From: Microcystis aeruginosa Ma_SC_T_19800800_S464
Lineage (GTDB): Bacteria > Cyanobacteriota > Cyanobacteriia > Cyanobacteriales > Microcystaceae
Reading direction: 5' to 3'
DNA: 41,322 bases
NCBI GenBank assembly: GCA_007095785.1
Contig: SFBL01000156.1
Coordinates: 1 to 41,322 of the forward strand
Position 1 is the stretch's first letter; each line of letters begins with the position of its first letter. Of this stretch, positions 1-41,322 are shown piece by piece. Made by a program: the position numbers and the translations under genes. The notes under the pieces were generated by a model. That model was not told the DNA's origin. It worked only from the letters and a program-made list of their open reading frames with translations, and did no database searches.

Positions 1-1
1 A

Positions 2-100
2 CGTCTTTTAACGGAGTCTATCGGAAGACTTTCTCGGGAAAAAATCAAATTAATTATTCAGGGAATTAAGTTGGTTATTGAACCTCAAGAACTCGAATAA
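2..100 (+). CDS. 3' end of a MazF/PemK-like toxin gene (partial)
   Basis: The window opens inside a forward reading frame that stays open for 32 codons and stops at 98-100 (TAA). The residues read RLLTESIGRLSREKIKLIIQ and continue GIKLVIEP. The pattern RLL..IG.LS..K......GI.L is that of the C-terminal helix of MazF/PemK-type endoribonuclease toxins, where a basic segment precedes a final amphipathic helix. The N-terminal beta-barrel and catalytic residues lie outside the window, so the assignment rests on about 30 residues only. It is followed by spacer and then the hairpin terminator at 208-240. Confidence 0.35.
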   Translation, partial: RLLTESIGRLSREKIKLIIQGIKLVIEPQELE

Positions 101-207
101 TAGGGGTTATAAAAGGATTCAAAGACATTTCCCCTTAGACTTGGCTAGTCCCGTAGCTCTGACTGCTCCTGCTATCAATGGTTAAGTTCTAATCCACTAA
201 TTACGAC

Positions 208-240
208 AAAAAAGGTCGGGGCGACCCCGACCTTTTTTTT
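208..240. terminator. Bidirectional rho-independent terminator
   Basis: The arms GGTCGGGG (214-221) and CCCCGACC (225-232) form a perfect 8-bp GC-rich stem with a CGA loop. Six A precede it and eight T follow it, so it can terminate both the forward gene ending at 100 and the reverse gene ending at 298. Confidence 0.9.
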
Positions 241-297
241 GTACATGATGAAACTTTAAACAACCAAATTCGCTCGATAATTCCCGAATGTCGTCGG

Positions 298-1365
298 CTA
301 AGATACTTTTAATTCGGCCTTGACGATACGATGATCGGGGAATCCCGTGGCATCTTTCGAGCAGTCAAAAGGAACTATAGAAGAACTCGCCGACCAATTT
401 TTGGCAGTTCCACCGACAAAAACAGCATCTAAGATACTGTTAAAATTTGGATTACATTGAGTGGATAGACAATTATTAGAAGCTAAACAATCCGGTTGAA
501 TCCACTTTAATATGTTGTCTTGATTGAGTTTATTGAAAGCCGTATTACCTCTTCGTTCATTGAGATCAAAATCGAAGTTAAAGTCTCCCACTATAATCGT
601 CGGTAAATTTTGCTGATTGCTCCAATTTCTGACGAAATCAGCCTGTTGGTTTCTTCTTTCCTCTTCACGACGGTTGAAATGGTTGACCATAAATAAAAAT
701 TCAGTCCCGTCCGCGAGAAGTTTAAATTGACCCACGAGTGGATTTCTTGACCCTCCAGAACCCGATAAATTATTGATAGAACCCACTAATTCTAACTGAC
801 TTTGATCGTAAGCGATCGCTAATCTATCTTGACCGCCCGTCTCTCCCAAGACCGAGGTAAAATTTGAACCCATAGCTTGAGTGAACTTATCTAGATCGTC
901 CTGATTCATCACCTCTTCAAGACCCCAAATAATGACCTCTGGATGCTTTGTAATTTCCTCGGCCACTTTGTCGGGGGTGGTATCTCTGGGGTTAAAGTTT
1001 GGTGATTCTACGTTATAGGTGGCTAATTTTAACCCGCTTGTAGGACGAGGATTCGGAGAGGGGTTAACCGAATTTTCCAAAACTTGAGCGACATATTTTT
1101 CTATAATCCAACCTTGTTGGAAGGGGATTTGTACTTTTAGCCAATGCTTTTCCCTATCGGTTGCGGTCACTGTGGCCGTTACACCATCGGGTAATCTCCC
1201 CTTTAAACTCGGAAAAGGATTTTCGTGCAAAGGAACACCTTGAGGATTTGTGGCTTTAAGCTGTACTTGCTGACCTACCTCTACATCTAAGGCGAGGGCT
1301 GGGTTGGCAAAGATAAAGCCTCCCCAAGCTACTATCAAGATGACAATGCCGAGCAGTCTTTTCAT
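298..1365 (-). CDS. Exported SH3-like / endonuclease-exonuclease-phosphatase protein
   Basis: Residues 1-25 form a signal peptide (MKRLL, hydrophobic core, NPALA), so the protein is exported. Residues about 28-97 look like a bacterial SH3 domain (GVPLHENP..., W75, GWI at 85-87). The rest is an endonuclease/exonuclease/phosphatase fold with its usual motifs: TYNVE (116-120), GLEEV (148-152), VNHF (227-230), GDFNFD (260-265), LDAVFV (312-317) and the terminal catalytic PDHR (343-346). The metal ligands E151, D261, N263, D344 and H345 are present, so phosphodiesterase or nuclease activity is expected; the substrate (DNA, RNA or lipid headgroup) cannot be told. Four cysteines near 293-335 may form disulfides, fitting a periplasmic or secreted location. 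The ATG at 1365 follows an AGG about 10 nt upstream. It is transcribed alone and converges on the terminator at 208-240. Confidence 0.85.
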   Translation of the reverse strand: MKRLLGIVILIVAWGGFIFANPALALDVEVGQQVQLKATNPQGVPLHENPFPSLKGRLPDGVTATVTATDREKHWLKVQIPFQQGWIIEKYVAQVLENSVNPSPNPRPTSGLKLATYNVESPNFNPRDTTPDKVAEEITKHPEVIIWGLEEVMNQDDLDKFTQAMGSNFTSVLGETGGQDRLAIAYDQSQLELVGSINNLSGSGGSRNPLVGQFKLLADGTEFLFMVNHFNRREEERRNQQADFVRNWSNQQNLPTIIVGDFNFDFDLNERRGNTAFNKLNQDNILKWIQPDCLASNNCLSTQCNPNFNSILDAVFVGGTAKNWSASSSIVPFDCSKDATGFPDHRIVKAELKVS

Positions 1366-1378
1366 TTGTTTGACCTGT

Positions 1379-1407
1379 AACGTTTACTGTTCATCATCGT
1401 AAACGTT
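1379..1407. repeat. Inverted repeat upstream of the exported phosphodiesterase gene
   Basis: AACGTTTAC (1379-1387) and GTAAACGTT (1399-1407) are perfect 9-bp arms separated by 11 nt, only 14 nt upstream of the ATG at 1365. It could be an operator or a 5'-leader hairpin. The rest of 1408-1691 holds no gene I can support. Confidence 0.5.
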
Positions 1408-1691
1408 TAGGGGTGAACGCGGCACTCACAGGAAAGCAAATTCTGTCTTTGATTGAACGGTATTTTCGATTAGTTCTCCCGCAGGTCTGTTACCGAGGGG
1501 AGAGGGAAGGGAAACCATTCTATCCTTCACCAGCTAATTTTAAGACAGAAGTACAAGTAGTGGCATCTAAGCGAAAATTCAGCAATTCTAGTTGACCCTA
1601 TCCCCGCAAACTTGATAATCTTAATCGCTTCAATAGTTTTAGCCAATTAAGTTAAAGAAAGCGATCGCAACCGAGGAGAGAATGACAGTTC

Positions 1692-2042
1692 TCAAAAATC
1701 CTCGAAAATCGGGGCTAGGGTCGAGCGGGACATTCCCGAATCTTCTTCTGTATCCTCTCGATCGATTAACCGTTTCAGGGTTTCAATTTCCCCGTTGAGA
1801 CCGGCAACCGTCGCCGTCACCTCCTCGATTACCGTTCTCATTTCTTGTTCAACGATTTGTTTGACGAGTTGTTCAACATCGTTCTCTTGATCGCGAGAAC
1901 ATTGCAATCCCTTGCAGATGAGGTCGAGGGCGGTTTTTGTCTTGTCGAAACCGTCCCCCTTGGGAAAATGCCGCCGTCCGTAACTCTCGAAGCGTTCGTT
2001 GATCGCGTCGGGAATCCTCACCCCGATGGATTTCGATGCCAT
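1692..2042 (-). CDS. Ribbon-helix-helix-like DNA-binding protein with coiled coil
   Basis: The 116-residue product starts MASKSIGVRIPDAINERFES, a short beta-strand (IGVRIPD) followed by helices as in CopG/Arc-type ribbon-helix-helix proteins. Residues about 50-95 are a heptad-rich acidic helix suited to dimerisation. I chose the ATG at 2042 over the one at 2057 because GGAG sits 9 nt upstream of it. It is likely a small plasmid- or element-type repressor. Direct repeats that overlap its start (2040-2073) suggest self-regulation. It diverges from the toxin-antitoxin operon at 2226. The fold is inferred from pattern only. Confidence 0.55.
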   Translation of the reverse strand: MASKSIGVRIPDAINERFESYGRRHFPKGDGFDKTKTALDLICKGLQCSRDQENDVEQLVKQIVEQEMRTVIEEVTATVAGLNGEIETLKRLIDREDTEEDSGMSRSTLAPIFEDF

Positions 2043-2073
2043 TGTCTGACACTCCATCGAACATTGTTTGACA
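2040..2073. promoter_or_regulatory. Direct repeats, candidate operator of the ribbon-helix-helix gene
   Basis: CATTGTCTGACA (2040-2051) and CATTGTTTGACA (2062-2073) match at 11 of 12 positions, 22 bp apart. The first covers the ATG of the adjacent gene. Ribbon-helix-helix repressors commonly bind such short direct or inverted repeats; binding here is inferred. Confidence 0.4.
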
Positions 2074-2168
2074 ATACGATGGTAACTAAACCTCCCGCAA
2101 AAATCAAAATTTTTCGTTGGGTTAGAAGAATAACTCCAAACATCCCGTTTTTTTGTCGATAAATTCCC

Positions 2169-2197
2169 TTGAACTATAGAACTGAGTTCTATATAAT
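2169..2197 (+). promoter_or_regulatory. Sigma70 promoter with embedded palindromic operator (toxin-antitoxin operon)
   Basis: TTGAAC (2169-2174), a 17-nt spacer and TATAAT (2192-2197) match the sigma70 consensus closely. The spacer carries a perfect inverted repeat, TATAGAAC-TGA-GTTCTATA (2175-2193), which overlaps the -10 box. That is where an autoregulating antitoxin complex would block polymerase. The promoter position also argues against the upstream in-frame starts for the toxin. Confidence 0.75.
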
Positions 2198-2225
2198 GAA
2201 CGTAATTAGAGAAAAGCCACCCAAA

Positions 2226-2630
2226 ATGTCAAGTGTGCGGATTTTCAAGAATAAGTGGTTTACCAAGTTCGCAAAAAAGGAAAACATCAGCGACGCAAAG
2301 CTATGGGAGACGATCGAGGACGTGGAATCCGGGAGGGTAGATGCCGATTATGGCGGGGGTGTCATCAAACAGAGGCTCTCACGCACCAACGAGGGGAAGT
2401 CCGGTGGTTACAGGTCGATCAACCTCTACCGACGGGATGACAAAGCTTTCTTTGTCTACGGATTCGCGAAAAGTGAACGGGAGAACATAGACAAGGACGA
2501 AGATCGAGGATTTAAAGACTTGGCGAGAGTAACCTTTTCCCTTTCCGACGAGGAACTCGCCAAGTTAGTCGAGAAAGGAGTTTACAAGGAAGTAAAACGT
2601 GATGGCCCAGAAAAAAACTTACAAGAGTAA
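2226..2630 (+). CDS. RelE/HigB-type toxin (COG4737-like)
   Basis: The 134-residue protein begins MSSVRIFKNKWFTKFAKKE and continues with D.DYGGGVIKQR, GKSGGYR and AFFVYGFAKSERENI, the diagnostic order of the COG4737/PF06296 RelE-like toxin family. Such toxins act as ribosome-dependent or free mRNA endonucleases in the cytoplasm. The basic and aromatic residues of the fold (K, R, Y in GGYR and VYGF) are intact. Starts at 2169 and 2196 lie inside the promoter, so the ATG at 2226 is preferred. The last 29 nt overlap the antitoxin gene, giving toxin-first, translationally coupled expression. The C-terminal tail after KEVKRDG is longer than usual. Confidence 0.85.
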   Translation: MSSVRIFKNKWFTKFAKKENISDAKLWETIEDVESGRVDADYGGGVIKQRLSRTNEGKSGGYRSINLYRRDDKAFFVYGFAKSERENIDKDEDRGFKDLARVTFSLSDEELAKLVEKGVYKEVKRDGPEKNLQE

Positions 2631-2925
2631 CGCGTTCGCGGCGATCCACGAAACAGCCTCCGACTATTACGACGCGGGCGTGATCGATAAGCGAACCCTG
2701 CGACACTTCGATGAATCCTGCCTGACACCGGTTCGGGAGTTCACGCCCGCGGAGATACGCTCCCTCCGCGAGCGCGAGGAGGTAAGCCAAGCCGTTTTCG
2801 CTCGTTATCTGAACGTCTCGAAAGATTCGGTCAGTCAATGGGAGCGGGGAGAGAAACATCCCGCGGGACCGGCGTTAAAACTCCTGTCTCTGGTCGAGAA
2901 AAAAGGTCTAAATGCGATTACTTAA
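2602..2925 (+). CDS. HigA-like antitoxin (XRE family HTH, COG2944-like)
   Basis: The 107-residue partner of the preceding toxin. Residues about 50-95 are a lambda-repressor-type helix-turn-helix: EIRSLREREEVSQAVFARYL, NVSKDSVSQWERGEKHPAGP. The N-terminal part (AAIHETASDYYDAGVIDKRT) is the toxin-binding segment typical of COG2944 antitoxins. AAGGAAG lies about 9 nt before the ATG at 2602; the GTG at 2599 is also possible. It should neutralise the RelE-like toxin and repress the promoter at 2169-2197 through its palindrome. Confidence 0.85.
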   Translation: MAQKKTYKSNAFAAIHETASDYYDAGVIDKRTLRHFDESCLTPVREFTPAEIRSLREREEVSQAVFARYLNVSKDSVSQWERGEKHPAGPALKLLSLVEKKGLNAIT

Positions 2926-3019
2926 GGGAAAAATTGCAGTTATTTACCCTTATTTGACCGATAACTGAATTAAATAAGTATTTAAGGTTAATTTTCTAAC
3001 TTTATCGGACGAGAAGATG

Positions 3020-3232
3020 ATGGATATCGGACTAAAAAGATTCCGAATTCCCCACAAGATCACTGAAAGCTTCGGACTTGACGAGAATTAAATCGTTGAA
3101 CTCACAGAGAATCCATGCAATCCAACGCTCGATCGATTGTTGGCCAGCATCCCAGAAGACTTTCAGTCTCCAGAAGATGTACTCGATTTTGTTGAAAGCG
3201 GGCCGGGTGGTAAGGAGAGATATGACGGGTGA
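3020..3232 (+). pseudogene. Possible antitoxin-like gene broken by an in-frame stop
   Basis: From ATG 3020 (or 3017) a frame reads MDIGLKRFRIPHKITESFGL DEN, then TAA at 3089-3091. The same frame then stays open for 46 codons: IVELTENPCNPTLDRLLASI, PEDFQSPEDVLDFVES and a stop at 3230-3232. The two halves read as one small protein with an AbrB-like start (short strand, then a helix ending in GL.EN..VEL). A single nonsense change, or a sequencing error, would explain the break. GAGAAG precedes the ATG. The family assignment is weak. Confidence 0.3.
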
Positions 3233-3307
3233 GGTGATCGGACGTTCGTTTTGTCGAACGTCTGAAGTCTCACGGTCGCAACCTTAAGCGTGATTATCGG
3301 GTGAGAA

Positions 3308-3505
3308 CTATTTTTTCGATAGAAAACCGACGGACACCCCGAAATGGAGATTACCGATGCCCAATCCCCAACCCGCTCCTGATAGGGGTTCGCCTTTAAG
3401 AGAAAAGGCTATCACCCCACCCGATAACAACCCCGTGATCTGGCAAACGAGAAACCAATGTAACAGACGACGGCGTTCTCGATCGATCGCACCCTGTAGG
3501 ATCAA
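3308..3505 (-). CDS. Small membrane protein
   Basis: A 65-residue frame with a basic N terminus (DRERRRLLHW) followed by two hydrophobic stretches, FLVCQITGLLSGGVIAFSL and AGWGLGIGNLHFGVSVGFL, so one or two membrane passes are likely. It begins with TTG two bases after the stop of the upstream MerR-like gene (3508-4122), suggesting coupling. No family is recognised and no clear Shine-Dalgarno is seen. The region 2933-3307 upstream on the other strand holds only the broken gene. Confidence 0.4.
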   Translation of the reverse strand: MILQGAIDRERRRLLHWFLVCQITGLLSGGVIAFSLKGEPLSGAGWGLGIGNLHFGVSVGFLSKK

Positions 3506-3507
3506 GG

Positions 3508-4122
3508 TTAGGTCATCTGTTCTGGTTCCTTCTTGGTACGTTGGATCAGCTTCTTTGCGATTACTTCTGGGGACTGTTTGAGGGAATCGAGGGACTCCTC
3601 GACTACGCGACTAGATTTTTCTACCTGTGACCTTAGACCGGGGACGCTGAAATTGCGTTGTTTCATGTAGTTGACGGTCAGGTAGTTGAAGGCGACGATA
3701 TTCTGGGCGGCGGCGAACTGGGCGGCCTCATCCACACGACGAAAATTATCCTCTTGAATATCTTCTAAGGGATTAGTATCGACGAAGATTTCTTCGGTAT
3801 CGACGGAATTGTTTATGACTTTTTCACTCTCTCGCTGGACTAATCCCGTCTCGGCGTTAGTTACGGGAGAATTTTTCTCGGTTTCGGTCTGTTTATCAGC
3901 GATTTCGGGGGTAGCACTCGGAAAACCTTCGAGAGTACCCCATTTCTGATAGTGGGCGTTTAGGTCATCGAATATTTGAATCTGTTCGTCACTGTAGTAG
4001 CTGTTTCGGCCGTGTTTATCGGCCTCCATGTCATAACCCAAGCGGATCAGATGCTGGCGGCGTTCGTAAAACTGGGTTTTTCCTATTCGGTAGCGATCGG
4101 GTAAGGAGGCGGCTTTTTGCAT
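3508..4122 (-). CDS. MerR/winged-helix-like DNA-binding protein of plasmid type
   Basis: In this 204-residue protein, residues about 5-65 (PDRYRIGKTQFYERRQHLIR, LGYDMEADKHGRNSYYSDEQ, IQIFDDLNAHYQKWGTLEGF) look like a DNA-binding helix-turn-helix plus wing of MerR type: a helix pair, then the 'YYSDEQI..F..L' segment that in MerR proteins reads 'YY...D...L..I'. Residues about 70-125 are acidic and low in structure; 125-204 are helical and basic at the end. GGAG lies 10 nt before the ATG. I infer a partition or copy-control type regulator from the surrounding plasmid-like genes; no exact family is recognised. Confidence 0.5.
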   Translation of the reverse strand: MQKAASLPDRYRIGKTQFYERRQHLIRLGYDMEADKHGRNSYYSDEQIQIFDDLNAHYQKWGTLEGFPSATPEIADKQTETEKNSPVTNAETGLVQRESEKVINNSVDTEEIFVDTNPLEDIQEDNFRRVDEAAQFAAAQNIVAFNYLTVNYMKQRNFSVPGLRSQVEKSSRVVEESLDSLKQSPEVIAKKLIQRTKKEPEQMT

Positions 4123-4339
4123 AATTTTTCATCTCCGAGGGGTTTAAGAATAAAAAAATATCCCGAATCGAGGGAAAAAAAGTTGGAACGGTGGACGGTT
4201 TGCCGTTTTATCGGAACCAATCCGAAGGAAAGAATAAATTTCAGTATAGTCCCTTAAAAAAAAGGCTTCAATCGGAAACAGGATAATTTCGTAACTTATT
4301 GTCGGTTTGGTTCGGGGATTAAAAAGGCTTCTCGGAGGT

Positions 4340-4654
4340 TTACTTGTGACCGATTTCGGTGAGAAATCGATCGAGCGGGTAATCCAAAGCGTCGAGAATC
4401 GCTCGGAGGGTAGCCGTGCCGACACTCTTGGCCGTCTGATTTTCTGCCGTTATCGCCTTGAAACCAGTCTCCAACTTTTGGATGTGCTGGGGTGAAATGT
4501 CCCGACCAGCATCCCTGATCTTGTTGACCAACTTGTTTCGAGATAGTCCCTGTCCCTCCCGAATCTCCTTTAACTTCAATCCCGATTCCTCTGACCATGA
4601 GATAGCCTCGACCATCTCAACGGGAATCATCACTACTTTCTTTTGTTTCACCAC
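4340..4654 (-). CDS. XRE family transcriptional regulator
   Basis: Residues about 26-95 form a Cro/C1-type helix-turn-helix: SGLKLKEIREGQGLSRNKLV, NKIRDAGRDISPQHIQKLET, then GTATLRAILDALDYPLDRFL. It is a small cytoplasmic repressor. The frame is open from a TTG at 4660; GGGGG lies 8 nt before the GTG at 4654, which I prefer. It diverges from the large DNA-binding gene at 4779 across a 125-bp AT-rich spacer with an inverted repeat (4692-4710), the likely operator. The 217 bp downstream (4123-4339) hold no gene I can support. Confidence 0.75.
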   Translation of the reverse strand: MVKQKKVVMIPVEMVEAISWSEESGLKLKEIREGQGLSRNKLVNKIRDAGRDISPQHIQKLETGFKAITAENQTAKSVGTATLRAILDALDYPLDRFLTEIGHK

Positions 4655-4691
4655 GCCCAAAACCCCCAGAAAAATTACTGTTGTTATTGTC

Positions 4692-4710
4692 TATTATATT
4701 ACTTATAATA
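4692..4710. promoter_or_regulatory. AT-rich inverted repeat between divergent regulator genes
   Basis: TATTATA (4692-4698) and TATAATA (4704-4710) are perfect 7-bp arms with a 5-nt spacer, in the gap between the XRE gene and the gene at 4779. Its position and symmetry fit an XRE-type operator overlapping promoter -10 boxes on both strands. Confidence 0.4.
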
Positions 4711-4778
4711 TTAATATCACTGGTTGAAAAAAACAAACTTTGCGACTGTAAATAGTCATGTAGTCGGGAGGTAACGGC

Positions 4779-5885
4779 GTGAACATCTGGTCTCGCTCTC
4801 CGCAAATCTGGACAGCCTACGGGTTAGAGTGGCGTTTCGAGTACAATTCTTTTAGTGCCAAGCGCACCGTCAGCGCGGCGGGCTTCGTCCTCGATATTCC
4901 CGTTAAGGCCACCACGAAGTTCGCCTCGCCCCGGGTGTGGCTGGATGATTGGGCTAAAAAGAACCGTAAACGGCTGCCACCCGAACCGGAAGGGGCGGTC
5001 AACTTGGAACTGGATCTGTTTCCCCCGCAATCGGTACGGGTAGAAGTGGTAGATGACCTGACACCAGACGAAGAACGTCAACGTCTGTTCTGGGAGCGCA
5101 AGGTAGAAAGGGCTTTCTACGAAGCGGGAACAGCCTTGAAGGAACTGCGGGATAGACGGCTGTACCGTTCTACCCACAAGACTTTTGAGGAGTATTGCCG
5201 TGATCGTTTTGGTTATTCTCGTCGTAAGATGGACTATCTGATTTCTGGTTCCGAAGTTTTTGAGAATCTGCAAACGAGAACCATTGGTTCTCAATCAGAC
5301 AGAGACGAAACGAGAACCATTGGTTCTCAATCAGACAGAGACGAAACGAGAACCATTGGTTCTCAAATTTTGCCAATCTCCGAGCGTCAAGTCCGTCCCC
5401 TAACCCAACTAGAACCAGAGCAACAGAGAGAAGTTTGGCAGCAAGCGGTAGAAGCTGCGGGGGGTAAAGTCCCGTCCGGTCGCATCGTCAAGGATATAGT
5501 ACAGCGCATCCGCGAGCGAACCAAAATCCCGATTCCCTACCGGGTCGGTGATGTCTGCGAAATACTGATCAAGGATAACCCCGATTTGCGAGGATTGGGC
5601 GGTTGTTGGTGTATCGTGATCGAGGTGAGGGAATTTTCCTGTCTGGTAAGGACTTGGAACGATGAATATACCGTTAGAGAGGAGAATTTAAGGGATTTGC
5701 AGTATTCCCCTGACCACCGGCAAAAGATGAAACAACTGAGCGACCGTCTAGTTGCACTCCGGTCGTTAGGGGAAGAGGAGACGGTGAGGGTTATTCTGGA
5801 AACGTTGGGTTCTTTGAAGCGTCCCTACCTGAACCCTTGGGAAGAAAAGTTATTGGAGTTTTTGGAGGGATGTAATGCTCTTTGA
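4779..5885 (+). CDS. Plasmid-type HTH protein with palindromic in-frame repeats
   Basis: A 368-residue cytoplasmic protein. Residues about 100-165 (FWERKVERAFYEAGTALKEL, RDRRLYRSTHKTFEEYCRDR, FGYSRRKMDYLISGSEVFEN) match the helical HTH segment seen in many plasmid and prophage proteins, where a '..L..I...RLYR.TH.TFE.YC..RWG.SR..AY..I' motif recurs. Residues 166-195 are a tandem repeat, TRTIGSQSDRDE twice plus TRTIGSQ. Residues 240-330 (IPYRVGDVCEILIKDNPDLR, GLGGCWCIVIEVREFSCLVR) look like a small beta-barrel. GGGAGG lies 7 nt before the GTG start, an excellent Shine-Dalgarno. A role in replication, partition or regulation of the element is inferred, not shown. Confidence 0.6.
   Translation: MNIWSRSPQIWTAYGLEWRFEYNSFSAKRTVSAAGFVLDIPVKATTKFASPRVWLDDWAKKNRKRLPPEPEGAVNLELDLFPPQSVRVEVVDDLTPDEERQRLFWERKVERAFYEAGTALKELRDRRLYRSTHKTFEEYCRDRFGYSRRKMDYLISGSEVFENLQTRTIGSQSDRDETRTIGSQSDRDETRTIGSQILPISERQVRPLTQLEPEQQREVWQQAVEAAGGKVPSGRIVKDIVQRIRERTKIPIPYRVGDVCEILIKDNPDLRGLGGCWCIVIEVREFSCLVRTWNDEYTVREENLRDLQYSPDHRQKMKQLSDRLVALRSLGEEETVRVILETLGSLKRPYLNPWEEKLLEFLEGCNAL
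5276..5364. repeat. Three 36-bp direct repeats, each with a perfect palindrome, inside a CDS
   Basis: GAGAACCATTGGTTCTC, two 8-bp arms around a single T, occurs at 5276-5292, 5312-5328 and 5348-5364, exactly 36 bp apart. The intervening 19 bp (AATCAGACAGAGACGAAAC) are identical. The period is a multiple of three, so the reading frame of the host gene is kept. Confidence 0.9.
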
Positions 5886-6044
5886 CACACTAGAGTATTA
5901 AAACTAAGAGCAAAACGTGACGGGAAACCTAACCTAGATTTCGCTTGCCCTTGTTCTATCGATCGCATCCCCTAGTTTTTTTCCGGTCGAACCGGCGATC
6001 GATACTGCTCCGAATGCAGTTGTTAGGGATTCGGGAAATGAGTG

Positions 6045-6107
6045 ATCGCTGTCCGGTTAGTGGATGTGTTCGGCAATGATGCCAGTGCCACGGTTGAGGT
6101 GAGGTAG
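6045..6107 (+). pseudogene. 3' remnant of a type III Mod-like methyltransferase gene
   Basis: The frame reads IAVRLVDVFGNDASATVEVR then TAG. It parallels the end of the intact Mod in this window (IAVKVIDDRGNELLVIES) and the very similar remnant at 23475-23522. Only the last 20 codons are readable; upstream, 5886-6044 has stops in this frame and no other gene, and is probably decayed sequence. Confidence 0.5.
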
Positions 6108-6129
6108 TAAATAGAAGTCGGTACAAATT

Positions 6130-6855
6130 TCATGAATAGCCGTACTCTTGAAGCATATACAAAATTTCTGGGTCGTTCTGGTGTTGAAGAATTTGATTTA
6201 CATCAAATAGCTTTATTAAACCAGATGTAATAAGTTCTTGAATCGCATTGAAGCGCCAACCATCGTCAGGATGATCTTGCGTGACAAACCACAGAAAATT
6301 GCCGACTTCTAAGGGGTGTTTATTGATTGCATATTGAACTAAAGACATCCATTCATCAAATGGTATGTTTTCAATAGCTTCGAGTACATTACTTGGTGAT
6401 TCATTCTTCTGTAGCCGATATAGCCCTGCTGCAATTTGTGGGTGGAAAGCCCAATCTAAAGGAAATATATGCCGCGCAACCGAGAGCCATTGGGCTTCCA
6501 ATGCTTCTTCGATGGTCATTATTCTAAGTTCTATATCAAATTTTTTTGCTAACTTCTTTTGAGACTTGGTGTATTTTGACGAAACAACCATTATGCCTAT
6601 TTTGGCGTTAACATCCTTTATTTTTGTTATGAAGGCATCCACATGATTAATGTCAATTGTGTCTTTATGAAGTTTTGCTTCCGCAACCAAGAAAGGATCA
6701 CTTTCACCGTCTCGAAAAACCGCTACGTCAATTTGTCTTTTGCCGCCGCTATACTTTCCTATAAAAATTTGATTATGAATTACTCTGAATGCTGGCGGAG
6801 GAAACTCATAAAGCAATTTTTCTGTTAAGGCTTTTTCATACTCGGATGAGTTCAT
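6130..6855 (-). CDS. Mrr-like PD-(D/E)XK restriction endonuclease
   Basis: A 241-residue protein. Residues 1-115 carry a restriction-endonuclease fold: E9, the core RQIDVAVF with D43, and LVAEAK with E59 and K61, i.e. D-x(15)-E-x-K, followed by a hydrophobic strand IGIMVVSS and an LAKKFDIEL segment, as in Mrr_cat/Holliday-resolvase-like nucleases. Residues about 130-241 are a helical extension of unknown role (PFDEWMSLVQYAINKHPLEV). No partner methyltransferase is adjacent; only a Mod remnant lies just beyond its 3' end. It is likely a defence nuclease, perhaps of modified DNA, but the specificity cannot be read. It is transcribed alone. Confidence 0.75.
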   Translation of the reverse strand: MNSSEYEKALTEKLLYEFPPPAFRVIHNQIFIGKYSGGKRQIDVAVFRDGESDPFLVAEAKLHKDTIDINHVDAFITKIKDVNAKIGIMVVSSKYTKSQKKLAKKFDIELRIMTIEEALEAQWLSVARHIFPLDWAFHPQIAAGLYRLQKNESPSNVLEAIENIPFDEWMSLVQYAINKHPLEVGNFLWFVTQDHPDDGWRFNAIQELITSGLIKLFDVNQILQHQNDPEILYMLQEYGYS

Positions 6856-6993
6856 ATTGATTGTTTTATAAAAGTGGTTGGTGATGATTTAGGACCAAAA
6901 GTCACGCTATAGATTTTACAGACTTTTTAAGAAATCGTGTTGGCAGTAGTAAAGTAGATAATCCAACCGTTGTCATTCTTTGATTGATTTCAG

Positions 6994-7119
6994 TCAAACA
7001 CTCTTACTAACGAAAATGTGCTGCTTCCAAAGGACAAGGTTCTCTTTGTCCACGACTAGCTTTTCTTGTTGGCAAGGGAGCTTGCGATCGCTCTCTTTAA
7101 ACAGATTAAGTTGTTTCAT
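6994..7119 (-). pseudogene. Truncated N-terminal fragment of a GIY-YIG-type nuclease gene
   Basis: A 41-codon frame starts at ATG 7119, about 20 nt after the hydrolase stop, and reads MKQLNLFKESDRK, then LVVDKENLVLWKQHIFVSKS and TGA. The features LF near the start and 'K..L..WK..I' parallel the N terminus of the intact GIY-YIG protein at 30272-30880 (SLFD..., SKDFLFTWKVRI). The catalytic part is missing. The similarity is short, so this is tentative. The remainder of 6856-6993 holds no gene. Confidence 0.35.
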
Positions 7120-7139
7120 CAATTCTTCCCATTGTTCCG

Positions 7140-7994
7140 TTAACCAGTATCTAGTAACCAGTTTTCGACAATTCTAATTTGTTGTGGGGTCATCAAACTA
7201 GGTGCATGACCAGTTTCAGCAATCTCGATAACTTCTAAATCTGGTTTGAGAGATTGCATTTTAGCAATAGTTAATGGTAATAATAAATCAGATTTTTCTC
7301 CATGAATTAAAAGAGTTGGGCAGTTAATCTTTTGCCAGACTTCCCATAAGTCTATATCCTCTAGGTCAGGAAAACTGCGTAACAAATAAGCAATCTGAGG
7401 ATCATAGTGAAGAATGTAACCTCCAGTTGCTTGAGGTTTTACGCTATGTTTAGCGATTTCTTGCCATTGTGATGTAGTGAGATGACCAAAACCAGAATAA
7501 TTTTCCTTAACATAAGTCTGCACTTGGGAAAAATTCGCAAATTGACGTTGCCCAAATAGGACATATTTAGCAATTCTTTTTAGGGCTTCTTTCGGGATAA
7601 ATGCTCCAACATCATTGAGAATTAAACGTTGAATAGGTGGGAGGGATTTGGCAGCGATAAACATACCAATCAATCCCCCCAATGAGGTGCCAATCCAATC
7701 TACTTTGCCAATCTTTAAATGTTCTAATAAACTAAGAATATCGGCGATATATGTAGGATAAATATAATCCTCAGCTTTCTCTAACCAATCGCTTTGTCCC
7801 CGGCCGACAATATCAGGACAAATTACCCGATAATAACGGGACAAAGCCGAGGCTAAAGCATCAAAGTCTCGTCCTGTGCGAGTTAACCCATGCACACAAA
7901 TTAAGACTTTAGGATTATCGCTATCCCCCCATTCAGTATAGGCCATTCTATGGGGAGGGTTTGAGCAATTAATATAGTTATATTTTCTGTTCAA
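7140..7994 (-). CDS. Alpha/beta hydrolase
   Basis: A 284-residue cytoplasmic hydrolase with the full signature: oxyanion HG (35-36), GTSLGG nucleophile elbow with S104, acid D236 in GEKSD, and H263 in TGHAPSL. VGRGQSDW (63-70) and a cap region (about 131-195) are typical of the family that cleaves esters, lactones or C-C bonds. The substrate is not predictable. The frame begins with TTG at 7994 (MNRKYNYINC...NPPHRMAY); no ATG lies before residue 17, and residues 1-16 fit the family N terminus, so TTG is accepted. It is probably housekeeping-like rather than defence. Confidence 0.85.
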   Translation of the reverse strand: MNRKYNYINCSNPPHRMAYTEWGDSDNPKVLICVHGLTRTGRDFDALASALSRYYRVICPDIVGRGQSDWLEKAEDYIYPTYIADILSLLEHLKIGKVDWIGTSLGGLIGMFIAAKSLPPIQRLILNDVGAFIPKEALKRIAKYVLFGQRQFANFSQVQTYVKENYSGFGHLTTSQWQEIAKHSVKPQATGGYILHYDPQIAYLLRSFPDLEDIDLWEVWQKINCPTLLIHGEKSDLLLPLTIAKMQSLKPDLEVIEIAETGHAPSLMTPQQIRIVENWLLDTG

Positions 7995-8033
7995 TTGCTA
8001 AAACCTCTGTTATTGTAGTTTAGCTCAAGTTGA

Positions 8034-8060
8034 TTATAGCGCTTTTGAAAAGCACTATAA
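8034..8060. repeat. 27-bp interrupted palindrome
   Basis: TTATAGCGCTTTT (8034-8046) and AAAAGCACTATAA (8048-8060) pair at 12 of 13 positions around a single G. It lies upstream of the hydrolase gene in a 590-bp gap without genes (7995-8581) and looks like a dispersed palindromic repeat. Confidence 0.55.
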
Positions 8061-8130
8061 ATCTTTGCATTCATCTCTGGATTGCGATCGCTATCGGGGG
8101 ATAGTTGTTTTTTGTTTAGGATTGTTCTCT

Positions 8131-8169
8131 TTTAGATTTTTAGATTTTAGATCTTTAGATCTTAGATCT
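8131..8169. repeat. Short tandem repeat of TTTAGAT type
   Basis: The region is built from variants of TTTAGAT/TTAGATC, continuing at 8305-8337 on the far side of the MITE. It was one short-repeat tract split by that insertion. Confidence 0.6.
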
Positions 8170-8304
8170 GGGAGCATCTCACCTTTGCAATGAGCATAAA
8201 TACTTAGTGGAAAAATAGGCTTTTCGAGGGTAATTCTTGTTTTAATTCTCCATGTACGCAGTCTTTAAAAGCCTCTATTTCGTTCCAATAAGTGAGATGC
8301 TCCC
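8170..8304. mobile_element. 135-bp MITE with 13-bp terminal inverted repeats and 8-bp target duplication
   Basis: The left end GGGAGCATCTCAC (8170-8182) and right end GTGAGATGCTCCC (8292-8304) are perfect inverted repeats. TTAGATCT flanks both sides (8162-8169 and 8305-8312). There is no coding capacity. The flanking sequence is itself repetitive, so the duplication is slightly less certain than it looks. Confidence 0.75.
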
Positions 8305-8581
8305 TTAGATCTTTAGATCTTTTAGATCAACTCAGGTATTCTAGAAATATGGACATTTCAGATCGGTCTGATGGACTCTAGAACCTCTATGAGGTCTGGC
8401 ATCGATTTTTTCGGTCTTAATTGAAATGACTATAGAAGGGTATTGCTAGACACAGGGACGTTATAAGGTAATTACCATTCCGATCACCCTCCTAATTGAG
8501 ATGCTCTTGCAATACCTAGATAAACGCTTTCACAAATTGTCAAAAAAGTAAGAACTATTTAAGTTTAGAGTAGGGGATAAT

Positions 8582-9196
8582 ATGATTAAAACAACCATAA
8601 AAAGTATTTTTTGGGTGGGATGTATCACTGTCTTTATTAGTGGATGCAAAATAGAGCAAAATCGAGAAGTTACAGGCGGGGCATGGATGCAAGATAATAT
8701 TATCAGAGGCTTAGAGATAAATGTTTGTAAAAGAGAAGCCATAGATCGATATTTAGTTATTCAAAAAAAAGAACAGGAAGCTTTTAACCAAGAACAAGAT
8801 AAGAAAAGAAGTAATAATGCTTCTGGGATGATCAGAGGGTGGGAAGCAAATTTTTCATCGACAAAAATTATGGAAGAAATCAAGTCCATCATTAATAATT
8901 CTTCTCTTTGTTTAAAGAAAACTGCTACCGATATTGATGGAAAATTTAATTTTGTTTTAACCTCTAGCCAAGTGCGGGAAGGCTATGCCTATTTGTGGAG
9001 TAATTATTATGAGCGTGAGTATAAGTGGAAATCTGATTTAACTGGTCATGTTAATACAGGTCGAAGCTATCATCACTGGATATTGAAAATACCAAGCGAT
9101 AATAGTAAAGTACATTTGGATATGAACGGTTCTAATTCTTTACGTTTTATAGATGATACAGGTAAGGGCTTGATTAAAACTAGACCTGAATTGTAA
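8582..9196 (+). CDS. Lipoprotein of unknown function
   Basis: A 204-residue protein with a lipoprotein signal: basic start MIKTTIK, hydrophobic core, and lipobox ISGC with C22 as the lipidated residue. The mature part is polar, with a central helix rich in E, Q and K (about 55-85) and a C-terminal beta-rich region containing several W, Y and H (YAYLWSNYYEREYKWKSD). No family is recognised. AGGGGAT precedes the ATG. It sits alone, downstream of the MITE and convergent with the secretion-like operon ending at 9260. Confidence 0.7.
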   Translation: MIKTTIKSIFWVGCITVFISGCKIEQNREVTGGAWMQDNIIRGLEINVCKREAIDRYLVIQKKEQEAFNQEQDKKRSNNASGMIRGWEANFSSTKIMEEIKSIINNSSLCLKKTATDIDGKFNFVLTSSQVREGYAYLWSNYYEREYKWKSDLTGHVNTGRSYHHWILKIPSDNSKVHLDMNGSNSLRFIDDTGKGLIKTRPEL

Positions 9197-9259
9197 CCAA
9201 ATAATCGCATATTGAGATTATACTTGTTGATCTTCTTTTCCCCTGAGAATATCAAACCA

Positions 9260-10009
9260 TTACCTGGTAGTTTCCCCAGTAGTTTCAGGAGCGGAAAACC
9301 CAGTCAAGGATAGAAGCTGTCGTTTGGCGGTTTCCCCTTCGAGACGGTAACGGTTCCACTGAATCTCTAACTGTTCTCGTTGGGCGATTCTTGTTAGATA
9401 GGTTTCGGTGGATGAACCGCCCAGACGGTAATCGATCTCGGTAATTCTGGTCAAGAGGTCGTGATTGGACAGTTGGGCTGATATCGCCCGTTCTCGATCG
9501 CCAGCTGATTCGTAGGCGATCACCAGCGTTAAGACCTGTTCTCCGAGTTGAGAGCGTTTGGCAGCCCGTTGACGTTCCAATTCAGCCCGGGCTGCTTCTA
9601 GGTCGGCCGCCCTGATTTCGAGGTCGGTGATGGCCATCCGGTCACGCTGTACCTGACCACCCCCAAACAGATTTTGGAGAATGGCGAGCGGGTCGGTGGT
9701 GAGATAACTTGTCCAATGTCGGGCGTTGGCATGATCAATAGTTTGTTCTGCCAATTGCAGTCGCTGGTCGATCAGGGAGAGTCGCTCATCAAGGGTCTGC
9801 AATTCGGGGGAACGTTCGATCGCCGACTCGGTCAGGGTCTGAATGCAGTCATTGCCGCTATCGAGACAGGGTAGAGGAGCGGCCTGTAGGGGAGTCCACG
9901 TCAAGAGTAAGCTCGACAGTAAGAGTATGGTCGTTCTGGCCTTGCCATTTAAGCCGTTTGACCGTTCCGGGATAGGGAGCCTTAACCGTACCCAATTGAA
10001 CCAGTGCAT
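9260..10009 (-). CDS. Exported TolC-like coiled-coil protein
   Basis: The fourth gene of a minus-strand operon. I set the start at ATG 10009 because AGGAG lies 7 nt upstream; the 249-residue product then has a long basic n-region (MHWFNWVRLRLPIPERSNGL), a hydrophobic core TILLLSSLLLTW and a PLQA cleavage site, i.e. a signal peptide. The mature part is almost all alpha-helix with heptads (LDERLSLIDQRLQLAEQTID; LEIRAADLEAARAELERQRA; ITEIDYRLGGSSTETYLTRI), resembling one half of a TolC/outer-membrane-efflux coiled-coil barrel. A periplasmic or outer-membrane role is likely. Its first 152 nt overlap the 3' end of the preceding gene in another frame, an unusually long overlap. Confidence 0.6.
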   Translation of the reverse strand: MHWFNWVRLRLPIPERSNGLNGKARTTILLLSSLLLTWTPLQAAPLPCLDSGNDCIQTLTESAIERSPELQTLDERLSLIDQRLQLAEQTIDHANARHWTSYLTTDPLAILQNLFGGGQVQRDRMAITDLEIRAADLEAARAELERQRAAKRSQLGEQVLTLVIAYESAGDRERAISAQLSNHDLLTRITEIDYRLGGSSTETYLTRIAQREQLEIQWNRYRLEGETAKRQLLSLTGFSAPETTGETTR

Positions 10010-11288
10010 CCTCGATCTCCTGTATTCTCGTCCTGATGACCGCTTTGTTGTATTCCCGTTCCTGAAGTTGTGCAGCGCGAACCGCTCTTTGTTTATCCAC
10101 TTCCAGTTGTTGGTTGCGGAGAGTGATCGCCCGTCGGTTTTCCTCGACTGCGAGTTGGTATTCTTCTTGAAGGCGTTTTTCCCTAGCGGTGGACAACTGA
10201 CCGTTAGCGATTTCCAGTTGTATTTTTGCTTGTTCCCATTCCGCTGACCGTTGGGAGAGTTTCGCCCGTTCGTGTTCGATAATCGTCTTGACGGGGGCTT
10301 GCCCATCAACTCCTTTCAGGGCTTGCCCATCGATGGTGACAAAAGTGGGGAACGTTCGGGTGGGAACGGAAGCTACCCGAACGTCCGTGGGTTTCATGGC
10401 AAGTTTCTTATCTTCGGCTTCGCTCAAGGTAAGTAATTGGGTGATTTTCTGTTTTTGTTGAGTGATTTTAGTCTCTAACTGTTTTAATTCTCCTGTTTTC
10501 AGAGTAATTTGAGCTATTTCTTGTCGGTAGGAAACGGGGGGAAGTTTATTTAATGTTGGCGGTGGTGAAGGTAAGGTGAGTTCGGGTAGGGGAATCTCTA
10601 ACTGTTTGAGGGAGAGTTCTAACTGTTTTCGTTGGGTTTGTAGTCGTTGTCTCTCGGTCGAGCGATCGCTTAAGGTCTGACCCGCCACGATGCGAGAGCC
10701 TTGTTTGACCCGCAAATCGGCAGGGGTCGTAAGGGTCAATTGAATCTTGATCTCCCTCGGTTGTGTCGAGGATATTTTCTTCGGGGGGGCAACGGGAAGG
10801 ATGACGGGAGTAACGGGGTCGAGCTTGTTGAAGGGGGTGGGTTTTTGGGCGGTGGTGTAACTGCAACCGACTAGGGTGATAATGGTAGCAACGGCAAGGG
10901 TCAGGTAACGAAAGAAATCAGGACGGGGGGAATAGGGCAGGGGTTCTGGAACGGCGGGAGTGTCGGTTTCTCTCAGGGTAGGCACTGAACTTTGTCTAAG
11001 TGTTTTTTGAGAAGCGGTCGTTTCTAAAACGGTCGGGATTTCCAAGACGGTCGGGATTTCCAAGACGGTCGGAATTTCCAAGACGGTCGGAATTTCCAAG
11101 ACGGTTTCTCTGGTGCGTTCCCGTTTCCAGCGACTGATCAGCTTACGGGAACAACCCTGGCCTGTTTTCTCCCGTACCAACGAGATCAGACCTTCGTAGG
11201 TCGTACCAGCTGGTGCGTCGTCGAGGATAGCGAAAACCGTCTCAGTGCGTCGCTGGTGGGGTTTTGACCTAGAAAGAGTGCTAACCAT
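9858..11288 (-). CDS. Membrane-anchored HlyD-like coiled-coil protein with HTH-like N terminus
   Basis: A 476-residue protein. Residues 1-60 form a cytoplasmic basic domain with an HTH-like run (YEGLISLVREKTGQGCSRKL ISRWKRER). Residues about 62-88 are four tandem TVLEIP units. One transmembrane segment follows at about 128-141 (YLTLAVATIITLVG). The outer part has a split lipoyl/barrel motif (LRVKQGSRIVAGQTLSDRST and, near the C terminus, GTVKAPYPGTVKRL) separated by a long coiled-coil hairpin (about 210-425), the layout of HlyD-type membrane fusion proteins. It should bridge the inner membrane and the TolC-like partner encoded next. It overlaps the ATPase gene by 8 nt and the TolC-like gene by 152 nt. 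Confidence 0.65.
   Translation of the reverse strand: MVSTLSRSKPHQRRTETVFAILDDAPAGTTYEGLISLVREKTGQGCSRKLISRWKRERTRETVLEIPTVLEIPTVLEIPTVLEIPTVLETTASQKTLRQSSVPTLRETDTPAVPEPLPYSPRPDFFRYLTLAVATIITLVGCSYTTAQKPTPFNKLDPVTPVILPVAPPKKISSTQPREIKIQLTLTTPADLRVKQGSRIVAGQTLSDRSTERQRLQTQRKQLELSLKQLEIPLPELTLPSPPPTLNKLPPVSYRQEIAQITLKTGELKQLETKITQQKQKITQLLTLSEAEDKKLAMKPTDVRVASVPTRTFPTFVTIDGQALKGVDGQAPVKTIIEHERAKLSQRSAEWEQAKIQLEIANGQLSTAREKRLQEEYQLAVEENRRAITLRNQQLEVDKQRAVRAAQLQEREYNKAVIRTRIQEIEDALVQLGTVKAPYPGTVKRLKWQGQNDHTLTVELTLDVDSPTGRSSTLSR
11030..11107. repeat. 18-bp tandem repeats inside the HlyD-like gene
   Basis: The unit ACGGTCGGGATTTCCAAG (with GGAATT variants) recurs about four times, encoding TVLEIP repeats. 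It lies in the linker between the HTH-like domain and the transmembrane segment, a place where copy number can vary without breaking the fold. Confidence 0.85.
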
Positions 11289-12387
11289 CTTCTACCCTCC
11301 GGTGATAGGGAAAGATGCTGGTCACTTCTGCCTGTTTGCCGAAACGACATAGGGCGGTCAAGGGTACTAACTCAGCTACTTTCTTCTCGGCAAAACGGAA
11401 TTTGGCGGCCACCCGTTTCACTTCCGACTGGTCCACCGGCAGAACGATCTTCGTCGAGGAGTTGCCGATCACGTCGTCGCTGAGATGTCGTTCCGATTGG
11501 GATGCCAAAACCAAACCCAAACCGTACTTACGACCGTCGGCGATAATCCGATCACAAGCCCGACTTTTCCGCAATTCCTTGGCCTCGTCGATGAATAGGT
11601 AGGTGCGGGGTAACTTACCCTCGATTTCGCCAGTTAACCGGTGTCGGTTCATCAATTGCCATGCTAGGGATTCGGCGGCAATCGCCCCGATCTCAGGCGG
11701 TAATTTCGAGAGGTCGATGCGGATGTGTTTCTCGGTGAAGTCGGGTTGGGGACGGCAGAAAACGCCGTAGGTAAACGTGGCCATCAGTTTCAGTTTTAAT
11801 TTTTGCGATTCCTTGCAGCCGCTCTCGACCCTAGACTCGATCTCCTGCTGCAAATCGGTAAAATTGGGTGCTTCCCTTGTCCAACTCGTCGGTTGTTCTT
11901 GGGTGATACCCCGTCGGTCATAACAAAATTGCAATATTTCTAATAGTAATCCCTCCTGATTGGGTCCCAACTGCAAGGAACGTTTTAGGGTGGTGGTAAC
12001 AGCAATCGCCTGTAGATGGGGACCACCCCCTTCGGCATCGAGGTTGACAATCAGGGGATTAATGCCGTGAGAACTGGCCATGTGCAGGGGATAACAAGTT
12101 TCACCGATAATCTCTTGATCACCGTGGAAATCGATAATAAATAACTGAATATCGGGATAGGTCTGTCTCAGGGAATAGGCGATCGCTTTGAGGGTCTGGG
12201 TTTTGCCACTACCTGATGCACCAATGGCGACGATGTGACCATTGGGCAAATAGCTAGGATTCCAATAACAGTTATCTCCCAAGAGAATGCCGGACGGTGG
12301 CGATGATTCTGACAGGGGGGAATTAAATGGCTTCGGAGCCTGTAAAGTGGCGGTGGGTAGTGGTTTTTTCTGCTGTTTATTGAACAT
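11281..12387 (-). CDS. HerA/FtsK-type ATPase (DUF87/VirB4-VirD4-like)
   Basis: A 368-residue cytoplasmic P-loop ATPase: Walker A GASGSGKT (56-63), IIDFHGD (84-90), Walker B YLFIDEAK (263-270), and the HerA-type ending GLVLASQSERHLSDDVIGNS with TKIVLPV (about 290-317). ATPases with this signature form hexamers that pump DNA or protein. It lacks a membrane segment of its own but is co-transcribed and overlapping with the YdjM-like gene (11 nt) and the HlyD-like gene (8 nt). I infer that it energises transport by that envelope complex, possibly DNA transfer of the mobile element. No relaxase is seen in the window. Confidence 0.8.
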   Translation of the reverse strand: MFNKQQKKPLPTATLQAPKPFNSPLSESSPPSGILLGDNCYWNPSYLPNGHIVAIGASGSGKTQTLKAIAYSLRQTYPDIQLFIIDFHGDQEIIGETCYPLHMASSHGINPLIVNLDAEGGGPHLQAIAVTTTLKRSLQLGPNQEGLLLEILQFCYDRRGITQEQPTSWTREAPNFTDLQQEIESRVESGCKESQKLKLKLMATFTYGVFCRPQPDFTEKHIRIDLSKLPPEIGAIAAESLAWQLMNRHRLTGEIEGKLPRTYLFIDEAKELRKSRACDRIIADGRKYGLGLVLASQSERHLSDDVIGNSSTKIVLPVDQSEVKRVAAKFRFAEKKVAELVPLTALCRFGKQAEVTSIFPYHRRVEDG

Positions 12388-13432
12388 TGACTATCCTGGC
12401 GATGAGATGACCTGAAACGCTGTATTCTCCCAACTTATCGATCGCGTACTGGGGACTAGCGGCGGTAAGTCGGGCGTAGGCGATGTTACCCGGTTGTAAG
12501 GTAATGGTATCGAAACGGTCGGCATGGGTGGGCAGACTCAGACCAGAACCATCGGCCACGGTCAGCGTTCCCGTTAGATATACCCTTGCACCCTGAGCTA
12601 CGTCGAAGGGTTCCGTTAAACTGGCGAGCCTATCTAAATATTCATCTTCCAAGAGGATATTTTCGATTTTTACTTGGACTGGCGCGACCCGTTCCACCCG
12701 AAGGCGGGAGGCGATGATCTGAGATTCCTGACTCGAACCCAGTCGGTACACCGTTCCCTGTTCGTCCTTGACCAGCAGATCGCTAACGGTCAAAGGTTCG
12801 ATTACCTCGTAGGTAGCGTCAATCGGCTGTTCGGTAATGGCGTTCCTCCCTTGAACCCTAACTCGCAACAGATAACGGGAAGCATCTTCGTTAATCGACT
12901 CGATCGCTCCCGATGGTAAGCCTAAAGCTTGGTTAAAGCCCCGGATCAGACCGCCGCCACTGTTGATAGAAATACTCAGAACCGAGACGACCACAAGAAC
13001 AAAAAGCAGAAACCACTCGGCATTACTCCCCGTGGCCAACCTCAAACGGGGATTTCTGGGGATGATCATCCGTCCCCGACCGGGATAGAACGCCTGAACT
13101 CCCGACTTAGTGAACACATCGGCAAACCAGCCGAAAAAGTAACCGAGAATCAGACCGTACCAGAGTGGACTATAACCCAGTAAGGCCAGGGGATAAGCCG
13201 CAAGGGTGACGACACCAGAAGCAAAGAAACTGTGGGTTATGCCCCTGTGAACCGTTCTCTTTTCTAGCCAACTGCTGACGGGAAAAAAGAGCCGTCCGAT
13301 CGAGCTTTTGCCTGTGTCAATATCTGGTAACAAGGCCGCCACCGCCGCTATGCCCAATATCTCCGGATTGGCGGTTCCCAACGTTATACTCGTCAAAGCT
13401 ACCGAAAAGGCTATATGAGTGACACTCATCAT
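12377..13432 (-). CDS. YdjM/DUF457-like membrane metal-dependent hydrolase with periplasmic extension
   Basis: The first gene of the operon, 351 residues. The N-terminal half has the DUF457/YdjM pattern: H6 in MSVTHIAFS, LPDID (35-39), VHRGITHSFF (61-70) and GYFFGWFADVFTKSG (98-111), spread over four or five membrane segments and supplying H and D metal ligands. A further segment (WFLLFVLVVVSVLSI, about 140-155) leads to a C-terminal beta-rich domain (about 180-345, ending in repeated 'L.V.DG..' strands) that should lie outside the membrane. Family members have been linked to phospholipase-like or LexA-regulated functions, so the reaction is uncertain. The extension is longer than in typical YdjM (about 200 residues). 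Confidence 0.75.
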   Translation of the reverse strand: MMSVTHIAFSVALTSITLGTANPEILGIAAVAALLPDIDTGKSSIGRLFFPVSSWLEKRTVHRGITHSFFASGVVTLAAYPLALLGYSPLWYGLILGYFFGWFADVFTKSGVQAFYPGRGRMIIPRNPRLRLATGSNAEWFLLFVLVVVSVLSISINSGGGLIRGFNQALGLPSGAIESINEDASRYLLRVRVQGRNAITEQPIDATYEVIEPLTVSDLLVKDEQGTVYRLGSSQESQIIASRLRVERVAPVQVKIENILLEDEYLDRLASLTEPFDVAQGARVYLTGTLTVADGSGLSLPTHADRFDTITLQPGNIAYARLTAASPQYAIDKLGEYSVSGHLIARIVNVQ

Positions 13433-13483
13433 ATAAATTATGAATTATAAATTATGAATTATAAATTGTGAATTATAGATTAC
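13431..13483. repeat. 14-bp AT-rich tandem repeat upstream of the operon
   Basis: GAATTATAAATTAT repeats at 13442, 13456 and 13470 with minor changes, preceded by a partial unit. It sits immediately upstream of the operon's first codon and may affect its promoter. Confidence 0.75.
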
Positions 13484-13522
13484 AAGTTATAGTTTATCAG
13501 TTCTGAATTAGGAAGTGAGAAT

Positions 13523-13709
13523 GGTTCTTCGGTTTGTGTTATGCAATGGACGGGAGTTATAAGGAGTGAAACCCTTATATAGAAAGACATTGCTTCGATT
13601 TTTGCCAATTGGTTTCAATCTAGAACGAGCTAATCAATTAAGTCTCTTGCCAGATAAGGATTTAGCCGATTTCTGCCCCCTATCAAACCATACCAAGTAA
13701 CGAAGAACC
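13523..13709. mobile_element. 187-bp ISL3-like MITE
   Basis: The ends are GGTTCTTCG (13523-13531) and CGAAGAACC (13701-13709), with weaker similarity inward (GTTTGTGTTATG against TTACTTGGTATG). GTGAGAAT is duplicated at 13515-13522 and 13710-13717. GG[CT]TCTT ends with an 8-bp duplication are characteristic of the ISL3 family. About 88 bp of its right part recur inverted at 27555-27643. The remaining gap to 14018 holds a GGTAATC triplication (near 13770) and AT-rich promoter-like sequence but no gene. Confidence 0.8.
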
Positions 13710-14017
13710 GTGAGAATTGTAAATTTAATTAAATTATCGAGCGGCAAAGGTTGGTTCTTGGCTGTGATCGGTAATCGGTAATCGGTAAACTGACAACTAA
13801 TAGCCAATGATAGGCGATCGCTTTTCTAGTCGGTAGCGGTCGCTTTTGGTTTATATCTTTAGTATGTTTCTAGTCTCTTACTAAGTCAACTACCCATTAA
13901 TTAGTATTTTACAGGTATTTTACTAAACCCCATTAGTTTATCTAATAAGTCTTGTACTTAGTAGTTTACAGGGTTAGACTTTAAAAGTAACGTATTAGTA
14001 TTAAATCAATTAAAATC

Positions 14018-14314
14018 ATGGCTACTGAGAATAGACCAGTATCCTGTTATCTCCCAAAAGATATAGAAGACAGCCTTACTAAGTATTGCACTCAAAACAA
14101 TATCACTCGAAAAGATAAGGCCGGGAACATTCAACCGGCAATGGGAACGGCCATAGTAGAGATTCTCGAAAGCTTTTTCGGAGATAACCCTAGCAAGTTG
14201 CCCAACTTCGAGGAAAAGATCGACGCGGCGATCGAAGCCAAAATGAACGCGGCGATCGCATCGCTTCGGACTGAATTAGCTCCCCTATATGCGATCGCCC
14301 AGAGAGAAGATTAG
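14018..14314 (+). CDS. Small plasmid-type ribbon-helix-helix-like protein
   Basis: 98 residues. The start MATENRPVSCYLPKDIEDSL followed by a helix resembles a ribbon-helix-helix N terminus (strand RPVSCYLP then helix), with a helical C-terminal tail (IDAAIEAKMNAAIASLRTEL) for dimerisation, as in the gene at 1692. HIP1 octamers lie inside the gene and help to encode AIA segments. The upstream 150 bp contain repeated TTAGTA and TTTACAGG motifs (13900-13975) that could be its operator. The exact function is unknown. Confidence 0.5.
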   Translation: MATENRPVSCYLPKDIEDSLTKYCTQNNITRKDKAGNIQPAMGTAIVEILESFFGDNPSKLPNFEEKIDAAIEAKMNAAIASLRTELAPLYAIAQRED

Positions 14315-14400
14315 AGCGGTCTCGCGTAGCGAGCGCTTTGCGTTCACCTAATGCACGCCCGTCAGTCATATTTGAAACAGATTAGCTAGGAGATTACCTC

Positions 14401-14763
14401 ATGACAGCAGTTACCGAAAATGATCTAAAAAGGCTAGAAGATTTAATCGTTAGTAGTATGAGGGTGATCGAGTCCCGATTAACTAGCCTAGAAAATGGAC
14501 AATCAGAAATCAAGTCAGATATAAAGTCCCTGAATGGAAAGACAGAAAATATCGACAAGCGACTCACCTCGATCGAAGCCCGTCTAGAAGCATGGAAACC
14601 CTCGATCGACAAAACGGCAGATCTTGCCGAAAAAGTAGGAGAACTGAAAAACTGGAAGCAGATCGGGGTAGTGGTAATCACCGCTTTTATCAGTTCGATC
14701 CTTAGCGGCATTACCGGCGGGGTGATCGGTTGGCTGATCCGTTCAGCGAAATTCAACCCCTAA
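14401..14763 (+). CDS. Coiled-coil protein with C-terminal membrane anchor
   Basis: 120 residues. Residues 5-85 are heptad-patterned (LKRLEDLIVSSMRVIESRLT SLENGQSEIKSDIKSLNGKT), then a single hydrophobic segment at about 88-113 (IGVVVITAFISSILSGITGG VIGWLI) and a short basic tail: a tail-anchored coiled coil. Such genes are common in cyanobacterial accessory DNA; the role is unknown, and holin-like activity is only a guess. AGGAG precedes the ATG by 7 nt. Confidence 0.65.
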   Translation: MTAVTENDLKRLEDLIVSSMRVIESRLTSLENGQSEIKSDIKSLNGKTENIDKRLTSIEARLEAWKPSIDKTADLAEKVGELKNWKQIGVVVITAFISSILSGITGGVIGWLIRSAKFNP

Positions 14764-14773
14764 CACCTAAAAC

Positions 14774-14997
14774 CTAACACCTAACCCTTTTATCCATGCC
14801 CTCGACTTTCTCAGTCAGCTTGGCTTGTCCTATCTCTAGCTTGGTTAGCCGGTCATCTATTTTGTCAAAACCCTCATCTACCTTGTCAAATCTCTCATCT
14901 ATCCTTTTTTCAAGAGAATCGACTTTTTGGCTAACTTCCTTAATGCTGTCTTTGATTTCCCGGAGAACAGCTTCTAGGGAATACTGTATAAATTATA
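14774..14997 (-). pseudogene. 5'-truncated coiled-coil gene
   Basis: The reverse frame reads SLEAVLREIKDSIKEVSQKV DSLEKRIDERFDKVDEGFDK and continues IDDRLTKLEIGQAKLTEKVE to a stop at 14774-14776. The heptads are clear, but no ATG, GTG or TTG lies between the upstream stop (TAA) and the coiled coil. It is a decayed relative of the proteins encoded by such genes elsewhere in cyanobacteria. A region of repeated ACACCTAA motifs lies at its 3' end. Nothing else is seen in 14998-15175. Confidence 0.5.
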
Positions 14998-15175
14998 GAC
15001 TTTAATCTATTGTCCTGTATATAAAAAAACTGTTTAATCAGGTCACTGTTTATAAGAATCCTTTAAATATTATGTATCACGACTACACATCTAATTTTCT
15101 GCTTATCAATTGGTTTAACACAAAGCCTAAAAGTGGCAAGCTTTAAACCCAATTTTTCGATAAATCTCTGGCTTT

Positions 15176-15802
15176 TTATCCACCAGCCCTTAACACTTGT
15201 TCAGCCGTCAATTTCAGACCTGGGAAGACGGTAGAAGTTATGGTCTGATTGCCTCGAAACTGCTGAATCTCATACTCTCCATCCACTAGCGTACAGATGG
15301 ATAGAGTGGGCTGTTTGGGCTTACCAATATATCGAGTCCCGCCCAATCCCGCATAATCGGCAATCCAATATTCGGGAATGCCTAAAACGGCGTAATCTTC
15401 AACTTTGCGGGCATAATCGTTTTGCCAGTTGCTACTGACAACTTCCGCCACAAATTTAATCGAACTACCGAGCGTCAGAATCGACTGGTTAGACCAAAGT
15501 AGTTCTTTGCTAAGTTCATCTCGATCCACAACCGCAACGTCAGGTCGAAATGCCGTCATACTAAGGTGGGAAGGACGCAATAGTCCCCGTTGAAGAACAA
15601 ACCAAGGTAAATCTATTTTATCGATCTCGACACAGACCTTTGTGGTAATGAAAGCTACTACTTCCTCATGCCACCCCGTCGGTTCCAAATCGAACACCTC
15701 TCCATCGATTAGTTCGTAGCGATTATCGCCACCGTAACGAGCGAGAAACTCGTCAAAGCTGAGTTGCTTTTGTTCTATTGGTTGGTCGATCGCAATGGTC
15801 AT
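15176..15802 (-). CDS. Uma2 family endonuclease (DUF820)
   Basis: A 208-residue protein of the very common cyanobacterial Uma2/DUF820 family with a PD-(D/E)XK nuclease core. The sequence shows SFDEFLAR, RYELIDGEVFDL, RPDVAVVD, FVAEVVSSN, a K-V-E-DYAVLGIPEYWIAD segment and a C-terminal F-PGL-L. The catalytic acids D (RPD) and E (AEV) are present. Many copies per genome are normal, often associated with mobile DNA; the biological role is not settled. It is transcribed alone. Confidence 0.9.
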   Translation of the reverse strand: MTIAIDQPIEQKQLSFDEFLARYGGDNRYELIDGEVFDLEPTGWHEEVVAFITTKVCVEIDKIDLPWFVLQRGLLRPSHLSMTAFRPDVAVVDRDELSKELLWSNQSILTLGSSIKFVAEVVSSNWQNDYARKVEDYAVLGIPEYWIADYAGLGGTRYIGKPKQPTLSICTLVDGEYEIQQFRGNQTITSTVFPGLKLTAEQVLRAGG

Positions 15803-15898
15803 AGGTCAACACGCTCAACTCTTTCAGTTTACCAGATCGATATGTAATCGATGTGTGACACTCCTAATCCTTTAGGGACTAGGAGCGGTTATCCGAGG

Positions 15899-16831
15899 TC
15901 AGCGTCCCAAACGGTTAGACTGTCGGGGTAGCGAATAAATCATCAACCTGACCATTCCCACCGCTACAGTCAGTATCCCGCCGATCAGATAAAGACTGGT
16001 GTTATTAAAACCGAGTCCCAAGAATCTGAGAATCATAAAACCCATGAGAACGGCGATTAGTAGGGGAGTACCGTCGATCCACTGGGTATGGTCATAATTA
16101 TTACCCTCCAACCCCAAATATTCTTCCTTGACCACCCGTTTCGCCAACATGGGATTACCGATCGCCCGTTGTTGCCAATCCGCCAGTTTACCCTGTGTCA
16201 CCTGCAATCCCAAACTGACCGCTTCCGCCTCCATGATTTCGCGGATCGCCCTTTCTGGTAAAGCTTCCAATTCGATGCGGGGAAGCTTCAAAAAAATATC
16301 TCGGGCCGGGGGGTAAGTAGCCAACAATAACATCGGCTGTCCCTGCAAATGCAGTTTTTCTAACCAACAACGCAGGGAAACTTGGAACCGGTGGGCATTG
16401 TCCATGACCAGAAAAGCGACGTTATTTTGCAACCATTCGGCGATCGCTTCCTGTAACTGCTGTCCTGTCATCGGTTTGCCCTCTAGGGTTTCCGTATCTA
16501 CTCCCAAATCCCCTGCGATTTCCAGAAGCATCTGTTTGACCGTGCCGATGGCCGGGGCGGCCACTGGAAAACCTCGATCAAGTAACTCCTCGATCACCCG
16601 CTCCGCTAAAAAGGTCTTCCCCGCACCAGCTTCCCCCACCACCAACAAACTGGCATTGGCTAGTAGGGCGGCCACCACCCGCTCTTTTTCTGCTCGTCTA
16701 TAGCAGGGGATTGAAACGGAATCATCAACGGAACGGATCGACAAAGACTGACGCTCACCGTCCGCTCCAACCCCGTAGGTATAGACCCGCTCCTCCCCGT
16801 TAGCCAATCTCCTTCTGTGTCGCTCGATCAT
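15899..16831 (-). CDS. Membrane-anchored AAA (ExeA/ORC-like) ATPase
   Basis: About 310 residues from ATG 16831; the frame continues upstream to a TTG at 16873, but that start adds an atypical segment. Walker A GEAGAGKT follows SLLVV, with Walker B FLVMDNAHR about 75 residues later and a sensor-like LLLATYPPA, the order seen in ExeA/TniB/ORC-type AAA ATPases. The C terminus has two membrane segments, PLLIAVLMGFMILRFLGLGF and SLYLIGGILTVAVGMVRLMI. It lies divergently 220 bp upstream of the type III modification gene. I see no transposase partner. It may sense or recruit defence proteins at the membrane, but the function is open. Confidence 0.65.
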   Translation of the reverse strand: MIERHRRRLANGEERVYTYGVGADGERQSLSIRSVDDSVSIPCYRRAEKERVVAALLANASLLVVGEAGAGKTFLAERVIEELLDRGFPVAAPAIGTVKQMLLEIAGDLGVDTETLEGKPMTGQQLQEAIAEWLQNNVAFLVMDNAHRFQVSLRCWLEKLHLQGQPMLLLATYPPARDIFLKLPRIELEALPERAIREIMEAEAVSLGLQVTQGKLADWQQRAIGNPMLAKRVVKEEYLGLEGNNYDHTQWIDGTPLLIAVLMGFMILRFLGLGFNNTSLYLIGGILTVAVGMVRLMIYSLPRQSNRLGR

Positions 16832-16997
16832 CGTTCCGATTCCCAGTTCCCTTTCTACTATAGTTCCCCCCAATCTTTACTAGGGAATAACTATGTACTA
16901 CTTTATTTCCGGTGAGAGAAAGTGAAGTATCGATCGCTATTCGTGGCATTCTAGAAATAGACGGTAAACCTTGACGGTTTTGCTGGATTTACTCTAT

Positions 16998-17016
16998 CCA
17001 TTCTTAAAAAGAGTGG
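16998..17016. promoter_or_regulatory. Inverted repeat upstream of the modification gene
   Basis: CCATTCTT (16998-17005) and AAGAGTGG (17009-17016) pair at 7 of 8 positions, 33 nt before the Mod start. TTGACG at 16970-16975 could be a -35 box. An operator is inferred from position only. Confidence 0.3.
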
Positions 17017-17049
17017 GTAGTCGGTCGGAGAATCAATAGCGGGGCAGTT

Positions 17050-19770
17050 ATGGCAAAAGGAAAGGGTAATAGCGGACAATCTAAAGAGCCGAAAAGCTAC
17101 AATCACGGTCAGACACATCCCCAACGTCCCGATATTGGAACCGAGCCACATTTTAAAAAGAAAAAGTTGCCCGCTACCTACCGTTACGATTCTTCTATTG
17201 CGCCCGAATTAAGCTGGGATGAAAACCCGGCTAGGGAAAAAGCAGAAGCATTAATAGCCAAAATTTTAGAAGCTGAAAGTTTAGAAGAAGCTAAGGTTGC
17301 TGCCTCTCAATTAAAAGCTATGAGTCAGCCATTTTTAAACTGGGCTGGTAAGGCAGAAAGAGAATCGTTTGAAGTCCCAACCTTACCTCTATTCGTTCAT
17401 GAAAGACTATCAACACGAGCCATTATCGAAACTCTTAAATCTCACAAGATTGGCTCAAATCAGCTAAATCTTTTTGATTTATTCAACGATCCACAATGGT
17501 CAATATCAGACCAGATATTAAAAGCTTACGAGTATCAGGATAAATGGGTTAACCGGATGATTCTCGGTGACTCCTTAACTGTGATGAATTCCCTCTTGCA
17601 ATACGAGGGCATGGCTGGCAAAGTTCAGATGATTTATATCGATCCTCCCTACGGAGTGAAGTTTGGTAGTAACTTTCAGCCTTTTGTCAGGAAGCGGGAT
17701 GTTACGCATAATGATGATGGGAGTTTTACCCGCGAGCCAGAGATGGTTCAAGCCTATCGGGATACTTGGGAATTGGGTTTACATTCTTATTTGAGTTATC
17801 TACGCGATCGATTGTTGTTGGCGAGGGAATTGTTAACGGAGAGCGGTAGTGTTTTTGTGCAGATTAGCGATGAGAATGTTCATCATATTAGAGAATTAAT
17901 GGATGAGGTTTTTGGGGCTGACAATTTTTGCTCTTTCATTACATATAGGACTTCGGTTCCCTTAACTTCATCTGGTTTAGCTGAGATTAGTGATTATTTA
18001 ATTTGGTATGCAAAAGATAAATCAAGTTATAAATACAAAGATTTATTTTTATTTCGACAGTTAGACGATAAATCTAGATATTCTAATGTTGAACTAGCCG
18101 ACGGAAGTAGAAGAACATTAACGGCAGAAGAGAAAGCTAATCCAGAACTACTTCCCGTTGGTAGCCGAATATTTGCAGATGAAAATCTTGTATCTAGTGG
18201 ATATACTTCTTCTTGTACTTTTGATTTTGAATACAACAACAAAATTTATAGAACAAGTTCTGGGAAAAGTTGGAAAACCAATAAAATTGGAATGGAGAAA
18301 CTTGCCCAAGCAAGACGGCTAAAAGATACTGGAAAAACTCTAAGATACGTTATTTATCTTGATGATTTTCCAGTAATAAAATTAACAAACAATTGGCAAG
18401 ATACGGCTGGCGATCTAGATAAATACTATGTTGTTCAAACCCATTCTAAAGTTATTCAACGCTGTCTTCTCATGACCACCGATCCCGGCGATCTAGTCCT
18501 AGATCTAACCTGTGGAAGCGGCACAACCGCTTACGTGGCCGAGCAATGGGGTAGAAGGTGGATTACTTGCGATGTAAGCCGCGTTCCCCTAGCCCTAGCC
18601 CGTCAACGTCTATTAACCGCGACTTTTCCGTGGTATCAACTTAAGGACGGTAATTCCCCCGCTAACGGCTTTGTTTATAAACGAAAACAGAACAGTAAAG
18701 GTGAGGAAGTCGGGGGAATCGTCCCGCATATTACCCTAAAAAGTATTGCCAATAATGAACCGCCCGCAGAGGAAATTTTAGTCGATCGCCCCGAAACCGA
18801 TAACAGCATCGTGCGGGTGTGTAGCCCCTTCACGATCGAGGGAACGATCCCGCCCCCAGTTGATATGGACGCAGGTGAAGTTCCAGAGACAGAAGATACA
18901 GGGATGGAGATAAACGGCTCCTACCAAGACAGGATGCTAGAAATCCTGCGGAAATCTCCCGTTCTACGCTTGCCCGGTAATCGCACTCTCAACCTTTCCC
19001 AAGTGCGACAGCCTACCAAGTCCCGATCGCTTTCGGCCGAAGCATTGGTAAAAGCAAGCGAACTAGAAGGTGCAACCCTCAACGATGTGGTAGATGAGGC
19101 TCTAGAGGAAAACCTAAATAAACTGCCGCTCTCCCAGAAACCAGTAGCCTTCATATTCGGACCGGAAAATGGAGCGATTGCTGAGAGAACCGTATTCGAG
19201 GCTGCGAACGAAGCCCAACGTAAGCAATACGCCCACCTGTTCGTCATTGGATTTGCGATCGCCGCTAAAGCTCGTCAGTTCATCGAAAATTGTCAGGAAG
19301 CGATCGGTATCCCGGCAACCTATATTCAAGCCACTCCCGATATATTGATGGGCGATCTCCTCAAACACATGAGAAGTTCGCAGATATTCAGCACCTGCGG
19401 TCTGCCAGACGTAAAAATTCATCGTACTGGTGAAGGTAAATATCAAGTGGAGCTTTTAGGTTTGGATGTCTTCGACCCGATCACGATGGAAGTGGAATCC
19501 GAACCAGGTCGCAACGTCCCTGCTTGGTTCCTCGATACCGATTACAACGGCTTATGCTTCTATGTCAAACAGGCGTTTTTCCCCCGTACCAGCGCGTGGG
19601 ATTCTCTCAAAAAAGCTTTGAAAGGCAGTTATGACGATGAAGTATGGGAACACCTAGCGGGAACGATCAGCGCACCGTTTGAAGCTGGCGAGCATAAAGA
19701 AATCGCCGTCAAGGTGATAGACGATCGGGGTAACGAGTTATTAGTTATTGAATCTTTAAAAGGAGAGTAG
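17050..19770 (+). CDS. mod: Type III-like DNA methyltransferase (Mod)
   Basis: A 906-residue beta-class amino methyltransferase: catalytic DPPY at 198-201 in MIYIDPPYGVKF, then a large target-recognition insert, then the S-adenosylmethionine site DLTCGSGTT (about 486-494) in VLDLTCGSGTTAYVAEQWGR. The order catalytic motif first, SAM motif second is the beta class used by type III Mod (N6-adenine). The first 45 residues are basic and disordered. The C terminus (HKEIAVKVIDDRGNELLVIE) has homologous remnants at 6045-6107 and 23475-23522. It is the first gene of a three-gene operon with the small membrane gene and Res, and modifies host DNA to protect it from Res. Confidence 0.9.
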   Translation: MAKGKGNSGQSKEPKSYNHGQTHPQRPDIGTEPHFKKKKLPATYRYDSSIAPELSWDENPAREKAEALIAKILEAESLEEAKVAASQLKAMSQPFLNWAGKAERESFEVPTLPLFVHERLSTRAIIETLKSHKIGSNQLNLFDLFNDPQWSISDQILKAYEYQDKWVNRMILGDSLTVMNSLLQYEGMAGKVQMIYIDPPYGVKFGSNFQPFVRKRDVTHNDDGSFTREPEMVQAYRDTWELGLHSYLSYLRDRLLLARELLTESGSVFVQISDENVHHIRELMDEVFGADNFCSFITYRTSVPLTSSGLAEISDYLIWYAKDKSSYKYKDLFLFRQLDDKSRYSNVELADGSRRTLTAEEKANPELLPVGSRIFADENLVSSGYTSSCTFDFEYNNKIYRTSSGKSWKTNKIGMEKLAQARRLKDTGKTLRYVIYLDDFPVIKLTNNWQDTAGDLDKYYVVQTHSKVIQRCLLMTTDPGDLVLDLTCGSGTTAYVAEQWGRRWITCDVSRVPLALARQRLLTATFPWYQLKDGNSPANGFVYKRKQNSKGEEVGGIVPHITLKSIANNEPPAEEILVDRPETDNSIVRVCSPFTIEGTIPPPVDMDAGEVPETEDTGMEINGSYQDRMLEILRKSPVLRLPGNRTLNLSQVRQPTKSRSLSAEALVKASELEGATLNDVVDEALEENLNKLPLSQKPVAFIFGPENGAIAERTVFEAANEAQRKQYAHLFVIGFAIAAKARQFIENCQEAIGIPATYIQATPDILMGDLLKHMRSSQIFSTCGLPDVKIHRTGEGKYQVELLGLDVFDPITMEVESEPGRNVPAWFLDTDYNGLCFYVKQAFFPRTSAWDSLKKALKGSYDDEVWEHLAGTISAPFEAGEHKEIAVKVIDDRGNELLVIESLKGE

Positions 19771-19776
19771 CTATCT

Positions 19777-20328
19777 ATGTCAGATTCCTCAGAAGATAAA
19801 GGGTTTAATCTAAAAACGCTTATTGAGAATAACCCTGTTATATTTATTTGTACTGTTGCAATTACTGCTTTTACAATGGGATGGGGGGTACACGAAGCAA
19901 TATCCCACGCAACCAATAATAACCCCCTAATTGCATTTAGATCATGTGAGTTTAACGCCAAAGGAAAAATAGATTTTCCTTCTGATAATAGTAAAGTTTC
20001 CAGAACATTCCCTACAACAGGAAAAATATATGGAAAGATTGCAGAAGGCCATCATATATGGCTAGTTGTGAATCCTGAAAACTCTTTTGGTTGGTATCCT
20101 CAAGTTGGGGAAATTGCACCAGATGTGGGTAGTGGAAAATGGCAACAAAGTACTATTATCGGCACTGACAATGAGAGTAAAAACCGAAAGTTTAAGATTG
20201 CCCTAGTCGAAGTTGATAAAGATGGAAATTCCCAATTTAAAAACAATATAGCTTCTCGTAACTACCCAGAAGAGTTTTTGCCAGACAACACAAAATTCCT
20301 TTACACGATAACTGTTACCCGTCAATAG
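19777..20328 (+). CDS. Single-pass membrane protein inside the type III operon
   Basis: 183 residues. A short cytoplasmic N terminus (SDSSEDKGFNLKTLIENN) precedes one membrane helix (PVIFICTVAITAFTMGWGVH, about 20-40). The rest is a polar beta-rich domain outside the membrane with a pattern of KIYGKIAEGHHIWLVVNPEN, GWYPQVGEIAPDVGSGKWQQ and ALVEVD, resembling Ig-like or bacterial 'GxI.G....IW.VV.P' domains. It lies 6 nt after Mod and 5 nt before Res, so it is surely co-transcribed. No family is named with confidence. Its place between Mod and Res suggests an accessory defence function or a passenger gene. Confidence 0.6.
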   Translation: MSDSSEDKGFNLKTLIENNPVIFICTVAITAFTMGWGVHEAISHATNNNPLIAFRSCEFNAKGKIDFPSDNSKVSRTFPTTGKIYGKIAEGHHIWLVVNPENSFGWYPQVGEIAPDVGSGKWQQSTIIGTDNESKNRKFKIALVEVDKDGNSQFKNNIASRNYPEEFLPDNTKFLYTITVTRQ

Positions 20329-20333
20329 CCTTA

Positions 20334-23300
20334 ATGTCCTACGAAGTTGATCGCCCGATTCTAAACTCTCCCTTCGATGAACCATCGAAATACTGGTTTA
20401 TCCGAGAGAACTACGCCCCCGAATTGCGAGACGGTCGCCGTCCCTCGATCATCTATCCTCCTCGCGAGGGTCAATTTGATTGGGATTTGGGTCAAGTTCT
20501 CAAGCTGTCGCCACCAGAAGAATTTGCGCCGGGTTACGAAATGACCCTAGTGAACCGATTGAGAGAAAGAGTGAAAGAATGGCGATCGCAAAATTACCCC
20601 GGCGTGACCCGTACCACTTTAGATTTGCTTCGCCACTGGAACCGCAAGGACAGAGAGCAAAGGCTATTTTTTGCTCAGTGCGAGGCGGTAGAAACCATCA
20701 TCTTTTTAACCGAGTCCCGCCTTGACTTCCAGCAGGGAATCCATATCCCAGTCGATACGCCTCTCGATCTCGAACTCAAAGCTTTCATCCGCTATGCTTG
20801 CAAAATGGCCACGGGTTCTGGAAAAACAACGGTGATGGGAATGCTGGCCGCTTGGAGCATCCTGAACAAGGTAAACGATCGAAGTGATACCCGCTTTTCC
20901 GATGTCGTTTTGGTGGTCTGTCCCAACGTCACTATTAAAGGTCGTCTTCAGGAATTAAACCCCGCTAACGGAGAGGCCAGCCTGTACCGCACCCGTGACC
21001 TTGTACCCTCTCACCTGATGGACAGACTCCGGCAAGGAAAGGTTATCGTCACCAACTGGCACGTCTTCGAGCGTCGATCGCCCTCTACGGCGGGTGAAGA
21101 TGCAGCCAAAGTGATCAAGACAGGTGTAAAAACTATTTCTACCGAAGTTATCAAAATTGGTAAAGAGAACACCACCGCAAGGGGAACCCGTTACCTAACC
21201 CCCGAAACCCTAGAACAACAGAAGCGTACTGGACAGATCAAGGTACTAGAGGAGAAGAAAGACAAACAAGGCAATATAACCGAGGTCAAGGTGAGATCGA
21301 CCCGTTACCTAGAAAGCGAAGCCGCTTGGATACGCCGTATCCTCAACCAAGAGATCGGCAATAAAACCAGAATTCTCGTCCTTAACGATGAAGCTCACCA
21401 CGCTTACCGGATAGCTCCTAACGATAAGAGTGAGGAGGGCGAGGACGATGACGCTTTGGAATACGATCGCAAGGAATCGACGATCTGGATTGAAGGACTT
21501 GATCGCATCCACAAATACCGAACGATCAACCTCTGCATCGATCTGTCAGCTACTCCCTATTATCTTCGGGCTTCTGCTAAAGATGCAAATAAACCTTTTC
21601 CGTGGATAGTCAGTGATTTTAGCCTGATGGACGCAATTGAATCGGGTTTAGTCAAAATACCGCAACTTCCCTTGAGGGATACCACTGGAGCGATTACCTC
21701 CAATGTTGCTTACTTCAACATCTGGCAGTGGATCATGGGAAAAATGACCCCTAGCGAGCGAGGCGGCAAAACCAACAGCCCTAAACCAGAAGCAGTGCTA
21801 AAGTACGCCCAAAGCCCGATCGCCCTTCTTGCTGGACAGTGGGAACAAACCCGTGAGGAATGGTTGCAGAGTCCAGATGATCCCAGACCTCCTGTATTTA
21901 TCATCGTCTGCAAAAACACGAAAATTGCCAGATTAGTGTACGAATGGATAGCAGAAGACAAAAAACCGACTAATGTTGCTCCTTTTGCCACTAAATCACT
22001 TAAAAATACAGAAGCGGAAACTAACACTATCCGAGTCGATTCTAAAGTGGTTGAAGAATTAGAATCGGGTAACACGAAATCCGACGAATCCAAATGGATG
22101 CGCTTTACCCTTGATACCGTGGGGCTGGTGGACTGGCCAAAAGACGGGCAAGGGCGATCGCTATATCCCGATGGTTTTACCAGCCTTGCAATCAAAATAG
22201 GGAAACCCCTGCACCCGCCCGGTCGGGATATCAGGTGCATTATATCCGTGGGAATGCTTACGGAAGGATGGGACTGCCGGACGGTAACACACATCATCGG
22301 TATCCGTCCCTTCATGTCGCAACTGCTCTGTGAACAGGTAGTTGGGCGCGGACTACGGCGGCGTACTTACGACCTCGATGAAAATGATCGCTTCTCGGAA
22401 GAAACCGCAAAAATCTTCGGGGTTCCCTTCGAGGTAACGCCTTTTAAAGCCAATCCCAACGGGACTGCTCGTAAGCCCGAAAAGCGGAACCGCATCTACT
22501 CCGTAGCCCTTAAATCGCAGTATCGCATCGAATTCCCCAGAGTGGAAGGTTACACACAAGGAGTTCACAACAAAGTGATCGTTGATTGGGAAGCGATCGC
22601 TCCGATCACCCTAGACCCTAGCAAGATTCCCCCAGAAGTTCAGGTAAAAGCGACCCTTTCCAACAATCAAGGTCGTCCGAGTTTGAATGGGCCAGGCAAA
22701 TTAGAAAGTCTCGATCTGAGTCCTTACCGCAAAAATAGCCGTTTGCAGACGCTTATCTTTAAATTGGCAGGAGATTTAACCAAAACCTATTGCGAGATGA
22801 AAACTTGCGAGGCTCCCCCTCACGTTCTCTTTCCCCAATTATGGAAGATTTGCGATCGCTATCTAAAAACGAAGGTTAAAGTGATTAAGCCCTGTCAGAT
22901 AGAAGACGCTTGGCTCTCGCCCTATTACGGCTGGATGATTGAGAACCTAGCCACTGCGATCCACCCTGATACGAATGCGGGGGAAACTCCAGAGCTACCA
23001 CGCTACGAACCTCATTGCGGCAATGGTTCTACCGATGATGTCGATTTCTGGACAAGTAGTAAATCGATCTATCCAATCGAGCGATCGCATCTTAACGCAG
23101 TGGTTGCCGATACCCATCAGTGGGAACAGTCCGCTTCTTATCAAATAGACAATCATCCGATTACCGACGCTTTCGTAAAAAACGAGCAGCTAAATTTTTC
23201 GATTCCCTATCTCTATAACGGTCAAGAACGTGAATACTATCCAGATTTTATTATTCGATTGAAATACTCGGAACCCCGCTATCTTATCTTCGAGACAAAA

Positions 23301-23459
23301 GGGTATCGATACGATGGTACGGAGGAAAAGAAGGCGGGTGCGGAACGCTGGTGTAGGGCGGTTAACGCCGATGGTCACTTCGGCACTTGGGAATACAGGC
23401 TCTGTAAATCGCTGGAAGTCATTCAGGCGCTCGACGAGATCGCGAAGGCTCTCGATTAA
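20334..23459 (+). CDS. res: Type III-like restriction enzyme (Res): SF2 helicase with C-terminal nuclease
   Basis: A 1041-residue protein. Motif I is ATGSGKTT (159-166), motif II DEAH (352-355) in VLNDEAHHAYR, motif III SATP in IDLSATPYYL, and a late helicase motif QVVGRGLRR. The C-terminal PD-(D/E)XK nuclease is readable in YYPDFIIRLKYSEPRYLIFE TKGY with D971, E987 and K989. This is the helicase-nuclease subunit that cleaves DNA after ATP-driven translocation when target sites are unmodified. Its start lies 5 nt after the upstream stop, without a clear Shine-Dalgarno, so it is translationally coupled. A Mod-like remnant follows within 20 nt of the stop. Confidence 0.9.
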   Translation: MSYEVDRPILNSPFDEPSKYWFIRENYAPELRDGRRPSIIYPPREGQFDWDLGQVLKLSPPEEFAPGYEMTLVNRLRERVKEWRSQNYPGVTRTTLDLLRHWNRKDREQRLFFAQCEAVETIIFLTESRLDFQQGIHIPVDTPLDLELKAFIRYACKMATGSGKTTVMGMLAAWSILNKVNDRSDTRFSDVVLVVCPNVTIKGRLQELNPANGEASLYRTRDLVPSHLMDRLRQGKVIVTNWHVFERRSPSTAGEDAAKVIKTGVKTISTEVIKIGKENTTARGTRYLTPETLEQQKRTGQIKVLEEKKDKQGNITEVKVRSTRYLESEAAWIRRILNQEIGNKTRILVLNDEAHHAYRIAPNDKSEEGEDDDALEYDRKESTIWIEGLDRIHKYRTINLCIDLSATPYYLRASAKDANKPFPWIVSDFSLMDAIESGLVKIPQLPLRDTTGAITSNVAYFNIWQWIMGKMTPSERGGKTNSPKPEAVLKYAQSPIALLAGQWEQTREEWLQSPDDPRPPVFIIVCKNTKIARLVYEWIAEDKKPTNVAPFATKSLKNTEAETNTIRVDSKVVEELESGNTKSDESKWMRFTLDTVGLVDWPKDGQGRSLYPDGFTSLAIKIGKPLHPPGRDIRCIISVGMLTEGWDCRTVTHIIGIRPFMSQLLCEQVVGRGLRRRTYDLDENDRFSEETAKIFGVPFEVTPFKANPNGTARKPEKRNRIYSVALKSQYRIEFPRVEGYTQGVHNKVIVDWEAIAPITLDPSKIPPEVQVKATLSNNQGRPSLNGPGKLESLDLSPYRKNSRLQTLIFKLAGDLTKTYCEMKTCEAPPHVLFPQLWKICDRYLKTKVKVIKPCQIEDAWLSPYYGWMIENLATAIHPDTNAGETPELPRYEPHCGNGSTDDVDFWTSSKSIYPIERSHLNAVVADTHQWEQSASYQIDNHPITDAFVKNEQLNFSIPYLYNGQEREYYPDFIIRLKYSEPRYLIFETKGYRYDGTEEKKAGAERWCRAVNADGHFGTWEYRLCKSLEVIQALDEIAKALD

Positions 23460-23474
23460 TTAAACTCTACCCTA

Positions 23475-23522
23475 GTAGATGTGTTCGGTAACGATGCCAG
23501 CGCGATGGTTGAGGTCAAGTGA
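23475..23522 (+). pseudogene. Second Mod 3' remnant, just after Res
   Basis: The frame reads VDVFGNDASAMVEVK then TGA, matching the remnant at 6060-6107 at about 80% of bases. It lies 15 nt beyond the Res stop. It suggests that another Mod copy once ended here or that the region is a recombination scar. Confidence 0.5.
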
Positions 23523-23534
23523 AAACATTTGCAG

Positions 23535-26500
23535 TCACGAAAAACCATATTTCTTGAGAAGATTTTCTATTTTACTTTTATAAAACTTTTCATAAAATTT
23601 TAGCAGTCTATTTCTAATTTCAACGCCAATTTCAGTATTAATGCTTCTCTGAATTCCCTCATGCCATTCGGTAAAATCATGTGGAATTTTATTAAAATCA
23701 GCTGCATAAATCCATAATTGAATTAAGTTATCTAGCTTGTCTATTTCTTTCGCAATTTTTGAATTCAAGTTCTCTTCTCGCTCAAAATCTCCCCATAATT
23801 TAGCAATATAATTTAATTTTGCAAATCCATCATAAGTGTCTAGAAGCTCAATTTCTTTATAAATTTCTTCTTCGTTCTTTCGATCAGTTTCTTTTTTTCC
23901 AATTATATCTCCAGTTATTGCTTCAGATAGATCGTGAATTAATAGCATATCTATAATTTGCTTTTTATCATATTTACTGTCTTTGTTCCATTTATCAGGC
24001 AAAAGAAAAGATGCTATTAAATAAGTTCCATAAATATGATCTGCCACAGATTCTCCAACATGGCTATCAGGAACAAACATATTTCTATCTTCTTTGACCC
24101 AGCCCGCCCTTTTTTGAAATTTGATTTTATAAAACTTCAAAAAAATATTACCAATTATATCAAAATCTCTTTCTTGAAGATTTTGATATATCATACTTAT
24201 ATATTTATAAAGTTCGGGCGGTTGCACCTGATTACTATATTTAGAATCATATAAAAATAATTTGATTACATCAGAGACTAATGTGCGGCTTTCGTCATCT
24301 AGCGAGCCTTTGACTAAGCGATGTTGAACCAGAGAGCAAACTGTGTGTAATTCAATATTAATTAGAGGGTTTATTTGTCCATCACCAGAGCGAAGGCGAG
24401 AGCAGAGCTTTCTGATCGTTTTTGAACATGATCCCAAACTATCTTTATCAAGTAATTGAAGTGGTTCATTATTCGGATCTTCATTAGGCTCATCTCCATA
24501 ATATTCCAAATGAAATCCTCTATTTAGCATATCTGCTTGTTTATCCTTTAAGAGAGTCAAAACATATTCCTTTTGAGCATCTCGATCATTCAAATACGAA
24601 AGGCTAACATAAACAGTTCTTAGTAAAAAAATATGTAGATTTAAATCATTAGTATTCAATTTCAAATTATTGCTATAATCACTTTTTAGTGTTTCTTTAA
24701 AATCTTTCAGTATTAATTTTGAACGGATCGCACATCTTTTATTTGTTAATCTTCCTGCAATATAGCAAGCAAATGCCTTTGAATAGGGATGAAATTCATC
24801 ATTTTTTAACACTATTTTGGTAGCATTTAAAGCTTTTTCTTGATATCTTGCTTTTTTGTTAATTATTTCTTTACATAATCTATTAATTCTATTTGGTTGT
24901 ACATATTTCAAAACTGTATCAATTTTTTTAAAATCATTATCGTTGCTATCGTCCACAATTTTAAAAAAATTATAAATTACATGACGTGCAACCAAATAAT
25001 CGTTAACTTGAGGATGACCATGAGCAAGCTCTAGAAGAAAGTTATCAATTTCTCCGCGTTCAAGTTTTTGATATCCTTCGTAAAAGGCAATCTCTGCCGA
25101 ACGATCAAGAAGTTTTTCAGTATTAAAGTCTGGAGTATAATGCTGATATTCCTGTAAAAATTCTCGGCAGTAGGATTTTAATAAATCAGACAAATACAAA
25201 TCTGGTGAATTTGCTTTTATTTTGCATTTTAAGAGTCCTAATAAAAAAATGTCAACATCTTCAATTTTAAATTTCTCAATCATACTAATAAAGTCTTTGG
25301 CACGTTTCTCTAAATCTATAATTTCTGCACATCGATAATTTGAAGAAATTTTTAAGAAGTCAGTAATAAATTTGCTTGCATCCTGATTTCTAATGTTAAT
25401 AGAGTTAAAAACCAATGTTTCATCTGGATCGATGCTAATAGCATCTGGTGGATAAGTGTTGATAGCATCTCCAGTCTGTCTAGTGGCAATAACAAATTTG
25501 CATTTATTGCGTTCTGGATAATTATCTAACAAGTATGAAACTACATCCTCTTCGCTTTCAGAGCATCCATCATAGCCATCAAGAATGATTAGGAATTTAT
25601 TTCGGTGTTGGGTTTGAATTAAGTGCGTAATTATTTGTTTATAATCAACATTTGGATCGTAGATCGCAGAGTGTTTATTTAAAATTAAATTTGTAATTCT
25701 TTCTCGGTAGGTTAACCCTAAAAAAGGAATTAAATTGCTCCTGCATAGTTTATGCAGGTTAATAAAAATGGGTATTAGATTATCTTCTAAATTGTTTTTA
25801 TTGTTTTTACTTTTCTCGTAAAAATACCAATATAAGAGATTCAAAAATGAAGTTTTTCCTGTTCCCGATATTCCCTTAATTAGCAAAGGTAATTGGCTAT
25901 TTGCAGAGATAATTTTTTCGCTTATATGCTCAAATAAATTATCAGTATTTAAAACTTGATTATCAGAATTGCAAATATAAGTAAATAATTTGCTGTAATA
26001 ACTTAAATTATCTTCTTGAACGCACGATACACTATTATAATACTTGTCAAGATGATTATTCAAAATATAGCTATTTAAAGACTGTAAATAATCTTCCTTT
26101 GCATCAAGTAAAGGCAAGCTATCTTGCACTTTTAACCATGTTTTCAGACGATCAAAGATAGTCTGTATAGATATTGCTAAACCGCCCTCTTGCATATATC
26201 TAGATGTAAGCATACCTACTACTTTATATTCGCCATCAATGTAGGAAAAAATAGGAGAGCCACTTTCTCCTCCCGTAAACTTTTGAAAATCTACCAAAGT
26301 AGATAATTTTAATCTTAAACCCAACTTATCAAAGATATTTTTGCCTATAATCTCTCCTGTTTTTTCACTTCCAGAAGTACACTCACTATCTCCAAATCCA
26401 AAGCTCTTAAATTTGCCTGATTCAATTAGATTCGGATGCAAAAAAACTTTTCCTAATTTATATCCTTTAAAGTCTAGAATAGCGAAATCATCTCCATTAT

Positions 26501-26693
26501 CACCTCCAATATATACTTGTTCAACTTTTTCTCCTTTTATTCTAATATTCTTCAATCCGCCTGCTTGTGTTATAACGTGTGAACAAGTCAATAAAAGCCC
26601 ATCTTCAGAGATAAAAAAACCCGTACCAACAAGAGAGTTTGAAGGATTCTTTCTAATTTCGACAACGCAATCACATATATCTTCCCACTTCAT
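23535..26693 (-). CDS. Trypsin-like protease - NACHT/STAND NTPase - HD hydrolase fusion (NLR-like)
   Basis: 1052 residues from ATG 26693 (AGG 8 nt upstream). Domains in order: a trypsin-like serine protease (about 1-190) with an intact triad H39 (TCSHVI), D69 (DDFAIL) and S144 (GGESGSP); a STAND/NACHT NTPase (about 265-500) with Walker A GISGTGKT (274-281) and Walker B LIILDGYDG (D372), then KFVIATR; a helical middle part (about 500-870) including RGFHLEYYGDEP; and a C-terminal HD domain with H886, H920-D921 and D985 in ADHIYG, LLIHDLSEAITGDI and KEIDKLDN, closest to YfbR/HDDC2 5'-deoxynucleotidases. The layout matches bacterial NLR-like conflict proteins. Proteolysis or nucleotide hydrolysis as the lethal or protective output is inferred. 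The gene is visibly AT-richer than the type III operon, implying separate origin. It follows the Trypco1 gene by 91 nt. Confidence 0.85.
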   Translation of the reverse strand: MKWEDICDCVVEIRKNPSNSLVGTGFFISEDGLLLTCSHVITQAGGLKNIRIKGEKVEQVYIGGDNGDDFAILDFKGYKLGKVFLHPNLIESGKFKSFGFGDSECTSGSEKTGEIIGKNIFDKLGLRLKLSTLVDFQKFTGGESGSPIFSYIDGEYKVVGMLTSRYMQEGGLAISIQTIFDRLKTWLKVQDSLPLLDAKEDYLQSLNSYILNNHLDKYYNSVSCVQEDNLSYYSKLFTYICNSDNQVLNTDNLFEHISEKIISANSQLPLLIKGISGTGKTSFLNLLYWYFYEKSKNNKNNLEDNLIPIFINLHKLCRSNLIPFLGLTYRERITNLILNKHSAIYDPNVDYKQIITHLIQTQHRNKFLIILDGYDGCSESEEDVVSYLLDNYPERNKCKFVIATRQTGDAINTYPPDAISIDPDETLVFNSINIRNQDASKFITDFLKISSNYRCAEIIDLEKRAKDFISMIEKFKIEDVDIFLLGLLKCKIKANSPDLYLSDLLKSYCREFLQEYQHYTPDFNTEKLLDRSAEIAFYEGYQKLERGEIDNFLLELAHGHPQVNDYLVARHVIYNFFKIVDDSNDNDFKKIDTVLKYVQPNRINRLCKEIINKKARYQEKALNATKIVLKNDEFHPYSKAFACYIAGRLTNKRCAIRSKLILKDFKETLKSDYSNNLKLNTNDLNLHIFLLRTVYVSLSYLNDRDAQKEYVLTLLKDKQADMLNRGFHLEYYGDEPNEDPNNEPLQLLDKDSLGSCSKTIRKLCSRLRSGDGQINPLINIELHTVCSLVQHRLVKGSLDDESRTLVSDVIKLFLYDSKYSNQVQPPELYKYISMIYQNLQERDFDIIGNIFLKFYKIKFQKRAGWVKEDRNMFVPDSHVGESVADHIYGTYLIASFLLPDKWNKDSKYDKKQIIDMLLIHDLSEAITGDIIGKKETDRKNEEEIYKEIELLDTYDGFAKLNYIAKLWGDFEREENLNSKIAKEIDKLDNLIQLWIYAADFNKIPHDFTEWHEGIQRSINTEIGVEIRNRLLKFYEKFYKSKIENLLKKYGFS

Positions 26694-26784
26694 TTTTAAC
26701 ACCTACAAGATAAAATTAGTTTTTCCGAACTTGCCATGTAAAGTTATCAGTAGTCAATTCTCGTAAAACTTGTGTGGCAAGGCT

Positions 26785-27135
26785 TTAAGTTGTCGAACCA
26801 TAAATTTTATGTAAATCCCAAGTAATTTTGACTTTTAGAGACGCTTGAGCAGAAGTCTCAACAACATAAATGTTCCCCTTCCCTGTGAAACTTAAGCCAA
26901 ACTCAACCTCAGCATTTTTAGCTTTGCCCTCACGATATAAGGCTTCAAAAGCTTCTGTCAAAGGACGGCATCCATTAATAATAGTATATTTAATATCATC
27001 AAACTTCTCTCCTACCTTGTCGATGACAATATCTCCCGTCTTAGCCAGAGGATTGATTGTTTGTTCTGGAACATCCACTGCTACTAGAATAGTTCCCTCT
27101 TGTCCGACATTAAGTTCAATCAATTTCTGTGTCAT
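26785..27135 (-). CDS. Trypsin-co-occurring domain protein (Trypco1/CU044_2847-like)
   Basis: 116 residues from ATG 27135, chosen because GAGG lies 8 nt upstream (an upstream in-frame start at 27177 lacks one). The pattern QKLIELNVGQEGTILVAVDV, DKVGEKFDDIKYTIIN, then AEVEFGLSFTGKGNIYVVET and SLKVKITW is the small beta-alpha Trypco1 domain, known to sit beside trypsin-containing NTPase conflict genes. It lacks catalytic residues. I infer a partner, regulator or substrate of the protease in the next gene, with which it forms a two-gene operon. 82 nt of AT-rich spacer separate the two. Confidence 0.75.
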   Translation of the reverse strand: MTQKLIELNVGQEGTILVAVDVPEQTINPLAKTGDIVIDKVGEKFDDIKYTIINGCRPLTEAFEALYREGKAKNAEVEFGLSFTGKGNIYVVETSAQASLKVKITWDLHKIYGSTT

Positions 27136-27177
27136 ATACTTAACCTCTCTAATACCAAAAAATCGCACCGTAGGCAT

Positions 27178-27554
27178 TATTCATCATAAAGAGCAGTTAG
27201 GGACCTGCGTAGGAATAATATCCCAGCCAGACAGTCGCTCTGTAGAAGAATCAGACAAGCCATAAATGGTACATTATCAAAGCGCAAGTCCCTTATTTAT
27301 TTCACAATTTCTTTAGCTCTCTCACGCCCTACGGTTCATGGTAACATGGCTTAAGTTTTTATTAAATAAGATTTGAGTCAATTATTTTTATTCTTTAACT
27401 TTCTTAATATATTTTTATATTTAACTAGATGAGAGCGTTTACAAATGTACAACAAAGTATTTATTTTATTTTTTTAATAAAAGCAATTACTGAATTTATC
27501 ATCTTGCAATTCCCAAAAATTAAGTTAATCTTAATACCACAATATCAATATAGT
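27178..27554. other. AT-rich intergenic region
   Basis: About 380 bp without a supportable gene. It probably holds the reverse promoter of the Trypco1-NLR operon; GATATTATTCC at about 27216-27226 on the reverse strand resembles a -10 box. Nothing else is recognised. Confidence 0.5.
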
Positions 27555-27643
27555 GGTTCTTCGTTACTTGGTATGGTTTGATCGAGGGGACTAAATCAAC
27601 TAAATCCTTATCTGGCAAGAGATTTAATTGATTATCTCGTTCT
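27555..27643 (-). mobile_element. Partial copy of the ISL3-like MITE of 13523-13709
   Basis: Starts GGTTCTTCGTTACTTGGTAT and follows the reverse complement of the 13523-13709 element for about 88 bp, including TAAATCCTTATCTGGCAAGA, then diverges. No matching second end or target duplication is found, so it is truncated or a related element. Confidence 0.65.
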
Positions 27644-27702
27644 CTGCAAGAGCCTATTTATAACGTGGAAAAAGGGATTTAATGTCGGTTGGGAACCTCA
27701 AA

Positions 27703-28076
27703 GGCTCTTCTCGATTTTGTCTGATAATTTTTGCTTATGGAATCGTGAAATGCTGATCGGGCAAGACTTTCAGCACTATTTTGACGGATATTCTATCAGT
27801 ATAGACCCTGACAGGGGGACAAGCTGGCTGAACTCCTTACAGCATAAGCTTTTTGGGGTGTTCGAGCGAAAAAGTTCGATGCAGATCACTCCCCATTGTT
27901 GATAAAGATTTCTAATAAGCTCGCCCAAATCCCTGATTCTCTCGTTAGCTTTTTGGCTGAAAGGGATGTATCTATTTGTAACTGAGGAGCCTAAAAACCT
28001 TTGTGGACAACGCTTTGAGATGTCTTGTCCCCCTGTCAGGTATAGACCTCGTTTCCACACAGAAACCAGAAGAGCC
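27703..28076. mobile_element. ISL3-like MITE interrupted by a second MITE
   Basis: The ends GGCTCTTCT (27703-27711) and AGAAGAGCC (28068-28076) are perfect inverted repeats, flanked by CCTCAAA at 27696-27702 and 28077-28083. Removing the inner element (27808-28039) and one duplication copy leaves about 133 bp, a plausible MITE size. It has no coding capacity. Confidence 0.75.
27808..28039. mobile_element. 232-bp MITE nested in another MITE
   Basis: The terminal inverted repeats CTGACAGGGGGACAAG (27808-27823) and CTTGTCCCCCTGTCAG (28024-28039) are perfect over 16 bp. The 9-bp duplication GTATAGACC flanks it at 27799-27807 and 28040-28048. It was inserted after the surrounding element. The family of the parent transposon is not recognised. 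Confidence 0.85.
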
Positions 28077-28210
28077 CCTCAAAAATTAGAACAATCCATT
28101 ATTTTGGGATCATCGGGCAGAACTATCGGCGTTCAGTAGCTTCCACCTCTCGATACAATGTATCATGCTCTGGCAAAAATGTTATTTTCTGGTAAAATGG
28201 TTCATATCTT

Positions 28211-28936
28211 ATGGAATCTAATGATGAAAGAACCGAAAATAGCGGCGAATTGGTCTCTATCGGTGGGAAGCTTCCCCTATTCCAAGAATTGCGAACCTCA
28301 CAACTGTTAGATTTTTTCGTTGTCTTGAGCGCTAACAAGGAGAAAAATCTAAGGAAGCGAATCAATCAATGGCTTTATCCTAAAACCAGGCCGGGGTTCT
28401 ACATGGAGATCAAGCCGAACCTGCACCTTGCCTACGCCGATCAGAGGGACGGTCACGGTTCTCAACATTGGTGGCGGTTATTTTTCGATCAGGATTGGCA
28501 GGAGAGGATCGAGCAAATCGTCAGGGGAAGCGCCCTCGTCGTCGGACAGAATACCAGCAACGGTCACAATGAAACGACCGAGTGGGGCGGGATGTACTTC
28601 CGATCGCCCGTGGAGATAAAAATCGCCGAAGCGTTGGATAGACGGGGGGTACTATTCTTCGGCAATGCTAGAGGTCGGATAAGTAGTCAGGGTTCTCCAG
28701 TATCGGCATCTAGAATGACGGGAAGACTGGAGATAGATTTCTTGGTATTCTATAAAGGCAAGTGCATCAGCTTGGAAATCGATGGTAAACACCATCAGGA
28801 AGATGCACAGACCCATCGCGACTACATAAGAGACCGGTTGCTTTTACGAGAAGGAATCGCCACCGCAAGGTTTACAGCCCAAGAATGTATGGAGTCCCCC
28901 GACGCGGCGATCGAGGAGTTCTTGAATCTGTTTTAA
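28211..28936 (+). CDS. DUF559/Vsr-like PD-(D/E)XK nuclease
   Basis: A 241-residue protein. The C-terminal third has the DUF559/Vsr-like pattern: SPVEIKIAEALDRRGV (E135), LEIDFLVF (D176), ISLEIDGKHH (E189, D191, H194-H195) and D..RDRLLLREGIATARFT. This is a single-domain endonuclease fold of the very-short-patch type, here as the tail of a longer protein. Residues 20-110 are a separate domain with many W, Y and F (GFYMEIKPNLHLAYAD; HWWRLFFDQDW). The gene is 26 nt upstream of the Nudix-like gene and likely co-transcribed. Defence or repair use is inferred. Confidence 0.65.
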   Translation: MESNDERTENSGELVSIGGKLPLFQELRTSQLLDFFVVLSANKEKNLRKRINQWLYPKTRPGFYMEIKPNLHLAYADQRDGHGSQHWWRLFFDQDWQERIEQIVRGSALVVGQNTSNGHNETTEWGGMYFRSPVEIKIAEALDRRGVLFFGNARGRISSQGSPVSASRMTGRLEIDFLVFYKGKCISLEIDGKHHQEDAQTHRDYIRDRLLLREGIATARFTAQECMESPDAAIEEFLNLF

Positions 28937-28962
28937 CAGCTTCCATATAGAGTAGGTTACAA

Positions 28963-29508
28963 ATGCAACAACCATCGAGTCCGGCATGGCCAGTAAACGA
29001 TCGCTTTTTAGAACTCCGTTGTCGCTGGTTGACCCTAATCGGGGAACACCTGCAAGATGATCGAGGACAACTATTAGAATATTGGCGGGTTGAAAAAGCT
29101 GATTCCGTTATCGTTCTGCCCATTCAAAACTCGATGATACGGCTGCCCGCTCCCAGTTATCGCCCCGGACTGGGACAAACAACCCTTGATTTCCCCGGTG
29201 GTCGGATTTCCGAGGGGCAAGACCATCACGAGGCGGCGTTAATGACTCTAAAAAGAGAATTAGGAATTGAAGCAACGGCAGTGACCCGATTAACTCCCCT
29301 AAATAGCGAGGGTTGGGCGGTCAATAGCTCCTTTTCCAACCAGAAACTCTACGGTTTTATCGCCGATATCGACGGCGGCCTATCTACCAGCGAAGTATTG
29401 ACCTATCCCGCTAATTCGATTGGAGTCAACGATTTGTTGAAGTCCCTCACCTGCTTGCAATGCCGCGCCGTCCTGCTGGAATGGTGGTTAAATCAAACCG
29501 AACAATAG
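28963..29508 (+). CDS. Nudix-fold protein with degenerate Nudix box
   Basis: 181 residues. The core around TTLDFPGGRISEGQDHHEAA LMTLKRELGIEA (about 73-104) follows the Nudix box spacing, but the canonical RE and first E of REUXEEXG are replaced (MTLKRELG), so metal-dependent hydrolysis may be lost or changed. Nudix hydrolases normally cleave nucleoside diphosphates linked to another moiety. N-terminal strands (YWRVEKADSVIVLPIQNSMI) and a helical C terminus fit the fold. It directly follows the nuclease gene at 28211. Function unclear; binding rather than catalysis is possible. Confidence 0.6.
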   Translation: MQQPSSPAWPVNDRFLELRCRWLTLIGEHLQDDRGQLLEYWRVEKADSVIVLPIQNSMIRLPAPSYRPGLGQTTLDFPGGRISEGQDHHEAALMTLKRELGIEATAVTRLTPLNSEGWAVNSSFSNQKLYGFIADIDGGLSTSEVLTYPANSIGVNDLLKSLTCLQCRAVLLEWWLNQTEQ

Positions 29509-29509
29509 T

Positions 29510-29613
29510 TAGTACAAAGTTATCCCCTAGTAAAAGTTAGATACGGTGGCGATCGAGTCATCGGGTTCCATCGATGGAAGAAAGTTATAGTACAAAATTA
29601 TTTCCTAGTAAAA
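29510..29613. repeat. Two direct repeats in a 170-bp intergenic gap
   Basis: TAGTACAAAGTTATCCCCTAG (29510-) and TAGTACAAAATTATTTCCTA (29588-) are near-identical 26-bp units, 78 bp apart, each followed by TAAAA and a GGTGGCG segment. They look like a duplicated promoter or leader segment upstream of the small gene at 29681. Confidence 0.5.
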
Positions 29614-29680
29614 ACCGGTGGCGGGAACGATTGAGGGATTAGATCGCTCTAGCGGATGGATACCATAGAGATCGAGAGTC

Positions 29681-29923
29681 ATGTCATCCATCTTTCCCCC
29701 CGTCATCGATGACAAGATCGAGGAGTTGCATTGGGAATCCCTTGTCCTCAAAGAAAAACTATCGTTGGCAGTTGACAAAAAGCGTAGGGAGGCGATAGAG
29801 CAAGATTTAGAAGTAATCTACCGATTAATAGCCGAATACAGTCAACTGGTAGCTAATATAGCGATCGTTGGGGAAACACCAGAAAATCTCGTCCGTTTGC
29901 GGCATTTGGAAGACCTAACCTAA
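29681..29923 (+). CDS. Small helical protein of unknown function
   Basis: 80 residues, mostly alpha-helical (DDKIEELHWESLVLKEKLSL; KKRREAIEQDLEVIYRLIAE), without membrane segment or motif. Composition and codon use resemble the neighbours. No family is recognised. Its end overlaps the convergent HNH gene by 4 nt. Confidence 0.5.
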   Translation: MSSIFPPVIDDKIEELHWESLVLKEKLSLAVDKKRREAIEQDLEVIYRLIAEYSQLVANIAIVGETPENLVRLRHLEDLT

Positions 29924-30213
29924 AATAGCGACAACTGACCGATAGACACAGAACCCAGACGGAATTTGTGGCGCTCAAGGTGACAGGCGCTACAGAGAGC
30001 GATCAGATTTTCGGGGCGATTGTCCTCTGGCTGTCGGTTGTGGTGGTGTACGGCCAGTTTGCGGATCGAGCGTTCGGAAATGGTCAGGTCGCTGACATCT
30101 TCCCCCGGTCGCAAACACTGCATCCCGCAGCACTGACATTTCCAGCCGGCTTTTTCCTTGACCCTAGCGGCAATTTCCCCCCAATTATCGGGATAACGGT
30201 TTCTTCCAATCAT
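29920..30213 (-). CDS. HNH endonuclease
   Basis: A 97-residue protein with a classical zinc-bound HNH fold: C26..C29 in KCQCCG, VHHHN (55-59) supplying the catalytic His, N69 in RPENLIALC, and CSAC (74-77) with H82 in LERH. It should nick or cut DNA; the tiny size and solitary position fit a standalone or homing-type nuclease in a defence or mobile setting. Upstream on the same strand lies the GIY-YIG gene (58 nt gap). Confidence 0.85.
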   Translation of the reverse strand: MIGRNRYPDNWGEIAARVKEKAGWKCQCCGMQCLRPGEDVSDLTISERSIRKLAVHHHNRQPEDNRPENLIALCSACHLERHKFRLGSVSIGQLSLF

Positions 30214-30271
30214 AACTATCTTAGCGATCGCTATTCTCCATCCTAACAGAAACGACGGTATTTGTTGATCG

Positions 30272-30880
30272 CTAGAGTTTCCCGAACGGTTGTCCGTAGA
30301 ACTGCCACATCTCCTGATTGAAAGGAGGTCGCCATTTATAGATTAACTCCCGTTCCCACTGCTGTAGAATCTTTTTGGTGGGGGGAACATGATACCAAAA
30401 AGAGGCATTGACGGCCACATCGAGATCGTAGCGACGGTGTAACTCGATATAGTTGAGAACGTAATCCTTGCAATCGTGGGAACCCAACCAACGCCGGCGG
30501 GCGCTCAATTTCGTCTCTCCGACATACAGTACGATATTACTAACATGGTCGATCTGAAAATAGAGACAGCCTTGATTGGAATCGTCGGGAGGTTCGATGT
30601 CGGGACGACGATAGAAGTCCGAGGGATGACGGGGTAAAGAAAAAGGATCAATCTCGTCAGCGGTGTGCCATGTGGTTTTAGGCAGATCGAATAAAGTCGG
30701 TTGCTCGACCGTCTTTCCCTCTCTCACCTGTTGCTGGTAGTCTGCGATCCTAACTTTCCAAGTGAACAGGAAATCCTTGCTCATCTGGGTGGCTCTCTCC
30801 TTTCGAGCGTCGCCGCCCGTATCGAATAAACTTAAAGGTATTTGACTCGATGAGAGCGAATTAGCTATATTTTCCGGCAT
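30272..30880 (-). CDS. GIY-YIG-like nuclease domain protein
   Basis: A 202-residue protein of a cyanobacterial family. The core is CLYFQIDHVSNIVLYVGETK followed by RRRWLGSHDCKDY and, about 40 residues later, WERELIYKWRPPFN, the beta-beta-alpha arrangement of a GIY-YIG nuclease with a variant LYF/LYVGET motif, R in RRRWLG and E in ERELIYKW. Residues 1-80 are a linker with LFD and LFDLPKTTWHTADEIDPFSL motifs. A truncated relative is at 6994-7119. A role in DNA cleavage is likely; the target is unknown. Confidence 0.65.
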   Translation of the reverse strand: MPENIANSLSSSQIPLSLFDTGGDARKERATQMSKDFLFTWKVRIADYQQQVREGKTVEQPTLFDLPKTTWHTADEIDPFSLPRHPSDFYRRPDIEPPDDSNQGCLYFQIDHVSNIVLYVGETKLSARRRWLGSHDCKDYVLNYIELHRRYDLDVAVNASFWYHVPPTKKILQQWERELIYKWRPPFNQEMWQFYGQPFGKL

Positions 30881-30949
30881 ATTTTCCGTTCCCTTACGGG
30901 ATAAGAGTTTAAAAACGTTAGATTAGAGGCGTTAGAACAGTCTTCGTGG

Positions 30950-31360
30950 TTAATCTTCCAGTTCGATCGCATATTGTTCGATCCAATCGGTCAATCTGGC
31001 GAAACCCTCCTCATAGGTTTCGAGAGCGCCCGCAAGACCGCGAAAGAAAGTGACCGTTTCTACTTCACCGGCGTTCAAGCGATAGCCGTTCTTTCGCAAA
31101 AAAATTGAAACGGTGGCCAGAGCTATACGTTTATTACCATCGCAGAAGCAATGATTTTTGACAAAACCGTAGCCATAGGCCGCCGCTAATTTAAAAATCG
31201 ATGATTCAGGTTCGTACTGAAAAAAGAATTTTGGCTTATTGACAGTGGATTCCAACAGGGTTGGGTTTAAAACTCCAGGAGTCCCCCCAGTTCGAGCGAT
31301 TAAAGTTTCCTGAATCACCTGAACCGCATCACTCGATAACCATTTCGGTTCCTCGATCAT
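30950..31360 (-). CDS. doc: Doc-type Fic toxin
   Basis: A 136-residue death-on-curing protein. The Fic motif reads HCFCDGNKR (70-78): the catalytic H70, F72 and D74 are present, and the final G of canonical Fic (GNGR) is K, as in Doc, which phosphorylates elongation factor Tu instead of adding AMP. IARTGGTPGVLNPTLLESTV NKP is the Doc/Fic N-terminal part. Its start overlaps the antitoxin stop by 1 nt (TAATG), so the pair is translationally coupled. Confidence 0.85.
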   Translation of the reverse strand: MIEEPKWLSSDAVQVIQETLIARTGGTPGVLNPTLLESTVNKPKFFFQYEPESSIFKLAAAYGYGFVKNHCFCDGNKRIALATVSIFLRKNGYRLNAGEVETVTFFRGLAGALETYEEGFARLTDWIEQYAIELED

Positions 31361-31584
31361 TATTTGGCGAGTTCCTTAAAGGCGTTGCGGTACTGAGAGT
31401 AAGTATCTTCAAAAGCTTTCATGGTTTCTTCAAAATCGGGATCAAAGCCAGAAATTCTGTATCCATCTGGCGATTCCGTGATATAAATCTGATCTCCTTC
31501 CTCTACGTTCAGTCGGGATAAAACCTCTTTCGGTAAGATCACACCTATGGAATTGCCGATTTTTCGGAGCGTTAGACTTGTCAT
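31360..31584 (-). CDS. AbrB/MazE-type antitoxin
   Basis: A 74-residue protein with a SpoVT/AbrB swapped-hairpin DNA-binding domain: LTLRKIGNSIGVILPKEVLS RLNVEEGDQIYITESPDGYR. The acidic C terminus (FEETMKAFEDTYSQYRNAF) should wrap the Doc toxin. GGAAGG lies 9 nt before the ATG. It represses its own operon via the inverted repeat at 31604-31631 by inference. Confidence 0.85.
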   Translation of the reverse strand: MTSLTLRKIGNSIGVILPKEVLSRLNVEEGDQIYITESPDGYRISGFDPDFEETMKAFEDTYSQYRNAFKELAK

Positions 31585-31603
31585 AACCTATGACCTTCCG
31601 TAA

Positions 31604-31631
31604 TTATGTTATGACAAATGTTATAACATAA
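31604..31631. promoter_or_regulatory. Palindromic operator candidate of the Doc/AbrB operon
   Basis: TTATGTTAT (31604-31612) and ATAACATAA (31623-31631) are perfect 9-bp arms around a 10-nt spacer, 20 nt upstream of the antitoxin ATG. AbrB/MazE dimers bind such repeats. Confidence 0.6.
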
Positions 31632-31731
31632 CTAACTGCCCAAAGAATTATTTTAAAGAAAAAGACTTCCGAACGACTGGCGGTATTATACTAGACGATA
31701 GTTTTCTTTTGACGAGTAGAACAAAAGTATC

Positions 31732-32319
31732 GTGAAAGTTAACGGTAACGGACAAGCCAAAATCCTCTCTCAAGCCGAACTAGATCGTCTGTTCGCAGGT
31801 TTCGATAACAATCGGGATAGATGTCTGTTTGGCATCTGTTTCTACACCGGCTGCAGGATATCAGAGGCGCTGCAGTTGACCGTCAACGACGTGGGGGCGG
31901 CGATCACCTTCAGAAAAGCGACAACCAAAGGCAAGAAGGGAACCCGTTCCATCCCCGTCAATCCGGCCCTGCGGAAAATCCTCGACCTTTACCTGCAAGA
32001 ATTTCAGCCAGATGATTATCTTTTCCCTTCCTTCCACAACGCGAGAGAAAAAGGACACCTGCACCGATCGAGCGCCGACCTAATCCTGAGAACCGCTTGC
32101 GATCGGGTGGGACTCAAGGGAGTCTCGACCCACAGCTTCCGCAGGTCGGCATTGACCCTGATGAGTAACCGGGGAGTACCGCTCAGGGTCATCCAGAAAA
32201 TAAGCGGTCACAGCAGCCTTGAAGTTCTACAAAGATACCTAGAGGTAAGCGATCAGCAGATAGGGGATGCCGTCGGTGTACTGGGCGAATCATCACGGAT
32301 CGATCCAAAAAATGTATAA
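31732..32319 (+). CDS. Tyrosine recombinase (integrase-like)
   Basis: A 195-residue protein containing only the catalytic domain: R42 in YTGCRISEA, K66 in TTKGKKG, H134 and R137 in THSFRR, H160 in SGHSSLEV, and the nucleophile Y169 in QRYLEV. All six catalytic positions are intact. The N-terminal SAM-like core-binding domain of larger integrases is absent, so it may act with short sites or as an accessory recombinase. GTG start. It could have integrated part of this accessory DNA; no att site was found beside it. Confidence 0.85.
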   Translation: MKVNGNGQAKILSQAELDRLFAGFDNNRDRCLFGICFYTGCRISEALQLTVNDVGAAITFRKATTKGKKGTRSIPVNPALRKILDLYLQEFQPDDYLFPSFHNAREKGHLHRSSADLILRTACDRVGLKGVSTHSFRRSALTLMSNRGVPLRVIQKISGHSSLEVLQRYLEVSDQQIGDAVGVLGESSRIDPKNV

Positions 32320-32375
32320 ACTTTCAATAATCATTATTTGCCGTATATGCCTATCAAATTTGCTATCCATGCAAA

Positions 32376-32783
32376 TTAGACCATCGAAGCAAATAAACTC
32401 GCATCGACCTGAAAATAAGAAGCTAGAGCTTGAGCTTCCCCCCGCTCGATCGCTCGCTCACCTTCGATAACCCGATTAACTATCTCTAAAGAACTGAAAA
32501 CACCGAGCAAGTCTTGCCGCTCTATTTCATTGGCTTCCATCAGATGCAGCAGGGTTGATAGGGGGGTTCTTTCAGGAATCGGGTAATGATCCGCCTCGAA
32601 TTTCTCGATCAGGGCGATCAGCAATTCCAGTAAAGCTCCCTCCTCCGCGCTAAGTTCCGAACGATGTTCCAATTCCTGGGCGATAGCGATCGCTCGTTCG
32701 TTCTCCGCTTCCGTGGTAATAGCTTTGGGTTGGTAGAGAGCGAGTAATTCCCCGTAGGTTTCAGAATTAAAAGTAAGGATCAT
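32376..32783 (-). CDS. higA: HigA-like antitoxin
   Basis: A 135-residue antitoxin of COG5499 type. The N-terminal TFNSETYGELLALYQPK and EGALLELLIALIEKFEADHY PIPE fit HigA proteins; the C-terminal HTH is PLSTLLHLMEANEIERQDLL, GVFSSLEIVNRVIEGERAIE. It overlaps the upstream toxin gene by 17 nt (toxin first, as in higBA). Confidence 0.8.
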   Translation of the reverse strand: MILTFNSETYGELLALYQPKAITTEAENERAIAIAQELEHRSELSAEEGALLELLIALIEKFEADHYPIPERTPLSTLLHLMEANEIERQDLLGVFSSLEIVNRVIEGERAIERGEAQALASYFQVDASLFASMV

Positions 32784-33066
32784 TTTTCCAATTTCCCTTA
32801 TCGTAATCGGCGTGAGTGAGGATGTATTTAATATAGATAGTTTGGCGGCTATAGATTATATCGACAATTAAGCGATAATTATTTCCTTTAATATTAAAAA
32901 CAGTGAAGTTTCCGACCGATTCAGCACTTTTATAAGTAGCCTGAACATCGATCAGATTTTGCCATTCTGCTTTACTAGCAACTCTATACCAATCATAAAG
33001 AGGTTCGCAAGAATCAGCATGGTTAACGCAAAAATTACGCAGTATCCGACGACTAATAACCCGCAT
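32767..33066 (-). CDS. higB: HigB-type toxin
   Basis: A 99-residue RelE-like toxin: MRVISRRILRNFCVNHADSC, EPLYDWYRVASKAEWQNLID, then RLIVDIIYSRQTIYIKYILT HADYDKGNW, the pattern of the HigB/PF09907 family (mRNA endonuclease). The catalytic-end H and D of THADYDK are present. It is the first gene of higBA. Confidence 0.85.
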   Translation of the reverse strand: MRVISRRILRNFCVNHADSCEPLYDWYRVASKAEWQNLIDVQATYKSAESVGNFTVFNIKGNNYRLIVDIIYSRQTIYIKYILTHADYDKGNWKNDPYF

Positions 33067-33171
33067 CGCCCGCTATACCTCTGGCAATTTTCTACTACTA
33101 TCGATAATTATACCAATACAGTAATTATTAAAACTGTAGGGAATACTAAAAATAGAGTTCTATTAAGTCTC

Positions 33172-33525
33172 ATGGGCAAAATTCCTGATTGCGATCGCTG
33201 TCTGCTATACACCCATCAAATTTACTTCGTCTGTACCGTCCATCCCGAAGGGGTAGAAACAGAAAAATGCCCCGATTTCCGCCCCGACCCAGAAGCGATC
33301 GAGAGCGATCGAGAATTGTGGTCGCCGGTCGGTTACTCGTGGTACGGTGATGAACTGATACCGAACCGACTCTGCCGTTACACGCGAGAGGAACAGGAGA
33401 AAATATTAGACACTCATCCCTTCTTTACGGGTATCTGTCCCGATTGCAAACATATCTTTACCACCAGTCCCGCCCTGCGAAAGACTTGGCAATGCCCGGA
33501 ATGTGGCTGGAGAGAGAAAGATTAG
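33172..33525 (+). CDS. Zinc-ribbon protein of cyanobacterial type
   Basis: 117 residues from ATG 33172; upstream in-frame codons overlap the higB gene and are not plausible. CXXC pairs are spread across the protein: DCDRC, FVCTVHPEGVETEKCPDF, and a C-terminal rubredoxin-like pair CPDCKHIF...CPECGW. It probably binds one or two zinc ions; nucleic-acid or protein binding cannot be told. A small cytoplasmic protein, diverging from the toxin-antitoxin pair. Confidence 0.6.
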   Translation: MGKIPDCDRCLLYTHQIYFVCTVHPEGVETEKCPDFRPDPEAIESDRELWSPVGYSWYGDELIPNRLCRYTREEQEKILDTHPFFTGICPDCKHIFTTSPALRKTWQCPECGWREKD

Positions 33526-33797
33526 TCGAAGTAAGAAGATTTAACCCGAACTTCGGTGCGAAAGAGAAGGTCACAGAGCGCCCGCCGATGGGGTGACTGA
33601 ATTTTTGGGGAGGTTTCGAGCGATGTAGAGATGGTGAGCCGAGAGACTTTTCGGTTGGCGAACAACCTACCAAGCTCCCCGGCTCGGTTTGATTTTTGGA
33701 TGCCGTCACAGGCATCGCGGGAACAGGCTGGACTCTTTGATGCACTCTTGGCAGATTCCCACCTGCCAACTCCGACGATCAAGAGTAATCCCAGCAC

Positions 33798-33909
33798 CGC
33801 ACACCACCCGAAAACCGTTATTGTTGTTGCGGTTGTCGCGGCGGTTGTTGTTGTTACGGTAAGCGGAACGGCAGTTATTTGGATTGTTGTACCAAGAACC
33901 GCCCCGCAG
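33798..33909 (-). other. DGR template repeat (TR)
   Basis: A 112-bp non-coding template of a diversity-generating retroelement, on the reverse strand 21 bp after the reverse transcriptase stop. Read as protein it would give LRGGSWYNNPNNCRSAYRNN then many N codons (AAC/AAT). It matches 35949-36060 over its whole length except at adenines: 22 of 30 TR adenines differ, against 1 of 82 other bases. The 272 bp on its far side (33526-33797) hold no gene I can support and may be the rest of the TR transcript. Confidence 0.95.
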
Positions 33910-33930
33910 TCGGGTTCGCCTATCCCTTCT

Positions 33931-34989
33931 TCAATGCCTCACGAATGTGAGGGAATCGAATATCTGTTTTCTTAGTTGCCAGGTGTCACCGTGTTCTAGA
34001 TGTGCCATCCAGCTAGTCAGCGCTCGTTCTACATCTTGCCATTCAATTGTACCGATGGCATAATCTTGTTGCAATCGTCTGAGTCTTCTCCTACCCCGAT
34101 GAAGGTTACTATTCCTGACGCGAACTCGGTCGGGTAGAATACGAAAACCGAGGAAACTAGGACCGTATTTAGTGGCAAAAAGTTGACTTTTAATCGGGTG
34201 AATTTTCAGCCTCAGTTTGATTAAGTATTCCTCAATTTTACCTCTGGCTTCTGCGAGAAAATCTCGGTCATCGGCAAAGAGAGCAAAATCATCAACATAC
34301 CTGACATACTTGGGAGTTCTAATAACTTCTTTGATAAAATGATCGAGTCCATTTAGATAAATATTAGCAAAAAATTGACTGGTTAAATTGCCGATGGGCA
34401 GACCTCTTTTTCGTTCTATAGGAGTCAGCAAGTCATCGCTAGGGAAGTAATCAATGACAGCTTCCTGTTCGTTGCTATTATCGATAATAGTATCGATCAA
34501 CCAGAGGGTATCGGGACATTTAATTTTGCGCCGTATCAGTGCTTTAAGGATTTCATGGTCGAGGGAAGGAAAGTATTTTTTAATATCACACTGAAGGATA
34601 TAAGAACTAGAACGGGCAAAGCCGATGAACCGTTTCAAAGCTCTATGAGTTCCAAATCCAACCCGATTGGCATAGGAATCATGAATAAAAGTGCCCTCGA
34701 AAATGGGGGCGATGATATTACAAAGAGCGTGATGGACTACTCTATCCCGATAAGGTGCGGCCGATATCAGGCGACTTTTGGGGTCTATGATGTGGAAGGT
34801 TCGATAGGCTCCAGGATGATAATTTTTATCCTTTAGCTCCCTTTGCAATTGCATCAGTTCCCTTTCCAGATTAAAATTAAAATCTAGAACGTTATCCCTA
34901 AAACGCTTGCCCGATTGTGCTTTACGAGCGGCAAGAAATAGATTATCAAATTCGATAATTTGGGAATAGAGATTACCGTAACGCTTCAT
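33931..34989 (-). CDS. DGR reverse transcriptase
   Basis: A 352-residue retron/DGR-type reverse transcriptase. Motif 3 is [13 protein letters not shown] (D135), motif 4 is [18 protein letters not shown] (about 196-213), and the catalytic YVDD is at 231-234 in [10 protein letters not shown]. The IGNLTSQ form is typical of DGR enzymes. It copies the TR RNA while misincorporating opposite adenines, then the cDNA replaces the variable repeat. It is the last coding gene of the cassette, with the TR directly after it. Confidence 0.95.
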
Positions 34990-35014
34990 TTAAATTTCCG
35001 ATGATAACAATAAA

Positions 35015-35368
35015 TTAATCTGGTTTTGCTTCTCGTTCACGTTGGGTTTTAATCCAGTTACCTAATTCTCCTCCCAATTCATCGATTAACTGACTGACGT
35101 ATTCATAGCGTTTCAGATCGATCAACTTAAAATCTAATAAAAGTCGGGTCTGATGTCTGAGAACGGCTAACTCGGTGTTGATATATTCAAGTTTGGCAAG
35201 CTTACTTTTGGCAAATTTAGCCCTGATTAAATTCTCTAATATGTTATAAAGTTGGTTGATTACCCTGTCCCCTATCGTGAACTTGTGAACCCTGGGAAAA
35301 CGCTCTATAATCGGAACGTACCACTTTACCAAATCATAACACTTTTGAATCACCGATAATTCTTTCAT
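35015..35368 (-). CDS. avd: Avd, DGR accessory variability protein
   Basis: A 117-residue four-helix-bundle protein (KCYDLVKWYVPIIERFPRVH, KFTIGDRVINQLYNILENLI, YINTELAVLRHQTRLLLDFK), of the Avd/S23 ribosomal-insertion-like family. Avd pentamers bind the reverse transcriptase and TR RNA and are needed for adenine mutagenesis. 25 nt upstream of the reverse transcriptase, same strand, as in most DGRs. Confidence 0.9.
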   Translation of the reverse strand: MKELSVIQKCYDLVKWYVPIIERFPRVHKFTIGDRVINQLYNILENLIRAKFAKSKLAKLEYINTELAVLRHQTRLLLDFKLIDLKRYEYVSQLIDELGGELGNWIKTQREREAKPD

Positions 35369-35848
35369 TGCCTTAATAACTGAACTTCCCCCGTATAAAC
35401 ATACTAGCTATGGCTAAAAGTCTTACAGAGCCTGAGTTAAAGCAATATAATACTAATGGACTACTGGACACAAAATCCTGAAGTCCTTACGCAGATAGGG
35501 TTTGAGGCAAAATTTTTCAAATTTGACCTTTCGACCATTATAGCTTGTTTCGGGGCAGAAAACCAGCAAAAACATGGCTACAGAGCGAATCCCTTACTCT
35601 AGAGATTAATGACACTATCTGTTAAAATCAGGTTAGCGATCACTATACAGCCAACTCTAGGTCATCGCTCTACTCCAGATACAGTCAACGGTACAGCCAT
35701 TTTCAAGCGAAAAATGTACCCAGTAGCCCCTTTTCAATTTTTTCTGAGAAGCGACCTGCGGTAAGGGTTTTGTTAATTTTTTAGTATTTCTGTATGGGGG
35801 AAGTCCAGTAATAAAATTTAACATTAACGCCAATTTTCCGCAAAAAAT
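35369..35848. other. Intergenic region between DGR target and avd
   Basis: About 480 bp with no supportable gene. It may contain a promoter for avd and the reverse transcriptase on the reverse strand, but no clear -35/-10 pair stands out. Confidence 0.4.
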
Positions 35849-35851
35849 CGA

Positions 35852-35867
35852 CCCGCCGTGAGGCGGG
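35852..35867 (-). terminator. Hairpin downstream of the DGR target gene
   Basis: CCCGCC (35852-35857) and GGCGGG (35862-35867) form a 6-bp GC stem with a 4-nt loop, followed on the reverse strand by TCGATTTTTT. It can act as a rho-independent terminator of the target gene. A stem-loop just downstream of the variable repeat is also needed for retrohoming in studied DGRs, so it may serve both. Confidence 0.65.
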
Positions 35868-35928
35868 AAAGAAAAGAAAAGAGAAAAAATAGGGAATGAG
35901 GGTAAAAAGGGAAAAAAGAGAAAAAGGG

Positions 35929-38900
35929 TTACAGAGTCCTCCCGGCAACGCACACCACGCGAAAACCGCTATGGCTGTCGCGGAAGCCGCGGCGGAAGCT
36001 GAAGGCACGGAAAGCGGAACGGCAGTAAGTCGGATCGAGGCACCAAGAACCGCCCCGCAGAGGAGAACAATTATCATTCCCATTTTTTGTCCAAGCACTT
36101 CCATCCCTTGGCGCACCCTCATAATTATCATGCCAATCATCAGCGCACCATTCCCATACGTTCCCGTGCATATCATACAGCCCAAAGGCATTAGACGGAA
36201 ATTGTCCTACGGGAGTCGTTTCTTCTCGGTATTCTCCTTTGGGTTCATCTGCATAAGTTTTAGTAGCATTATAATTAGCTAAATCTCCCGTGATAGTTTC
36301 CCCAAAGTGAAAGGCGGTTGTTGTCCCCGCTCTACAGGCATATTCCCATTCCGCTTCGCTCGGTAGCCGGTATTCCCTTCCCGTCAACTTGGATAATCTC
36401 GCGCAGAACTCGATCGCATCGTACCAGTTGACTTTTTCCACGGGACGGCGATCGCTATCGGGACGGTCTTTAAAATAGGCTGGGTTAGATTCAAGGTCTT
36501 GTTTAACTTTTAAATCGGCACGGGAGGCGATCGCTTGCCACTGTGCCTGGGTGATGGGATATTTACCCATGTAGAAAGAGGGAAGGGTAACTTGATGTTG
36601 AGGTTCTTCCTGGCTAAAGTACTGCCAATCAAATTTCTTCACCAGTCTTTCGATTTCCTCGTCTTCTGTTCCCATCATAAATTCGCCACTTGGGATGGCA
36701 ACCAGATCGAGAATAACTTCGCCAGAGAGAGTTTCAGTGAAGTATTGAGCTTGCTTAAGCTCTCGTTTGATTTCTTTGCCCCTACTGTTGACGGTAATGG
36801 TTTCAAACTCAAATGGCTCTTCGCTTTCTTGTGCCAAAGATTGAACAGTTCTAAATGATCCTCTAGAAGCCAAAGCTGCAATGGCATTTCTCACTAAATC
36901 TTCTCCCTCTCGATCTTGATTTCTTTGGGCGGCTGAAGCAGCCAAGCGCAATCTAACTAAAGGGTCTTGATTCGCTTCAATCCAGCGCCAATAAGGACTT
37001 AATGAAGCTGTCATCCTCGCACTGCGGCAGATTTGCTCTGAACTCAATTCACTCTCATAGCCCCATTGAAGAAACAAGATTAAATTTGAATTTTCTTGCA
37101 GAAGTAATTGCTGTCCCTTTTTATCATCTTTATTATCAAAAAGCCTGAGAACTCTGTCACAGAAATTGCTATAATAAAAATCTAAAACAAGAGGCGCGAG
37201 ATCGTCAATTCCTTTTCCTTGCTGCAATTTACTTTCTGCGTAAGTGCGGGCAGGTTCGGGTAAAGTTAATCTCCAGTCAGAGGCAGTAGGAGACTTTTCT
37301 GCCATTGAAAGCTTAAGCAACTCCCCCAAAGCTTTCTGACCACTTCTTCCCCCAATAGCTCTAGCCAAATCGCGACTCAATCCACTCGGAAAGAAAGCCA
37401 ATAAAGGAAATATATCTTGACCCTCTACCGATAACATTTCAAAAGAGCGCTCTAAAGTTATTCGCAAACTTCTTTCTTTTCTTTCTTCAGAAGAATAAGA
37501 ATCAAGAACTTCCAGCGGTTCAATGTTTAATTCTTCACACAATATCTTGAGAGTAAATTGATTTTCTCTCATATAAGATGCCGCTAGTTTTATAGGTAAG
37601 GGATAACCATCAAGAAACTTGATTAAAAGATTAAAATCTTCCTCCAAATCTTCATTATCTCCCCATTGAGCTTGTGAAGGAGCATACTTTCTAAATATTT
37701 TTCTTGTTTCTGATGCTCCCATACTGCAAACTTCTTCTTGATGGCAATAACGAATGTCCCTGACTAGAGAGTCACGGGAAGTCAGCAGCAATCTTAAATT
37801 AGGACATTGTTCTAATAGCAAGTTCAAAAGGTGAATTAGTTCATTGGATTCTTTCTCAATCAATCTATCCAAATCATCGAGAATCAAAAAAATCCTACTA
37901 TTTCTTAATTCTCTCTCTAAAACAAAACTCTTTAATCCAAGACTCTGTTTAACTTTAGTAATTAGCGTTCCTACAGAATCAGTATCGCGCAAACTAATAA
38001 ACCAAACTCCATCACGATAGCGTTCTCGTTCATGTAACCACCTACCAATGGCATAAGCTAAGGCTGTTTTGCCTATTCCTCCCATACCATGCAGGGCAAG
38101 ACAGCGTTGTTTTTCTTCTACCAGAACTTTAATTACTTGATGTATTTCTTGTCTGCGTCCGACAAAGTTGGCATCTTCACGGGAAATATTAGTATTTGAC
38201 CACTGGGGATAGATAACACTGCGAGAATTAGCTCGTTCTATGATCAGTGATTTATTGTGGGAAGATTGGGGTAATAATCGAAATTTAAAAGCTTCATCGA
38301 AATTAACTCCTAGCTCAAAAGTTTCAGAGTTAAAGATTGTTTTTAATTTATCATCAAGTTTAACTGCATTGCGGCTCACTAAAAAAGCATTAACAATCTC
38401 ATCTTGATTGAATAATGCTTGATAAAGTCGTTGCGAGAAGCATCGGGCCGCTACATCGAGAATTTTATCCTCAGCGTCAATTCCTATCACATGAGGCACT
38501 CCAGCTTTAACAAAAGCTTGGGCTAGTTTTTCTGAATGACAGGCATTTAATAAAGCTAATTGACAAGGTGGTTGCTTCTGATTTGATAAAGCAATTTCTA
38601 GTTCTTTTTCAGTAAAAGAACGAGTAATTCCCACCTCATCTTCTAACACTAGGGCTGTACTATCCACCTCTCTCATTCCATGACCAATGAAATGAATAAT
38701 TAGTGGTTTGACCCGACTGGAAAAGGCATCTTGCAGCGTCTTGGATGTGGCTACTTTAACTACTATCTCCACTGCTATAGGATGAGATATATCCTCTAAT
38801 ACTGAAGCGATCGCTTCAATTTCTGGCTGAATTGCTAAATTCTCTACTGGTTCTAAGTCTTCTTTGAGTAGAGGGGCTGAAAATAAGATGAGAATTTGAT

Positions 38901-38982
38901 TACTGAAGGAATTATCTTGTCGAGTAACTTTTTCTTCCCCTGTAATAACAGGATATTTTGTGACTACTTGCGAGACAACCAT
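35929..38982 (-). CDS. DGR target: CHAT protease - NB-ARC NTPase - FGE-sulfatase variable sensor
   Basis: 1017 residues. Domain 1 (about 30-240) is a CHAT/caspase-like protease with the His/Cys dyad H101 (FIGHGM) and C148 (LLNACHSE). Domain 2 (about 270-540) is an NB-ARC/STAND NTPase: VGRR, Walker A GMGGIGKT (299-306), Walker B FLILDDLD (365-372), LLTSR and a GYPLPIKLAA motif. A helical part follows, then a formylglycine-generating-enzyme/sulfatase-modifying C-type lectin fold (about 755-1017: IPSGEFMMGTEDE, RLPSEAEWEYACRAG, GNVWEWCADDW, LRGGSW). Residues 975-1012 are the variable repeat, 16 of whose residues differ from the template. AGGAG lies 8 nt before the ATG. The layout suggests a sensor whose lectin-like tip binds diverse ligands, triggers NTP-driven assembly, and activates the protease. 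Confidence 0.9.
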   Translation of the reverse strand: MVVSQVVTKYPVITGEEKVTRQDNSFSNQILILFSAPLLKEDLEPVENLAIQPEIEAIASVLEDISHPIAVEIVVKVATSKTLQDAFSSRVKPLIIHFIGHGMREVDSTALVLEDEVGITRSFTEKELEIALSNQKQPPCQLALLNACHSEKLAQAFVKAGVPHVIGIDAEDKILDVAARCFSQRLYQALFNQDEIVNAFLVSRNAVKLDDKLKTIFNSETFELGVNFDEAFKFRLLPQSSHNKSLIIERANSRSVIYPQWSNTNISREDANFVGRRQEIHQVIKVLVEEKQRCLALHGMGGIGKTALAYAIGRWLHERERYRDGVWFISLRDTDSVGTLITKVKQSLGLKSFVLERELRNSRIFLILDDLDRLIEKESNELIHLLNLLLEQCPNLRLLLTSRDSLVRDIRYCHQEEVCSMGASETRKIFRKYAPSQAQWGDNEDLEEDFNLLIKFLDGYPLPIKLAASYMRENQFTLKILCEELNIEPLEVLDSYSSEERKERSLRITLERSFEMLSVEGQDIFPLLAFFPSGLSRDLARAIGGRSGQKALGELLKLSMAEKSPTASDWRLTLPEPARTYAESKLQQGKGIDDLAPLVLDFYYSNFCDRVLRLFDNKDDKKGQQLLLQENSNLILFLQWGYESELSSEQICRSARMTASLSPYWRWIEANQDPLVRLRLAASAAQRNQDREGEDLVRNAIAALASRGSFRTVQSLAQESEEPFEFETITVNSRGKEIKRELKQAQYFTETLSGEVILDLVAIPSGEFMMGTEDEEIERLVKKFDWQYFSQEEPQHQVTLPSFYMGKYPITQAQWQAIASRADLKVKQDLESNPAYFKDRPDSDRRPVEKVNWYDAIEFCARLSKLTGREYRLPSEAEWEYACRAGTTTAFHFGETITGDLANYNATKTYADEPKGEYREETTPVGQFPSNAFGLYDMHGNVWEWCADDWHDNYEGAPRDGSAWTKNGNDNCSPLRGGSWCLDPTYCRSAFRAFSFRRGFRDSHSGFRVVCVAGRTL
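35949..36060 (-). repeat. DGR variable repeat (VR)
   Basis: A 112-bp region encoding residues 975-1012 of the target, ending 17 bp before its stop. Aligned base by base to the TR, all but one of the 23 differences fall at TR adenines. The 3' end, GGTTTTCG then GTGGTGTGCG, is constant and is where the initiation of mutagenic homology should lie; the single non-adenine change (TR CGG, VR CGC) is there. Confidence 0.95.
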
Positions 38983-39317
38983 TCTACTATCTCCTCATCG
39001 GTAGCTTTACCAATATCTAGGGGAGGACGTTGGGGATGTTCTAGCCTCCCCTTTGGTTCTATTCCTTTTAAGCGCAGTTCTCGTCGCCAATTATTAATCG
39101 TCTTAGCGAATTTGATGCTGTATTCTATCAAATTGGCAGTAGCTGCTAACCCTCCAACTACTGTAGCTACAAAAGCTACGTCATCTGCACCTAACACGCG
39201 ACTTGGAAATTTCTGTGCCTTAATTGAATTGATCAGTAAAGATGTTTCTAAAGAGTCTATTTCATCGAGAGGAAGTTGGGATGAAATCGTTACGCTACAC
39301 AGGGGAATTTCACTCAT
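38964..39317 (-). CDS. Small effector-associated constant component-like protein
   Basis: 117 residues from ATG 39317 (GGAGG 5 nt upstream). The N-terminal strands are SVTISSQLPLDEIDSLETSL, followed by a glycine/alanine-rich hydrophobic helix (ADDVAFVATVVGGLAATANL), a basic stretch NNWRRELRLKGIE, and a closing acidic helix (ATDEEIVEWLSRK). The order resembles EACC1-type constant components found beside caspase-like effectors; I cannot confirm the family. Its stop overlaps the target gene by 19 nt and its start overlaps the RHH gene by 8 nt, so it is expressed with the DGR target, probably as a partner of the protease. Confidence 0.5.
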   Translation of the reverse strand: MSEIPLCSVTISSQLPLDEIDSLETSLLINSIKAQKFPSRVLGADDVAFVATVVGGLAATANLIEYSIKFAKTINNWRRELRLKGIEPKGRLEHPQRPPLDIGKATDEEIVEWLSRK

Positions 39318-39543
39318 TCGCACCTCCAATAAATCTAGCTTTGAGCAATACTTGTAGTTCTTTAACTTTAGTTTCCAACTCAGCTACTCGCTGACTCAAC
39401 GGCACAGTCTCGGCACAGCCTAGGTATTGAGAGATCGCACTGACGATCACATCCGTCTTGGACGTGCCAACCCGCTCGACGTACTGGTTGAGTTCGGCGA
39501 GGAGAGGTGGGGGAATTCGGACGGCGATTTGTGGTTTGCCCAT
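39310..39543 (-). CDS. Ribbon-helix-helix protein heading the DGR operon
   Basis: A 77-residue protein with MGKPQIAVRIPPPLLAELNQ YVERVGTSKTDVIVSAISQY LG, a standard ribbon-helix-helix (strand, helix, turn with TSKTDVI, helix), then a short coiled coil (LSQRVAELETKVKELQVLLK). It is the first gene of the operon and may repress it; TGTAT-TCTAAG-ATACA at 39652-39667 is a possible binding site. 39544-39848 otherwise holds no gene: it contains a 9-bp-period tract (ACAAAGACACGAAGGACACA, about 39690). Confidence 0.65.
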   Translation of the reverse strand: MGKPQIAVRIPPPLLAELNQYVERVGTSKTDVIVSAISQYLGCAETVPLSQRVAELETKVKELQVLLKARFIGGANE

Positions 39544-39848
39544 AACAGTTACATTTCTTCTCCCACCATGCTACCAAACGTATGGCTAAGTGTCACCCTT
39601 TTAGTCATTTTTCGCGGGCGAACGAGGCTCTCTTGGATTTGGTGGGTAAAATGTATTCTAAGATACATTCCTCCTGGCGAGGGGAACGAACCACAAAGAC
39701 ACGAAGGACACAAAGATTGATCGATCCTATGCAAGCTAAACTTATCACACAGAACTTAGAAGAGCCAAAATTCTCATTAGCTTAAAAGTATTCAGCAACA
39801 ATTTTGGCTTTAACTTGGGATTTTGACCTAGATTTACCAAAAAAAGAA

Positions 39849-40082
39849 TTATAGTTTGTCATAATCTTCTGGCTCTCTGTCTGAAACTTTAGCTAATACT
39901 TGTTGAAACTTATCCCAACTTCCCTGTTGTGCTTTTTCCTCTAGATAATCTTTAGTCATCCAAGAGGATATTTGGGCAGCTAATGCCATTGTTACCAGTT
40001 GCTCTACCGGTATGCTTTGTTTATTTGCTAAGATTTCAATTTGCTGATATAAAGCATCTGGAATGTTGGTGCTTAGTTTCAT
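39849..40082 (-). CDS. RHH-type antitoxin of a PIN toxin
   Basis: 77 residues: MKLSTNIPDALYQQIEILAN KQSIPVEQLVTMALAAQISS WMT is a ribbon-helix-helix N terminus; the acidic, disordered C terminus (GSWDKFQQVLAKVSDREPED) is the toxin-binding part. It overlaps the upstream toxin gene by 4 nt (ATGA). Toxin-first order is less common. Confidence 0.75.
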   Translation of the reverse strand: MKLSTNIPDALYQQIEILANKQSIPVEQLVTMALAAQISSWMTKDYLEEKAQQGSWDKFQQVLAKVSDREPEDYDKL

Positions 40083-40516
40083 GGTTTGATTTCTCCTAGT
40101 ATTTGTAGGAATTGTTTTGGTGTCACAACGGAAATTCCGAACTTTTCAACAGGGTTTAAGTCTCTTTGATTGTAACTAATTATAAAGCTCGCTTGGCATT
40201 TAAGGGCTAAATCTATCAGGAAGTCATCATCTTCATCTTTAGCTAATGGTCGCCACATATAAAAGATTTCGTGATGGTTAGCTAGATGGCAAATTCCATT
40301 AATAATATTATCTATGTCTTCATTATTTAAGCTTATTTGTTGTTGTTCTCTTTTTAGTATTTCTTCGTACTCAAAAACTAGGGTGGCAGATACATTGATT
40401 TGAAAGCGTCGGTCATTGAGAATGGTTAAGAGTTGATAAGATGCTCCTTTATTAGAGCGCAATCCAGCTAAGATTACGTTAGTATCAATGACTATTTGAT
40501 AGGGAGTTCCTGTCAT
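40079..40516 (-). CDS. PIN domain toxin (putative RNase)
   Basis: A 145-residue PIN protein: VIDTNVILAGLRS near the N terminus (D11), E55-56 in FEYEEIL, then DEDDDFLIDLALKCQASFII SYNQRDL with the acidic cluster (D120s). These are the Mg-binding acids of PIN ribonucleases. It matches the TIGR00305-type toxin family. The antitoxin follows in the same operon. Confidence 0.85.
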   Translation of the reverse strand: MTGTPYQIVIDTNVILAGLRSNKGASYQLLTILNDRRFQINVSATLVFEYEEILKREQQQISLNNEDIDNIINGICHLANHHEIFYMWRPLAKDEDDDFLIDLALKCQASFIISYNQRDLNPVEKFGISVVTPKQFLQILGEIKP

Positions 40517-40518
40517 AA

Positions 40519-40668
40519 TTAATACCCCCTAATAGTCTTCATTTCCTCAGCAGTCAACCCATACAAATTAGCAACCCTATCATCTATCTCTGCTTCCCAC
40601 TCCTCTAGGATCAAGAGATTCTGGTTCGGAATCGGTATGGCATAAATCCCCGTATCTTTGCTGGCTAT
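40519..40668 (-). pseudogene. C-terminal remnant of a type II methyltransferase/restriction gene
   Basis: The frame reads IASKDTGIYAIPIPNQNLLI LEEWEAEIDDRVANLYGLTA EEMKTIRGY then TAA. The 'EID..V..LYGLT.EE' ending is common to class I DNA methyltransferases of Eco57I-like type. A stop (TGA) sits directly before the frame, so only the last 49 codons remain. 40669-40723 holds nothing recognisable. Confidence 0.6.
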
Positions 40669-40723
40669 TCAGAGAAAAACGCCGTCACCAACAGCCATTT
40701 CCGATTGGCTAAGTCTCCATAGT

Positions 40724-41086
40724 TCAATCGGGTAAAGTACCAGGGGCAATCTGGACACTACGAGTATAGACAGAACCGCCCTCAACATACTTGAAATCGA
40801 TCTGAACATCATTAATAGTTTTTCCTTCTGGCAAATCGATCGTATCTCCCTGAGCCGTCACACAATCGGTAGTATCAAAACCGTCGATCGCACATAATCG
40901 AATGGCCGTGGCAGGATGATCGTACCACTTACGGGTTCCCCAAAACTTGTTCATCACATTCGTGGCATGACGTACCTTGACCCTCTGATTGTTGATCAAA
41001 GTCACCACCACCCACTCCTCCCGATCCAGATCACCAGGAGAAAAAATGCTTTGCTGACCGATATTGCCCGTAGGGGCATCCCTCAA
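40724..41086 (-). CDS. Unknown protein, probably truncated at its N terminus
   Basis: A 120-residue frame starting at TTG 41086: MRDAPTGNIGQQSIFSPGDL, DREEWVVVTLINNQRVKVRH, beta-rich, no cysteine pairs. The IS605-type element ends 10-20 bp upstream, so the element likely cut off a longer gene. No family is recognised. Confidence 0.4.
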   Translation of the reverse strand: MRDAPTGNIGQQSIFSPGDLDREEWVVVTLINNQRVKVRHATNVMNKFWGTRKWYDHPATAIRLCAIDGFDTTDCVTAQGDTIDLPEGKTINDVQIDFKYVEGGSVYTRSVQIAPGTLPD

Positions 41087-41089
41087 GCG

Positions 41090-41322
41090 CAGTTTTTGAC
41101 ATCCTCACCGCCGTAAACGGACGGCGATTCCTCACCACGCCACCTTTTTAGAATGGTCGCTGAATGGGGTTGACGCTTCACGGGATGCTGCTTCTTTAAC
41201 AGAAGTCTTACGCTTTCCTCTACGTCCGTTTAAAGTCTCCGAATGTCCTCCGGCGACCTTGATATTTACCGCAGCGTTTACATCTCGATCATGAAAAGTT
41301 CCACAGAAAAGACATTCCCACT
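41090..41322 (-). mobile_element. Right end of an IS200/IS605-type element
   Basis: It covers the C terminus of TnpB and the right-end sequence. A 6-bp stem (CGCCGT 41109-41114, ACGGCG 41121-41126) with loop AAACGG is typical of the right-end hairpin that TnpA recognises and that forms part of the guide RNA. The left part is outside the window. Confidence 0.8.
41132..41322 (-). CDS. tnpB: TnpB C terminus (partial)
   Basis: The reverse frame, running in from the window edge, reads WECLFCGTFHDRDVNAAVNI then KVAGGHSETLNGRRGKRKTS and ends at 41132-41134. The CGT..DRDVNAA.NI zinc-ribbon and RuvC-III aspartate (D in DRDVNAA) identify TnpB, the RNA-guided nuclease of IS605 elements. The tail VAGGHSETLNGR is common in cyanobacterial copies. 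Confidence 0.9.
   Translation of the reverse strand, partial: WECLFCGTFHDRDVNAAVNIKVAGGHSETLNGRRGKRKTSVKEAASREASTPFSDHSKKVAW

What the first reader, a model, noticed from the sequence alone, without database searches (positions are those of the whole stretch)
23535..27135. Trypsin - NACHT - HD fusion with a Trypco1 partner
One protein carries an intact serine protease triad, a P-loop STAND NTPase and a C-terminal HD phosphohydrolase, and its upstream neighbour is a Trypco1-type domain known from such conflict operons. Protease and nucleotidase at opposite ends of a NACHT hub would give two possible outputs, an unusual combination.
Basis: partly seen in the sequence, partly recalled or inferred. 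Interest (0 to 1): 0.87.

Follow-up and report, generated by a model that had tools for sequence, protein, structure and literature searches.

The report
NLR-like sensor with nucleotide-enzyme tip
A bacterial immune-type switch protein has a protease at one end and an intact nucleotide-cutting enzyme at the other, and distant relatives keep the nucleotide enzyme but vary the front domain, which suggests the nucleotide enzyme is part of the sensing core rather than a second weapon.

Summary
One 1,052-aa ORF (23535-26693, minus) carries Trypsin_2, a NACHT-like NTPase and a C-terminal HD_3 domain, with a Trypco1 gene 91 bp upstream. It is not a stray fusion: nine other distinct proteins from several phyla share NTPase, helical superhelix and HD in that order. 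Their N-termini differ: metallophosphoesterase, nucleoside phosphorylase, none, or unassigned. The trypsin-Trypco1 pair also occurs elsewhere, with trypsin-TIR-AAA_35 proteins. Seven HD catalytic positions are intact in 10 of 10 proteins, while a canonical Walker A survives in 5 of 10. HD is therefore the constant module, at the end where NACHT proteins carry their sensor; the protease looks like the swappable output. That last step is inference: no activity or defence was tested, and HD as a constant second effector remains the main rival. I found no description of this architecture in the searched library. Verdict: new variant of a known kind (bacterial STAND/NACHT conflict protein), rare, directly testable.

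The parts
26785..27135 (-). Trypco1 gene, 116 aa, probably in one operon with the next gene (91-bp gap)
   Evidence: Pfam Trypco1 E 1.3e-13; NCBIfam NF041216; 52-58% identical to the Trypco1 directly upstream of trypsin in L003-L005 (52-55% in the full alignment)
23535..26693 (-). Trypsin-NACHT-helical-HD protein, 1,052 aa
   Evidence: single open frame; single match in its own genome
26211..26627 (-). Trypsin_2 domain, residues 23-161; H39, D69, S144
   Evidence: Pfam; alignment with L003-L005
25473..25886 (-). NACHT-like P-loop NTPase, residues 270-407
   Evidence: Pfam NACHT below cut-off; Walker A and B; fold search
25851..25874 (-). Walker A GISGTGKT, residues 274-281
   Evidence: canonical in 5 of 10 family members
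24129..25373 (-). family-specific helical superhelix, residues 441-855
   Evidence: alignment A3; model of residues 459-854, pLDDT 82.4, pTM 0.86, all helical, ARM/HEAT-like by fold search
24492..24524 (-). NRGFHLEYYGD motif, residues 724-734
   Evidence: its conservation is inflated because parts of the motif were the search patterns
23688..24128 (-). HD_3 domain (HDDC2/YfbR/DatZ type), residues 856-1002; R862 H886 H920 D921 E924 D929 D985
   Evidence: Pfam E 1.7e-22; HDDC2 4dmb by sequence E 1.4e-9 and by fold Z 18.4, rmsd 3.0, 183 aligned; the seven positions in 10 of 10

Best explanation
It is a bacterial NLR-like (STAND/NACHT) conflict protein. The N-terminal trypsin, with its partner Trypco1, is an exchangeable output cassette. 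The NACHT-like NTPase is the switch. The C-terminal module, a helical superhelix ending in a catalytically competent-looking HDDC2/DatZ-type HD phosphohydrolase, is the invariant receptor end. Most likely mechanism: the HD site binds and turns over a (deoxy)nucleotide whose level changes in infection; occupancy or turnover alters the superhelix, releases the NTPase to oligomerise, and clusters or frees the trypsin domains, which then cleave a target in the cell. Shown: domain content, modularity from both sides, HD site conservation. Inferred: sensing role, ligand, oligomerisation, protease target, phage defence.
For: (1) HD is constant and N-termini vary over 10 distinct proteins. (2) N-terminal replacement on a supported branch: L010 and L013 cores are 45% identical, sisters at 100/99, N-termini without BLAST alignment, while L010 and the next branch L014 share theirs at 2e-9. 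(3) The securely identified alternative N-termini match known effector models: L002 metallophosphoesterase, PADLOC 'Effector, Endonuclease' 8e-18; L008, 'Effector, PN-superfamily' 6.8e-10 and candidate PDC-M60C 1.1e-21. (4) Trypsin plus Trypco1 is an independent cassette: 3 of 3 trypsin-only relatives in the phylum sample have Trypco1 directly upstream and all three are trypsin-TIR-AAA_35 proteins; none of the other nine NACHT-HD loci has it within its held flanks at E <= 1 beyond one 14-residue match at 0.92. (5) Six metal ligands plus the presumed catalytic Arg are RHHDEDD in 10 of 10, against canonical Walker A in 5 of 10. Numbering by the 4dmb alignment, roles from DatZ (PMC8065100 sections 11 and 13). 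7 of 7 predicted positions fall among 10 invariant columns of 143, chance 6e-10 if columns were exchangeable. HD residues were not part of the search patterns. (6) Model: NTPase to superhelix resembles RdrA (Z 10.6, rmsd 4.8, 259 aligned), NOD2 (Z 10.3, rmsd 7.1, 345) and NLRP3 (Z 9.9, rmsd 9.5, 364). (7) In bNACHT proteins the C-terminus senses and the N-terminus is the effector (PMC12169576 passages). (8) Precedent for an HD nucleotide enzyme that reads a phage-raised nucleotide: Clover CloA, which responds to raised dTTP (PMC12265719 abstract).
Against: A strictly conserved active site fits an enzyme doing work at least as well as a sensor. L006 has no N-terminal domain and no obvious partner effector in its flanks, read by eye, so HD may be output enough there. 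The Walker A is not canonical in 5 of 10 members, which weakens the classical ATP-switch model. NLR-fold Z values near 10 at rmsd 5-9.5 are modest; AAA+ proteins score alike and Cdc6/Orc1 higher (Z 11.1). Several N-termini are unassigned: L007/L009, L012 (DUF4145 below cut-off), L013; 'TIR-like' for L010/L014 is by eye and found no Pfam or PDB support. No neighbourhood or experiment shows defence for the relatives. The swap argument rests on one supported branch and 10 proteins.
Confidence: 0.45

Rival explanations
1. HD is a constant second effector: on activation it destroys (deoxy)nucleotides, starving phage replication, while the N-terminal domain adds a variable second attack.
For: HD active site intact in 10 of 10, including the 5 with non-canonical Walker A; L006 lacks any N-terminal effector; PHROG match to dATP triphosphohydrolase, E 1.7e-4; dNTPases are antiphage effectors (PMC12265719 abstract).
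Against: It needs every family member to keep the same second weapon in the sensor position while exchanging the first; no other candidate sensor is left in the protein except the helical superhelix.
Confidence: 0.3
2. HD is a brake: it removes a nucleotide signal or bound nucleotide that would activate the receptor, keeping it silent until infection saturates it.
For: Enzyme at the receptor end with the full catalytic set; nucleotide inhibition of a defence enzyme has a precedent in Clover (abstract).
Against: No second-messenger synthase was recognised by eye among the ORFs listed near the gene; not searched systematically.
Confidence: 0.12
3. HD is a retained fold with only a structural role.
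For: None positive; possible in principle.
Against: 7 of 7 catalytic positions invariant in 10 of 10 proteins whose cores are 18-30% identical, apart from two closer pairs at 45% and 76%.
Confidence: 0.04
4. Not an anti-phage system but another regulated stress or cell-death switch.
For: Relatives do not lie in clear defence islands in the fetched flanks, read by eye; patchy and rare.
Against: Two N-termini match defence-effector models; a type III restriction-modification system is next door and a DGR-diversified CHAT-NB-ARC-FGE gene 9 kb away.
Confidence: 0.09

Closest known systems
Bacterial NACHT (bNACHT) / NLR-related antiphage proteins
   Same: N-terminal effector, central NACHT-like NTPase, C-terminal helical region; fold resembles NOD2/NLRP3; tripartite scheme in PMC12169576 (passages)
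   Different: Ends in an HD phosphohydrolase with complete active site; NACHT Pfam score below the cut-off; Walker A canonical in only 5 of 10 members
Trypsin-Trypco1 conflict modules (PMC7159879, passages)
   Same: Trypsin_2 with Trypco1 as direct neighbour
   Different: Trypsin is fused to a NACHT-HD core; the passages seen place Trypco1 in vWA-MoxR ternary systems, of which I recognised no component here
HDDC2 / YfbR / DatZ HD phosphohydrolases
   Same: HD_3 profile, fold (4dmb Z 18.4; YfbR 2par Z 14.7) and all metal ligands
   Different: Those are small free-standing enzymes; here the domain is the C-terminus of a receptor-like protein
Clover CloA (PMC12265719, abstract and outline)
   Same: HD-superfamily nucleotide enzyme tied to defence and to sensing a nucleotide
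   Different: dGTPase with a partner nucleotidyltransferase, no STAND NTPase named; homology not tested
STAND proteins with a fixed C-terminal globular domain and variable N-termini (PMC8195603, passages)
   Same: Variable N-terminus, STAND centre, fixed C-terminal domain
   Different: The C-terminal domains named there with STAND NTPases are glycosyltransferase-4 or FGS/lectin-like; HD is mentioned as a C-terminal domain in the NCOA6 clade of TRADD-N proteins, not with NACHT, in the passages seen

Membership tests
STAND/NACHT NTPase receptor | NACHT profile above curated cut-off | tested here: inconclusive
   21.6 bits against 26.7; relatives L002 23.7 and L012 26.5, also below
STAND/NACHT NTPase receptor | Walker A and acidic Walker B | tested here: met
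   GISGTGKT and ILDGYD in the window protein; Walker A canonical in 5 of 10 members
STAND/NACHT NTPase receptor | NLR-like fold from NTPase into helical C-terminus | tested here: inconclusive
   RdrA Z 10.6, NOD2 Z 10.3, NLRP3 Z 9.9, but Cdc6/Orc1 Z 11.1 and several AAA+ proteins near 10
STAND/NACHT NTPase receptor | stimulus-dependent oligomerisation, phage defence | not testable with these tools
   needs experiment
Trypsin-Trypco1 module | trypsin-like domain with intact triad | tested here: met
   Trypsin_2 6.9e-9; H39, D68/D69, S144 conserved with 3 relatives
Trypsin-Trypco1 module | Trypco1 as immediate neighbour | tested here: met
   26785-27135, 51.8 bits against 24.6
Trypsin-Trypco1 module | vWA-MoxR (VMAP) ternary partners | tested here: inconclusive
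   none recognised among the 13 window proteins scanned against Pfam or PADLOC; the other ORFs were read by eye only
HDDC2/YfbR/DatZ HD phosphohydrolase | HD_3 profile above cut-off | tested here: met
   80.5 bits against 22.5
HDDC2/YfbR/DatZ HD phosphohydrolase | six metal ligands and catalytic Arg | tested here: met
   RHHDEDD in the window and 9 of 9 relatives, mapped through the 4dmb alignment; that R862 is the counterpart of DatZ R19 is inferred from position
HDDC2/YfbR/DatZ HD phosphohydrolase | fold | tested here: met
   4dmb Z 18.4, rmsd 3.0, 183 aligned of 188
HDDC2/YfbR/DatZ HD phosphohydrolase | 5'-nucleotidase or dNTPase activity | not testable with these tools
   needs assay

The most novel reading that the evidence does not exclude
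A family of bacterial NLR-like receptors whose sensor is itself a working deoxynucleotide phosphohydrolase: the receptor tests the nucleotide pool through an enzyme active site and hands the result to any of several exchangeable effectors (protease, metallophosphoesterase, nucleoside phosphorylase and others).
Probability: 0.4. Interest if true: 0.8.

Novelty: new variant of a known kind. Interest (0 to 1): 0.62.

Why it matters
What bacterial NACHT and other STAND proteins sense is hard to discover (so says PMC12169576, passage). Here the presumed sensor end is a recognisable enzyme with known chemistry, so candidate ligands (dNMP, dNDP, dNTP) can be tested at once. If the HD does sense, these proteins would link surveillance of the nucleotide pool to proteolytic, phosphoesterase and other outputs through one conserved core.

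Tried and rejected
Phage or plasmid carriage: viral contigs gave no relative in three protein or alignment scans and no match to one motif pattern. The 72,556 plasmid records gave only HD-only hits, 11 records, for the whole window protein, nothing for a Clostridia core and nothing for Trypco1 at E <= 1e-4. The 50,697 phage records gave one HD-only hit.

Local spread: none of the 7 other same-genus genomes listed has the core (also, where 2 of them are listed).

Alignment A4, mixing trypsin and core rows, was discarded because MAFFT scattered the trypsin rows. L011 was dropped because L002 lies inside it, letter for letter. L003-L005 were left out of the core counts because they match in the trypsin part only. 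HD-only database hits were not used. A weak partial hit in the L012 genome (L021, profile positions 44-113, E 2.3e-9) was not followed. The N-terminus of L013 found no convincing match in the PDB, that of L010/L014 none; the L007, L010 and L013 N-termini none in PHROGs. A SARM1 ARM-domain resemblance of the superhelix (Z 8.7, rmsd 6.0, 245 aligned) is at the level that helical repeats reach without kinship and is not used. The best viral-library match of the core model, a siphovirus protein named as NLR-like (Foldseek E 1.5e-4, TM 0.25), was not followed. The invariance of NRGFHLEYYGD is not used as evidence, because parts of it were the search patterns.

PADLOC: no model matched superhelix plus HD in the window or in the 9 relatives. 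In the window the hits lie in the trypsin part (PDC-M35A 2.3e-8, RT-Protease_XI 2.3e-7); in L002, PDC-S60 covers residues 32-604, N-terminus and NTPase (1.3e-14).

Literature: searches listed no paper that I could see describing a NACHT-HD architecture; PMC3710099 and PMC12715507 were seen in listings only. Kibby et al. 2023 (recalled, bNACHT clades) is not held, so a mention there cannot be excluded.
Full report
Observation. The minus-strand ORF 23535-26693 (ATG; a GTG nine bases upstream gives 1,055 aa) encodes 1,052 aa without interruption. Pfam gives Trypsin_2, HD_3 and YfbR-like above their cut-offs and NACHT below its cut-off. H39, D68/D69 and S144 of the trypsin part are conserved with three relatives. 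Directly upstream, 26785-27135, lies Trypco1, the only one found in the genome. The stretch 23535-27135 has GC 0.311, against 0.474 at 19-23 kb and 0.468 at 28-33 kb. The protein has a single match in its genome, itself.

Source. I call it cyanobacterial because it shares a phylum with L002, whose DNA lies letter for letter inside a contig titled Candidatus Gastranaerophilales, an order in the Cyanobacteriota/Melainabacteria group of the NCBI taxonomy.

Relatives. A protein search of 386 genomes of the phylum found 5 with a match: the window's own, three that match only in the trypsin part, and L002, which matches from the NTPase to the C-terminus and is metallophosphoesterase-NACHT-HD. A scan of 84,980 species genomes with two short motif patterns gave 77 stretches, of which 9 encode relatives; with L011 dropped as a duplicate of L002, 10 distinct proteins remain with the window. 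Besides the window's phylum the record titles name Clostridia or Clostridiales (four), Cytophagales and Thiohalocapsa; L008 and L009 are titled 'uncultured bacterium' and 'Bacterium D16-51', L009 being 76% identical to the Clostridiaceae L007. The count is a lower bound set by the patterns. With the family-specific helical region as query, 2 of 386 genomes of the phylum (one the window's) and 1 of 195 of its order (the window's) were positive. In samples around other members the only positives were the centre genomes: 1 of 398, 1 of 120, 1 of 150, 1 of 148, 1 of 147. The family is rare and patchy.

Modularity from both sides. N-termini: trypsin (window), Metallophos at 8.2e-12 (L002), PNP_UDP_1 at 3.8e-8 (L008), none (L006), a DUF4145 match below cut-off (L012), and unassigned domains (L007 and L009, 60% identical to each other; L013; L010 and L014, related to each other at 2e-9 and TIR-like by eye only). 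The L002 and L008 N-termini match PADLOC effector models. L010 and L013 cores are 45% identical and sisters at 100/99, with L014 next at 100/100, yet the L013 N-terminus has no BLAST alignment with that of L010, while L010 and L014 share theirs: a replacement of the N-terminus on a fixed core. Conversely, trypsin plus Trypco1 occurs in L003, L004 and L005, with Trypco1 directly upstream in 3 of 3; all three proteins continue into TIR and AAA_35. No Trypco1 was found in the other nine NACHT-HD loci, within flanks of varying length. The window protein is the meeting of an exchangeable output cassette and a conserved core.

The HD domain. Sequence and fold place it with HDDC2 (4dmb E 1.4e-9; the only 7 Foldseek matches at E <= 0.001 are HDDC2 chains; Z 18.4, rmsd 3.0, 183 aligned) and near YfbR (2par Z 14.7). 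PHROGs gives dATP triphosphohydrolase at 1.7e-4. In DatZ, metal A is held by H34, H66, D67 and D119, metal B by E70 and D75, and R19 stabilises the intermediate; HDDC2 is reported to coordinate metals identically (PMC8065100, sections 11 and 13 read whole). Counting along the printed 4dmb alignment, HDDC2 H49, H77, D78, D143, E81, D86 and R32 fall on H886, H920, D921, D985, E924, D929 and R862; H77, D78 and D143 are the residues mutated in entries 4l7w, 4l7e and 4l1j (titles). The step from DatZ to HDDC2 numbering is by motif order, my inference. All seven are identical in 10 of 10 proteins. In the same proteins the Walker A motif G-x4-G-K-[ST] is intact in 5 of 10. HD residues were not part of the retrieval patterns; NRGFHLEYYGD was, so its conservation is not counted. 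W865 (9 of 10, F in L008) may correspond to the sugar-reading W20 of DatZ, but the spacing differs and this was not resolved. The Lys three residues before D985, a possible counterpart of the phosphate-neutralising K116 of DatZ, is K in 5 of 10, else N, Y or R, so substrates may differ within the family.

Structure. The core model (863 aa, 10-row alignment) has mean pLDDT 74.6 and pTM 0.73. Apart from HD, its NTPase-to-superhelix part aligns with RdrA, NOD2 and NLRP3 at Z about 10, with Cdc6/Orc1 at 11.1 and other AAA+ proteins near 10. The helical region alone (pLDDT 82.4, pTM 0.86) is an ARM/HEAT-like superhelix without a decisive match.

How it most likely works. In bNACHT proteins the C-terminus senses, the NACHT oligomerises and the N-terminus acts (PMC12169576 passages). 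Read in that frame, superhelix plus HD is the receptor, trypsin the output and Trypco1 part of the output cassette (adaptor, inhibitor or substrate, undecided). I propose that HD engages a nucleotide altered by infection. Clover shows that an HD dNTPase can respond to a phage-raised nucleotide (PMC12265719 abstract). Shown: anatomy, modularity, site conservation. Inferred: ligand, gating, oligomerisation, protease target and defence.

Against this. The site may be conserved because it is a constant effector; L006, with no N-terminal domain, and the non-canonical Walker A in 5 of 10 members point that way. I put that rival at 0.3.

Novelty. Searches of the held library and passages of PMC7159879, PMC8195603 and PMC10907252 show trypsin, Trypco1, STAND-GT4 and STAND-FGS combinations, but no NACHT-HD family. 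The subscription paper on bNACHT clades (recalled) could not be read. PADLOC has no model matching superhelix plus HD in the window or the 9 relatives. I rate it a new variant of a known kind.

The odds did not change.

Noticed in passing
33798-39329, minus strand: A diversity-generating retroelement: reverse transcriptase 33931-34989 (RVT_1 5.2e-21), bAvd 35015-35368 (6.9e-20) and target CHAT-NB-ARC-FGE-sulfatase 35929-38982. TR at 33910-33831 and VR at 36061-35982 match in 61 of 80 bases and all 19 mismatches are at template adenines; the best pair at any unrelated offset fitted 61 of 80 by the same rule. Kind known from PMC10907252 (passages).
   Followed up: yes
17050-23459, plus strand: Type III restriction-modification: Mod 17050-19770 (PADLOC 3.4e-155), a 183-aa ORF without a Pfam match between, and Res 20334-23459 (ResIII 1.1e-7).
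   Followed up: partly
27197-28040: The region upstream of Trypco1 is a nest of short high-copy repeats, with copies listed in all 12 genus genomes searched; MITE-like inverted ends seen by eye.
   Followed up: partly
28211-28936, plus strand: 241-aa protein with weak nuclease similarity (REase_MTES_1575 below cut-off, DUF559 just above), on the other side of the repeat nest.
   Followed up: no
L003, L004, L005 (L031): Trypco1 followed by a trypsin-TIR-AAA_35 protein in three genomes of the window's order: two potential effectors in one NTPase protein.
   Followed up: partly
11281-13432, minus strand: TrwB-type coupling ATPase (11281-12387, 4.4e-9) and YdjM-like protein (12377-13432, 2e-25): possible remains of an integrative or conjugative element.
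   Followed up: no
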